Source of the DNA: Gemmatimonadota bacterium
GTDB lineage: Bacteria; Gemmatimonadota; Gemmatimonadetes; Gemmatimonadales; GWC2-71-9
Direction: 5' to 3'
Assembly (NCBI GenBank): GCA_003223395.1
Contig: QHUZ01000039.1
Span: 1 to 46,690 of the forward strand
Length of the DNA: 46,690 bases
Below are positions 1 to 46,690 of this stretch, piece after piece. A program made the translations under genes and the position numbers. Each line of letters begins with the position of its first letter. Position 1 is the stretch's first letter. The notes beneath the pieces were generated by a model that saw nothing but the letters and a program-made list of their open reading frames with translations, had not been told where the DNA came from and did no database searches.

Positions 1-2
1 GG

Positions 3-944
3 GAGAATCCCACGCGCGAGTTCCACATCGTGGGCGGCCTGCATCCCAAGCTGCGGCTCGCGTATTACGCGGACATGTTCCGCGGCCTGAAGCAGCGCCA
101 TCCGCAGGTGATGATCAAAGCGCTCACCGCGGTCGAGGTCGCGCATCTCGCGAGAATCGAGGGGATGGAGGTTCGCGAGGTTCTCAAGGTTATGAAGGAC
201 GCTGGCGTGAGTACGCTTCCTGGTGGTGGTGCTGAAGTGTTTTCACCGGCGGCGCGCGCGACGATCGCCGATCGCAAGCTCAGCGGGGCCGAGTGGCTCG
301 CCGTGCATCGCGAAGCGCACCAGCTCGGCATACCCTCGAACTGCACGATGCTCTATGGGCACGTCGAGACGATGGAGGATCGGGTCGAGCACCTGCTGGC
401 GCTGCGTGCCTTGCAAGACGAGACGGGCGGCTTTTTGACGTATATCCCGCTCGCCTACCACCCCGACCACAACGAGCTGGGCGAGAAGTTGGGACGGACG
501 GGAACGGCCACCACCGGTTTCGATGACCTCAAGAACATCGCCGTGGGCCGGCTGCTGCTCGACAACATCCCGCACGTGAAGACCCACTGGCCGATGGTGA
601 CGCCGTTCATCTCCCAGGTGGCCCTGACCTTCGGATGTGACGATCTCGAGGGGACGGTCGTGTTCGAGCGTGTCTATCACGAGGCCGGCGCGCCCACCCC
701 GATGTGGCTGTCCTACGACGAGATTGTGACGCTGATCCGCGGGGCGGGGAAAGAGCCGGTCGAACGCGATTCGCTATATCAAACCGTCCGGACGTTCGAG
801 GGCTACGTCCCGAAGCCGCGAGGCCCGGCGGTGCGGGCCGAGGGCCCGGCTCCGCAGGGCGCGCTGTTCCAGATCGAGCATCGGGCGCGCGCGGCGGCGC
901 GGCGCAAGCAACCGGTCACGAGCGCTGTGGATGGTGCCGAATGA
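3..944 (+). CDS. mqnE: Aminodeoxyfutalosine synthase MqnE (5' end outside window)
   Basis: Radical-SAM enzyme that joins the MqnA product 3-enolpyruvylbenzoate to SAM to make aminodeoxyfutalosine in the futalosine route to menaquinone. The frame is open from base 3 and reads ENPTREFHIVGGLHP, a hallmark of the MqnE/MqnC/CofH family, so the gene begins upstream and the CX3CX2C cluster motif is not visible. The 313 visible residues include LPGGGAEVFSP and a typical C-terminal half. The last 30 residues are Arg/Ala-rich and probably disordered. The stop overlaps mqnA as ATGA, so the two are coupled. The GTG at 30 is internal to the domain and is not the true start. MqnC and CofH are relatives, but a complete MqnC follows and the pairing with MqnA supports MqnE. 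Confidence 0.92.
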   Translation, partial: ENPTREFHIVGGLHPKLRLAYYADMFRGLKQRHPQVMIKALTAVEVAHLARIEGMEVREVLKVMKDAGVSTLPGGGAEVFSPAARATIADRKLSGAEWLAVHREAHQLGIPSNCTMLYGHVETMEDRVEHLLALRALQDETGGFLTYIPLAYHPDHNELGEKLGRTGTATTGFDDLKNIAVGRLLLDNIPHVKTHWPMVTPFISQVALTFGCDDLEGTVVFERVYHEAGAPTPMWLSYDEIVTLIRGAGKEPVERDSLYQTVRTFEGYVPKPRGPAVRAEGPAPQGALFQIEHRARAAARRKQPVTSAVDGAE

Positions 945-1744
945 GAATCGGCCGCATCGGCTACATCAATTGCGCGCCGGTCTACGGCGCGATCGACCGC
1001 GGCGTGGTGGCGCTGCCGCCCGGTGGCGAGCTCGTCACCGGCACGCCTGCGGAGCTGAACGATCTGCTCGTCGCGGGTGAGCTGGACGTCAGCGTGATCA
1101 GCGCGATCGAATACGCGCGTCACGCGAAAGACCTGCTGCTCCTACCCGAGCTGGCGATTTCCTGTGATGGCCCCGTGCGCAGCGTGGCACTCTTTAGTCG
1201 TCGGACCGTCGGACAGTTGGACGGTCGGACGGTGCTGCTGTCAGCGTCATCGCGCACGTCCGTCGCACTACTCGAGCTGCTGTGTCGCGACGTGTGGAAG
1301 ATCAAACCGAGATTCGCCGAAGCTCGCGCTGAAGCTCAGGATCTCGACGCCCTTGCCGAGCTGCCCCACGAAGCGGTGCTGGTGATCGGCGACGCGGCGC
1401 TCGCCCTCGCAGTCCGAGGCACGTATCCGCATCGCTACGATCTCGGCGAAGAGTGGAAGCGCTGGACCGGATTGCCCTTCGTGTTTGCGGTCTGGGCGGC
1501 TCGTCGGGTAGCGAGCCCCGCCGCCGTGCAGCGGGGCCATCAAGCCCTGCTCGCGTCTCGTACCTGGGGCCTCGCGCACCTCGACGAGCTCGCCGCCGAG
1601 GCGTCGCGCCAGACAGGAGTCCCCGTCGCCACGTGCCGCGAATATCTCGGCGGCCTCGACTATGCGTTCAGCAACCAACACCGCGCCGCGCTGACGGACT
1701 TCTTGCGGCGCGTGGGGTCGCCGCAGTTCGTGCAGGTGGCATGA
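941..1744 (+). CDS. mqnA: Chorismate dehydratase MqnA
   Basis: Periplasmic-binding-protein-fold enzyme that dehydrates chorismate to 3-enolpyruvylbenzoate, the first committed step of futalosine-dependent menaquinone synthesis. The 267-residue protein opens with MRIGRIGYINCAPVY, the usual MqnA N-terminus, and carries TPAELNDLLVAGELDVSVIS and the SRTSVALLELL segment. The ATG at 941 overlaps the mqnE stop and the stop overlaps the mqnC start. This start fits the family length; an open frame reaches further back to 704 but only overlaps mqnE. Bases 1199-1233 are an imperfect GGTCGGAC-type repeat, but the encoded segment aligns with the family without an insertion. Confidence 0.93.
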   Translation: MRIGRIGYINCAPVYGAIDRGVVALPPGGELVTGTPAELNDLLVAGELDVSVISAIEYARHAKDLLLLPELAISCDGPVRSVALFSRRTVGQLDGRTVLLSASSRTSVALLELLCRDVWKIKPRFAEARAEAQDLDALAELPHEAVLVIGDAALALAVRGTYPHRYDLGEEWKRWTGLPFVFAVWAARRVASPAAVQRGHQALLASRTWGLAHLDELAAEASRQTGVPVATCREYLGGLDYAFSNQHRAALTDFLRRVGSPQFVQVA

Positions 1745-2787
1745 TGGTCGACCGCGCTTCGGCCGAGTTCCGGTCCTACCTCGAGCTGTACGAGCGCGCC
1801 CCGCTGCTCGAGCTGGGCCGGCTCGCGGATGATGTCCGCTGGAAGCTCCATCCCGAGAACGTCGTCACGTACATCATCGATCGGAACATCAACTACACCA
1901 ACGTCTGCGTCGCCGACTGCAAGTTCTGCGCGTTCTACCGGCGCCCGAAACACCCGGAGGGTTATCTCCTCTCGTTTGAAGCAATCGGCCGCAAGATCGA
2001 CGAGCTCAAGGCGATCGGCGGCGTACAGATTCTGATGCAGGGGGGACACAACCCCTACATCCCGTTCGAGTGGTACCTCGATCTGCTGCGCTACATCAAG
2101 CGCCACCATCCGATTCACATCCACGGCTTTTCGCCGTCGGAAGTCGATTTCTTCGCCGGCCGGTTCGGCATGTCGATCGAGGAGGTTATCCGGGAGCTGA
2201 TGGCGGCAGGCCTCGACTCGATTCCGGGCGGGGGCGGCGAGATCCTCGTGCAGAGCGTCCGCGATCAGGTCGCGCGCAAGAAGGCCGGGGCGGATCGGTG
2301 GCTCGAGGTGATGGAGATCGCCCACCGGCTTGGCCTGCGGACCTCCGTGACCATGATGTATGGCCTCGGCGAAACCCTCGCCGATCGCATCGAGCATCTC
2401 TTTCGCGTGCGCGAGGTGCAGCGCCAGACGCGCGGCTTTACGGCATTCATCTGCTGGCCGTTGCAGCCGGAAAACTCCGAGCTTGCGCACCTGCCAAAGA
2501 CGGACGCGATCACGTATCTCAAGACGCAAGCGATCGCCCGCATCGTGCTCGAAGACGTCCCGAACATCCAGGCGTCGTGGGTCACGATGGGGATGAAGGT
2601 GGGCCAGGTGGCGCTGCGGTTCGGCGCGAACGACTTCGGCTCGCTCATGATGGAAGAGAACGTCGTCTCAGCCGCGAACACGACCTATCGCACGACGCTC
2701 TCCGAAATGCAGCGCCTCATCGCGGACGGCGGGTACACGCCGAAGAAACGGAAGCAGGACTACACCATTCTGGAAGACGCCGCCTGA
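1741..2787 (+). CDS. mqnC: Dehypoxanthine futalosine cyclase MqnC
   Basis: Radical-SAM enzyme that cyclises dehypoxanthine futalosine to cyclic DHFL. The 348-residue product has the 4Fe-4S motif CVADCKFC (Cys 56, 60, 63), followed by the GGVQILMQGGHNP and HGFSPSEV motifs of the MqnC family. Two in-frame ATG codons lie at 1741 and 1744; either gives a normal length. The start overlaps the mqnA stop. The stop shares one base with the purE-like start, so mqnE-mqnA-mqnC-purE form one operon. The later enzymes MqnB and MqnD are not in the window. Confidence 0.95.
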   Translation: MMVDRASAEFRSYLELYERAPLLELGRLADDVRWKLHPENVVTYIIDRNINYTNVCVADCKFCAFYRRPKHPEGYLLSFEAIGRKIDELKAIGGVQILMQGGHNPYIPFEWYLDLLRYIKRHHPIHIHGFSPSEVDFFAGRFGMSIEEVIRELMAAGLDSIPGGGGEILVQSVRDQVARKKAGADRWLEVMEIAHRLGLRTSVTMMYGLGETLADRIEHLFRVREVQRQTRGFTAFICWPLQPENSELAHLPKTDAITYLKTQAIARIVLEDVPNIQASWVTMGMKVGQVALRFGANDFGSLMMEENVVSAANTTYRTTLSEMQRLIADGGYTPKKRKQDYTILEDAA

Positions 2788-3182
2788 TGGCTGATGTCCT
2801 GATTCTCGTCGGCTCCGAGTCCGACAAACCGCGCATCGAGCCGGCCTTCGAGATTCTGACCAAGGCCGGCTTTTCGTACGAGTTCTACGCGTCGTCCGCG
2901 CACCGCCAGCCAGAACAGACCGGCGACCTGGTGAAGAACGCGCGCAAGAAGGGGTTCAAGGTCGTGATCGCCGGGGCAGGGCTATCCGCCGCGTTGCCGG
3001 GCTTCGCGGCCTCATTCACCGATCTACCGGTGATCGGCGTGCCGTTCGCGGTTGGGCCGCTCAACGGGCTCGATGCGCTGCTCGCGACGGTGCAGGTGCC
3101 GCCAGGTGTTCCCGTCGCGACAGTGGGCATCGACAACGCGAAGAACGCCGCGCACCTCGCGATCCGCATTCTCAAACTGTAA
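2787..3182 (+). CDS. purE: PurE-like carboxyaminoimidazole ribonucleotide mutase
   Basis: PurE enzymes interconvert N5-CAIR and CAIR (class I) or carboxylate AIR directly (class II) in purine synthesis. The protein has the GSESDKP nucleotide-binding start, SAHR (the active-site His region) and GVPVATVGI, so family membership is clear. It has only 131 residues, ending at RILKL, and lacks the C-terminal helix of the usual 160-170-residue enzymes. Where class I has GGAAHLPG it reads GLSAALPG, losing that His and resembling class II SNALSG. It overlaps mqnC by one base and no purK is nearby. Function as a CAIR mutase, an AIR carboxylase or something menaquinone-linked cannot be settled from the sequence. 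Confidence 0.8.
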   Translation: MADVLILVGSESDKPRIEPAFEILTKAGFSYEFYASSAHRQPEQTGDLVKNARKKGFKVVIAGAGLSAALPGFAASFTDLPVIGVPFAVGPLNGLDALLATVQVPPGVPVATVGIDNAKNAAHLAIRILKL

Positions 3183-3200
3183 AGGCGCGCTGGGCACTTC

Positions 3201-3350
3201 TTTTCTTTTTTCCCTTTTTACAACGCAAACCAAACGCATGTCATCCTGAGCGAGCGCGTTAGCGCGAGCGAAGGAACGAAGCAAAAGCAGGTCCTTCGCG
3301 CCTGCGGCGCTCAGGATGACATCTGCCCGCGTCGTTGCGAAAAAAAAGAA
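3201..3350. repeat. Paired TCATCCTGAGCG palindromic element A
   Basis: Two copies of a unit face each other. The forward copy has a T-rich leader and ATGTCATCCTGAGCG at 3238-3252, then a small hairpin and AGCGAAGGA. The reverse copy has GCTCAGGATGACAT at 3309-3322 and a purine-rich end. Their 3' ends meet near 3280. The element sits between the convergent stops of purE and the amidohydrolase, where it could act as a two-way terminator. Related copies lie at 5305-5486 and 8301-8378. Confidence 0.85.
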
Positions 3351-3361
3351 GGAGGGAGTGG

Positions 3362-4780
3362 TTAGAAAAGTCCGACCTTCCCTCTGACCGACTCGATCAA
3401 CCTGCCCGGGTCATACCCCACGCCCTGTTTGAACACCAGCGTAACGTGCCGAATATCGCCAATGGTGGCCGCGGGATTGCCGTCGATCACCACGAGGTCG
3501 GCCTGCTTGCCCACTGCAATCGAGCCGATGCGATCCGCCCGGCCGAGGTACGTCGCGCCGTTCAGGGTGCACACCTTGATCGCCTCGAGCGGCGTCAGAC
3601 CGCTTTCGACGAGCAGCTCGGCCTGCCGCTGGTCAGAGTAGCCGGGGATCACGCCGCCGCCGCCCGTCGGATCCGTTCCCGCCAGCAGCAACCCACCGGC
3701 GCGGAAGAATGCGAGCTCCATCGCCTGATCGAGCCCCAGCAGCTTGGCGAACGGCGAAGTCGTGTTCTGCTGCACGCGCGCGTTTTGCTGCTCGTACTGC
3801 GTCTTGAGGACGGGATCGAGCACGTCGAGCCCGGGGGCCACCGGCCGCCCGGGCGTGACGGTCTCGAACACGGTCTGCGTCGATGTGACCGCGACGTGAT
3901 GGGCGATTAGGTACTGGACCAGTGACGTGAACTCCGGCGACTTCGGATCCACGGCGCCGAGGGCCGTGATCCCCGCGTTCTGTCCGGGACACAGGTCCGG
4001 CTGCTTGTCCTTGACGAAGTCGGTGGCGACAAAGAAGCCGTGCTCCAGGTCGTCGATGCCGAGGTCGGCGGCTTCCCGGTAGGTGACCGAACAGAGATGG
4101 CCCGTGATCTTGAGTCCCCGCCGGTGCGCTTCATCCACCGCTGCGGCGAGCTCGGCGCGGGTGATGTTCATGTATGCTTTGAACGACGTCGCGCCGGCGT
4201 CCGCCCAGAACGCCACGAAGCGGCGCGCGTCAGCCGAGTCCTTCAAGGCGTACATCTGTGTGAACGGGGAAGGGCCGTTCACATAAGGCGCGGTGGCGTC
4301 GATCCAGGGTCCCACCTGAGTCCCGGCCTTGATCGCCGCGGCGAGGTTCAGGTCGGCGTAGCCTCCGACGTTGCCGCCGGTCCGCATCGACGTGACTCCG
4401 CCCGCGAGGTACAGCCGCGAGAAGCTCACGTAATCGGCGCCGTAGACGCCCGGACCGGTCGGGTAGTAGAGGTGCTCGTGCATCATCACGAGGCCAGGGA
4501 TCACCGATTTCCCCGTCAAGTCCAGCACCTGGGCGCCCTCCGGCACTCTGGTCGAGCGGGCGGCGCCGAGCGCGACGATGTTCCCGTCACGGATGATCAG
4601 CGTCTGGTCTTCTTTGGGCGCGGCGCCGGTGCCGTCGATGACGCGCACGTGGGTGAGCGCCACCACCGGCGTGTCGATCGCGACGTATTGCTTGACCGCG
4701 ACGGAGAGCGGACGCTGGGCGGTGGCGACCGCGGGAACGAGGAGCAGGGCGCCAAGGGCGCGGAGGGTTGTCGTAGACAT
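3362..4780 (-). CDS. Exported amidohydrolase-family metal hydrolase
   Basis: Predicted periplasmic amidohydrolase of the imidazolonepropionase / Xaa-Pro dipeptidase-like branch; substrate unknown. The 472-residue protein has an N-terminal signal peptide (LLLVPAVATAQ, residues 12-22). The amidohydrolase entry motif MMHEHLYYP carries the metal ligands His101 and His103. Lys201 in SFKAYM is a candidate carboxylated lysine, with further histidines in ITGHLCS (His228) and LEHGFF (His248). The catalytic Asp is in LAGTDPTGGG. The C-terminal strand pair KQADLVVIDGNP is typical. It is a single gene, convergent with purE across the palindromic element. A TAGTCT box six bases before the ATG, with no Shine-Dalgarno sequence, suggests a leaderless transcript. 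Confidence 0.85.
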   Translation of the reverse strand: MSTTTLRALGALLLVPAVATAQRPLSVAVKQYVAIDTPVVALTHVRVIDGTGAAPKEDQTLIIRDGNIVALGAARSTRVPEGAQVLDLTGKSVIPGLVMMHEHLYYPTGPGVYGADYVSFSRLYLAGGVTSMRTGGNVGGYADLNLAAAIKAGTQVGPWIDATAPYVNGPSPFTQMYALKDSADARRFVAFWADAGATSFKAYMNITRAELAAAVDEAHRRGLKITGHLCSVTYREAADLGIDDLEHGFFVATDFVKDKQPDLCPGQNAGITALGAVDPKSPEFTSLVQYLIAHHVAVTSTQTVFETVTPGRPVAPGLDVLDPVLKTQYEQQNARVQQNTTSPFAKLLGLDQAMELAFFRAGGLLLAGTDPTGGGGVIPGYSDQRQAELLVESGLTPLEAIKVCTLNGATYLGRADRIGSIAVGKQADLVVIDGNPAATIGDIRHVTLVFKQGVGYDPGRLIESVRGKVGLF

Positions 4781-4786
4781 GGGGTG

Positions 4787-4792
4787 AGACTA
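4787..4792 (-). promoter_or_regulatory. Putative -10 box of the amidohydrolase
   Basis: TAGTCT on the minus strand, followed by six bases and then the ATG. No Shine-Dalgarno sequence lies between. It fits the TANNNT-plus-short-leader pattern seen before several genes here. No -35 element is clear. Confidence 0.4.
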
Positions 4793-4840
4793 GCACCAGG
4801 TTGGGAACCTGACCAGCGGATACCTTGCAGCTAGCACTCC

Positions 4841-5206
4841 CTATTGTGAGGGGCCACCACAGCGCACACTGCGGCCCAGACTAGAAGGACCGCGGGTATA
4901 GCGCCTACCGTTTCGACGACAGTTTTGGTGGTGGGGGCGATAGCCGTGCTTGATGGAGTCCACCTGAACTCGGGGGATGCTACGGCGGCACATGAGGCAC
5001 CAGTCGGACTTCCAGGGGACGCCCGAGACCGAGTCTTGGGTGATGACCACCCAATGCCATTTCTCGACTCCGCCTTTGGTCCAAATCCACACAGGATCGT
5101 GGGAGGGGATAGGTGTTGGCTCGTCGACCCGACTCCTTTCCCAATAGCAGCCTGCTATGAGGAACACCGCTGCGACGCACGAGCATCGCGTCATCAAAGT
5201 CTTCAT
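4841..5206 (-). CDS. Small putative lipoprotein
   Basis: A 121-residue product with no recognised family. It starts MKTLMTRCSCVAAVFLIAGC: a short basic N-terminus, a hydrophobic core and a LIAG-Cys lipobox, so an exported lipidated protein is likely. The mature part has TPIPSHDPVWIWTKGGVEKW, two Cys in CLMCRR and a basic tail. The ATG at 5206 is preferred over the one at 5242 because it gives a proper lipoprotein signal with AGAAGG just before it. It lies in the low-density accessory stretch. Existence is moderately certain; function is unknown. Confidence 0.5.
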   Translation of the reverse strand: MKTLMTRCSCVAAVFLIAGCYWERSRVDEPTPIPSHDPVWIWTKGGVEKWHWVVITQDSVSGVPWKSDWCLMCRRSIPRVQVDSIKHGYRPHHQNCRRNGRRYTRGPSSLGRSVRCGGPSQ

Positions 5207-5304
5207 ACCTTCTATAGCGGGATTTGAGGCGGAAAACTGCAATCCATCTCATCGGAAGATGATCCTGCGCGATCTCAATTCTCCAGGCGCAGTTGGATGC
5301 GATC

Positions 5305-5486
5305 AAAAGCAGGTCCTTCGCGCCTGCGGCGCTCAGGATGACATGCTCCGCGGCTCTTTCAGAGAGAGAAAAGGGAAAGAAGGGTACCTTTGCCTCTCTT
5401 CTTGTCCCCTTTTGCAAACGCGACCCAAACGCATGTCATCCTGAGCGAAGCCCGCGCCAGCGGGCGTAGCGAAGGACCTGCTTCGA
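5305..5486. repeat. Paired TCATCCTGAGCG palindromic element B
   Basis: Two copies of the same unit as element A in the opposite arrangement. The reverse copy is at 5305-5380 (GCTCAGGATGACAT at 5331-5344) and the forward copy at 5400-5486 (ATGTCATCCTGAGCG at 5433-5447), with their T/A-rich leaders between them. The forward copy has the inner hairpin GCCCGC-GCCA-GCGGGC, different from that in the reverse copy. The rest of 5207-5591 holds no gene I can support. Confidence 0.85.
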
Positions 5487-5591
5487 GGAATTACCATAGA
5501 CGACGTGGGAGTCATATCAGGGCTGCGCCGCGGCGCGCCCGCCACACACGGTTAAGGGGTTGGTTGCAAGAGTGCGGTCAGTCGCACGAAG

Positions 5592-5936
5592 TTAGCCGCC
5601 GCACTCCGTCGCCTGCGTCACGTGAACGCCGCTACGGACCCACTGCTGATAGCCCGGACGCTCAACCGTTACCGGGTACGTGCCTAGCTGTGATCCTCCC
5701 CAGAGGACCGAGTCCACTCAGCGCAGGGAGTCGACATATGAGCCGCTGAGCGCGACTCCGCGGGCTCCGACCGCGACGTTTGCACGAGTGCCGGAGTCCC
5801 GTGGTGTGATTATCACGGCGGGCACATATGGGGCCGAGCAGTACCCGAATTGCCTATTCTCACAGGCCGCCACGATCAGGAACGCAGCGGAGCCGCAAAT
5901 GAGGCTGAGGAACGTCTGCGCGGGAGTCACTGCCAT
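5592..5936 (-). pseudogene. Lipoprotein gene with an in-frame TGA
   Basis: The reading frame starts MAVTPAQTFLSLIC and has a lipobox LIVAAC, so it begins as a small lipoprotein. It continues with VNVAVGARGVALSGSYVDSLR-like sequence resembling carboxypeptidase-regulatory-like small domains. A TGA at 5718-5720 stops it after 72 residues. The same frame then continues for 41 more sensible residues (VDSVLWGG, GTYPVTVERPGYQQW, GVHVT) to a TAA at 5592-5594. The conserved-looking continuation in the same frame indicates a nonsense mutation (for example from TGG or CGA) rather than a natural end. Read-through or a sequencing error are alternatives. No strong ribosome binding site is seen. Confidence 0.55.
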
Positions 5937-6082
5937 GAATACCCGCGGGTATCGAGCGGGTCACACTCAAAGGATAGGCGCCTCCCGCCAGCGACAACTC
6001 GCCGCCAATTGGTACTGCTCACACGCTCCAAGAATGCTTCTGGGATGGGATGTGCCTCAAGCGCGTATGAGGCCTCCGCCGG

Positions 6083-6679
6083 TCAATAAATGAAGGGAAT
6101 GAGCCGACGGCGCTTGCTCATGAAATCGCGATATGGTTCGCCGATGACTCTGATTAAGGCGCGTTCTTCGACCGCAATGCGATAGCTGTATACGGCAAAC
6201 GCTGCAAGGGCGAGTAAGGCGGTGCTGGCCCAGCTGCCGAGCGCCAGCCCAATGCCAATGTTCATGAGAATCCCAGCGCTGTAAGAAGGATGACGAAGTA
6301 ACGCGTAGGCGCCCGTGGTCATGATGCGCTGATTCGGATCGGCACGGACATCGCCTGTGAACGAAGATCCCAAGACCCGTTGACAATGGCGACGCAGGAG
6401 ACTGCCCACAATTATCAAGACAAGCCCGACGCCAAACACGGCCGGTCGCGCTCCCACCGGAACGCGTAAGATCGGCATCCACGCGAGAGGAAAGCCAAGC
6501 AAGGCGGCAAGTCCGCCGCCGTAAACGATCACTCGATAGGAACCCGCATCCGGGGAATCGGATCGGGTTGCTGGTTTACGCGCGGCCCTAACGATCTTGA
6601 ATTCGGGCCAAAAGGCCCAGATCCAAACGATGCTGAAGATGGGCCAATAAGGCCATGAGAAAAGCAAAGGTGTCGTCAT
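6083..6679 (-). CDS. ICMT-type isoprenylcysteine methyltransferase family protein
   Basis: Integral membrane protein of 198 residues related to isoprenylcysteine carboxyl methyltransferases and phospholipid methyltransferases; the natural substrate in bacteria is unknown. It has about four hydrophobic segments. The C-terminal SAM-binding signature is present: TGAYALLRHPSY, then VEERALIRVIGEPYRDFM. The ATG at 6679 starts directly at the first membrane segment (MTTPLLFSWPYW). Longer upstream frames would run into the attC-like remnant and the DinB gene. It is the last gene of a minus-strand block that looks like integron cassettes. From 5937 to 6082, downstream of it, I see nothing. Confidence 0.75.
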   Translation of the reverse strand: MTTPLLFSWPYWPIFSIVWIWAFWPEFKIVRAARKPATRSDSPDAGSYRVIVYGGGLAALLGFPLAWMPILRVPVGARPAVFGVGLVLIIVGSLLRRHCQRVLGSSFTGDVRADPNQRIMTTGAYALLRHPSYSAGILMNIGIGLALGSWASTALLALAAFAVYSYRIAVEERALIRVIGEPYRDFMSKRRRLIPFIY

Positions 6680-6693
6680 CAATATGAACGGCG

Positions 6694-6716
6694 GCCTAAC
6701 GCCCGAGCTTACCTCA
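6694..6716 (-). other. attC-like half-site between the DinB and ICMT genes
   Basis: Directly at the DinB stop the minus strand reads TGAGGTAAGCTCGGGC followed by GTTAGGC, matching the 3' half (L' and R' boxes, G^TTRRRY core) of integron attC sites. The ICMT ATG follows 15 bases later. No pairing 5' half is present in the end of the DinB gene, so this is a half-site at best. Confidence 0.4.
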
Positions 6717-7520
6717 ACGTTTCTTCGCCGGCCGGTGGCGACCATACTGGTGAAGGACGAGGCCCGATACCGCTCCACTCGCATCGCGAACAAAGGTGAC
6801 TTGTGCGTCCACGTCCTTGGCGAAGAAGTCGTTGTTGCTCTCAGCCCACAGTTGCACCGCGGCGCTGCCAATGCTCGACCTGATATGGAGCGCCCCGTTC
6901 TGCAGCGTGACGTCGAGGTCCAGGCCTGGCGCGAGCTCGTAGACGCCGACGTATGGTGACAACGCCGCTGCCGGCAACTCGATCGCCACGCGCGCCCGCG
7001 GCGGCAGCGCCGAAGGAGGCACCATGCCGAGCAGTCGCATGTAGCTCGAGATCTGACTGTAGTGCTCTGCCAAATCGGTCTCGAACGCGAGCAAGGTGCT
7101 CGCCAGCGCCGGCGACTCGAGTTTCCCCACGTGCTCCATGGCGGTGTCGCAGAAGCGGAGTGAGGCCTCGAGACGTTGGACGAGGGTGTCCTTCGGCCAC
7201 TGCGCTTTGACAGTGTCCGACAGCGAATCCTTGGGAGTCCTGGGGTGCTTCAGAACCCCGAGACGCTCACACAGACTGTAGTTCGCATTCTCGAGGTGTT
7301 GGGCGATATAGCCGATGGTCTGCTGTGACGGCGTAGGCCGGTAGTCGTATCGGGCTGCAGGGATGGAATCGAAGGCCGCGACGAGCCGACTCCCGAAGAA
7401 GTCGGCAAACGTGATGAATTCAAACATGACGGCATTGGGCACCTCGGGCGTGGGCGGCGACTGGCCTGCCAGCACCGAGGGAAGAACAAGCGTGAGGACG
7501 ATCAGGGCGCGACGGTGCAT
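6714..7520 (-). CDS. Exported DinB-family protein with C-terminal DUF3471-like domain
   Basis: A 268-residue protein with a signal peptide (LIVLTLVLPSVLAGQ). A four-helix DinB/YfiT-type domain follows at roughly residues 30-160, with candidate metal ligands in IAQHLENANYSL and DLAEHYSQI. A small beta domain (LSPYVGVYEL to VLHQYGRH, about 185-262) resembles DUF3471-type domains. DinB-family proteins are often thiol-dependent metal enzymes; the role of this exported form is unknown. The ATG at 7520 is chosen because it gives the signal peptide directly and does not overlap the upstream small gene. The gap to that gene is four bases, so the two probably share a transcript and a cassette. Confidence 0.75.
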   Translation of the reverse strand: MHRRALIVLTLVLPSVLAGQSPPTPEVPNAVMFEFITFADFFGSRLVAAFDSIPAARYDYRPTPSQQTIGYIAQHLENANYSLCERLGVLKHPRTPKDSLSDTVKAQWPKDTLVQRLEASLRFCDTAMEHVGKLESPALASTLLAFETDLAEHYSQISSYMRLLGMVPPSALPPRARVAIELPAAALSPYVGVYELAPGLDLDVTLQNGALHIRSSIGSAAVQLWAESNNDFFAKDVDAQVTFVRDASGAVSGLVLHQYGRHRPAKKR

Positions 7521-7524
7521 AAGG

Positions 7525-7716
7525 TCACCGAACCTGCCCATCGTTGTCCAGATCGACCTGCAGATGCTCCTCCAGACGCTCAATGACGGTCCGAAGTAAC
7601 TTGGTCAGCCCTCGGACCTGGGCCTCAAGGAGCGCGACTCGGCCCTCGAGAGTCTGGGCGCGCTCTGACTGCTCGGAGATCTGGCTTTGTTGCAAGAGAT
7701 CCCAGAAGAGACCCAT
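7525..7716 (-). CDS. Small coiled-coil protein with DxDxDG tail
   Basis: A 63-residue protein of unknown function. Residues about 14-52 (SEQSERAQTLEGRVALLEAQ and beyond) have a clear heptad pattern, so a coiled-coil oligomer is likely. The tail DLDNDGQVR matches the DxDxDG calcium-loop pattern seen in EF-hand and dockerin-like proteins, although only half a hand is present. AGGAG lies seven bases before the ATG, which supports real translation. It is followed after four bases by the DinB gene. Confidence 0.6.
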   Translation of the reverse strand: MGLFWDLLQQSQISEQSERAQTLEGRVALLEAQVRGLTKLLRTVIERLEEHLQVDLDNDGQVR

Positions 7717-7748
7717 TGTGAGCTCCTGGGCTAGAAGGGGGTGCGTCG

Positions 7749-7838
7749 GCCTGACGGATCGCGCTTAAGCTGCGGCGCGCTGAAGAAAGATTCATTCCTT
7801 AATCTACGCGCGCCGCCAGCTTCAAGCGCTTGTTAGGC
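7749..7838 (-). other. attC-like integron recombination site
   Basis: A 90-base imperfect palindrome. On the minus strand it begins with GCCTAAC (R'' box, exact), followed by AAGCGCTTGAAGCTGGCGGC. After a 25-30 base spacer the complementary arm GCGCCGCAGCTTAAGCGC follows, and it ends in GTCAGGC (R' box, one mismatch to GTTAGGC). Extra unpaired bases lie only on one arm, as in true attC sites. It starts ten bases after the stop of the 102-residue gene, the classic cassette arrangement. No integrase gene is in the window. Confidence 0.55.
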
Positions 7839-7848
7839 CGCAACCTCG

Positions 7849-8157
7849 TCACGCCCCAAGTTCACGCGCAAGTAGCACGAAGTCTCGGATCGCGAGCAGG
7901 ATGCCCAGGCCGAGCGGAATCACGAAGATGCCAGTCCAGTTCGTTCGCTTGCCGAAATCTGGTCCGAACTGATCCCGCCCAGGAACAAGAGCCCAGATGG
8001 TCAGTGCAATGACGACAGCGTCGGCAATAAGGGCCAGGAGAGGATTACTTGGCGTGAGACCTACAAACAGAAGTCGCAGCACGTAGCCGACGACGGCCAC
8101 CGGAAGACGGCTGCCAACCCCGAAGCGTACTGACCGAGTGACCTGAGGTGAATCCAT
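7849..8157 (-). CDS. Small membrane protein, unknown function
   Basis: A 102-residue protein not recognised as a family member. It has three hydrophobic segments: about residues 18-36 (LPVAVVGYVLRLLFVGL), 40-60 (LLALIADAVVIALTIWALV) and 75-95 (GIFVIPLGLGILLAI). It is likely an inner membrane protein. Its ATG follows 13 bases after a GTTAGGC core and its stop lies just before the attC-like site. It therefore looks like one integron-type cassette. Confidence 0.55.
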   Translation of the reverse strand: MDSPQVTRSVRFGVGSRLPVAVVGYVLRLLFVGLTPSNPLLALIADAVVIALTIWALVPGRDQFGPDFGKRTNWTGIFVIPLGLGILLAIRDFVLLARELGA

Positions 8158-8170
8158 AGTTTCGTTTGCG

Positions 8171-8190
8171 GCCTAACGGGGGTTCGACAG
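8171..8190 (-). other. attC-like half-site before the 102-residue gene
   Basis: The minus strand reads CTGTCGAACCCCC followed by GTTAGGCCGC, then the ATG of the next gene. The GTTAGGCCGC core is shared with the sites at 6694 and (on the opposite strand) 7832. No convincing 5' partner arm is seen in 8190-8280. Confidence 0.35.
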
Positions 8191-8300
8191 AAATGTGTAA
8201 ACCGAATATCGCTGATTCATTCGTTCTCCAATCTCACAATCCCAGCACGCCAAAGCAATTTAGACCGGTGTCTATGTATTAGAAACAGGCCCTTCTGCCA

Positions 8301-8378
8301 TTCCCTTTTTTGCCAACGCGCGCCAAACGCATGTCATCCTGAGCGCAGCGCGCGGCACGCGCGCGGAGCGAAGGATCG
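8301..8378 (+). repeat. Single TCATCCTGAGCG palindromic unit C
   Basis: One forward unit: CCCTTTTTTGCCAACGCG leader, CCAAACGC, ATGTCATCCTGAGCG at 8331-8345, an inner hairpin GCGCGC-GGCAC-GCGCGC, and AGCGAAGGAT. It ends at the ispF promoter, so it forms the region directly upstream of that gene. From 8178 to 8300 I see nothing else. Confidence 0.8.
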
Positions 8379-8379
8379 T

Positions 8380-8385
8380 TATTAT
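8380..8385 (+). promoter_or_regulatory. Putative -10 box of ispF
   Basis: TATTAT followed by nine bases (GCTCTCCTC) and the ATG, with no Shine-Dalgarno sequence. This suggests a leaderless or near-leaderless ispF mRNA. The upstream side is the end of repeat unit C. Confidence 0.45.
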
Positions 8386-8394
8386 GCTCTCCTC

Positions 8395-8904
8395 ATGCGA
8401 GTTGGCATCGGCTACGACTCACACCCCTTCGCCGCGGGCCGCAAGCTGATCCTCGGCGGCGTAGAAATCCCCAATGCCAAAGGGCTTGCCGGCCATTCCG
8501 ACGCCGATGCGGTCGCCCACGCCGTCACGGATGCCATCCTCGGCGCTGCCGGCCTTGGCGACATCGGCCGGATGTTTCCCGACAACGATCCGCAGTGGAA
8601 GGGCGCCAACTCGATCGAGTTGCTCAACAAGGCGTTTCTGAAGGTCGCGGAAGCGGGATTCCAGTTTGTGCACGCCGACGTGACAGTCATCCTGGAGAAG
8701 CCAAAACTGGCACCGCACCTGGACGCGATGGAGCAACGCCTGGCGGAGGCACTGCTGACTGGGCCGGCGCACGTGTCGGTGAAGGCCAAGACGAACGAGG
8801 GCATGGGGTGGATCGGACGCGGTGAAGGCATCGCCGTGATGGCGGTCGCAACACTCGCCGGGCCGAGCGCCACGCGGCCGAGCGGAGGGCATTCGGTCAC
8901 CTGA
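8395..8904 (+). CDS. ispF: 2-C-methyl-D-erythritol 2,4-cyclodiphosphate synthase
   Basis: Converts CDP-ME 2-phosphate to MEcPP, the fifth step of the MEP isoprenoid pathway, in the cytosol. The 169-residue protein matches the family along its whole length. GIGYDSHPF supplies the metal ligands Asp8 and His10, [13 protein letters not shown] supplies His42, and [11 protein letters not shown] and the C-terminal [17 protein letters not shown] are typical. It is followed by a dedA gene whose apparent CTG start overlaps the ispF stop. Confidence 0.96.
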
Positions 8905-9530
8905 CGGACTTTCTCGCGTTTCTCCAGCAGCTCCCCACCGGGCCACTCTACGCCCTGATCGCGGTTCTGGCCGCCGTCGAAAACATCTTCCCGCCGGTGC
9001 CCGCCGATGTATCCGTAGCACTCGGGGCATTCCTGGCGGGCAGGGGCTCCATGAACGCCTGGCTCGTGTTCGGGCTGGCGTGGGTCGCGAACGTGGGTTC
9101 CGCGGCCGGGGTCTACGCCCTGGCACGACGCCACGGCGCGGTGGTCTCTCGCGGCTTTCTCGGTCGCCACATCTTCACACCGAACACCGTGGCCCATATC
9201 GAGGAGCAGTATCGGCGCCATGGCACCTATGGCATCTTCCTCTCGCGCCTGTTGCCGGTGTGGCGCGGGGTGGTGATGCCGTTCGCGGGAATTGCGCGCG
9301 TGCCCGCCTGGCGTGCCCTGATTCCCATGGCGCTCGCGTCGGCCGTCTACTACGGAGCCCTGACGTACCTTGTCACCAGGTTGGGCACGAACCTCGATGT
9401 CGTGCTCGGCGTCGTGCGGCGCGTGAATACGTGGCTCGCAGTTGTCGCAGGAGTGCTTATTGTGGTGATCGCCCTATGGATCGTTCGACGCCGCCGCCAG
9501 CACCAACCGCCGCCGCCGCCGCCGCTGTAG
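8901..9530 (+). CDS. DedA-family membrane protein (apparent CTG start)
   Basis: DedA proteins are inner-membrane transporters or flippases, some acting on undecaprenyl phosphate or phosphatidylethanolamine. The frame reads [20 protein letters not shown], then [11 protein letters not shown] (typical DedA re-entrant segment), [17 protein letters not shown] and several membrane helices. The first available GTG, at 8997, would delete the first helix. No ATG, GTG or TTG lies upstream in frame near the ispF end. CTG at 8901 overlaps the ispF TGA as CTGA and has GGAGGG about 12 bases upstream, so I choose it. The C-terminus is Arg-rich and ends in a run of prolines. The last 55 bases overlap the recombinase gene. 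Confidence 0.8.
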
Positions 9531-10420
9531 CTCGGGCGTTTCACCTCGAGCGGTTCCGCGATTACCTCGCACTCGAGGCGGGAAACAGTCACCATACGGT
9601 CGAGAACTATCTCCGCGACATCACGCGGCTCGCCGTGTACGCGACGAGCAAGGGTGTTAAGGTACCTGAGCAGCTGTCCGCGCCGCAGCTGCGGGACTTC
9701 ATCTACTTTCTCAAGGACCTCGGCCTCGCGCCCACCACGATCCGCCGCCAGATCTCAGCGATTCGGACCTACTTCAAGTTTCTGGTGGGGGAGGGAATTG
9801 CCGCGCGCGACCCAAGCGAGCGAATCGAGTCGCCGAAACGCTGGCGCACCTTGCCGGCGGTGCTGACCGTACCGGAAATCGACAAACTCCTCGCCGCGCC
9901 GAACACCGACGAGCCCCTCGCCATCCGCGACCGCGCGCTACTCGAGTTCGCCTATGCGACCGGCGTCCGCGTGTCGGAGCTGGTCGCGCTGAAGCTGCAG
10001 GACGTCATGTTCGAGGACGGCGTCGCGCGCGTCTTCGGGAAGGGCGCGAAAGAGCGGCTGGTGCCGGTCGGCAGGCGAGCGCTGGGTGCGGTCTCGCTGT
10101 ATGCGCGCGAAATCCGTCCCACGCTCGACCGGGGCAAAACGCGTGGCTTTCTCTTTCTCAACGCGCGCGGCTCACCGTTGTCACGGGTCGGCGCCTGGGG
10201 CGTCATCAAGGCGACCGCCCGGCGTGCCGGCCTGACCAAGCGCGTCACCCCGCATACGCTGCGGCACACGTTCGCGACGCACCTGCTGGAGGGCGGCGCC
10301 GATCTCCGCGCCGTGCAGGAGATGCTGGGCCACGCCGATCTCTCGACGACGCAGCTCTACACCCACGTGGATCGGGATTACCTCCGTACGGTCCATAAGA
10401 GCTACCATCCGCGGCCTTAG
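9476..10420 (+). CDS. XerC/XerD-type tyrosine recombinase
   Basis: A 314-residue tyrosine recombinase with the size and layout of XerC/XerD, which resolve chromosome dimers at dif under FtsK control. It has a SAM-like N-terminal core-binding domain (about 20-110). The catalytic set is complete: Arg165 (TGVRVSEL), Lys near 189, His260 and Arg263 ([12 protein letters not shown]), His286 ([12 protein letters not shown]) and the nucleophile Tyr295. The ATG at 9476 lies inside dedA, and the first 20 residues (Ala/Pro-rich) may be dispensable. A dif site lies 23 kb away in this window. Which of XerC or XerD it is cannot be told here. Confidence 0.9.
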
Positions 10421-11070
10421 CGGCTCCCCCTCCCCCTCCCCCCGCTTGCCGCAGCGCGATCGCCGCTCAAGAACACCGCAAGCGCCGCTACGTCCGCGTC
10501 ACTCAATCCGAGGTCCGGCATGACCTGTGACGACGGATTCTTCATTTTCTGAATGACGTATTCGCGCGCCAGATGTCGCCCGCCGAGCTCCGGTCCCACG
10601 GTGATGACCTGATTCTCCGGACGGTCGGTGAGGTCACTATTCGCGTGGCAGGTATTGCACCCCTTGGCGACGAAGAGCATCTGGCCACGGTCGCGGGCCG
10701 GCAGCGCCGGACGTGAGCCCCCTGCCGCGACGACAGTCTGCGGATAGAGTCGCAGCTCGTTGTTGCCGAACCCGCTCCTGATCGTCAGACGGACATCGCC
10801 GGCCGCCGGTGCCGTGAACGTCACCGCATAGGCGCCTGCGGCAGATCGTGCTACCGCGGGCATGACGACTTCGCGGGCCGCCGGGGGGGCAATCACCAGC
10901 TCCGGCCGCAAACCGCTCAGCAACGTGCGGCCATGCTGCCGCACTTGAAACTCGAGCGTGTATTGTTGTCCCGCAACGAAGTACTCCGGCAGATCCTTCA
11001 CGGTCACCACCGCCCATCCGCCCATCGAGACGAATCCGGCGATTACTGCTGCCGCAGCGAGTTTCAGCAT
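10417..11070 (-). CDS. Exported mono-heme cytochrome c-like protein
   Basis: A 217-residue protein with an N-terminal hydrophobic anchor or signal ([19 protein letters not shown]). A beta-rich domain follows (residues 25-120, with [10 protein letters not shown] and [11 protein letters not shown]). A C-terminal cytochrome c domain has CNTCH (Cys138, Cys141, His142) and the probable axial Met184 in [10 protein letters not shown]. It is probably a periplasmic electron carrier; its partner is unknown. The ATG at 11070 is chosen over 11091 because AGGAGG sits eight bases before it. The Gly/Arg tail is encoded by a CCCCCT-type repeat at 10424-10443. It is convergent with the recombinase gene and overlaps it by four bases. 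Confidence 0.82.
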
Positions 11071-11141
11071 GACGTGCCTCCTGCGCAACAATGGGGTAAC
11101 GTTGAACCGACTCTTCTTGGATGCCGGCCGGCGGGCGGCGG

Positions 11142-11169
11142 TTTACTGCCAGGCTTTTTTCAGTAGAAT
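11142..11169 (+). promoter_or_regulatory. Putative promoter of pabA
   Basis: TTTACT (11142-11147), a 16-base spacer, and TAGAAT (11164-11169). The -10 box ends five bases before the ATG and no Shine-Dalgarno sequence is present, so the transcript would be leaderless. Confidence 0.45.
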
Positions 11170-11174
11170 TGAGC

Positions 11175-11774
11175 ATGCTGTTCGTGCTCGACAATTACGA
11201 CTCCTTCACCTACAACCTCGTCCAGTATCTTGGCGAGTTGGGAGAGGATCCCGTTGTCTATCGGAACGACGCGCTGAGCGTCGCCGAGGTGCAGGCGTTG
11301 AAGCCCACCGCCGCGGTGCTCTCGCCCGGTCCCAAGACGCCCGCGCAGGCGGGCATCCTTGTCCCCTTGGTTCGGGCACTCGCCGGCCAGGTGCCGATGC
11401 TGGGCGTGTGCCTCGGCCATCAGGCGATCGGTGAGGCGTTCGGCGGCAAGATCGTGCGGGCGCCGCGGCTGATGCACGGCAAGACCTGCCCAATCGTCCA
11501 TAGCGACGATGAGCTGTTCGACGGCATTCCCAGCCCGTTTACCGCAATGCGGTACCATTCGCTCGTCGTCGACCCCGCCTCGCTTCCGCCGGCCCTCGTG
11601 GTTACCGCGATGAGCGCCGACCGCCAGGGCACAGGAGATGCCTCGGAGATCATGGCCATGAAACATCGTGATCATCCGACCTACGGTGTGCAGTTCCACC
11701 CCGAGTCCATCGGGACGGAACACGGGAAGCGCATTCTGGAGAACTTCCTGCGGGTGGCGCGAGCCGCGGTGTGA
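11175..11774 (+). CDS. pabA: Glutamine amidotransferase, anthranilate / aminodeoxychorismate synthase component II
   Basis: Class I glutamine amidotransferase that supplies ammonia to a chorismate-using partner, for anthranilate (TrpG) or 4-amino-4-deoxychorismate (PabA). The 199-residue protein starts [20 protein letters not shown]. It has the nucleophile Cys79 in GVCLGHQAI and the His175/Glu177 dyad in QFHPES. No trpE, pabB or trpD is next to it, so it may serve both pathways; the symbol is a choice between pabA and trpG. The ATG at 11175 fits the family start exactly. Confidence 0.9.
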
Positions 11775-11814
11775 AGGTCATAAGAGACCGCAGGGCAAGG
11801 TGGTAGCTCAGGGG

Positions 11815-11843
11815 TAGACTCAACGGCACGAATTTTGTATCTT
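11815..11843 (+). promoter_or_regulatory. Putative promoter of the kdsB-rpoN operon
   Basis: TAGACT (11815-11820), a 17-base spacer and TATCTT (11838-11843), then five C residues and the GTG of kdsB. GGCACG (11825-11830) is complementary to CGTGCC (11848-11853), which contains the start codon, so a short hairpin is possible if the mRNA starts further upstream. Confidence 0.45.
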
Positions 11844-11848
11844 CCCCC

Positions 11849-15055
<3,207 letters not shown>

Positions 15056-15881
15056 TCGTCTCCGGCGTGGGCAAGTCGGGACTGATCGCCCGCAAGATCG
15101 CCGCGACGTTCACGTCCACCGGCACGCCCGCCATGTTCCTGCATCCCGTCGATTCGCTCCACGGCGACCTCGGCATCGTGAGTCGAGACGACGTCGCCAT
15201 CGTGCTCTCGAAGAGCGGCGCTTCCGACGAGCTGTTCGGGCTCGTCAATCAATTGAAGCGTCTCGGCGTCCCGATCATCGCGCTGACGGGGGATGCGGAC
15301 TCGCCGCTGGGCCGCCAGGCGACCGTCGTGCTCGACGCATCGGTCGCCGATGAAGCCTGCCCGGAAACCCTCGCGCCGACCGCGAGTACGACCGTCGCGC
15401 TTGCCCTGGGCGACGCCCTCGCGGTGACCCTGCTCGAGGTCAAAGGGTTCCGCCGCGAAGATTTCGCCGCCCTGCACCCGGGCGGCGTGCTGGGTCGCAA
15501 GCTGCTGCTGCGCGTCGCGGATGTCATGCTCACCCAGGATCTGCCGCTCCTCACCCCCGACCGCCCGATGCGGGAGTGCGTCGTGTTGCTCGCCGAAAAG
15601 CGCGGCACGGTCGCGGTCGTGGAAGCAAGAGGAAAGCAGTTGGCCGGCGTCGTGACGGCGGGGGATCTGACTCGGCTCATGGAGAAGACGGACAAGTTCC
15701 TCGACATCCCGGTCGGCGACGTCATGACCCGGACGCCCAAGGCAACTGCCCCTGAGGAACTGGCAAGCGCCGCGGTGAGTCTCATGGAACGCCACGGCAT
15801 CATGGCGCTCCCGGTGCTCGATGGTGACAAGAACGTGGTGGGAATCGTGCATCTGCATGATTTGATGAAAGCAGGAGCCAT

Positions 15882-16424
15882 ATGAGATGGGTCCTGCTCC
15901 CAGCTCTCTGCTCCCTGCTCCTCGCAGGTGGTTGTAAGAGTGGAACTCCCGTGACGGCGACCCAGGCGGTGCTCGACAGCGCCGACCAGGTGCTGGTCGG
16001 AATGACCCATTATGTCACGGAAGACGGGGTACTACGGGCGCGGGTGCGCGCCGACACCGCGTATTTCTTTTCCAACACCCAGCGCGCCGAGCTGCGCAAC
16101 GTGCACGTCACGTTTTACGACCAGACGGGGAGACCAACGTCCGTGCTCACCTCGCGCGAGGGGACCCAGCACTGGCGCACGGGCGACATGGAAGCCCGGG
16201 GCAAGGTCATCGTGGTGCGCGACAAAGATGGCGCGACGATGAAAACCGAGGTGATGTATTACAACCAGGTGCGCAACGAGGTGAGCTCCGACAAGAGTTT
16301 CGTGTGGGACGAGCCCGGCCGGCACGCTGAAGGTGACGGGTTCACATCCGATCCCGAATTCAAGAACATCTCCGCCAAGCGACCCACCGGCCGCGGCGGC
16401 CAGTTCACCTTGCCGAACCAATGA
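15882..16424 (+). CDS. lptC: LPS export protein LptC (lipoprotein-like)
   Basis: LptC is the bitopic periplasmic partner that passes lipopolysaccharide from LptB2FG to LptA. The 180-residue protein has a lipobox-like signal (LLPALCSLLLAGGC), so it may be lipid-anchored rather than membrane-spanning. The beta-jellyroll sequence follows, with MTHYVTEDGVLRARVRADTA, ELRNVHVTFYD and SREGTQHWRTGDMEARGKV. It overlaps kdsD and lptA by four bases each. Assignment rests on the OstA/LptC pattern plus operon position. Confidence 0.85.
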   Translation: MRWVLLPALCSLLLAGGCKSGTPVTATQAVLDSADQVLVGMTHYVTEDGVLRARVRADTAYFFSNTQRAELRNVHVTFYDQTGRPTSVLTSREGTQHWRTGDMEARGKVIVVRDKDGATMKTEVMYYNQVRNEVSSDKSFVWDEPGRHAEGDGFTSDPEFKNISAKRPTGRGGQFTLPNQ

Positions 16425-17833
16425 TCGCCGGTCCGTTGCTCGCTGTCGCGCTCGCCCTGCAACAACAGCCTGCCCCCCCCCCGGCTCCGCCGGATACGGG
16501 CCGGCCGTGCCGCGTCGTGATCGACTCGATCGGACACACCTACCGCGAGATCACCGGCGCGAACGGCGAAAAGTCGGCGCACGGCGGTGGTGGCGTGCTC
16601 GGGCACTGCGAGGGCACTGGGAGCACGATCTCCGCGGATAGTTTCGCGCATTACAGCGCGCTCGGCCGTCTCGACCTGATCGGCCGAGTGCAAATCCGCG
16701 ACACCGGCATGACGCTCGACGCCCGCACGGCGTCCTACTTCCTCAGGGACGAACGCCTCGAGGCACACAACAACGTCGTCGCCGTCAATCGGCGCACGGG
16801 CTCCGTCTTGCGCGGGCCGAATCTGCTCTACTGGCGGGCGGCGAAAGGCATCCGCGACACCGTCGCGATGTACGCCACGCAACGGCCCACCGTTGAATAC
16901 CGCCAGAACGCGTCTGGCGACACGCTGTCCATCGAACCGTATATCATCGTCGGCGACCGGCTGCGCTTCAAAGGCGACGACCGCATGTGGGCCGGCGGCA
17001 AGGTCACGATCGACCGCTCCGATTTTGCGGCGCGCTCCGATTCGATGCTGCTCGATCAGACCACCGGCTTCGGCGTGCTGGTCGGGAAACCCAGCGTCGA
17101 GGGGCGGGGCCGGGCCACGACCGGCGAGACAGGCAAGAGCTACACGCTGGTGGGCACGCGGATCGAGCTGGGGCTCGCGCAGCGCGACATTCGGCAGGTG
17201 AAGGCGCTCGGTAAGGGGAAGGCGACGGGTACCGACTGGGTGCTGACCGCGGATACGATCGATCTGCGCATCGCCGACCGGCTGCTCCAACAGACATTCG
17301 CGTGGGGCGACAGCATGCGACCGCACGCGATCTCGACGCTCTACACGATTCTATCCGATTCGCTGGCGATCGATTCGCCCGGTGAAATCCTGACCGAGTC
17401 GCGGGCGTTCGGCAGCGCGTTTTCCACGGCCAAACGCGACTCGCTGACACCACCCAAAGAAACCGACTGGATCACCGGGGACTCGCTCACGATCCGGTTT
17501 GCGCAGGAACAGGACTCGGTGACCAAGCGGCCGCGTTCCCGCTTGCGGCAGCTCGTCTCGCGCGGATCGCCAGCCCGAGCCCTGACGCACCATCCTAATC
17601 AGCAGGCCAACCCAAAGGACACAACGAAGACCGGCCCATCGATCAACTACTCCCGCGGCCATCAGATCACCCTCGCAATGTTGAAGGATCGGATCGATCG
17701 CGTGACCGTGGCGGGCAAGTCGGACGGTGTGCACCTCGAGCCGCGGCCGGCGGTTGTAGCCGACAGCCTGAAGAGAGCTGGTCCTTCACAACCTCCAGCC
17801 CCTCCAGCACCTCCACCGTCGGCCTCTCCATGA
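16421..17833 (+). CDS. lptA: OstA/LptA-family periplasmic LPS transport protein, long form
   Basis: Probable LptA-type bridge for lipopolysaccharide across the periplasm. The 470-residue protein is much longer than the usual 170-200. It has a short N-terminal signal (LLAVALALQ), a Pro-rich linker, then repeated OstA-like strands: [55 protein letters not shown] and [23 protein letters not shown]. The end is Pro/Ala-rich and probably disordered. The extra length may span more of the periplasm or include an LptD-like N-domain; that is inference. It lies between lptC and lptB with four-base overlaps. Confidence 0.75.
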
Positions 17834-19020
17834 ACGGCCTCGAGCGCTTTTCCGACCTCCTGGCGCGGAGCGACTCGTCGCTCGCGCTCGCGACCGGGGC
17901 GCTGGCGCGTATCGCCGACGACCAGGGGCACGCCTCGTTCAGCGACCTCGCCGTCGCCTATCGCGAGGAGTTTCTCAAGCTCCAGGCCCACGCCAAAGGC
18001 GAGGTGCCGGACGCGGGCAGCCTGTCGGTGGACGACGCCCGCGCCTACCTCGCGACCTCAGTCCTGCCACGCCTCGCGATGCTGAAGGTGCTGGTGCTGC
18101 CCATGGGCGCGCTGTGGGGCGACGTGCCGGTGGCCTTCGCGCCCGAGATCTGGGCGAGTGTGGCTCCCGACCGTCCGGCCGCGGCGCAGTATTTCCTGGC
18201 GCTGGCGGAAGAAACGGTGGCGCGCAGCGAGTCGGTCAGCGGCGAGCGCGAGGTCATTCGGGGCGGTAGCCGCCTCGAAGCCCAGCACCTCGTGAAGGCC
18301 TACAAGGGGCGGCGGGTCGTGAACAACGTGTCGCTCGATCTGGCACAGGGAGAGATCGTCGGGTTGCTGGGGCCGAACGGGGCGGGGAAGACCACGTCGT
18401 TCTACATGATCACGGGACTCATCCGGCCCGATGAGGGCAAGATCCTGCTCGATCGGCGGGAGATCACCGCGCTCCCGATGTACCTGCGCGCGCGCGCCGG
18501 CATCGGCTATCTCGCGCAGGAACCGTCGATCTTCCGCAAGTTGACCGTAGAGCAAAACGTCATGGCGATCCTCGAGACGCTGAACATCGACGCCGCCGAG
18601 CGGGCGCGGCGGCTCGAGTCGCTGCTCGATGAGCTGGCGATCAAGCATCTCCGTCATCAAATGGCGTACCAGCTATCCGGCGGGGAGCGGCGCCGGCTCG
18701 AGATCACGCGGGCGCTCGTCACCGAGCCGAAGTTCCTGCTGCTGGACGAGCCGTTCGCCGGCGTCGATCCCATCGCCGTCAACGACATCCAGACGATCGT
18801 CGCCGGACTGCGTCACCGCGGCATCGGCGTGCTGATCACCGATCACAACGTCGAGCAGACGCTCGACATCGTGGACCGCGCCTACATCATGTTCGAAGGG
18901 CGCGTCCAGGTCGCGGGCACGGTCCGCGAGCTGGTCTTCGACGACCGCGTCGCCTCGCTCTATCTCGGTCCGACCCTCACGACGCGGCTGCGCTCGCGTC
19001 TCTCGCCGGCCACGGTATGA
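17830..19020 (+). CDS. lptB: LPS export ATPase LptB with extra N-terminal domain
   Basis: ATPase subunit of the LptBFG lipopolysaccharide extractor. From residue 148 it is a standard Lpt[21 protein letters not shown], Walker [10 protein letters not shown] (181-189), [17 protein letters not shown], signature [11 protein letters not shown] (282-292), Walker B FLLLDEP (302-308) and the switch His in LITDHNV. It is followed by the usual LYLG tail. The first 147 residues are an extra, mostly helical region ([20 protein letters not shown] onward) that I do not recognise. It could be translated separately, but no stop separates the two. lptF and lptG are not in the window. Confidence 0.93.
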
Positions 19021-20480
19021 AGACCGGGCTGCATCAACACACCTCGCTCCGGCAAGACCTGCGGATCAATCCACGCCTGTACCAGGCGATGGATCTGCTG
19101 TACATGCCGCTGCTCGACCTCGAGCAGCACCTGAAGCAGGAGCTGCTCGGCAATCCGTTCCTCGAGATGATCGAGCCGGAGGAAGAGGTCCAGGCCACGG
19201 CGGCCGAGCAGCAGAACAACAAACCTGAGAAAGAGGCAAAGGCCGAGGACGGGCCCGACTGGGAAAACATCTTGCTGGAGGACCGCACCGAGCACGGCGT
19301 GCCGAGCGGCAGCTATAGCGACGCCCGGGAATACGTGGAGCCGGTCACCGTCGAGAGTAAGGACCTGATCGACTATCTGCGCGACCAGACGCGGATGCTC
19401 GACCTCAATCCACGCCAGCAGCTGCTCGCCGAGGAATTCCTCGGCAACATCGGCGAGGATGGCTACCTCCAGCACAGCATCGAAGAGATCCTCAAGGGCG
19501 CGAACCAGCTACTCGAGGAGCACGAAGCCGAATCGGAGCTCGACCTGAATGTGCCGGCCTTCACGACGGCGGAAGTCGAAGCGATGCTCCACGTCATCCA
19601 GCAGCTCGATCCGCCTGGCATCGGCGCGCGCAACCTGCGCGAGTGCTTGATGCTGCAGCTCGAGAACCAGAAGCGCGCCGACACGCTGGTGTACCGGCTC
19701 GTGAAGGAAGCCTTCGATGACCTGATCGCCCACCGCTGGAGCGATCTGGGCAAGCGCTTCGGCCTGGCGCCTGAGGAGGTCCAGCGCGCCGCCGACGAGC
19801 TGGCGCGGCTCGATCCCAAGCCGGGCCTCCAGCATTCCGCCGCCAACGACGCCTACATCATTCCCGATCTGATCGTCGAGAAGATCGACGACAAATACCA
19901 CGTCTTCCTCAATGACAGCGGCCTGCCGCGCCTGCGCATTTCCAAGACGTATCAGGAGATCGCGCGCGACAAGAAGAAATACGACGGCGAAAGCAAGGAA
20001 TTCATCAACCAACGCCTGAACAGCGCCCACTGGATGATTCAGGCCATCGAGCAGCGCCGCCAGACGATGCTCAAAGTGATGAATTTCATCGTCGACCGGC
20101 AGCGCGAGTTCTTCGAGAAGGGGATCGACCATCTCAAGCCGCTCACGCTGCGCGAGGTGGCCGACGTCATCAGCATGCACGAGAGCACGGTCAGCCGCGT
20201 GACGAACGAGAAGTACGTGCAGACGCCGCGCGGCCTGTTGCCGCTTAAGTTCTTCTTCTCGAGCGGCCTCTCGACCACGACGGGAGAAGACGCGAGCGCC
20301 CGGTCGATCAAATCCCAGATCCAGAAGCTCGTGGACGATGAGCCGCCGAAGGATCCGCTGACAGATCAACAGATCGTCGAGCTGTTCGAGCGCAAGGGCG
20401 TCAAGATCGCCCGCCGCACCGTCGCCAAGTACCGCGACCAGCTCGGCATCCTGCCCGCGCGGATGCGGAAGCGCCTATGA
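19017..20480 (+). CDS. rpoN: RNA polymerase sigma-54 factor
   Basis: Sigma-54, which needs an AAA+ activator to open promoters of the GG-N10-GC type. The 487-residue protein has the Gln/Leu-rich activator-interaction region I ([20 protein letters not shown]), an acidic region II, the core-binding domain and the DNA-binding HTH ([19 protein letters not shown]). The RpoN box ARRTVAKYR is at 465-473. The order lptB-rpoN is the classic arrangement. No sigma-54 activator gene is present in the window. Confidence 0.96.
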
Positions 20481-21430
20481 GCCTCGCGACCAATTCCACA
20501 CCGCCCGATGTGAGCGTGCTGGTTCCGGCAAAAGACGAAGCGGAGAACCTCACCGAGTTCGTGCGGCTGACCCGCGAGGCGATGCTGCCGCTGCCGTACG
20601 CGGTCGAGCTCGTGATCATCAACGACGGCAGCCACGACGGCACCTCGCGGCTGCTGGAGGAGCTCGTCGTCAAGCACCCGTTCGTGCGCGTGGTGACGCA
20701 TCGGACGCAGCGCGGGATTGCCGACGCCCTGAAGTCCGGCGCCGACCTCGCGCGGGGCAGGGTGCTGGTCTACTATCCCGCCGACCTGCAATACCTGCCG
20801 GCCGATATTCCTGGGCTGGTCGGGCCGATCCTGGAAGGCCAGGCCGACGTCGTCACCGGCACCAAGCAAGGGCAGTATAACAAGCGCTTCGTTTCGGGGA
20901 TTTACAACGCGCTGTGCCGTTGGCTGTTCGGCGTGCGGGTGAAGGACTTGAACTCCGTGAAGGCGTATCGCCGCGAGATCATGGACGTCGTGCCGATGCG
21001 ACCCGATTGGCATCGCTTCATGGTGGTGGTCGCCGCCTCGCAAGGGTTCCGCCTCGCCGAGCGGCCGGTGCCGGTGCATCCGCGGCGCGCGGGTAGCTCG
21101 AAATTCGGGGTCGGACGCATTCCGGTGGGCGTGCTCGATCTGATGTCCGTCTGGTTCCAGGTCCGCTTCGCGCGCAAACCGATGCTGTTTTTCGGCGTGA
21201 TCGGGGCGATGCTCTTCACGGTGGGCCTGGTCGTTGGCCTCGTGGCGTTGTATCTGCGCTTTGGCCCCCCGCACCTCGGTTTCCGCCCGCTCCTCGACCT
21301 GATCATGGTGCTCGTGATCTCGGGCGTGGTGCTGTTCGGCTTTGGATTCGTGGGGGAGATGGTGGCGGGGATGCGTGAGGAAATACGTGCCCTGGAGCGC
21401 GAGCTGCGGAGGGTGCGAGCCAAAGAGTAG
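20477..21430 (+). CDS. GT2 glycosyltransferase with C-terminal membrane anchor (DPM1/ArnC-like)
   Basis: A family 2 glycosyltransferase probably acting on a polyprenyl-phosphate acceptor at the inner membrane. The 317-residue protein has DVSVLVPAKDEAENL, IINDGSHDGTSRLL (nucleotide-binding Asp) and YYPADLQYLPADIP in place of the DxD region. A conserved HPRRAGSSKFGVGR segment follows. Two membrane helices lie at about 235-258 and 272-296, with a charged coiled tail. The start overlaps the rpoN stop by four bases. Sugar and lipid are unknown; undecaprenyl-phosphate sugar transfer is the likeliest role. Confidence 0.85.
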   Translation: MSLATNSTPPDVSVLVPAKDEAENLTEFVRLTREAMLPLPYAVELVIINDGSHDGTSRLLEELVVKHPFVRVVTHRTQRGIADALKSGADLARGRVLVYYPADLQYLPADIPGLVGPILEGQADVVTGTKQGQYNKRFVSGIYNALCRWLFGVRVKDLNSVKAYRREIMDVVPMRPDWHRFMVVVAASQGFRLAERPVPVHPRRAGSSKFGVGRIPVGVLDLMSVWFQVRFARKPMLFFGVIGAMLFTVGLVVGLVALYLRFGPPHLGFRPLLDLIMVLVISGVVLFGFGFVGEMVAGMREEIRALERELRRVRAKE

Positions 21431-21446
21431 AGGAATCTCCCAGTGG

Positions 21447-21457
21447 AGCAAACTGCA
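21447..21457 (+). promoter_or_regulatory. Shared upstream motif AGCAAACTGCA, copy 1
   Basis: Eleven-base motif containing the inverted half-sites GCA and TGC. It lies 22 bases before the HTH-propeller start and about 10 bases before its TATTAA box. An identical copy lies upstream of the propeller lipoprotein. It is a candidate operator; binding by the neighbouring HTH protein is inference. Confidence 0.4.
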
Positions 21458-21467
21458 ACACGGCAGG

Positions 21468-21473
21468 TATTAA
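21468..21473 (+). promoter_or_regulatory. Putative -10 box of the HTH-propeller gene
   Basis: TATTAA followed by six bases and the ATG, with no Shine-Dalgarno sequence. It fits the short-leader pattern but matches the -10 consensus less well than the other examples. Confidence 0.3.
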
Positions 21474-21479
21474 TGCATC

Positions 21480-22895
21480 ATGCCGCCGCTGCAGCTGACT
21501 AGTCTGCTGCAAGACACCCTCCCGCATTTGTCCTACAAGGGCCGAGCCGTCCTGAGCGCGCTGGGCTGCGTCAATGGCCGCGCGCCCGGCTCCGCCGAGC
21601 TCGCGGCGTGGCTCGGCTTTCACGATCGCTACCAGTTCGCGCGGGCGATGCGCCGCGAGGGTCTGCCGCCGCTGGAGACGTTGGGCGGTTGGGCCCGCAC
21701 GCTGTACTGGCTGCTCGAATCGGAGAGCTCCGGGGTCACGCTGCGCGAGCTGGCTGAGCGCGACCAGCTCGATCCTGCGGTCGCCTACCGCCTCGTGCGG
21801 CGCGTCACGGGGCGGCGTTGGTCCGAAATCCGGCGTGCGGGGCTCGCGCTGACATTGTTGCATTTCCGCGACCAGTGCCGCACCGGCCACGACCACTTCA
21901 AGCTCGAGACGCGAGAGGGGGGCGGAGGCGGGGGCGGGGGCGGGGGCGGGGGCGGGACCCCATGCGTGAGCCTCGACAACACGGCGGTTTCAACCGCCAG
22001 CGCGTGGCGGTCGAGCCGACCGGCGCATCTGCGTGGCGCCCTCGGTGAGCGCGTGCCCGTCAGCGGCTCTCCCTTCGACATCGCCCTTACGCCGACCGAC
22101 CTGGCCCTCGTCACGCGGGGACATGCCGCCGCGGTGGATGTCCTGCGACGGAGCCCGCCACGCATCGTCCACAGTATCCACGTCGGCCCCGTGCCGACGC
22201 GCGTCGTTCCGAGTGCGCGCGGGGACGTCGCGTATGTCACCAGCCAGTTCTCCGAGGCCATCGACGTCGTCGACCTGACCTTGGGACGCCAGACAGCCAC
22301 GTTGCGCGTCAGGGGTCATCCACTGGGCGCCGTGCTCTCCAAGGACGGCCAGACCCTCTATGTCTCCACGAATCGCGATCGGCTCGTCGCCCTCGCCGTG
22401 TCTGGCCGCGTCGCCGCCCGCGAGATCCCGATTCCGCACGGCAGCCCGCAGATCTGCATGCACCCATCGGGACGCCGCGTCTATGCGTCGGGGTTCCGCT
22501 CCGGCCTGATTGCGGAAGTCGAGGTGCCGTCGCTGCTTCCCCTGCGTGTGTTCGACGTCGGCGGGATCGTGCAAGACGTCGCGGTCACGGCTGACGGTCA
22601 GACGCTGTACGCCGCCAACGAGTCTGGCTGGCTCGATGCGATCCACCTGGCGAGTGGCAAGCGCTGTGGCAGACTCCAATTCGACACTGCCGCGCTCGGG
22701 CTCGCGCTGAGCGCCGATCAGGCCGACGTGGTCGTCGGTTTGCTCCACGCGGGACGGGTCGTCATCGTCGATCGCACGAGTCTGGCGGTTCGCGCGACGC
22801 TCCTCACAGGCGGCACACCGCGCCTCATGGCCACGTCTGCGCAGGGACGCGTGCTGGTCGTGAACGAGGCGGGCTGGGTGGATTTCATCGACTAG
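21480..22895 (+). CDS. AraC-like HTH protein fused by polyglycine to a YVTN beta-propeller
   Basis: A 471-residue fusion without a signal peptide, so presumably cytosolic. Residues 35-125 contain two helix-turn-helix-like units: AELAAWLGFHDRYQFARAMR and LRELAERDQLDPAVAYRLVR followed by RRWSEIRRAGLAL. This resembles the paired HTHs of AraC/XylS regulators. Residues 147-159 are thirteen glycines encoded by GGGGGC repeats. From about 185 to the end are seven or so YVTN-type blades (DVAYVTSQFSEAIDVVDL, GQTLYVSTNRDRLVALAV, GQTLYAANESGWLDAIHL), ending NEAGWVDFID. A DNA-binding domain on a propeller is unusual; the propeller may sense a ligand or a partner. It is probably transcribed from its own promoter and stands next to a paralogous propeller lipoprotein. 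Confidence 0.75.
   Translation: MPPLQLTSLLQDTLPHLSYKGRAVLSALGCVNGRAPGSAELAAWLGFHDRYQFARAMRREGLPPLETLGGWARTLYWLLESESSGVTLRELAERDQLDPAVAYRLVRRVTGRRWSEIRRAGLALTLLHFRDQCRTGHDHFKLETREGGGGGGGGGGGGGTPCVSLDNTAVSTASAWRSSRPAHLRGALGERVPVSGSPFDIALTPTDLALVTRGHAAAVDVLRRSPPRIVHSIHVGPVPTRVVPSARGDVAYVTSQFSEAIDVVDLTLGRQTATLRVRGHPLGAVLSKDGQTLYVSTNRDRLVALAVSGRVAAREIPIPHGSPQICMHPSGRRVYASGFRSGLIAEVEVPSLLPLRVFDVGGIVQDVAVTADGQTLYAANESGWLDAIHLASGKRCGRLQFDTAALGLALSADQADVVVGLLHAGRVVIVDRTSLAVRATLLTGGTPRLMATSAQGRVLVVNEAGWVDFID
21914..21956 (+). repeat. GGGGGC hexanucleotide repeat in coding sequence
   Basis: About five to six near-perfect copies of GGGGGC encode the polyglycine linker of the HTH-propeller protein. The unit keeps the frame, so slippage would change linker length only. 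The G-runs could form a G-quadruplex on the coding strand. Confidence 0.85.
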
Positions 22896-22900
22896 CACGT

Positions 22901-22911
22901 AGCAAACTGCA
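22901..22911 (+). promoter_or_regulatory. Shared upstream motif AGCAAACTGCA, copy 2
   Basis: Exact copy of the motif at 21447-21457, six bases after the HTH-propeller stop and 90 bases before the lipoprotein start. Downstream, TAATGT near 22960 could serve as a -10 box for the lipoprotein. Confidence 0.4.
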
Positions 22912-23000
22912 TATGACTCTTGGGGCGTCGGCCCTTGTCAGTCCGACGGACTCGCTCTGTAATGTTGGACACACGTTCAACCGAACAGCGGGAGCCGCTC

Positions 23001-24002
23001 ATGAGTCCACGCATCTCCATTGCCGCCGCGACCACCTGTCTGGTGCTGGTCGCATGCAACCGATCCGAACTGACCGACGTCACGACGTCCGTCGCAAGCG
23101 ATCCACCGTCACCGCCGCAGGTCGTCGCGCATCTCCCGCTGGAAGGCTCTCCGTTCGGCTCCGCCGTTTCCTCGGCGGGAATTGGCTGGATCGGCCAACC
23201 GGACGCCGGTCGGGTCACTCGACTCGATATCGCGGCCGCTTCATTCACGGGAAGTGTCAGCCCGGGTCCCCGCCCGGTGCAAATCTCCGCGAATCAGGAT
23301 GGCAGCCGCATCTACGTGCCGAGCTTCTTCGGCAACGGCCTGGTGGCGTCGGTCAATACGGCAACACTGACCATCGCGAACACCGTAAACGCCACCCCCG
23401 ACCCGCAGGACGCCTATGGCGTGACCAATACACCGCGGGGCGACACCGTTTTTATGGGCATCACGAATGGTCCCATTTTCAAGATCGCCATGCAGAGCGG
23501 AGCCGTCGTGGGCACGCTGAATCTGCCTGTGGCAGCCGGGTACCACTTCGAGTGGAATAAAAACCGCTCGCGCCTCTATGCCTCGCAGCGGGCGTTCGAT
23601 GGCGGCCGCGTGTTCGAGATCGATCCGAATACACTCACATTGCTGAGGACATTCGAGACCGGGGGATCCGCACAGGGCATTCAGCTTTCGGCCGACGGTA
23701 AGAAACTGTTTGTGGCCGCGCAGGATGGTGGCGTCATCGTTTGGGATGTCGCCAGTAATTCGCTCATCACGACATACGCGACCCCTGGATGCAACGGTTA
23801 CGGACTGCTGAGCACCCCGGACAACGCGTTCCTCGTGGTGGGTTGCGTGTTGAATGGCCTCGTCGAGGTACTCGATCCGAAGACCGGCGCTTTGATCGAG
23901 ACGTTGAACGTGGGCGGGCGCCCGCGCGAGCTGTCGTATGACGCCGCGACACACAGTATTCTCGTCCCCAACGAATCGGGGTGGGTGGACATTCTCCGGT
24001 AG
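23001..24002 (+). CDS. YVTN-type beta-propeller lipoprotein
   Basis: A 333-residue exported propeller. It starts MSPRISIAAATTCLVLVAC with a LVAC lipobox (Cys19). Blades follow: FGSAVSSAGIGWIGQPDAGR, GSRIYVPSFFGNGLVASVNT, KNRSRLYASQRAFDGGRVFE and GKKLFVAAQDGGVIVWDVA. It ends NESGWVDILR, almost the same ending as the neighbouring HTH-propeller protein, so the two propellers look paralogous. The ATG at 23001 is preferred over 22920 because it starts the signal peptide and has GGGAG eight bases before it. Ligand and function are unknown. Confidence 0.78.
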   Translation: MSPRISIAAATTCLVLVACNRSELTDVTTSVASDPPSPPQVVAHLPLEGSPFGSAVSSAGIGWIGQPDAGRVTRLDIAAASFTGSVSPGPRPVQISANQDGSRIYVPSFFGNGLVASVNTATLTIANTVNATPDPQDAYGVTNTPRGDTVFMGITNGPIFKIAMQSGAVVGTLNLPVAAGYHFEWNKNRSRLYASQRAFDGGRVFEIDPNTLTLLRTFETGGSAQGIQLSADGKKLFVAAQDGGVIVWDVASNSLITTYATPGCNGYGLLSTPDNAFLVVGCVLNGLVEVLDPKTGALIETLNVGGRPRELSYDAATHSILVPNESGWVDILR

Positions 24003-24028
24003 TCCTTACGGGCGCACGGAACGCTACG

Positions 24029-24048
24029 GGGGGCCAGGACTGGCCCCC
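24029..24048 (+). terminator. GC-rich hairpin after the propeller lipoprotein
   Basis: GGGGGCCA, loop GGAC, then TGGCCCCC: a perfect eight-base-pair stem 26 bases after the stop, followed by TGTATTATTCTT. The T-tract is weak and overlaps the -10 box of the next gene. It probably separates the two transcription units. Confidence 0.6.
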
Positions 24049-24050
24049 TG

Positions 24051-24056
24051 TATTAT
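24051..24056 (+). promoter_or_regulatory. Putative -10 box of the methyltransferase
   Basis: TATTAT followed by eleven bases and the ATG, with no Shine-Dalgarno sequence. It lies immediately after the terminator hairpin. Confidence 0.35.
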
Positions 24057-24067
24057 TCTTCCAGCCG

Positions 24068-24808
24068 ATGCCAAACCTCAGCGCCGGCGCCGTCAAGTCG
24101 TGGTACAACCAGCACTATGCCGCGAAGGGACTGCAAACGATGCGTCCCGACGCAGCGTATCCCGTGTTCCTGGATCTCCTCGGCGCCAGCGCGGGCAGCC
24201 GGCTGCTTGACGTCAGTTGTGGCGCCGGTTCACTGCTCGCGGCGGCGCACGCTCGCGGCATCGAGTCGGTGGGCGTCGATCTGTCCGACGAAGCCGTGCG
24301 CCTCGCGAAACGCGTCGCGCCCACGGCAGAAGTCGCGGTCGGAGCCGGGGAGGCGCTCGCGTTTCGCAGCGCGACCTTCGACTACGTCACATGTCTCGGC
24401 TCACTCGAGCACTTTCTGGACATGGGGCAGGGGCTGGAAGAAATGAAGCGCGTCGCGAAACCCGGGGCGCGCTTCTGCATCATGGTGCCCAACCAGAACT
24501 TCATCGGGTGGAAAGTGCTTGGTCACCAGGGCACGGCGCAGCAGGACATCAACGAGCACTTGCAATCGCTCGCCGCATGGCGGCGGTTGTTCGAAGCGCA
24601 CGGTCTCGGCGTCCTACGCGCGACGCCCGATCGCTGGCACGCCGTGCGTTGGCGTGCGCCGGGCGCTCGCGGCGGTGTGGTGAACCGATTCCTGCTCGGT
24701 CCGATCCTCGAGCTCGCCTGGCGCCTGATCCCGCTGCGGTGGCAGTATCAGTTCGTCTTCCTGCTCGAGCGCCGCGCTCAGGCGTCGCGCGCCAACCGAA
24801 TCCCGTAA
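24068..24808 (+). CDS. Class I SAM-dependent methyltransferase
   Basis: A 246-residue methyltransferase of the UbiE/type 11 kind. SAM-binding motif I is LLDVSCGAGSLLAAA, the acidic motif II is VGVDLSDEAV, and motif III is TFDYVTCLGSLEHFLDM. The C-terminal part (LGPILELAWRLIPLRWQYQFVFLL) is hydrophobic and may contact the membrane. The ATG at 24068 begins just before the domain. Its last 31 bases overlap the convergent acyltransferase gene. Its place in the glycan cluster suggests methylation of a sugar or lipid intermediate, but the substrate is unknown. Confidence 0.8.
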   Translation: MPNLSAGAVKSWYNQHYAAKGLQTMRPDAAYPVFLDLLGASAGSRLLDVSCGAGSLLAAAHARGIESVGVDLSDEAVRLAKRVAPTAEVAVGAGEALAFRSATFDYVTCLGSLEHFLDMGQGLEEMKRVAKPGARFCIMVPNQNFIGWKVLGHQGTAQQDINEHLQSLAAWRRLFEAHGLGVLRATPDRWHAVRWRAPGARGGVVNRFLLGPILELAWRLIPLRWQYQFVFLLERRAQASRANRIP

Positions 24809-25836
24809 CGGCCGAGATACAGCGCCAGCTCTTCCGTCAGCGGCGAGCCATCGCGGCTGCGCGTCTTGCCGCCCAGATCCAGCCAGTGCACGCCCCGCGT
24901 GCGGAACCCGTCGCGCAGCGCCTGAGGCAGCGCGGACTCCGTCAGCACGCAGTCACCGCGTCGCAGCGCGCCATCCGGCGGCACCGCGCCCGCGCGGAGC
25001 CATAGCAGGCGACCCCGTTTTCCCCCGACGCGGTAACTCCGGAATGGCGGCTCCTCGCTAATCGTGCCGCCATGATATCCCACGAATTGATCGAACTCCG
25101 TGATCATCTGCGCCACGAGCGCGGTGCGCTGCGCGTCGCTCAAGCGACGCGGAAAGTCGGGAGCCGTGCGGATGACCTTGGCGGGAGAGCCCACGGCGAG
25201 GCTCCCCGGTGGGATGGTTCCGGACACGAGAGAATTCGCGCCGATGACCGTGCCGTCGCCGATCGTGGTCCCCGGCATGACAAACACGCGCCACGGCAGC
25301 CAGACGCTCTTCCCCAGCGTGACCGGCTCGTAGTTGACCGGATAGCCGTCCAGCGCATTGAGCCAGACGCCGTGCGTGAAGATGAGGCAGTGACCGCCGA
25401 TTCCGGTGTCGTCACCGATGACGATCGGCTTCGTCGGATTGATGAATGCCAGCTGCAGAATGATCGTGCGGCTCCCCAGTTGGAAGCGCGACTCCGGAAG
25501 CTGCGGCCCGCCCACGTAAACCTGCTCACGGATCTTCGCGTCTTCCCCGATCTGAATCGTCTCGCACGACACGTAGCTCATCGTTCCGACGCTCGAGTGG
25601 CGTCCGATGGAGATATTGCGACCCTGGACGATCGCCAGGAGGCCGATCTCGACGTGATCGCCCAGCTCGACCGATTTCCCAACCACGATGCCGCCGAAGC
25701 TGAAGCGCACACCCTTGCCGATGCGATAACCCAGGAGCCACCGGTACGCGAGGCGCTTGAGCGGGCTTGGTAACCAGCCGAACAGCAGCAGGTGTCGAAA
25801 CGGGATGCGATCTTTCGGGATCAGCGACGCGCTCAT
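24778..25836 (-). CDS. Left-handed beta-helix acyltransferase
   Basis: A 352-residue hexapeptide-repeat transferase of the WbbJ/LacA type, probably O-acetylating or acylating a sugar. The repeats run from about residue 60 to 215 (GKSVELGDHVEIGLLAIVQG, GDDTGIGGHCLIFTHG, IGDGTVIGANSLVSGTIPPG, ending GSPAKVIR). The candidate catalytic His is in CLIFTHGVW. An additional C-terminal region of about 130 residues (FRSYRVGGKRGRLLWLRAG onward) is not recognised. The ATG at 25836 has a TATCTT box eight bases before it and no Shine-Dalgarno sequence. It is divergent from the deacetylase-like gene. Confidence 0.82.
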   Translation of the reverse strand: MSASLIPKDRIPFRHLLLFGWLPSPLKRLAYRWLLGYRIGKGVRFSFGGIVVGKSVELGDHVEIGLLAIVQGRNISIGRHSSVGTMSYVSCETIQIGEDAKIREQVYVGGPQLPESRFQLGSRTIILQLAFINPTKPIVIGDDTGIGGHCLIFTHGVWLNALDGYPVNYEPVTLGKSVWLPWRVFVMPGTTIGDGTVIGANSLVSGTIPPGSLAVGSPAKVIRTAPDFPRRLSDAQRTALVAQMITEFDQFVGYHGGTISEEPPFRSYRVGGKRGRLLWLRAGAVPPDGALRRGDCVLTESALPQALRDGFRTRGVHWLDLGGKTRSRDGSPLTEELALYLGRYGIRLARDA

Positions 25837-25844
25837 GGTGCGGT

Positions 25845-25850
25845 AAGATA
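25845..25850 (-). promoter_or_regulatory. Putative -10 box of the acyltransferase
   Basis: TATCTT on the minus strand, eight bases before the ATG. TATACA (25868-25873, minus strand) at a 17-base spacing is a weak -35. The divergent promoter lies within the same 49-base gap. Confidence 0.4.
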
Positions 25851-25869
25851 AGGCGTCGTGAGTCGGCTG

Positions 25870-25875
25870 TATATT
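25870..25875 (+). promoter_or_regulatory. Putative -10 box of the deacetylase-like gene
   Basis: TATATT followed by ten bases and the GTG start, with no Shine-Dalgarno sequence. It overlaps the weak -35 of the divergent acyltransferase promoter. Confidence 0.4.
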
Positions 25876-25885
25876 CGAAGCACCC

Positions 25886-27346
25886 GTGATCACATTGCCA
25901 AACCGCGACGCGCTGCGCTCCCTGAGCCCCCTGGAGCGATTCGGTCTCGACGTCCTGGTGGATCTTTCGCGCTGCGCGATCGTGGAAGATCCGGCCGCCG
26001 AGGTCGTCCGCGTCGCGATCGCCGATCAGGATCCGGGTGTTGCGCATTTACGTGCGTGCATCGCCCACGATTGGTACATCGAGCGGGGTGACGGCGTCGT
26101 CCGTGTCCCACGCGCGATCTTGCGTCGCCTCGCCGAGATCGCGACCGGAGCGGCCGAGCGGCGCTCCACGGTGCGCGACCGGTTTGGCCGCGTGCCATCG
26201 ACCGAAAACGAACTCGTGCGACAGAACGTCGCGGCGCAGCCGGTGGTTGCGATCGCCGCCGCGCGGTTGCGCGAGGCGGTCGTTGCAAGCGCCGGCCGGC
26301 GACCGATCGCGTTCCTCACGCCCTGGCCCGAAGGGAAGCGCTGGGCGGCGGCAATCACGCACGATCTGGACGTCGTCGATCTCTGGCCCGTGTTCACAGC
26401 GCTGCGGATGGCCGAGCTGGCTCGCAAGGGAGAGCTGCAGCGGATCGCGCGGACGGCGCTGTCCGCTTTCGGCACCATCGGCCGCAATCCCGTACAGCGC
26501 GCGTTGCGCGCACTGCTCGACGCCGAGGACCAGCGCAGCATCGTTTCGAGCTGGTTCGTGCTGTGCGGGACACCGACGTTCCACACCATGCGCGCCGGTG
26601 ACCTGACCTATCGCCCCGAAGGACGTGGCGCGAGAGCCGCCCTGCGGGCGCTGCTCGATCACCGCTGCGAAATCAACCTGCACGGCAGCTTCGCCACGAG
26701 CGACGACCACGCCCTGTTCGCCGAACAGCGGCGCCGGCTGGCCGGCCTCACGGAGCAACCAGTGCCAGGGGTCCGACAGCACTTTCTACGCATGCGCCCG
26801 GGCGAGACGATCCGCGGGATGGCGGCGGCCGGTTTTCGCTACGACACCACGGCAGGGTTCCCGGATCGCAACGGCTTCCGACTCGGCGTAGGCGACGTGA
26901 TTCCGGGGTGGGACGGGGCAGGGGAAAAGCCGCTCGAGATCCAGGAAGCGCCGGTCATCTGGATGGATCGCGCGCTGAGCAAGTACGCGGGGGTCGAGGA
27001 TCCGGAAGCATGGATCAGCGAAGGCGTCACCCTCGCGGACGCGTGTCGCGCGACCCAAGGGCTGTGGGTCGGGGTGTGGCATCCGAATCTGACGCCGGCC
27101 CTTGGCTTCCCAGATGCGCCGGCGGCGTTCGCGGCGCTACTGGATCGCTTACTCGCCCAGCAGCCGTTCATGGCGCCGCTTGGCAGCCTGGTCGAATGGC
27201 GCGTCGCGCGGCGCGGCGTGCGGGTGCGCGGCGTCCTGCCCGACGGCCGGCCCGATGCCTACGGCACGGCGCCCAGGACCGACCGTCTCATGCTCGAGGA
27301 TTCTTCCGGAGCGCGGCGGCATAGCATTCCTGCCACGCCGCGATAA
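25886..27346 (+). CDS. Polysaccharide deacetylase-like (NodB-fold) protein
   Basis: A 486-residue protein resembling the bacterial polysaccharide deacetylase-like group found in glycan clusters. The NodB-type core begins at about residue 148 with AAAITHDLDVVDLWP (catalytic and metal Asp). It continues with CEINLHGSFATSDDHALF (the His region) and AAGFRYDTTAGFPDRNGFRLG (the RxDTT barrel motif), and ends near GLWVGVWHPNL. The first 145 residues are a separate helical region. It starts at GTG 25886. The last 59 bases overlap the convergent glycosyltransferase gene. Substrate unknown; a role in trimming or modifying the surface glycan is inferred from neighbours. Confidence 0.7.
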   Translation: MITLPNRDALRSLSPLERFGLDVLVDLSRCAIVEDPAAEVVRVAIADQDPGVAHLRACIAHDWYIERGDGVVRVPRAILRRLAEIATGAAERRSTVRDRFGRVPSTENELVRQNVAAQPVVAIAAARLREAVVASAGRRPIAFLTPWPEGKRWAAAITHDLDVVDLWPVFTALRMAELARKGELQRIARTALSAFGTIGRNPVQRALRALLDAEDQRSIVSSWFVLCGTPTFHTMRAGDLTYRPEGRGARAALRALLDHRCEINLHGSFATSDDHALFAEQRRRLAGLTEQPVPGVRQHFLRMRPGETIRGMAAAGFRYDTTAGFPDRNGFRLGVGDVIPGWDGAGEKPLEIQEAPVIWMDRALSKYAGVEDPEAWISEGVTLADACRATQGLWVGVWHPNLTPALGFPDAPAAFAALLDRLLAQQPFMAPLGSLVEWRVARRGVRVRGVLPDGRPDAYGTAPRTDRLMLEDSSGARRHSIPATPR

Positions 27347-28502
27347 TCGCCTCCCAGCCGAACTGCTCGCGCACGCGCCGGCTGCCGGCCTCGGCGAGTC
27401 GCTTGGCGAACGCGGGGTCGGTCGCAATGCGCTCGATCGCTTTCGCGATCGCCGTGGGATCCTCCGGCGGGACGAGCAGACCCGTCTCGCCGTCCCCGAT
27501 GATGTCCGTGATGCCGCCGATCGCGCTGCCGATGACCGGCACCCGATAGCTGAGCGCCTCGAGCAAGACGACGCCGAGCCCCTCGGTGTCGCCGCGCTGA
27601 TCGACGATCGACGGGAGCACGAGCACGCTCGCCTCGTGAAATGCGCGATGCAGATCGGGCTCGGGAACACGGCCCGGCATCTCTACCCGTCCATCGAGGC
27701 CGAGCTCGTGCACCTGCGCTTCGAGCTTCGCGCGATCGGTGCCCTCGCCCAGAATGAGGAGTTTTGCAGGGATGGTGGACGGCAGGCGGTGCAGGGCATC
27801 GATCAGGTATCGCACGCCTTTGCGCGGAATCAGGTTGCCGACATACAAGATCTGGAACGTGCCGTCTGTCGAGCGGCGTGCGGCGCTCCCCCCCGGTAAC
27901 GATTCCGCGAATCCCAGCCCGTAGGGAATGACGCGTACCGGAACATGGACCAGCTCCGCGATCTCGCGCGCGGTGTAGGACGAGATGGCGACGACCTGAT
28001 CCGACGTGCGCAGCGCCCGTTTGAGAAACTGCTTCAACCAGGGGAGGCGACTCTTCACCCAGCGCAGCTCGATGCCGTACCACAATGTGACGAGCCCAGT
28101 GCGCCCTCTGCTCCCGCGGCGCGCCGCCCATCCGAACAGCGCGTGCGGCACGGGCCAATGCACGTGGACGATGTCGAACTCGCGCCGGCGTGCCAGACGC
28201 CACGCTGCACGCATCCCCGCCAGCACGTAGAACGGCGCCATCAGCTTGTAGCGCATGGAGCGTCCCACGCGGTCCACAGTTCCCTGGTCGTGGGTCAGAT
28301 CCTCCCAGCGCCCGGGGAAGTAGCGAAACCGGTGAACGGGAATGCCCTCGAATTCGGTGTTGCCGCCGCCGCGGTAGGCGGGGGCGAACACTTCGACGTC
28401 GAGTCCGGCAGCGCGTTGGCGTCGGAGCAGCTCGATGAGCCAGGGCGCGATGATGTCCCCGGGGGCGCGCGGAAACGCCGTAACCACATGGAGGATGCGC
28501 AT
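27288..28502 (-). CDS. GT4-family glycosyltransferase
   Basis: A 404-residue GT-B retaining glycosyltransferase. The N-terminal acceptor domain starts MRILHVVTAFPRAPGDIIAPW. The C-terminal donor domain has the GT4 signature YVGNLIPRKGVRYLIDAL, GEGTDRAKLE and VLPSIVDQRGDTEGLGVVLLEAL with the EGLGVVLLE phosphate-binding Glu. It likely adds a hexose during surface polysaccharide assembly at the inner membrane. The ATG at 28502 has a TATAGT box twelve bases upstream. It is divergent from the flippase-like gene. Confidence 0.88.
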   Translation of the reverse strand: MRILHVVTAFPRAPGDIIAPWLIELLRRQRAAGLDVEVFAPAYRGGGNTEFEGIPVHRFRYFPGRWEDLTHDQGTVDRVGRSMRYKLMAPFYVLAGMRAAWRLARRREFDIVHVHWPVPHALFGWAARRGSRGRTGLVTLWYGIELRWVKSRLPWLKQFLKRALRTSDQVVAISSYTAREIAELVHVPVRVIPYGLGFAESLPGGSAARRSTDGTFQILYVGNLIPRKGVRYLIDALHRLPSTIPAKLLILGEGTDRAKLEAQVHELGLDGRVEMPGRVPEPDLHRAFHEASVLVLPSIVDQRGDTEGLGVVLLEALSYRVPVIGSAIGGITDIIGDGETGLLVPPEDPTAIAKAIERIATDPAFAKRLAEAGSRRVREQFGWEAIIAAWQECYAAALRKNPRA

Positions 28503-28514
28503 TAAGAGTGCTGT

Positions 28515-28520
28515 ACTATA
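28515..28520 (-). promoter_or_regulatory. Putative -10 box of the GT4 gene
   Basis: TATAGT on the minus strand, twelve bases before the ATG. A plus-strand TACTAT overlaps it at 28514-28519, so the spot may fire in both directions. Confidence 0.35.
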
Positions 28521-28533
28521 GCCGACCCTTGGC

Positions 28534-28539
28534 TATTTT
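28534..28539 (+). promoter_or_regulatory. Putative -10 box of the flippase-like gene
   Basis: TATTTT nine bases before the TTG start at 28549. GGAG also lies between the two, so ordinary ribosome binding is possible. Confidence 0.3.
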
Positions 28540-28548
28540 GGAGTCTCA

Positions 28549-29475
28549 TTGGGCAGAGCATGGTGGTTTCGGGTGCTGCAGGCGGTCGTGCTCGCCGGTG
28601 CGGCCGTCTATCTGTTTCGCGTGGCAGCGCCTCAGTGGCCCGCGATTCGCGCGCGCAGCTTTGCCTGGCGCGGCGCGCCCCTCGCGCTCAGCGGGCTCCT
28701 CATCGTCGCGAATCTCGCGTGGATGATCGCCATCTGGAACATGAGCTTGCGGTGGTGCGCCGCGAGGCTGCGCTACTGGGACGCGGCCCGCATCTGGTTC
28801 ACCGCCAACCTGGCCCGTTTCCTCCCGGGCGCCGTCCTCCAGTTCGCGAGTCTTGCCATCATGGCCTCGCGCTACGGCGTGGCACCGACCGCCGCCACAG
28901 CCACCGTGCTCCTGCAGCAGATTGTCCTGCTCCTCACCGGGCTCGTCGTCATTGCGGGATTTACGCCGATCGTCTTGCATCAGGGGTGGTGGCAGGCAGC
29001 GTTCGTGGTCGCGCTCGTCCTCGGCGCGGGGGTGTTGCTGCTGCTGCCCAGGCTCACGAAGCGGCTCCCCAGTCTGGCGAGATTGTGGTCGCAGGTGCGG
29101 CCGCATCAGCTGCCCGGATACGCGGTCCTGCTCGCGATTCAGTGGCTCCTGTACGGGATGGCCTTCCGGCTGCTCGCGATCGGACTCTTGGGGGATACCG
29201 CGGCTGCAGGCTCCCTGGGTTTCTACATCACGGCATTCACGGAGAGTTATTTGGCAGGCGTAATCGCGGTCTTCGCGCCCGCGGGGCTGCTGGTGCGCGA
29301 GGCAGCCCTTATCAACGTTCTGACGCCGGTGCTGGGCGGTGCCGACGCCGTGATTCTCGCCGTCGCGGCGCGGATCTGGCACACCGCACTCGAGCTGCTC
29401 GCCGGATTGCTCGTCCTGACTGTCCCAGTCCCGCCGGCGGCCCAGTCAGGACCAGCCGGCGCCACTTCACCGTGA
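28549..29475 (+). CDS. LPG_synthase_TM / AglD-type membrane protein
   Basis: A 308-residue multi-span membrane protein with about eight helices. It resembles the integral-membrane part of lysylphosphatidylglycerol synthases and the YbhN/AglD group. The typical motif is WFTANLARFLPGAVLQFASL, with a later AFTESYLAGVIAVFAPAGLLVREA. Members are thought to act on lipid-linked substrates, often next to polyprenyl-phosphate glycosyltransferases. The start is TTG at 28549; a TAG lies upstream in frame and no ATG or GTG fits. The gap to the YfhO gene is seven bases, so they are co-transcribed. Confidence 0.75.
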   Translation: MGRAWWFRVLQAVVLAGAAVYLFRVAAPQWPAIRARSFAWRGAPLALSGLLIVANLAWMIAIWNMSLRWCAARLRYWDAARIWFTANLARFLPGAVLQFASLAIMASRYGVAPTAATATVLLQQIVLLLTGLVVIAGFTPIVLHQGWWQAAFVVALVLGAGVLLLLPRLTKRLPSLARLWSQVRPHQLPGYAVLLAIQWLLYGMAFRLLAIGLLGDTAAAGSLGFYITAFTESYLAGVIAVFAPAGLLVREAALINVLTPVLGGADAVILAVAARIWHTALELLAGLLVLTVPVPPAAQSGPAGATSP

Positions 29476-29482
29476 CCCACAC

Positions 29483-31879
29483 ATGACCGCCACCGCTGCG
29501 CCCCCCCCGGTTGCCTACACGCCCCGTCGCCCGCATCTCGCCGCGCTCGGTGTCGTGTCGCTCTTCATTTTTATCCTAGCGCTGCCGATGCTCTCGGGTC
29601 GCTGGCTTGCGTCACCGGACGGCGATCAATACTCGAGCGGCTATGCGGTCAAGGAATGGGCCGCGAACGAGTATCACCGGGCCGGGCACTTCCCGCTCTG
29701 GAATCCGATGATCATGGGAGGCTTGCCGTACATCGACGTCGTGACGCACGGCGACGTGCTGTATCCCACCTCGTTTTTGCGCGAGGTGATGCCGCCGTAC
29801 CAGGCGATGAACATCGCGTTCGTCCTGCATTACATCCTCGCCGGTTTTCTGACGTACCTGTTCCTGCGCCGCTTAGGCGCGTCGTGGATCGGCGCGGTGA
29901 CAGGAGGGGTCGCCTATCAGTTGTCCGGCATCCTGATCTCGTACGTCCACCCGGGACACGACGGCAAGCTCTTTGTCTCGACGATGCTACCCCTGGCGTT
30001 CCTCGCGCTGCTCGCGGCACTGCGGGACAAGCGCGCCTGGGGCTACCCGCTGCTCGCCGTCGCCGTCGCGCTCTGTTTGCTCAGCCCGCATGTGCAGACG
30101 ACGTACTATCTGTTGATCGCCGCGGCGCTGTTCGCGCTGTACTTGACGTTCGGAGAACCCAGTCCCGATCCATTGCGCAGTCGCCTGATCAGACTGGGCG
30201 TCGTGTTCCTCGCGGTGATCGTGGGATTCGGCATCGCGGCCCCGCAGATCCTGCCGTTCATTCAGTACATCCCCCATTCGCCCAGGGCAGGGGGGTATTC
30301 TGTTGGCTATCAAGGGTCGACGTCTTTTGGCATCCCCTGGAATCACATCCCCGAGTTCATCATCGCCGGCTTCACCGGCGACACGGAGACCTACTGGGGC
30401 TCAAACCCTCTGAAGCTGCATTCCGAGTACCTCGGACTCCCCGTAGTCGCGCTCGCGATTCTTGGCCTCGGGGATCGCCGCCGGCGGCTCGTCTGGTGGC
30501 TCGTGGGAATCGGGACCTTGTTCCTGCTCATCGCGCTTGGCGCGTCGACGCCGTTCTACCATCTGTGGTGGACGGTGATGCCGATGGTAAAGAAGACGCG
30601 TGCCCCCGGGATGGTGTTCTTTGTCGTTGCGTTCTGCACGGCCACGTTCGCGGCGTTTGGCGTGGATCGCCTCGAACGTCGCGACCCGACCGCCACGAAG
30701 CACGCGCGCGTCTGGCTCATCACGGCCGGGGTGATCGCCTTGCTTGGCTTGATCGCTGTCTTTGGCCAGCTCGCCCAGGCGTTGGCGTTGGGAGGCGAGC
30801 ACCCCGAGCGACTCCCGGCGGCAATCGCCCGGGGATCGTTCATACGCCTTTCGACGCTGATTGGTGCGGTCGCGTTGGCAGGGGTCGCGTTGCTTACGTG
30901 GGGCTGGCTCAAGGGACGCGTTCCCGTGCTGCTGCTCGCGTTCGGGATCCCGCTGCTCGTTGGCGTGGATCTCTGGCGCAATGGCCAGCATTTCTGGCAA
31001 TACTCACCGAAGCCGAGTGAAGGGCTGTATCGGACCGACCCGCTCGTAGCCCGCTTGCAAGCCGAACCCAAGCCGTGGCGAGTGTTCAATATCGGCGACT
31101 CCTACGGTGTCTATCCGCAGAACACGCTGATGGGCTTTGGGATTCCTCAGGTGTTGGGCTATCAAGGCAGCGAGCTCAGGTACTTCGACGAGCTCATCGG
31201 CGGGCGACCGGGGACCGGCCCCCAAGCGGCACAGTACCTCTTCACATCGACGCGACTCTGGCATCTTCTGGCGGTTCGCTACGTCATCCTGCCCGATACC
31301 GCCAATCTGCCGGGCTATCATCGCGTCCTCGGCCCTGTGACGACCGGCGACGGGAGGCAAGCATTCCTGTACGAAGCCGACACCACTCCGACGTACGCTC
31401 AGGTCGTTCCGGCGGCGGTGAAGCTCTCGGCGGATTCGCTCGTGCCGCCGACGCTCGCCGATCCGCGCATGCCGGGATACGATCGCGTGGTTCTGCTCCC
31501 CGCGAGCGCGCCCATCAATCCGGCGCCGCTGCAGGGCCTGCCGCCGCCGTCGCCATCGCACGGGAAGGTGACGAACTGGGACGCGGGGCGCATGACGATC
31601 ACGCTCGACCCGCCGCCGCGCGACTCCAGCTACGTCCTGATCGCTGAAAACTGGTATCTCGATTGGAGCGTCAGCGTCGATGGGCGACCGGGCCAGGTGC
31701 TCCGTGGAGATAACGCACTCATGACGATTCCGGTCGCCCCCGGCGCGCGGCAGCTCGAGCTGAGCTATCACTCGAAAGCGATCGCCCGGGGCTTCGCTGT
31801 CGGCCTCGCGAGTCTGGTCATCGCGCTCGCCGGCTTCATCGTACCCCCGGGTATCGAACGGAGACGCCGGCGTGCCTGA
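29483..31879 (+). CDS. YfhO-family membrane protein
   Basis: A 798-residue membrane protein of the YfhO / GT-C-like family. It has about 12-13 helices in the first 560 residues (GVVSLFIFILALPMLSGRW onward), with loops GDQYSSGYAVKEWAANEYHR and FPLWNPMIMGGLPY typical of YfhO. A soluble beta-rich C-terminal half carries VLIAENWYLDWSVSVDGRPG, and a last helix lies near 775. YfhO proteins glycosylate envelope polymers from polyprenyl-linked sugars. The DPM1-like gene that follows with an eight-base overlap would make such a donor, so the two probably form a donor-and-transferase pair. Confidence 0.8.
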   Translation: MTATAAPPPVAYTPRRPHLAALGVVSLFIFILALPMLSGRWLASPDGDQYSSGYAVKEWAANEYHRAGHFPLWNPMIMGGLPYIDVVTHGDVLYPTSFLREVMPPYQAMNIAFVLHYILAGFLTYLFLRRLGASWIGAVTGGVAYQLSGILISYVHPGHDGKLFVSTMLPLAFLALLAALRDKRAWGYPLLAVAVALCLLSPHVQTTYYLLIAAALFALYLTFGEPSPDPLRSRLIRLGVVFLAVIVGFGIAAPQILPFIQYIPHSPRAGGYSVGYQGSTSFGIPWNHIPEFIIAGFTGDTETYWGSNPLKLHSEYLGLPVVALAILGLGDRRRRLVWWLVGIGTLFLLIALGASTPFYHLWWTVMPMVKKTRAPGMVFFVVAFCTATFAAFGVDRLERRDPTATKHARVWLITAGVIALLGLIAVFGQLAQALALGGEHPERLPAAIARGSFIRLSTLIGAVALAGVALLTWGWLKGRVPVLLLAFGIPLLVGVDLWRNGQHFWQYSPKPSEGLYRTDPLVARLQAEPKPWRVFNIGDSYGVYPQNTLMGFGIPQVLGYQGSELRYFDELIGGRPGTGPQAAQYLFTSTRLWHLLAVRYVILPDTANLPGYHRVLGPVTTGDGRQAFLYEADTTPTYAQVVPAAVKLSADSLVPPTLADPRMPGYDRVVLLPASAPINPAPLQGLPPPSPSHGKVTNWDAGRMTITLDPPPRDSSYVLIAENWYLDWSVSVDGRPGQVLRGDNALMTIPVAPGARQLELSYHSKAIARGFAVGLASLVIALAGFIVPPGIERRRRRA

Positions 31880-32594
31880 ACGCGCTCTCATCATCGTCCC
31901 GACCTACAATGAAGCGGTCAACCTCCCGCACATCGTGCCGCAGGCGCTCGCCCAGGACCCGCGGCTGGAGGTGCTCGTCGTGGACGACAACTCCCCCGAC
32001 GGCACAGGCAGGATGGCCGATGAGATGGCGCGCACCAACCCCCGCGTCTACGCGCTGCACCGGGAGGGGAAGCTCGGGCTGGGGACGGCGTACATCGCCG
32101 GGTTCAAGTGGGCGCTGGAGCGGGGGTATGACTACATCTTCGAAATGGATGCCGATTTCCAGCACGATCCCGCCCACCTCAAGGACTTTCTCACGGCCAT
32201 TCAGGATGCGGACGTCGTGCTGGGCTCACGCTACCTCGATGGAAAGGTGACGATCGTCAATTGGCCGATGGGCCGGTTGATGCTATCGTACTTCGCCAAT
32301 GTGTACGCCCGCTGGTTTACCGGCCTCAGGATCTGGGATCTGACGGGTGGGTTCAAGTGCTTTCGCAGGCGCGTGCTCGAGGCGATTGACCTTTCCGCGG
32401 TCGGTTCCAACGGGTACGCCTTTCAAATCGAGATGAGTGTTCGCGCATGGCGAAAAGGGTTCAAGCTCCGCGAGATTCCGATCGTGTTCGTCGACCGGGC
32501 CGAGGGACAGAGCAAGATGAACCGGGCCATCGTCCGCGAGGCGGTGTGGAAGGTGCCACGCCTCCGGCTCATGGCCTGGTTCGGTCGCATCTGA
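31872..32594 (+). CDS. Polyprenyl-phosphate mannose/glucose synthase, DPM1-like GT2
   Basis: A 240-residue soluble family 2 glycosyltransferase that transfers a hexose from a nucleotide sugar to polyprenyl phosphate. It has LIIVPTYNEAVNLP, LVVDDNSPDGTG, EMDADFQHDPAHL (the metal-binding DAD) and SRYLDGKVTIVNWP. DLTGGFKCFRRRVLE follows, then the FVDRAEGQSKMNR segment typical of DPM1. It has no membrane anchor. It starts at GTG 31872 inside the end of the YfhO gene. The dapF gene overlaps its stop. Confidence 0.9.
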   Translation: MPERALIIVPTYNEAVNLPHIVPQALAQDPRLEVLVVDDNSPDGTGRMADEMARTNPRVYALHREGKLGLGTAYIAGFKWALERGYDYIFEMDADFQHDPAHLKDFLTAIQDADVVLGSRYLDGKVTIVNWPMGRLMLSYFANVYARWFTGLRIWDLTGGFKCFRRRVLEAIDLSAVGSNGYAFQIEMSVRAWRKGFKLREIPIVFVDRAEGQSKMNRAIVREAVWKVPRLRLMAWFGRI

Positions 32595-33409
32595 TCGGCC
32601 TGCCGGTCTACAAGATGACGGGATCGGGAAACGATTTCGTCATGGTGGACGCACGTGTGTCCACGCCGGCCGACTGGACGCCGGAAGACATGCAGGCCGT
32701 CTGCGCCCGGGGAACGGGCATCGGGGCTGACGGGATCGTGTTCGTCGGGCCGGGCTCGCACGCTGGTGCCGCCCGCATGATTTACTACAATGCCGACGGA
32801 TCTCACGCCGCCATGTGTGGCAACGCGGCGCTCTGCAGCACCACTCTCGCCGCGCATCTGGGCGTCGGCACGCCCGAGGGGATGGACCTCGAGACGGATG
32901 CCGGTACCTACCAGAGCCGTGCGGTCGAAGCCGGGCGAGCGGAGCTGCATCTCGCTCCGGTCGAACGGCCCGCCGCCGTTCCGGGGCTCGCACTGTCGGC
33001 TGGCGAACGGCAGGCCGTGCTTACCAGGGTCGGCGTCCCGCATCTGATCGTCCTGGTGGACGATGTGGATGACGTGGACCTCATGGACCGCGGCCGAGCG
33101 CTGCGGTTTGACCCGGCGCTGGCTCCGGACGGGGCCAATATCAACTTCATCGCGAAGGACGAGGCCGGCCGCTGGCGCATGCGGACCTATGAGCGCGGCA
33201 TCGAGGGTGAGACGCTAGCGTGCGGTACCGGTGCGGTGGGCGCGGGCTGCGCGATTCAGGAATGGAGTCTGGGGGGACTGCCGCTGGACATCCAGAGCCG
33301 CAGCGGCCGGATGATTGGCGTACGGGCTACGAAGGCCCAAAGCGGCCGTTATGACGACGTGTGGCTGATTGGAGAGGGGAGAATGGTGTTCAGAGGCGTG
33401 ATTACTTGA
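32591..33409 (+). CDS. dapF: Diaminopimelate epimerase (apparent CTG start)
   Basis: Interconverts LL- and meso-diaminopimelate for lysine and peptidoglycan. It has VYKMTGSGNDFVMVDAR, the first catalytic Cys76 in AAMCGNAALC, and the second in ETLACGTGAVGAGC. The family N-terminus begins about eight residues before KMTGSGNDF. At that place the frame has CTG (32591), overlapping the previous stop as CTGA, and no ATG, GTG or TTG. The next ATG, at 32615, would remove the first beta strand. I therefore choose CTG, with 272 residues. It is the last plus-strand gene before dif. Confidence 0.92.
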   Translation: MIGLPVYKMTGSGNDFVMVDARVSTPADWTPEDMQAVCARGTGIGADGIVFVGPGSHAGAARMIYYNADGSHAAMCGNAALCSTTLAAHLGVGTPEGMDLETDAGTYQSRAVEAGRAELHLAPVERPAAVPGLALSAGERQAVLTRVGVPHLIVLVDDVDDVDLMDRGRALRFDPALAPDGANINFIAKDEAGRWRMRTYERGIEGETLACGTGAVGAGCAIQEWSLGGLPLDIQSRSGRMIGVRATKAQSGRYDDVWLIGEGRMVFRGVIT

Positions 33410-33438
33410 TCAGCTTGTCCACATTCACACGCAGCTCA

Positions 33439-33466
33439 ACTTAACATAACATTCATTATACGAAGT
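33439..33466 (-). other. dif: dif site (chromosome dimer resolution), replication terminus
   Basis: Read on the minus strand: XerC arm ACTTCGTATAA (33466-33456), six-base centre TGAATG (33455-33450), XerD arm TTATGTTAAGT (33449-33439). The 11+6+11 layout and the TATAA/TTATGTTAA core match known bacterial dif sites; the XerD arm differs from that of E. coli at one base. It sits in the 65-base AT-rich gap between the convergent dapF and TPR genes, exactly where coding strand switches. A longer imperfect inverted repeat (GCAGC...TCAACTT, 33431-33475) surrounds it. Confidence 0.87.
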
Positions 33467-33474
33467 TGATGCTG

Positions 33475-34191
33475 CTATGATGCTGTCCCCTTGATGAGCT
33501 CACCCAGCCGCACCTTGGCCTCACCCGCGATGCCCTCTTTCCCAAACTCGCTCACGATGCGCCGATAGGCAGCAACGGCCCTGGTCGTGTCTCCAGCGTT
33601 TGTCCAGGCTCGACCGGCATCAGACAGCATCTGCGCCTTCAGGAAGTCCAGGCGGGCCGCTGCAGACGCGTTTTCGTACGATTCCCCGGCGTCCCGCGGC
33701 TTCCCCATGTCCTCGTACGCGGCCCCCAGGAGCCCATAGGCCTGCGCCCGATACGCCTGCGGCGCCCCCGGAGCGAAATCCTTGAGGACGGTAATTGCCT
33801 GCTGCGGCTGCTTCTCGAGCAACCGCGCGTTGGCGAGCAGAATTCGAGCTTCGGCGGCCGCGTTCGTTCCCGAGTAGTTCGCGATCACCTTCGCCAGCTC
33901 GCTCGCGGCCAGCGGGTAGTTCTGGTTCTCGAAGGCAAACCGTGCGCCCTGAAGATCGCGGCTCGCGATCTCTTCGGTGCGATGCTTGGTCGAGAGCGTC
34001 CACACGAACAGACCCGCGCCCACGACCAGAATGGCCCCCACCCACGACGTGATTTGCGTGTGAGCCCTGAACCAGGCGCCGAGTCGATCGGAGAGCGGCG
34101 GCCGTTGGGCGCCCGGCGGCGCGGACGATGTGGTCGCCGAATTCACAGGAGGCGTCGGTTTTCCGCTGCCGGGGCGTGTTGCCGTTGCCAT
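33475..34191 (-). CDS. YfgM-like membrane-anchored TPR protein
   Basis: A 238-residue protein with a cytosolic Pro/Ser/Ala-rich N-terminus (residues 1-45), one membrane helix (ITSWVGAILVVGAGLFVW, about 50-67) and a periplasmic TPR-type helical region (FAFENQNYPLAASELAKVIA, AAAEARILLANARLLEKQPQ, AYGLLGAAYEDMGKPRDAG). It resembles YfgM, an ancillary SecYEG-associated factor in enterobacteria, whose gene is also close to der there. The ATG at 34191 has AAGGAG five bases before it. It lies 17 bases after tRNA-Arg on the same strand, and its stop is eight bases from dif. Confidence 0.8.
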   Translation of the reverse strand: MATATRPGSGKPTPPVNSATTSSAPPGAQRPPLSDRLGAWFRAHTQITSWVGAILVVGAGLFVWTLSTKHRTEEIASRDLQGARFAFENQNYPLAASELAKVIANYSGTNAAAEARILLANARLLEKQPQQAITVLKDFAPGAPQAYRAQAYGLLGAAYEDMGKPRDAGESYENASAAARLDFLKAQMLSDAGRAWTNAGDTTRAVAAYRRIVSEFGKEGIAGEAKVRLGELIKGTAS

Positions 34192-34208
34192 ATGCTCCTT
34201 CGGAGAAG

Positions 34209-34282
34209 TGCCCCTGGGGTGACTCGAACACCCGGCCAACGGTTTAGGAAACCGCTGCTCTATCCACCTGAGCTACAGGGGC
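34209..34282 (-). tRNA. tRNA-Arg (anticodon CCT)
   Basis: A 74-base cloverleaf. The acceptor GCCCCTG pairs with CAGGGGC and the discriminator is A. The D arm contains TAGCTCAGGTGGATAGAGC. The anticodon arm is GCGGT-TTCCTAA-ACCGT with anticodon CCT, reading AGG. The T arm is CGGGTGTTCGAGTCACCC. CCA is not encoded. It is followed after 17 bases by the TPR gene. Confidence 0.96.
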
Positions 34283-34328
34283 GTTTCCGAGAGCGCCGGG
34301 GGCGCGTAAGCGGCGAAATCTACGCGAG

Positions 34329-34871
34329 TTAGGCGTAATGCAGCAAGGCCTCGACGCGCCTTCCCTGCAGCCGCTGGCGGCCCTTCAGAAAGTCGAGCTC
34401 GATCAGGAAGGTGAATCCGGTCACGGCTGCGCCTGTGCCAGCAACTAGTTGGGCAGCCGCGTTCGCGGTGCCCCCGGTCGCGAGAACATCGTCCACGATC
34501 AGCACCCGGTCGCCCGGCTGCACGGCGTCATGATGCATCTCCAGGGCATCCGTGCCGTACTCGAGCGCGTACTCCACACGCTGCGTCGCGGCGGGCAGCT
34601 TCCCAGGCTTCCGGATCGGGACCAGCCCTGCCCCCAGCTCGAGCGCGATCGGCGCCCCAAACAGGAAACCGCGCGATTCGATCGACACGACGCGCGTGAT
34701 CCCTGCACTCCGGTACGGGTCCGCCATCGCCTTCACCGCCTGCCCGAATAACGGGATGTTCAACAGCAGCGGCGTGACGTCCTTGAACACGATCCCGGGT
34801 TTGGGAAAGTCCTTTACGTCGCGGATCGTGCGCTTCAGCTCGTCGATCAGCTGCGGTTTAGCGGACGTCAA
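34329..34871 (-). CDS. apt: Adenine phosphoribosyltransferase
   Basis: Salvages adenine to AMP; in this organism it could also recycle adenine released in the futalosine pathway. Motifs: DFPKPGIVFKDVTPLL, SIESRGFLFGAPIALELGAG, the PRPP-binding VLIVDDVLATGGTANAA and a normal C-terminus. The start TTG at 34871 (GAGG four bases before it) gives 180 residues and lines up with the E. coli start (MTSAKPQLIDELK against MTATAQQLEYLK). An ATG at 34895 would add eight residues that overlap acyP. The start overlaps the acyP stop by 14 bases. Confidence 0.92.
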   Translation of the reverse strand: MTSAKPQLIDELKRTIRDVKDFPKPGIVFKDVTPLLLNIPLFGQAVKAMADPYRSAGITRVVSIESRGFLFGAPIALELGAGLVPIRKPGKLPAATQRVEYALEYGTDALEMHHDAVQPGDRVLIVDDVLATGGTANAAAQLVAGTGAAVTGFTFLIELDFLKGRQRLQGRRVEALLHYA

Positions 34872-35130
34872 AGGACCTCGGCACGTCGAGCTCATGTGGA
34901 ACGTGAATGCGTTCGACATCATCGACGCGCGCGTGCGACGGGCCGCGCTTCAGATGAGCCTCCAACACCTCAAGTGCCGTCTCAGGGCCCTGAGAAACTA
35001 CTTCAACCGAGCCATCTGGAAGGTTCTGTACGTACCCGCCGAGTTTCAGTCGCTCTGCCTCACGCATGACAAACCACCTGAACCCGACGCCCTGAACGCG
35101 GCCCCGGATAATCCAGCGGCGGAGGCTCAT
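34858..35130 (-). CDS. acyP: Acylphosphatase
   Basis: Small enzyme that hydrolyses acyl phosphates such as carbamoyl and 1,3-bisphosphoglycerate. The 90-residue protein has the diagnostic IRGRVQGVGFRWFV loop (catalytic Arg) and GGYVQNLPDGSVEVV with the catalytic Asn. The ATG at 35130 overlaps the dedA stop as ATGA. The length is normal for the family. Confidence 0.94.
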   Translation of the reverse strand: MSLRRWIIRGRVQGVGFRWFVMREAERLKLGGYVQNLPDGSVEVVSQGPETALEVLEAHLKRGPSHARVDDVERIHVPHELDVPRSFDVR

Positions 35131-35741
35131 TTCGGACGTCGACGACGCAGGACATAAATCCCGACGACAATCAGCGTGACGGGGATCAAGACCAGCAACG
35201 CCCGCGTGACGTAACGATGGATCTCTTCGGGGCGCAGCGCAGCCTCGTGCTGGCCCAGGAAGTATCCGATCCAGGTGAGGATCGCACACCACACGGCGGC
35301 GCCGGCGGCCGTGTACAGGATGAACTTGGGCAGCGGCATCCGATGCAGCCCCGCCGGAATCGAGATGAGGTGGCGGATCACCGGGAACAGCCGCCCGATC
35401 AGGGTGCTGATCTCGCCATGCTCGGCGAAAAACCGCTCGGAGCGTGCCAGGTTCTTGTCGCTGAGGAGCACGTACTTGCCGTAGCGCTGGATCAGCGGCC
35501 GCCCGATGAGCTGCGCGCCGTAATAGTTGGCGAGCGCGCCGATGACGCTGCCCAACACCCCGCACAGAAGAGCGACGCCGAAGTTCATCTGTCCCTTCGC
35601 CGCCCAATAGCCGGCCGGGGGCATGACCAGCTCGCTCGGCACCGGGAGGATCGACGACTCCATCGCCATTAGCGCCACGATGCCGGGGTAGCCGAGGTCG
35701 AGCAGCGTCTGCAGCAGCCAGTCGATGAAGCGCTCAAGCAT
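35127..35741 (-). CDS. DedA-family membrane protein, second copy
   Basis: A 204-residue DedA protein and probable lipid-carrier flippase or transporter. It has YPGIVALMAMESSILPVPSE (with the Glu and Pro of the re-entrant loop), MPPAGYWAAKGQMNFG, GRLFPVIRHLISIPAGLHRM (the Arg-rich motif) and several helices, ending in an Arg/Lys tail. It is closer to the classic DedA/YqjA form than the copy at 8901. The ATG at 35741 is chosen over the upstream 35771, which lies inside pcm. Confidence 0.9.
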   Translation of the reverse strand: MLERFIDWLLQTLLDLGYPGIVALMAMESSILPVPSELVMPPAGYWAAKGQMNFGVALLCGVLGSVIGALANYYGAQLIGRPLIQRYGKYVLLSDKNLARSERFFAEHGEISTLIGRLFPVIRHLISIPAGLHRMPLPKFILYTAAGAAVWCAILTWIGYFLGQHEAALRPEEIHRYVTRALLVLIPVTLIVVGIYVLRRRRPK

Positions 35742-36387
35742 CGAAGCCGTGCTCGCCGACGAGGGGGACAAAGCGGGCGTCGCCGATGGGCGTCACGTGG
35801 GCTCCCATGGGGGTGACGCGCACGAGGGAGAGGACTTGCTTCCCCTTGGTGCCGAGGGGGATGATCATGCGACCGTCGGGCGCGAGCTGCTGGACCAGGG
35901 GCGGCGGGAGCTCGGGCCCCCCGGCCGCCACCAGAATCGCATGGTACGGCGCGTACGCACTCCAGCCCAGGGTGCCGTCGCCGACCAGGACAGAGACGTT
36001 GGTGACTCCGGCGGCACGTAGCGCCGCCTGAGCGGTTTCGGCAAGCGAGCGCACGCGCTCGATCGTAAACACCTGCTCCGCGAGCGCGGCGAGCAGCGCG
36101 GTCTGATAGCCTGACCCGGTCCCGATCTCCAGGACGCGCTCGTTGCCCTTGAGGCCGAGGGTCTCGAGATAACGCGCCTGCGTGAAGGGCTGTGAGATCG
36201 TCTGCCCCGCACCGATCGGAAGGGCGGCGTCTTCGTACGCGCGATGCCGCACCGCCTCGGGCACGAACAAATGGCGCGGCGTCGCGGCAAACGCGCGCAG
36301 CACAGCGAGGTCACGGATGCCCTGGGCGCGGAGCTGCTCGACCAGGCGGGTGCGGTAGCCGCCGTAGGTGTCGCGGCTGCCCGTCAC
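35734..36387 (-). CDS. pcm: Protein-L-isoaspartate O-methyltransferase
   Basis: Repairs isoaspartyl residues in damaged proteins using SAM. The 217-residue protein has TPRHLFVPEAVRHRAYEDAA, the family motif GAGQTISQPFTQARYLETL, the SAM-binding VLEIGTGSGYQTALLA and an IPLGTKGKQVLSLV tail. The GTG at 36387 overlaps the surE stop as GTGA. The surE-pcm pairing is classic in many bacteria. Confidence 0.95.
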   Translation of the reverse strand: MTGSRDTYGGYRTRLVEQLRAQGIRDLAVLRAFAATPRHLFVPEAVRHRAYEDAALPIGAGQTISQPFTQARYLETLGLKGNERVLEIGTGSGYQTALLAALAEQVFTIERVRSLAETAQAALRAAGVTNVSVLVGDGTLGWSAYAPYHAILVAAGGPELPPPLVQQLAPDGRMIIPLGTKGKQVLSLVRVTPMGAHVTPIGDARFVPLVGEHGFDA

Positions 36388-37157
36388 TTCCCCAGATCCC
36401 ACTTCCTGACGACTTCGAGCAGCTTGTAATTCGTCATGTCAACGTGCAGCGGCGTAACCGAGATGTACCCGTCTTTCACCGCCTGGAAGTCCGAATCGGC
36501 ACCGCCCGACCAAGTCACGTGCCCTCCCCCGATCCAGTGGATCTCCCGGCCCCACGGGTCCTTCATTTTGGCGACCTCTTCGTGGAACACGCGGCTGCCA
36601 AGGTTGGTGGCCTTCACGCCTTTGACCTGATCGCCCGGAATCGCCGGAAGATTGATGTTCAGCAGGGTCTCACCGGGGAAATTTTCGACGCGCACGATGC
36701 GCTCGATGATCCGTTGCAGCCCCTGGCGATGGCTCTCGAGGTGCTCGAGATCGAAGCTGCCGTACGACACCGCGATGCTGGGGATGCCGGCTGCAAGTCC
36801 CTCCATCGCCGCGGCGACGGTACCCGAGTACAGCACGTCCTCGCCCATGTTCGGGCCATGGTTCACGCCGGAAATGACCCAGTTGGGGCCATCCGGCATG
36901 AGCGTGCTGAGCGCAAGCAGGACACAGTCGGTCGGGGTGCCGTCTACCTGGAATGCCCCGTCAGATCGCCGGTGCGCCCGCAGCGGCCGGTGCAGCGTCA
37001 GCGAGTGCGACGTCCCGCTCTGTTCGCGGTCGGGCGCAACAACCGTCACCTGCCCGACGGTGGCGCAGACATCTGCGAGCAGCGCGATGCCCGGCGCGAG
37101 GACGCCGTCATCGTTCGAGACCAGAATCCGCAAGCCGTTGTCGTTCGAGTTGGTCAC
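36384..37157 (-). CDS. surE: 5'-nucleotidase SurE
   Basis: Metal-dependent nucleoside 5'-monophosphatase linked to stationary-phase survival. The 257-residue protein opens with ILVSNDDGVLAPGI (metal-binding Asp pair) and has VVAPDREQSGTSHSLTL, GTPTDCVLLAL and SGVNHGPNMGEDVLYSGTVAAA. It starts at GTG 37157, overlapping the GT2 stop as GTGA. It is followed by pcm. Confidence 0.95.
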   Translation of the reverse strand: MTNSNDNGLRILVSNDDGVLAPGIALLADVCATVGQVTVVAPDREQSGTSHSLTLHRPLRAHRRSDGAFQVDGTPTDCVLLALSTLMPDGPNWVISGVNHGPNMGEDVLYSGTVAAAMEGLAAGIPSIAVSYGSFDLEHLESHRQGLQRIIERIVRVENFPGETLLNINLPAIPGDQVKGVKATNLGSRVFHEEVAKMKDPWGREIHWIGGGHVTWSGGADSDFQAVKDGYISVTPLHVDMTNYKLLEVVRKWDLGK

Positions 37158-37834
37158 GTCGCTCCTACCACGATTCTGCCCGCGTGGCGCGCAAAGGCGC
37201 GCGCCATACGCCAGGTATCGCCCCAGGCACGAAAGTGACTGTGGGCACCATAGATCGTCGGTACTTCGACAGAAACCACACGGAAGCCGGCCCGCAACGC
37301 GTCGAGCAGGAAGTTGGCCTCGTACTCGTACCGATCCCCCGCGGGCTGCACGCGCTCGGCGACCTCGCGCGTGAACGCGCGAAAGCCGGTCTGCGCGTCA
37401 CTCACCCGCTGCCCGCCGATGCGCGACGCGAGGGTCGCGGACAGCCAATTGGTGAGCCGGCGGGAAATGGGCATACTGAGATCACGCTTGCGCGCGCCTA
37501 ACACGAGATCGGCTCGCCCTTCCGCGATCGGTCGCAGCAACCTGGGAATCTCCTCCGGGGGGTGCTGTCCATCGGCATCAATGGTAACCAGGACGCCCGC
37601 GTCGCGGGCAGTCGCTTCCCGAATCCCGTCCCGCAGCGCCGCACCCTTGCCGCGATTGCGCGGATGCGTGACGAGCGTTGTGCCCGTCCCGCATCCCTCG
37701 TCCCCCGTCGCGTCTGTTGAGCCGTCGTCGACGAGGATGACATCGGCCGCCGGCGCGGCCGCGCGCGTGCGTGACAGGACCTCGCGGATCGTTGCTGCTG
37801 CCTGATACGCGGGGATGACGATCGCGACCCGCAG
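37154..37834 (-). CDS. GT2 glycosyltransferase, DPM1/DPG-like (apparent CTG start)
   Basis: A 226-residue soluble family 2 glycosyltransferase probably loading a sugar onto polyprenyl phosphate. It has VAIVIPAYQAAATIREVL, ILVDDGSTDATGD, TIDADGQHPPEEIP (the metal-binding DAD) and SDAQTGFRAFTREV. The first ATG, GTG or TTG in the frame is TTG at 37540, which would delete both catalytic motifs. Upstream, no such codon lies in frame for at least 60 bases. CTG at 37834 begins exactly at the family N-terminus and is preceded by AAGGGAG with a five-base gap. It lies one base after the merR stop. Confidence 0.88.
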   Translation of the reverse strand: MRVAIVIPAYQAAATIREVLSRTRAAAPAADVILVDDGSTDATGDEGCGTGTTLVTHPRNRGKGAALRDGIREATARDAGVLVTIDADGQHPPEEIPRLLRPIAEGRADLVLGARKRDLSMPISRRLTNWLSATLASRIGGQRVSDAQTGFRAFTREVAERVQPAGDRYEYEANFLLDALRAGFRVVSVEVPTIYGAHSHFRAWGDTWRMARAFARHAGRIVVGAT

Positions 37835-37835
37835 A

Positions 37836-38195
37836 TCAGCTCCCTTCGAGGATGCCGAGCACCGACTTGAGCTCGGCGCGGAGCTCCTTGACGGTTTCCG
37901 TGGCCAGCGCGCGCCGTGCTTCGGGCTTTAGCTCGCCCGAGCGGCGGTACTGCTCGATCTTCTGGCGCGCGCCTTCGATCGTGTACTTCTCGGTGTACAG
38001 CAGGTGCTTCACGAGCATGATCAGCTCGATCTCGCGCCGCTGGTACACGCGATTGCCGGAGCGGTTCTTGGCGGGATTCAGGAACCGGAACTGACTCTCC
38101 CAATAGCGCAGCACGTGCGGCTTCAGGTCGGTGAGCTGGCAGACCTCGCCGATCGAGAAGAACTCCTGGACGGGCTGGGCGGGTGTGCTGCTCAT
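37836..38195 (-). CDS. MerR-family transcriptional regulator
   Basis: A 119-residue regulator with an N-terminal winged HTH (FSIGEVCQLTDLKPHVLRYW, then RSGNRVYQRREIELIMLVKH) and a helical dimerisation region (residues 65-115). There is no Cys-based metal site, so it is not a MerR metal sensor. It is closer to the small MlrA/RacA-like MerR proteins often found beside housekeeping genes. The ATG overlaps the gpsA stop. Target and effector are unknown. Confidence 0.85.
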   Translation of the reverse strand: MSSTPAQPVQEFFSIGEVCQLTDLKPHVLRYWESQFRFLNPAKNRSGNRVYQRREIELIMLVKHLLYTEKYTIEGARQKIEQYRRSGELKPEARRALATETVKELRAELKSVLGILEGS

Positions 38196-39202
38196 CGGTC
38201 CCTCCCCTCCCCTTCCGCCTTCAGCTCGCGCTCCATCAGGTCGCTCACCGCCTGGCGCGGCGGCTTGTTCTTGAAGAGCACGTTGGCGACTTCGCGTGCG
38301 ATCGGCAGGTCGACACCGTGGCGTTCACCCAGAGCCACGGCCGTCCGGGTCGTGTTGACGCCTTCCACGACGGCCGGCTTCCCCGCGAGCGCCTGCTCCA
38401 GCGTCTGCCCCTGCCCCAGCGCCACGCCCAGCGTGCGATTACGCGAGAGCGCGCCGGTGGACGTCAGGATCAGGTCCCCCATCCCCGCCAGGCCTGCGAA
38501 CGTCGTCGCCTGCGCACCCAGCGTGACGCCAAGGCGTGTGATCTCGGCGAGGCCGCGCGTGATCAGGGCAGCGCGGGTGTTGAACCCGAGCCCCAGGCCC
38601 TCGAGGATCCCGGCGGCGAGTGCGATCACGTTCTTGAGCGCGCCCGCCAGCTCGACACCGACAACGTCGGTGTGGGAGTAGACGCGAAAGTAGTTCGTCG
38701 AGAAGACGCGCTGCGTCCGCTGCGCGACGCCGTGGTCGGTCGCGGCGGCGACGACCGCCGTCGGCTGCTGTTGAAAGACTTCCCACGCGAACGACGGGCC
38801 GGAGAGCACGGCCACTGGGATGCCTGCCGGGAGCACCTCGGCGAGGACGCACGAGGGTCGCTCGAGGCGGTCGGGGTCGAGTCCCTTGGAAGCGCTCACG
38901 ATCAGCGGTCGCGACCGATCCAGCGCTTGGGCGGCCTCGGCCATCACCGGCCGCACGGCGTGCGAGGGTGCGGCGGAGACGATGGTTTCGGCGCCGCGGA
39001 TCGCCGCCGCGAGGTCTCCCTCCGCTGTCAGGGCCGGCGCCAGCGAGGCTCCCGGCAAGAACATCTCATTGACGTGTCGCCGGTTCACGCTGTCGACGAC
39101 TTCGGCTTCGCGCGCCCAGATGGTGACCTGCTCGCCTTTGCGCGCGAGCAAATCGGCCAAAGCTGTGCCCCAGGCTCCACCGCCCACGACCGCGACTTTC
39201 AT
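38192..39202 (-). CDS. gpsA: Glycerol-3-phosphate dehydrogenase [NAD(P)+]
   Basis: Makes sn-glycerol-3-phosphate from dihydroxyacetone phosphate for phospholipid synthesis. The 336-residue protein has the Rossmann start MKVAVVGGGAWGTALADLLA, SASKGLDPDRLERPS, LSGPSFAWEVFQQQPTAVV and the catalytic Lys in ELAGALKNVIALAAGILEGL. It ends with PIAREVANVLFKNKPP. The frame stays open upstream to 40084, but that part is the out-of-frame reading of plsY and der. The ATG overlaps the plsY stop, giving a plsY-gpsA pair for the first two steps of phospholipid synthesis. Confidence 0.95.
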   Translation of the reverse strand: MKVAVVGGGAWGTALADLLARKGEQVTIWAREAEVVDSVNRRHVNEMFLPGASLAPALTAEGDLAAAIRGAETIVSAAPSHAVRPVMAEAAQALDRSRPLIVSASKGLDPDRLERPSCVLAEVLPAGIPVAVLSGPSFAWEVFQQQPTAVVAAATDHGVAQRTQRVFSTNYFRVYSHTDVVGVELAGALKNVIALAAGILEGLGLGFNTRAALITRGLAEITRLGVTLGAQATTFAGLAGMGDLILTSTGALSRNRTLGVALGQGQTLEQALAGKPAVVEGVNTTRTAVALGERHGVDLPIAREVANVLFKNKPPRQAVSDLMERELKAEGEGRDR

Positions 39203-39810
39203 TGGTCGGTCGGTCGGGTCCGGAACCGATTCTCGGTCCCCGCGACGAGGCGGCTGATGTTCCGACGGTGGGCGAAAATGATCAATGCGACCAGTGCGAC
39301 GCTTGCCCAGAACGTGTACGGCGAACCCGGCTGCAAGAGGGAGATCGACACCGGTACCGTCAGCACGGCGACGATCGAACTGAGCGATACGTAGCCCGTC
39401 AGCCAGAGGGAGAGCACCCACACCAGAATCGCGAGCAACACGGCGACGGGGGCGAGTGCCAGAAACATCCCCGCGGCCGTCGCGACGCCTTTCCCACCCT
39501 TGAAGCTCACGTACGGCGAGAACATGTGGCCGAGGACCGCGGCCCCACCGAGCACGACGGGCAGCCAGGGATGCTGCGCGGCGCCCGCCCACTGCGAGAA
39601 GAACAGCACGGGGATCGCGCCCTTCGCGATGTCGAACAGCGCGACGGGAATCGCGTACTTCCAGCCCAGGATGCGATAGACGTTGGTGGCGCCGAGGTTC
39701 TTGGAGCCGTGCGCGCGGAGGTCGATCCCCCGCCCCACCCTGCCGGCGATGTAGCTGGTCGGCGTGGCGCCGAGCAGATAGGACGCGAGCATGGCCAGAA
39801 TGGCGTTCAG
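39199..39810 (-). CDS. plsY: Acyl-phosphate:glycerol-3-phosphate acyltransferase PlsY (apparent CTG start)
   Basis: Membrane enzyme that acylates glycerol-3-phosphate. It has the three PlsY motifs: ILAMLASYLLGATPTSYIAG with GSKNLGATNVYRI, VLGHMFSPYVSFKGGKGVAT, and the C-terminal AHRRNISRL. The usual N-terminus (MNxLLxxLxAYLLGS) lines up with LNAILAMLASYLLGA if CTG at 39810 is the start. That CTG overlaps the der stop as CTGA. The next ATG, at 39792, would shorten the first helix by six residues, and the upstream GTG/ATG frame overlaps der by about 60 bases. The result is 203 residues. Confidence 0.92.
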   Translation of the reverse strand: MNAILAMLASYLLGATPTSYIAGRVGRGIDLRAHGSKNLGATNVYRILGWKYAIPVALFDIAKGAIPVLFFSQWAGAAQHPWLPVVLGGAAVLGHMFSPYVSFKGGKGVATAAGMFLALAPVAVLLAILVWVLSLWLTGYVSLSSIVAVLTVPVSISLLQPGSPYTFWASVALVALIIFAHRRNISRLVAGTENRFRTRPTDQ

Positions 39811-41129
39811 CGCCGGCCCCGCTTGCGCCGGAACTTGATCGTGAGCGGCGCCCCGGTGAACTCCCACGCCTCCCGAAAGCCGTTGTGCAGGTAGCGCGTG
39901 TAGGACTCGGGGATCGCTTCGGGCCGATTCGCGACCACGGCAAAGCGCGGCGGCGCCGTGCCGACCTGCGTCGCGTAGAACAGGCGCACCGACTCGCCGA
40001 CCGGCTGCGGCGGCTGTTGGCGGGCGAGCAGTGCTTCGAGGACGCGATTGACTTCGGCCGTGGGCACGCGCTTCTCGCGCTCATCCGCCACGGTCACGAT
40101 AGCGTCGAGCAGCCTGGTGACGCGCTGGCCGGTCTTGGCCGACACGTAAAAGAACGGAATGAACTCGAGAAACGGCGCGCGCGCCTTTATGTCCCGCTCG
40201 CCATCGCGCGCGGTGTTGGTCTCTTTTTCCTCGATCAGGTCCCACTTGTTCACGGCGATGATGACCGCGGCCCCGCGCTCCCACGCTTCGTTCGCGATCT
40301 TCAGGTCCTGCGCGTGCATGCCGTCCTTGGCGTCCACGACGAGCAAGCAGACATCGGCGCGCTCCATCGCGCGGGTGGTACGGAGCGTCGAGTAGAACTC
40401 GAGGTCCTCCTCGACCTTGCTCCGCTTGCGGAGCCCCGCCGTGTCGATGAACACGAGCGTGCGGCCCTGGTACTCGAACGGCGTATCGATGGCATCGCGC
40501 GTCGTCCCCGGCTCGTCGGCGACGACCAGCCGGTCCTGGCCCAGCAGCTTGTTCACAAGACTCGATTTGCCGACGTTGGGCCGGCCGACGACGGCGACAG
40601 CGATCGTCGCTTCCTCATCTGCCGCCGGGGTGTCCGGGAGGAGAGACACGAGCTGGTCAAGCAGGTCGCCACTGCTCTTCCCGACCGCCGCCGATACGGG
40701 GAACGGGTCGCCCAGGCCAAGCTCGTAGAACGCGAGGTGGCGCGTTTCGTCCGGCAGGTTGTCGGCTTTGTTGACCACGAGGATCAAGGGCCGTTTCGCC
40801 TTGCGGAGATACTGCGCGATCTCGAGGTCCATCGGGTGGATGCCGGACTCCACGTCCACCACGAACAACAGCACGTCGCTGTCCGCCACCGCCTGCTCCA
40901 CCTGGGAGCGAATGGCGCGGTTCAACGGATCGACCGATCCGGGGACCAGCCCTCCGGTATCCACGAGCCAGAACCGGCGGCCATTCCACTCCGCCGGAGC
41001 GAAATGACGGTCGCGCGTCACGCCCGGCTGGGCGTCCACGATCGCCTGGCGCCGCCCGATGATGCGGTTGAAGAGCGTGGACTTGCCGACGTTGGGGCGG
41101 CCGATGATCGCAACTGTCGGGATGCTCAT
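39807..41129 (-). CDS. der: Ribosome assembly GTPase Der (EngA)
   Basis: Double GTPase needed for 50S ribosomal subunit assembly. The 440-residue protein has two G domains, each with GRPNVGKS (near residues 10 and 185), DTGG and DTAGLRKRSKVEEDLEFYS switch regions, and NKAD and NKWD base-recognition motifs. A C-terminal KH-like domain ends in a basic tail. The ATG overlaps the stop of the DUF512 gene as ATGA. Confidence 0.97.
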   Translation of the reverse strand: MSIPTVAIIGRPNVGKSTLFNRIIGRRQAIVDAQPGVTRDRHFAPAEWNGRRFWLVDTGGLVPGSVDPLNRAIRSQVEQAVADSDVLLFVVDVESGIHPMDLEIAQYLRKAKRPLILVVNKADNLPDETRHLAFYELGLGDPFPVSAAVGKSSGDLLDQLVSLLPDTPAADEEATIAVAVVGRPNVGKSSLVNKLLGQDRLVVADEPGTTRDAIDTPFEYQGRTLVFIDTAGLRKRSKVEEDLEFYSTLRTTRAMERADVCLLVVDAKDGMHAQDLKIANEAWERGAAVIIAVNKWDLIEEKETNTARDGERDIKARAPFLEFIPFFYVSAKTGQRVTRLLDAIVTVADEREKRVPTAEVNRVLEALLARQQPPQPVGESVRLFYATQVGTAPPRFAVVANRPEAIPESYTRYLHNGFREAWEFTGAPLTIKFRRKRGRR

Positions 41130-42472
41130 GCGTCACCGGAACGAAGGAATGATGGAATGTTGGAATGACTGCCCATTCCATCATTCCTTCGTTCCATCAT
41201 TCCGTCTTCCAAAGCATCCGCAAAGTCGTACGACAGCCGTACCGGCATCGGCAGCTGCGCGGCCAGATCGTGAGCCTCCATATCGTCCATGAACAACAGA
41301 TCGTCATTCACCGACTCGGCGGGCAGCAAGGCGAGGTCGAGATCCGACCGGTCCCGGAGCGCGGCGAGCACGGCCTTGCCGGGGAGCAAACCGGCCGTCG
41401 TCACCGACGGCCCGAATAGGGTGTTTTCCAGGACCAATATCTCAAAATGGGCCCCCGTGATCTCCGTTAGATCAGTTACGATCTGCGGGATCAGTGGCCC
41501 CATGGCCATGCCCGTGACCACGCCGATCCGCTTCCCACCCCAGTCGCCAGCCCCGAGCGCCGAGCCCCGCGCGGCAATCCGCGTTTGCAGGTAGCGCACC
41601 GCCCCGACGCCATTTTCGCGCTGCTCGAAGTCGCCGTACCACTCGGCCGGCGGCAACGGCATGTCGGCCTGGAGGTAGAGGTCGTCGGCCCCGTAGCACC
41701 ACGGCACGCCCCGATCGGCGACCGCGCGCGCCGCGAAATCATCCACCGTGGCAAGCGCCGCTTGGCACTCGGCGCGCGTCGGCTGGCGCACGAGCGCGTG
41801 CTTGCTGAACTCGGTCAACGCGACCGGAACGACCGAAACGGAGAGGATCGCTGGGCCAAGGCCGTACAGGTCGCTCAGGGTGCGGACCAGCTGTGGCCCG
41901 TCGTTGATGCCGGGCACCAACACCACCTGGGTGTGGAACGCGATCCCCCGCTCCACGAACCACCGCAGCTGCGGAATGACGTCGGTCGCCTCGGGATTGC
42001 GGAGCAGCCAGCGGCGCACGACCGGATCGGTCGCGTGCACCGAGACGTAGAGCGGCGACAGCCGGTACGCGACGATGCGCTCGAGATCCCACGGCTTCAG
42101 GTTGGTCAGGGTCGCGAAGTTGCCGTAGCGGAACGACAGGCGGTAATCGTCGTCCCGGATGTACAGCGTTTGCCGCATCCCCTGCGGGTTGCCGTCCACA
42201 AAGCAGAAGTCGCAGTGGTTGGCGCAGCGCCGGATGCGGGGCGGCTCCAGCATGACGCCCATCGGCAGCCCTTCCGGCCGTTCCACGTCGTACTCGATCT
42301 CCTCACCCGAAGGCAGCCGGGCGCGCAGCACGAAGTGCTCGTCTGCGGTCAGGAACTCCCAGTCGAGAAAGTCCTCGAGGTCCTTACCGCTGACCGCGAG
42401 CAGCTCAGTTCCTGGGATGAGTTCGAGCGCGGCGCCCAACGAGTCGGGTGCCACCGCCTGTACGCGAATCAC
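41126..42472 (-). CDS. DUF512-family radical-SAM-like protein with PDZ-like N-domain
   Basis: A 448-residue member of the DUF512 family, often encoded beside der. The first 70 residues form a PDZ-like region (GTELLAVSGKDLEDFLDWEF). The cluster motif is RRCANHCDFCFVDGNPQG (CX3CX2C), followed by LSFRYGNFATLTNLKPWDLE. The DUF512 domain (WYGDFEQRENGVGAVRYL, GVVTGMAMGP, VNDDLLFMDDM) completes it. The biochemical role is unknown. It starts at GTG 42472. The last 24 or so residues (MMERRNDGMGSHSNIPSFLR and the end) are encoded by an inserted palindrome and are not family sequence. Confidence 0.87.
   Translation of the reverse strand: MIRVQAVAPDSLGAALELIPGTELLAVSGKDLEDFLDWEFLTADEHFVLRARLPSGEEIEYDVERPEGLPMGVMLEPPRIRRCANHCDFCFVDGNPQGMRQTLYIRDDDYRLSFRYGNFATLTNLKPWDLERIVAYRLSPLYVSVHATDPVVRRWLLRNPEATDVIPQLRWFVERGIAFHTQVVLVPGINDGPQLVRTLSDLYGLGPAILSVSVVPVALTEFSKHALVRQPTRAECQAALATVDDFAARAVADRGVPWCYGADDLYLQADMPLPPAEWYGDFEQRENGVGAVRYLQTRIAARGSALGAGDWGGKRIGVVTGMAMGPLIPQIVTDLTEITGAHFEILVLENTLFGPSVTTAGLLPGKAVLAALRDRSDLDLALLPAESVNDDLLFMDDMEAHDLAAQLPMPVRLSYDFADALEDGMMERRNDGMGSHSNIPSFLRSGDA
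41138..41195. repeat. Perfect 22-base inverted repeat in the DUF512 3' end
   Basis: Arms at 41138-41159 and 41174-41195 are exactly complementary (GGAACGAAGGAATG... against ...CATTCCTTCGTTCC) around a 14-base loop. A further partial ATCATTCC copy follows at 41196-41203. The hairpin lies inside coding sequence, nine bases before the der start. It looks like a mobile palindrome captured at the end of the gene. Confidence 0.85.
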
Positions 42473-42521
42473 TGCTGACCGCCTAGAGGTTCAAGGAGTT
42501 TCTGAAGCTAATCTCGCAACT

Positions 42522-44798
42522 TCAAGGGGCAACCGCAATTAGTACTTCATCACTCGCGCCCGAAGCCGCGACGGCCCGCACGACATGGGAACCGGGGATT
42601 AGCGCCCAGCGAGGCTGGGAAACGGGACGGCCATCGACAAACCAGCGTACCGGCCCGTCAGCGGGCCTGGTGGCGGCGCGGAAGGCGATCGTGGCATAGC
42701 GGGAGTCGATCCCTGGCGGGATTTCGTAGCGGTCGCCGGAGCGTGGGGAAACGATCTGAAATTGGGCTCCGCCGCCCCTCGCCGCCGTTTCACCTGCCGC
42801 CCTTTCACCTGCCGCCGTTTCACCTGGCGCCGCCTTACCATTTTGCTCCGCCCACTCGACGTACTCGGCCGGCCACACCACCACCCCGCCCTGATGCCAA
42901 TCGCACTCCTTTTGTGGCGTCGTGCCCGGCAGGAACCACTCGTCGAGATCCGCGCACCCTGCCGTTGCCCGCAAGCCCGACAGTGCGCAGATCCGCGCAC
43001 GCGTCGCGCCCGCCGCACGCGGACTCGGCAGCTCGCCGGGGGCGTGGCGGCGCGCGGTCACGAGCATCGCGCGATGCAGCAGCGGTCCCGCGCCGGTCAC
43101 GCCGCTCACGCCACGCATCGGCTGGCCGTCAAAGTTGCCGACCCACACGGCGACCGTGAACCCACCGGTGACGCCCACCGCCCAGTTATCCGTGAAGTGA
43201 TGACTGGTGCCTGTCTTGACCGCCGCGGGGAACGGGAAATCGAACGGCGTCTCGACGCCGAACCCGGGGATGCGGGCCGTGGGATCGGACAGAATGTCGA
43301 GCACCAGGGCCGCAGATCCCGCAGATATGAAACGACGATCTCCCGCAGATCGCTGACCAGGGCCGACGCTGCGCCACTCGACCGCCCGCCATACCCCACT
43401 CGCGGCGAGACCGCGGTAGCCGTTGGCGAGCTCGAGGAGACTCACGTCACCGTTGCCCAACGCCAGCCCCAACCCATAGTACTGGGCGCTGCGCGTCAGC
43501 GAGCCGAATCCCGCACCGTGCAGGACGCGCAGCAAGGTGGCGGCCCCCACGCGATCAGCCAACTCGACCGCGGGGACGTTGTACGAGCTCGCGAGCGCCT
43601 CGCGCGCGCGCACGGGACCGTGGAACCGCCGATCATAGTTCCGCGGCTGGTAGGGACCGGTGGAGGTCGGATAGGCGCGGGGGACGTCCGGCAATACCGA
43701 CGCCGGCGTGTAGCCGCGATCGAACGCGAGGCCATACAGGAACGGCTTCAGCGCCGAACCGGGCTGGCGCGGCGACACGACCATGTCCACCTGGCCGGCA
43801 GAATCAGCCCAGAAGTCCGGCGATCCCACCCAGGCGAGCAGCTCGCCCGTCACGTTGTCGAGCACGACGAGCGCCGCCTCGCGCACGCCCCGGTCTGAGA
43901 GCGTGTTCACCGTGTGCCGCACTTCGGCTTCGAGCGCGGTCTGCAGCGGCAGATCGAGCGATGTGCGCCACACGCCGCGCGCGGCGCTCGTGTCGAGCCA
44001 CTGCAGTACACGGCTCGTGAAGTGCGGGGCGAGAAACGGCGGCGTGGCTCGCGCCGGTACCAGCGGCTCGCGACTCGCGCGATCCACCTGATCCGCCGGC
44101 GCGTAGCCGTAGCGCCCAATGCGACCCAGTACCAGCGCGCGGCGGCTCCGCGCGCGCTCGGGAGCGACGAACGGATTGTCGGTGGATGGCGCGCTCGCGA
44201 GACCGGCAAGCAGCGCCGCCTGGCCGAGTGAGAGCCGCGTCGCGGACGCATTGAAGTAGAGCGCGGCGGCCGCGTCCACTCCGACGGTGCCCTGCCCCAA
44301 CGGCACGCGGTTCAGGTACTGCTCGAGGATCTGCTGCTTGGAGAGATGCGCCTCCAACCGCAGCGCCCAGAACGTCTGGATCACTTTGCCGTGCCAGGTG
44401 CGGCCGGCGCCTGGCCGCAGCAGCCGCGCGAGCTGCATCGTAATCGTGGACGCGCCCGAGCGCACCCGCCGGGCCCGCAGGTTGTCCTTGAGCGCGCGCC
44501 CCACGGCGCGGGCATCGACGCCGTGATGCTCGTAGAAGCGGTGATCTTCCCCGGCGACAAACGCTTCCAGCAAATCTGGATCGATCTCGGCAAGCGAGAG
44601 CCAGCGCTGCAACGAGCCGTCCCCCGCACGCGTGCTGCGCAGCACCAGGCCGTTGCGGTCTTCCAGCGTGACGCTCGCCACTTGCGGCGGCGACGTGAGC
44701 GCGCGCGGCAACGGCAACGCCACCCAGACGCCGGCCCACAGCAGCACGGCGGAGAGTGTGCCGGCCGCGATCGCCAAGACGCGCCGGCGCCGGCTCAC
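42522..44798 (-). CDS. pbpC: Penicillin-binding protein 1C
   Basis: A 758-residue class A-type penicillin-binding protein. It has a membrane anchor (residues 7-29) and a glycosyltransferase 51 domain with EDHRFYEHHGVDARAVGRAL, GASTITMQLARLL and QILEQYLNRVPLGQGTVGVD. The transpeptidase domain has the SxxK motif in PGSALKPFLYGLAF, SYN, and KTGTSH. The C-terminal BiPBP_C domain ends in VRWFVDGRPVS. A repetitive Gly/Glu/Thr/Ala linker (GETAAGERAAGETAARGG) lies before the last domain. It follows the alpha-2-macroglobulin gene with an ATGA overlap, the usual pbpC partnership. Nothing supportable lies in the 49-base gap downstream. Confidence 0.94.
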   Translation of the reverse strand: MSRRRRVLAIAAGTLSAVLLWAGVWVALPLPRALTSPPQVASVTLEDRNGLVLRSTRAGDGSLQRWLSLAEIDPDLLEAFVAGEDHRFYEHHGVDARAVGRALKDNLRARRVRSGASTITMQLARLLRPGAGRTWHGKVIQTFWALRLEAHLSKQQILEQYLNRVPLGQGTVGVDAAAALYFNASATRLSLGQAALLAGLASAPSTDNPFVAPERARSRRALVLGRIGRYGYAPADQVDRASREPLVPARATPPFLAPHFTSRVLQWLDTSAARGVWRTSLDLPLQTALEAEVRHTVNTLSDRGVREAALVVLDNVTGELLAWVGSPDFWADSAGQVDMVVSPRQPGSALKPFLYGLAFDRGYTPASVLPDVPRAYPTSTGPYQPRNYDRRFHGPVRAREALASSYNVPAVELADRVGAATLLRVLHGAGFGSLTRSAQYYGLGLALGNGDVSLLELANGYRGLAASGVWRAVEWRSVGPGQRSAGDRRFISAGSAALVLDILSDPTARIPGFGVETPFDFPFPAAVKTGTSHHFTDNWAVGVTGGFTVAVWVGNFDGQPMRGVSGVTGAGPLLHRAMLVTARRHAPGELPSPRAAGATRARICALSGLRATAGCADLDEWFLPGTTPQKECDWHQGGVVVWPAEYVEWAEQNGKAAPGETAAGERAAGETAARGGGAQFQIVSPRSGDRYEIPPGIDSRYATIAFRAATRPADGPVRWFVDGRPVSQPRWALIPGSHVVRAVAASGASDEVLIAVAP

Positions 44799-46690
44799 GG
44801 CGCCCGCTGCGTCACGGTGAAGACGCCGCCGTCACTGCGGCCCTGCACTGCCGGGTTGTACATCTCTTCGGCGTGTGCCGGCGGGCGCACGAATGTGCCG
44901 GGTGTCGTCGCGCGCGCCACGTAGGTCGCCGTGTAGCGGCCGGTCCAGAGCACCGTGGCGACGTACACCACGCGATCGTCACGCAGCTCTTTGTGATCGA
45001 ACGGCGACCACCAGCCCGCGTCCCAGCTGCCGTAATACCATCCCCAGGGATAGTAGTCCGACTCCCCCTCCCCCTCCCCCTCCCCCTCGCCCGCTTCGGT
45101 CGGCGTCTCGGGGATGGTAGCCCCGGGCCCGGGCAACTGACCAGTGGTGCGCAGACTCAGATCGACCGCTTCGAGCCCGGCCGGCAGCGGATCGGTGAGG
45201 GCAACGAATTGCCGGTCTGCGGTGACCGTGATCCGGAGCCGCACGCGGACCAGCGAGCCTTCGGTCACACTGACGATCGGCTTGCCCGTTTCGTAGTCCT
45301 CGTACCAGCGCTCGACTTGAATGCCCTGCTGATCGGGCGTGACGGGCCGTTGCCGCGGGACTTCGTGGACTGTCACGTAGAAGAACAGGGGCACGCCGGC
45401 CGACGTCGCAGCGTCTCCGGCGCGGACGTTGAGGACGACGCGCTGGCCACCGTCCGAGACATTCGACACTGCTCCCGTGAGGGGTCGGGTGACCTCGCGC
45501 AGCGTGTCGCCACGCGAGCGGTACACGACCTGATTTCCGGCGCGCACTTCGTAGCCCCGCTGCGCCGCGCGGGTTTGGCGCGCCGTGAAGTCGGCAAGCG
45601 CCGCGGCCGCCGCGCCGAAGTCCTGGGTATTCCAGTACCAGCCGCCGGCGGTTCCGCGCGCCTGCTCGACCAGTGTTTCGACCAGTGGAGCGATCAGGGC
45701 GTTGGTCGAGTCCACAACCAGGGTCGCGGAGAGCAACCGAGCCACGGGTCGCTGGCTCGAGGGGAAGTAGAACCAGGAGGACCGCCGCGCCGAGTCCGGC
45801 AGGACGGCCCGGCGACCCTCGACACGCACCGACGCCCAGATCGGGGAGATCAATTGACGAGCCGCGCCCCGGGCGCCACGGCGCGCCATCATCTGCGCGA
45901 GGCGCAGGCGGTCTTCCCAGGCGAGCTGCGCGACCTGGCGGTACAGCTCGTTCTCGGTGGGCAAGTCCGGCTTCCCGATGCGACTCAGGAAATCGGCCGC
46001 CGCCACCTGCTCGGCCAGCACCACGTGCAGGTTCGAGTACCACGAGGCGATCGGCGCCATGATCGTGCCGCGCTGGTGGGCGCTGCGATACAGGTAGTTA
46101 CTGAGCCGGGCGAGCACCGAGTCACGCACCGGAATGCCGGCGTCGCGCGCGGCGAGCAGCGCCTCACCGGCGAACGCACTCAGCCACGGCGTCGTCCAAT
46201 CCTCGGCGGACCAGAGACCGATTCCGCCGTCGGGCCGCTGGCGGCCGCTCAACACCGCGACGCCCTGCTCGATCTCCGCGCGCGCCCGCTCGGTCGTGAG
46301 ACCGGTGAGCGGCGCGACGGGTCCGGCCCGGTAGATCGCGATCAGCGGCAGCATTTCGGATGAGATCTGCTCGGAGCAATCGAACGGATAGACCGCCAGC
46401 CAGCGGTAGCTGCCGGCCAGCACCGCGAGCGGCGTCGTGCCGATGCTGAACTCGAGGCGCGAGCGTTCCGGATCGACCGGTTCGGGGAGATCGATCACCA
46501 CGGTGGCGGTGTCCACGACGCTGCCGGTGACGGTGTACGCCCGCGGCGTGTAGACCGGCCGTCCGACGAGGCGCACCTGCACCGCGTCCGAATCGTTCTG
46601 CGAGGCGACGTCGAAGCGGAAGGTCGTCGAATCCGCGGTCGTATCCCGGAACGCGAAGCGCACTTCGCTCCCGCGTCCGGGAGCGAGGGT
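44795..46690 (-). CDS. Bacterial alpha-2-macroglobulin, C-terminal part (continues beyond window)
   Basis: Periplasmic protease-trapping protein that works with PBP1C. The visible 631 residues are the C-terminal half; the frame is open to the window edge, so the start is outside. The thioester motif CSEQ (46367-46378, in YPFDCSEQISSEML) fits CxEQ, so the covalent trap should be active. A helical thioester-domain toroid follows (DGGIGLWSAEDWTTPWLSAF, NSEAL-like repeats), then the receptor-like end VRPPAHAEEMYNPAVQGRSD. An insert GEGEGEGEGESD is encoded by CCCCCT repeats at 45062-45088, followed by a Trp/Tyr-rich segment (YYPWGWYYGSWDAGWW). Confidence 0.92.
   Translation of the reverse strand, partial: TLAPGRGSEVRFAFRDTTADSTTFRFDVASQNDSDAVQVRLVGRPVYTPRAYTVTGSVVDTATVVIDLPEPVDPERSRLEFSIGTTPLAVLAGSYRWLAVYPFDCSEQISSEMLPLIAIYRAGPVAPLTGLTTERARAEIEQGVAVLSGRQRPDGGIGLWSAEDWTTPWLSAFAGEALLAARDAGIPVRDSVLARLSNYLYRSAHQRGTIMAPIASWYSNLHVVLAEQVAAADFLSRIGKPDLPTENELYRQVAQLAWEDRLRLAQMMARRGARGAARQLISPIWASVRVEGRRAVLPDSARRSSWFYFPSSQRPVARLLSATLVVDSTNALIAPLVETLVEQARGTAGGWYWNTQDFGAAAAALADFTARQTRAAQRGYEVRAGNQVVYRSRGDTLREVTRPLTGAVSNVSDGGQRVVLNVRAGDAATSAGVPLFFYVTVHEVPRQRPVTPDQQGIQVERWYEDYETGKPIVSVTEGSLVRVRLRITVTADRQFVALTDPLPAGLEAVDLSLRTTGQLPGPGATIPETPTEAGEGEGEGEGESDYYPWGWYYGSWDAGWWSPFDHKELRDDRVVYVATVLWTGRYTATYVARATTPGTFVRPPAHAEEMYNPAVQGRSDGGVFTVTQRAP
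45062..45088. repeat. CCCCCT hexanucleotide repeat in the alpha-2-macroglobulin gene
   Basis: About four copies of CCCCCT on the plus strand encode alternating Gly-Glu on the minus strand. It is in frame, so copy-number change would only alter linker length. Similar runs lie at 10424-10443 and 21914-21956. Confidence 0.8.

Follow-up and report, generated by a model that had tools for sequence, protein, structure and literature searches.

The window, a stretch of 46,690 nucleotides that makes up one whole contig, carries what we take to be the chromosomal dif of a soil bacterium of the Gemmatimonadales, with an accessory module for the binding of DnaA added to it. We put the probability of this reading at roughly 55%. 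To our knowledge chromosomal dif has been regarded as a bare 28-bp site that is controlled by FtsK only and works without accessory proteins. If the reading is correct, the module would give a first indication, at the level of sequence, that a chromosomal dif has an accessory factor. It would also hint at a physical link between initiator and terminus, in which the control of initiation and the final step of segregation are joined in a single 52-bp site. The coordination of the end of the replication and division cycle with the next start is a long-standing question, and one version of it would now be testable. The pairing of dif with DnaA-box sequences extends over a large part of the phylum and appears to be new as far as the openly accessible literature goes, in which we found DnaA boxes at dif described nowhere; this is weak evidence, as most subscription journals were outside its scope.

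The dif site and its neighboring genes

In agreement with the initial annotation, positions 33439-33466 display the XerC-arm/6-base/XerD-arm design of dif. Read on the plus strand the 28-mer is ACTTAACATAA-CATTCA-TTATACGAAGT with an 11-6-11 layout. Its left arm (33439..33449, minus strand) is the XerD-binding arm, which reads TTATGTTAAGT on minus. It is followed by the central region of 6 bp at 33450..33455 (CATTCA on plus, TGAATG on minus) and by the XerC-binding arm (33456..33466, minus strand), ACTTCGTATAA on minus. The source genome is a MAG of 3.41 Mb in 123 contigs, and with up to 3 mismatches allowed the 28-mer was its sole match. A better dif elsewhere, which had been named as evidence against the assignment, was absent from the genome. 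For the XerD-arm pattern alone 0.06 occurrences are expected in the window. Of 61 relatives, 38 had a site of the same layout, as a rule in a single copy, and the control with a reversed pattern gave 0. The 28-mer is almost certainly a genuine dif.

A few genomes had two dif copies per assembly, some of them near contig ends. The two-copy assemblies G038, G201, G295, G191 and G194 may reflect duplicated contig ends, a mixture of strains or dif-integrated elements. The right half of dif bears a likeness to loxP; we attribute it to arm features common to dif and Cre sites.

The site is placed in a 65-bp gap between two convergent genes. The left neighbor is dapF (diaminopimelate epimerase; 32447..33409, plus strand; TIGR00652, 183.9 bits), the right one encodes a TPR protein and ends at 33475 (ORF as listed 33475..34239, minus strand). 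At its 5' end this ORF overlaps a tRNA-Arg (CCT) at 34208-34282 on the minus strand; therefore the real start of the TPR gene is probably inside the ORF, further downstream. The switch of the coding strand at dif was confirmed, with dapF on plus ending at 33409 and the main genes from 33475 onward on minus. Across 11 genomes plus-strand coding decreased at dif in 10.

Local evidence for a replication terminus

The recombinases and the translocase of a dif system are encoded in the source genome. A tyrosine recombinase gene at 9485..10420 on the plus strand (longest ORF 9080-10420), on the same contig as dif and 23 kb away from it, was identified as xerD with a score of 346.9 bits for TIGR02225 recomb_XerD, which is above the cut-off. 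The best PDB match of its product was E. coli XerD (1a0p). A XerC-like protein encoded in the genome scored 331.7 bits, just under the NCBIfam cut-off of 335.15; its gene follows a trmFO-like gene and precedes hslU, both neighbors being read from the sequence. The source genome has one FtsK gamma domain, and PF09397 was found in 6 of 6 genomes.

The orientation of KOPS was assayed with the E. coli-type octamer GGGNAGGG, whose polarity exceeded that of all others among 10,804 gapped octamers. In 11 family genomes, 132 of the copies lying no more than 20 kb from dif pointed toward it vs 16 away from it. In the window 20 of 22 KOPS-like copies pointed toward dif, and the orientation switched between 30285 and 34626. 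The copies left of dif within 20 kb (14839, 20755, 24425, 26916 and 30285; span 14839..30292) are all on plus, those to the right (34626, 36522, 38200, 38205, 38409, 44290, 45066, 45072 and 45078 in plus coordinates; span 34626..45085) are all on minus. One complete relative showed a local flip at dif from 5:1 to 1:8. GC skew stepped downward across dif in 10 of the 11 genomes. In the window itself the skew is weak, changing from -0.002 to -0.022 across dif; the lack of any skew change near 33.4 kb, the other outcome that had been named as contrary, was thus not observed, the local skew falling at dif by a small step. Because of the Xer and FtsK gene content, the convergence of KOPS and the downward skew step in 10/11 genomes, the terminus role of dif is well supported locally. 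The initial annotation had taken dif at the strand switch as what is expected where two replichores meet. That the replichores are equal is not proven by skew, since two complete relatives (G029:C1 and G403:C1, 40 stretches of 20 kb each) displayed a weak and patchy whole-chromosome skew with no clear ori/ter pair. On these two complete Gemmatimonadota chromosomes dnaA is not located opposite dif.

The outer inverted repeat

The longer imperfect inverted repeat around dif (GCAGC/GCTGC, 33431..33475) exists in the window as described earlier. Its arms at 33431-33442 and 33463-33475 pair with a 1-nt bulge, and folding of the single-stranded DNA gave a z of -3.1. The suggestion that it binds an extra factor or is an integration scar was not supported. 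The flanks of dif in relatives had no excess complementarity, with a mean of 2.17 of 8 positions compared to 2.33 between flanks of different genomes, and we rejected the repeat as a functional element. Because it is present here and not conserved, it probably arose by chance on top of the partial symmetry of dif itself. It is very improbable that the repeat is an integration scar or that the site is the dif of a dif-integrating mobile element (IMEX): the hairpin around dif would suit such an origin, yet apart from its lack of conservation there are housekeeping genes on both sides, no phage or element genes nearby and no second attachment site, i.e. no further dif-like site flanking the first. 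A single viral contig matched the pattern of box and dif described below, and it did so without a dif-like XerC arm, which also speaks against an IMEX and led us to discard the idea of a phage using the combined site.

A conserved DnaA-box sequence on the XerD side of dif

Alignment of relatives on dif revealed a conserved extra element, TTNTCCACA, at -24 to -16 before the XerD arm. In the window it is the DnaA-box sequence TTGTCCACA at 33415..33423 on the plus strand, 15 bp outside the XerD arm and just outside the segment 33431-33475 to which the initial annotation had been confined. In the dif-anchored alignment 8 of the 9 box columns carried 1.66-1.85 bits, like the dif arms; these values were obtained from 48 loci, 18 of which had been retrieved with the box as a requirement. 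Conservation on the XerD side is limited to about 25 bp, and the XerC-side flank had none. Among 30 genomes selected by dif alone, 22 had an exact TTNTCCACA and 29 a match within one mismatch.

The phylum was then tallied by family with about one genome per genus, retrieval again being by dif alone; the dif pattern was matched in 230 of 395 genomes, MAG data included, and 165 of 395 had no match. The box was found beside dif in 65 of 69 genomes of five Gemmatimonadota families (f1 29/29, f2 21/22, f3 3/3, f4 5/7, f6 7/8) vs 0 of 28 in five other families of the phylum (f5 0/18, f7 0/5, f8 0/1, f10 0/1, f11 0/3). Its offset was -24 (15 bp), as in 29 of 29 f1 genomes, or -25, once -26 (16-17 bp), in part of f2 and f6, and its strand was always the same. 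The background frequency of such boxes was 0.33 per kb. In many genomes of f1 and f2 another box, adjoining dif, follows at a distance of exactly 10 bp, as in TTCTCCACA-G-TTATCCCCA and TTTCCCACA-G-TTATCCACC, and a few genomes have the inner box only. The second position in the window, 33425..33433 on plus, is strongly degenerate (TCACACGCA), and within the genus of the window this box is degenerate.

The alternative of an ordinary dif, with the 9-mer next to it matching by chance or left over from the conservation of neighboring genes, can be regarded as refuted. Taken alone, a single exact TTNTCCACA would be no surprise in 46.7 kb: TTGTCCACA at 33415-33423 is the only match in the window and 0.51 are expected. 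In addition, dapF and its neighbor may be conserved within the genus. Against the alternative stand an offset that stays fixed in dozens of genera whose flanks have otherwise diverged and the split of families into 65/69 and 0/28. An exact scan for box-N17-dif core in 84,980 bacterial and archaeal genomes, in which phyla beyond Gemmatimonadota were covered at the exact spacing only, hit 56 places. Of these, 55 carry record titles that name Gemmatimonadota or a synonym; the remaining one, from Bacterium HR33, matches a contig of f1. The pattern of conservation argues with high confidence for the boxes being part of a conserved dif unit.

DnaA as the candidate ligand

The window sequence TTGTCCACA fits the DnaA-box consensus TTWTNCACA or an accepted variant; TTGTCCACA is accepted as a DnaA-box variant in high-GC actinobacteria. 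In f2, f3, f4 and f6 the versions of the box include TTATCCACA and TTTTCCACA. In the family, 16 of 18 genomes also have a single TTTTCCACA 62-69 bp upstream of the start of dnaA, where it is probably an autoregulatory site of DnaA. The DnaA protein has the normal domains including an HTH related to that of E. coli (1j1v), and the tandem spacing of 10 bp would suit head-to-tail binding. For comparison we searched for oriC by clusters of DnaA boxes, and no convincing cluster was located.

In f1 the third position of the box beside dif is mostly C or G, and TTA or TTT, as in boxes of the E. coli type, is less frequent. This differs from the TTTTCCACA found at dnaA, so that DnaA may have a low affinity for the box or a different protein may be its ligand. 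Such a binder, e.g. a nucleoid or terminus protein of the clade that serves as an accessory factor of XerCD, would explain the deviating third position. We consider it unlikely, because the versions of f2, f3, f4 and f6 include TTATCCACA and TTTTCCACA and a 10-bp tandem is typical of DnaA boxes; we know of no candidate for the 9-mer other than DnaA. On balance DnaA is probably the ligand of the boxes beside dif.

The source genome also encodes a 655-aa protein (G000:C79:71800-73398) with two tandem DnaA-type AAA+ domains, the second half being Hda-like. Of the 16 genomes of the family that were searched, 15 have it, with a normal DnaA encoded elsewhere in addition; it is possibly a regulator of DnaA. 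As a binder of the boxes it was ruled out because it has no DNA-binding HTH.

Proposed mode of action

The arrangement suggests the following model. XerC and XerD would bind the two 11-bp arms of dif, and FtsK, steered by the converging KOPS, would reach dif and activate XerD, leading to the resolution of chromosome dimers at the septum. The TTNTCCACA boxes, arranged head to tail with a spacing of 10 bp, would be occupied by one or two protomers of DnaA. With the nearer box 5-6 bp from the XerD arm, DnaA would come to lie on the same face of the DNA beside XerD. As an accessory protein of the terminus it could then modulate access to XerD, its activation or synapsis according to the state of DnaA and thus of replication, a role likened to that of PepA, ArgR or ArcA at the plasmid sites cer and psi. 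DnaA on the boxes could gate the access of FtsK or stabilise synapsis, or conversely the terminus might adjust DnaA. Regulation of recombination at dif by DnaA is hypothetical and in our view somewhat less probable than its absence. The proposal that in Gemmatimonadota of five families DnaA sits at dif beside XerD and either gates dimer resolution by FtsK/XerCD or is reset there is put forward tentatively, as less likely than not.

Alternatively, the boxes may have nothing to do with recombination and form a locus akin to datA or DARS of E. coli, though smaller, that regulates or titrates DnaA, where the last-replicated spot signals the end of a round. In its favor, DnaA boxes are fixed at the terminus, and in E. 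coli DnaA-box loci outside oriC control DnaA-ATP (PMC13220808). On the other hand there are one or two boxes only and no larger cluster. The boxes are always on the XerD side in one orientation, and their distance from the XerD arm varies by no more than 1-2 bp, a constancy that a free-standing titration site would not need. Because of the nearly fixed spacing and the fixed side we favor a role at the Xer complex over mere titration, which seems improbable.

Comparison with known Xer and DnaA-box loci

With the dif-XerCD-FtsK-KOPS system of E. coli and other proteobacteria the present site shares the 28-bp 11-6-11 layout, XerC-like and XerD recombinases, FtsK gamma, GGGNAGGG converging on dif, convergent genes and a terminus-type strand switch. 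The dif of E. coli K-12, however, has no TTNTCCACA beside its XerD arm, whereas here the box is kept at a nearly fixed position as part of a conserved unit. A survey of proteobacterial dif sites argued that a 6-bp centre means that accessory elements are absent (PMC2731167). The 6-bp centre, usually taken as such a sign, thus counts against the reading as an accessory module. A prediction from 2011 listed a dif in one Gemmatimonadetes genome and mentioned neither DnaA nor flanking elements (PMC3025954).

The plasmid sites cer (ColE1) and psi (pSC101) have in common with the present one a Xer core and, at a fixed distance, an adjacent conserved sequence predicted to bind protein. In cer a 30-bp core is combined with about 180 bp of accessory DNA, PepA and ArgR (PMC5357621). 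Here the core has 28 bp with a 6-bp centre, is accompanied by one or two short boxes and resides at a chromosomal terminus; the conserved segment spans ~25 bp, and about 180 bp of accessory DNA with sites for PepA and ArgR/ArcA are absent. We therefore do not class the site with cer and psi. Like datA, DARS1 and DARS2 of E. coli the boxes are DnaA-box loci outside oriC, but in datA and DARS several boxes are clustered together with IHF or Fis and are uncoupled from dif, while here one or two boxes, of which a single exact one in the window, are locked to dif.

Finally, the source genome carries an integron integrase (G000:C29:475-1080), which was recognized by TIGR02249 with 430 bits.
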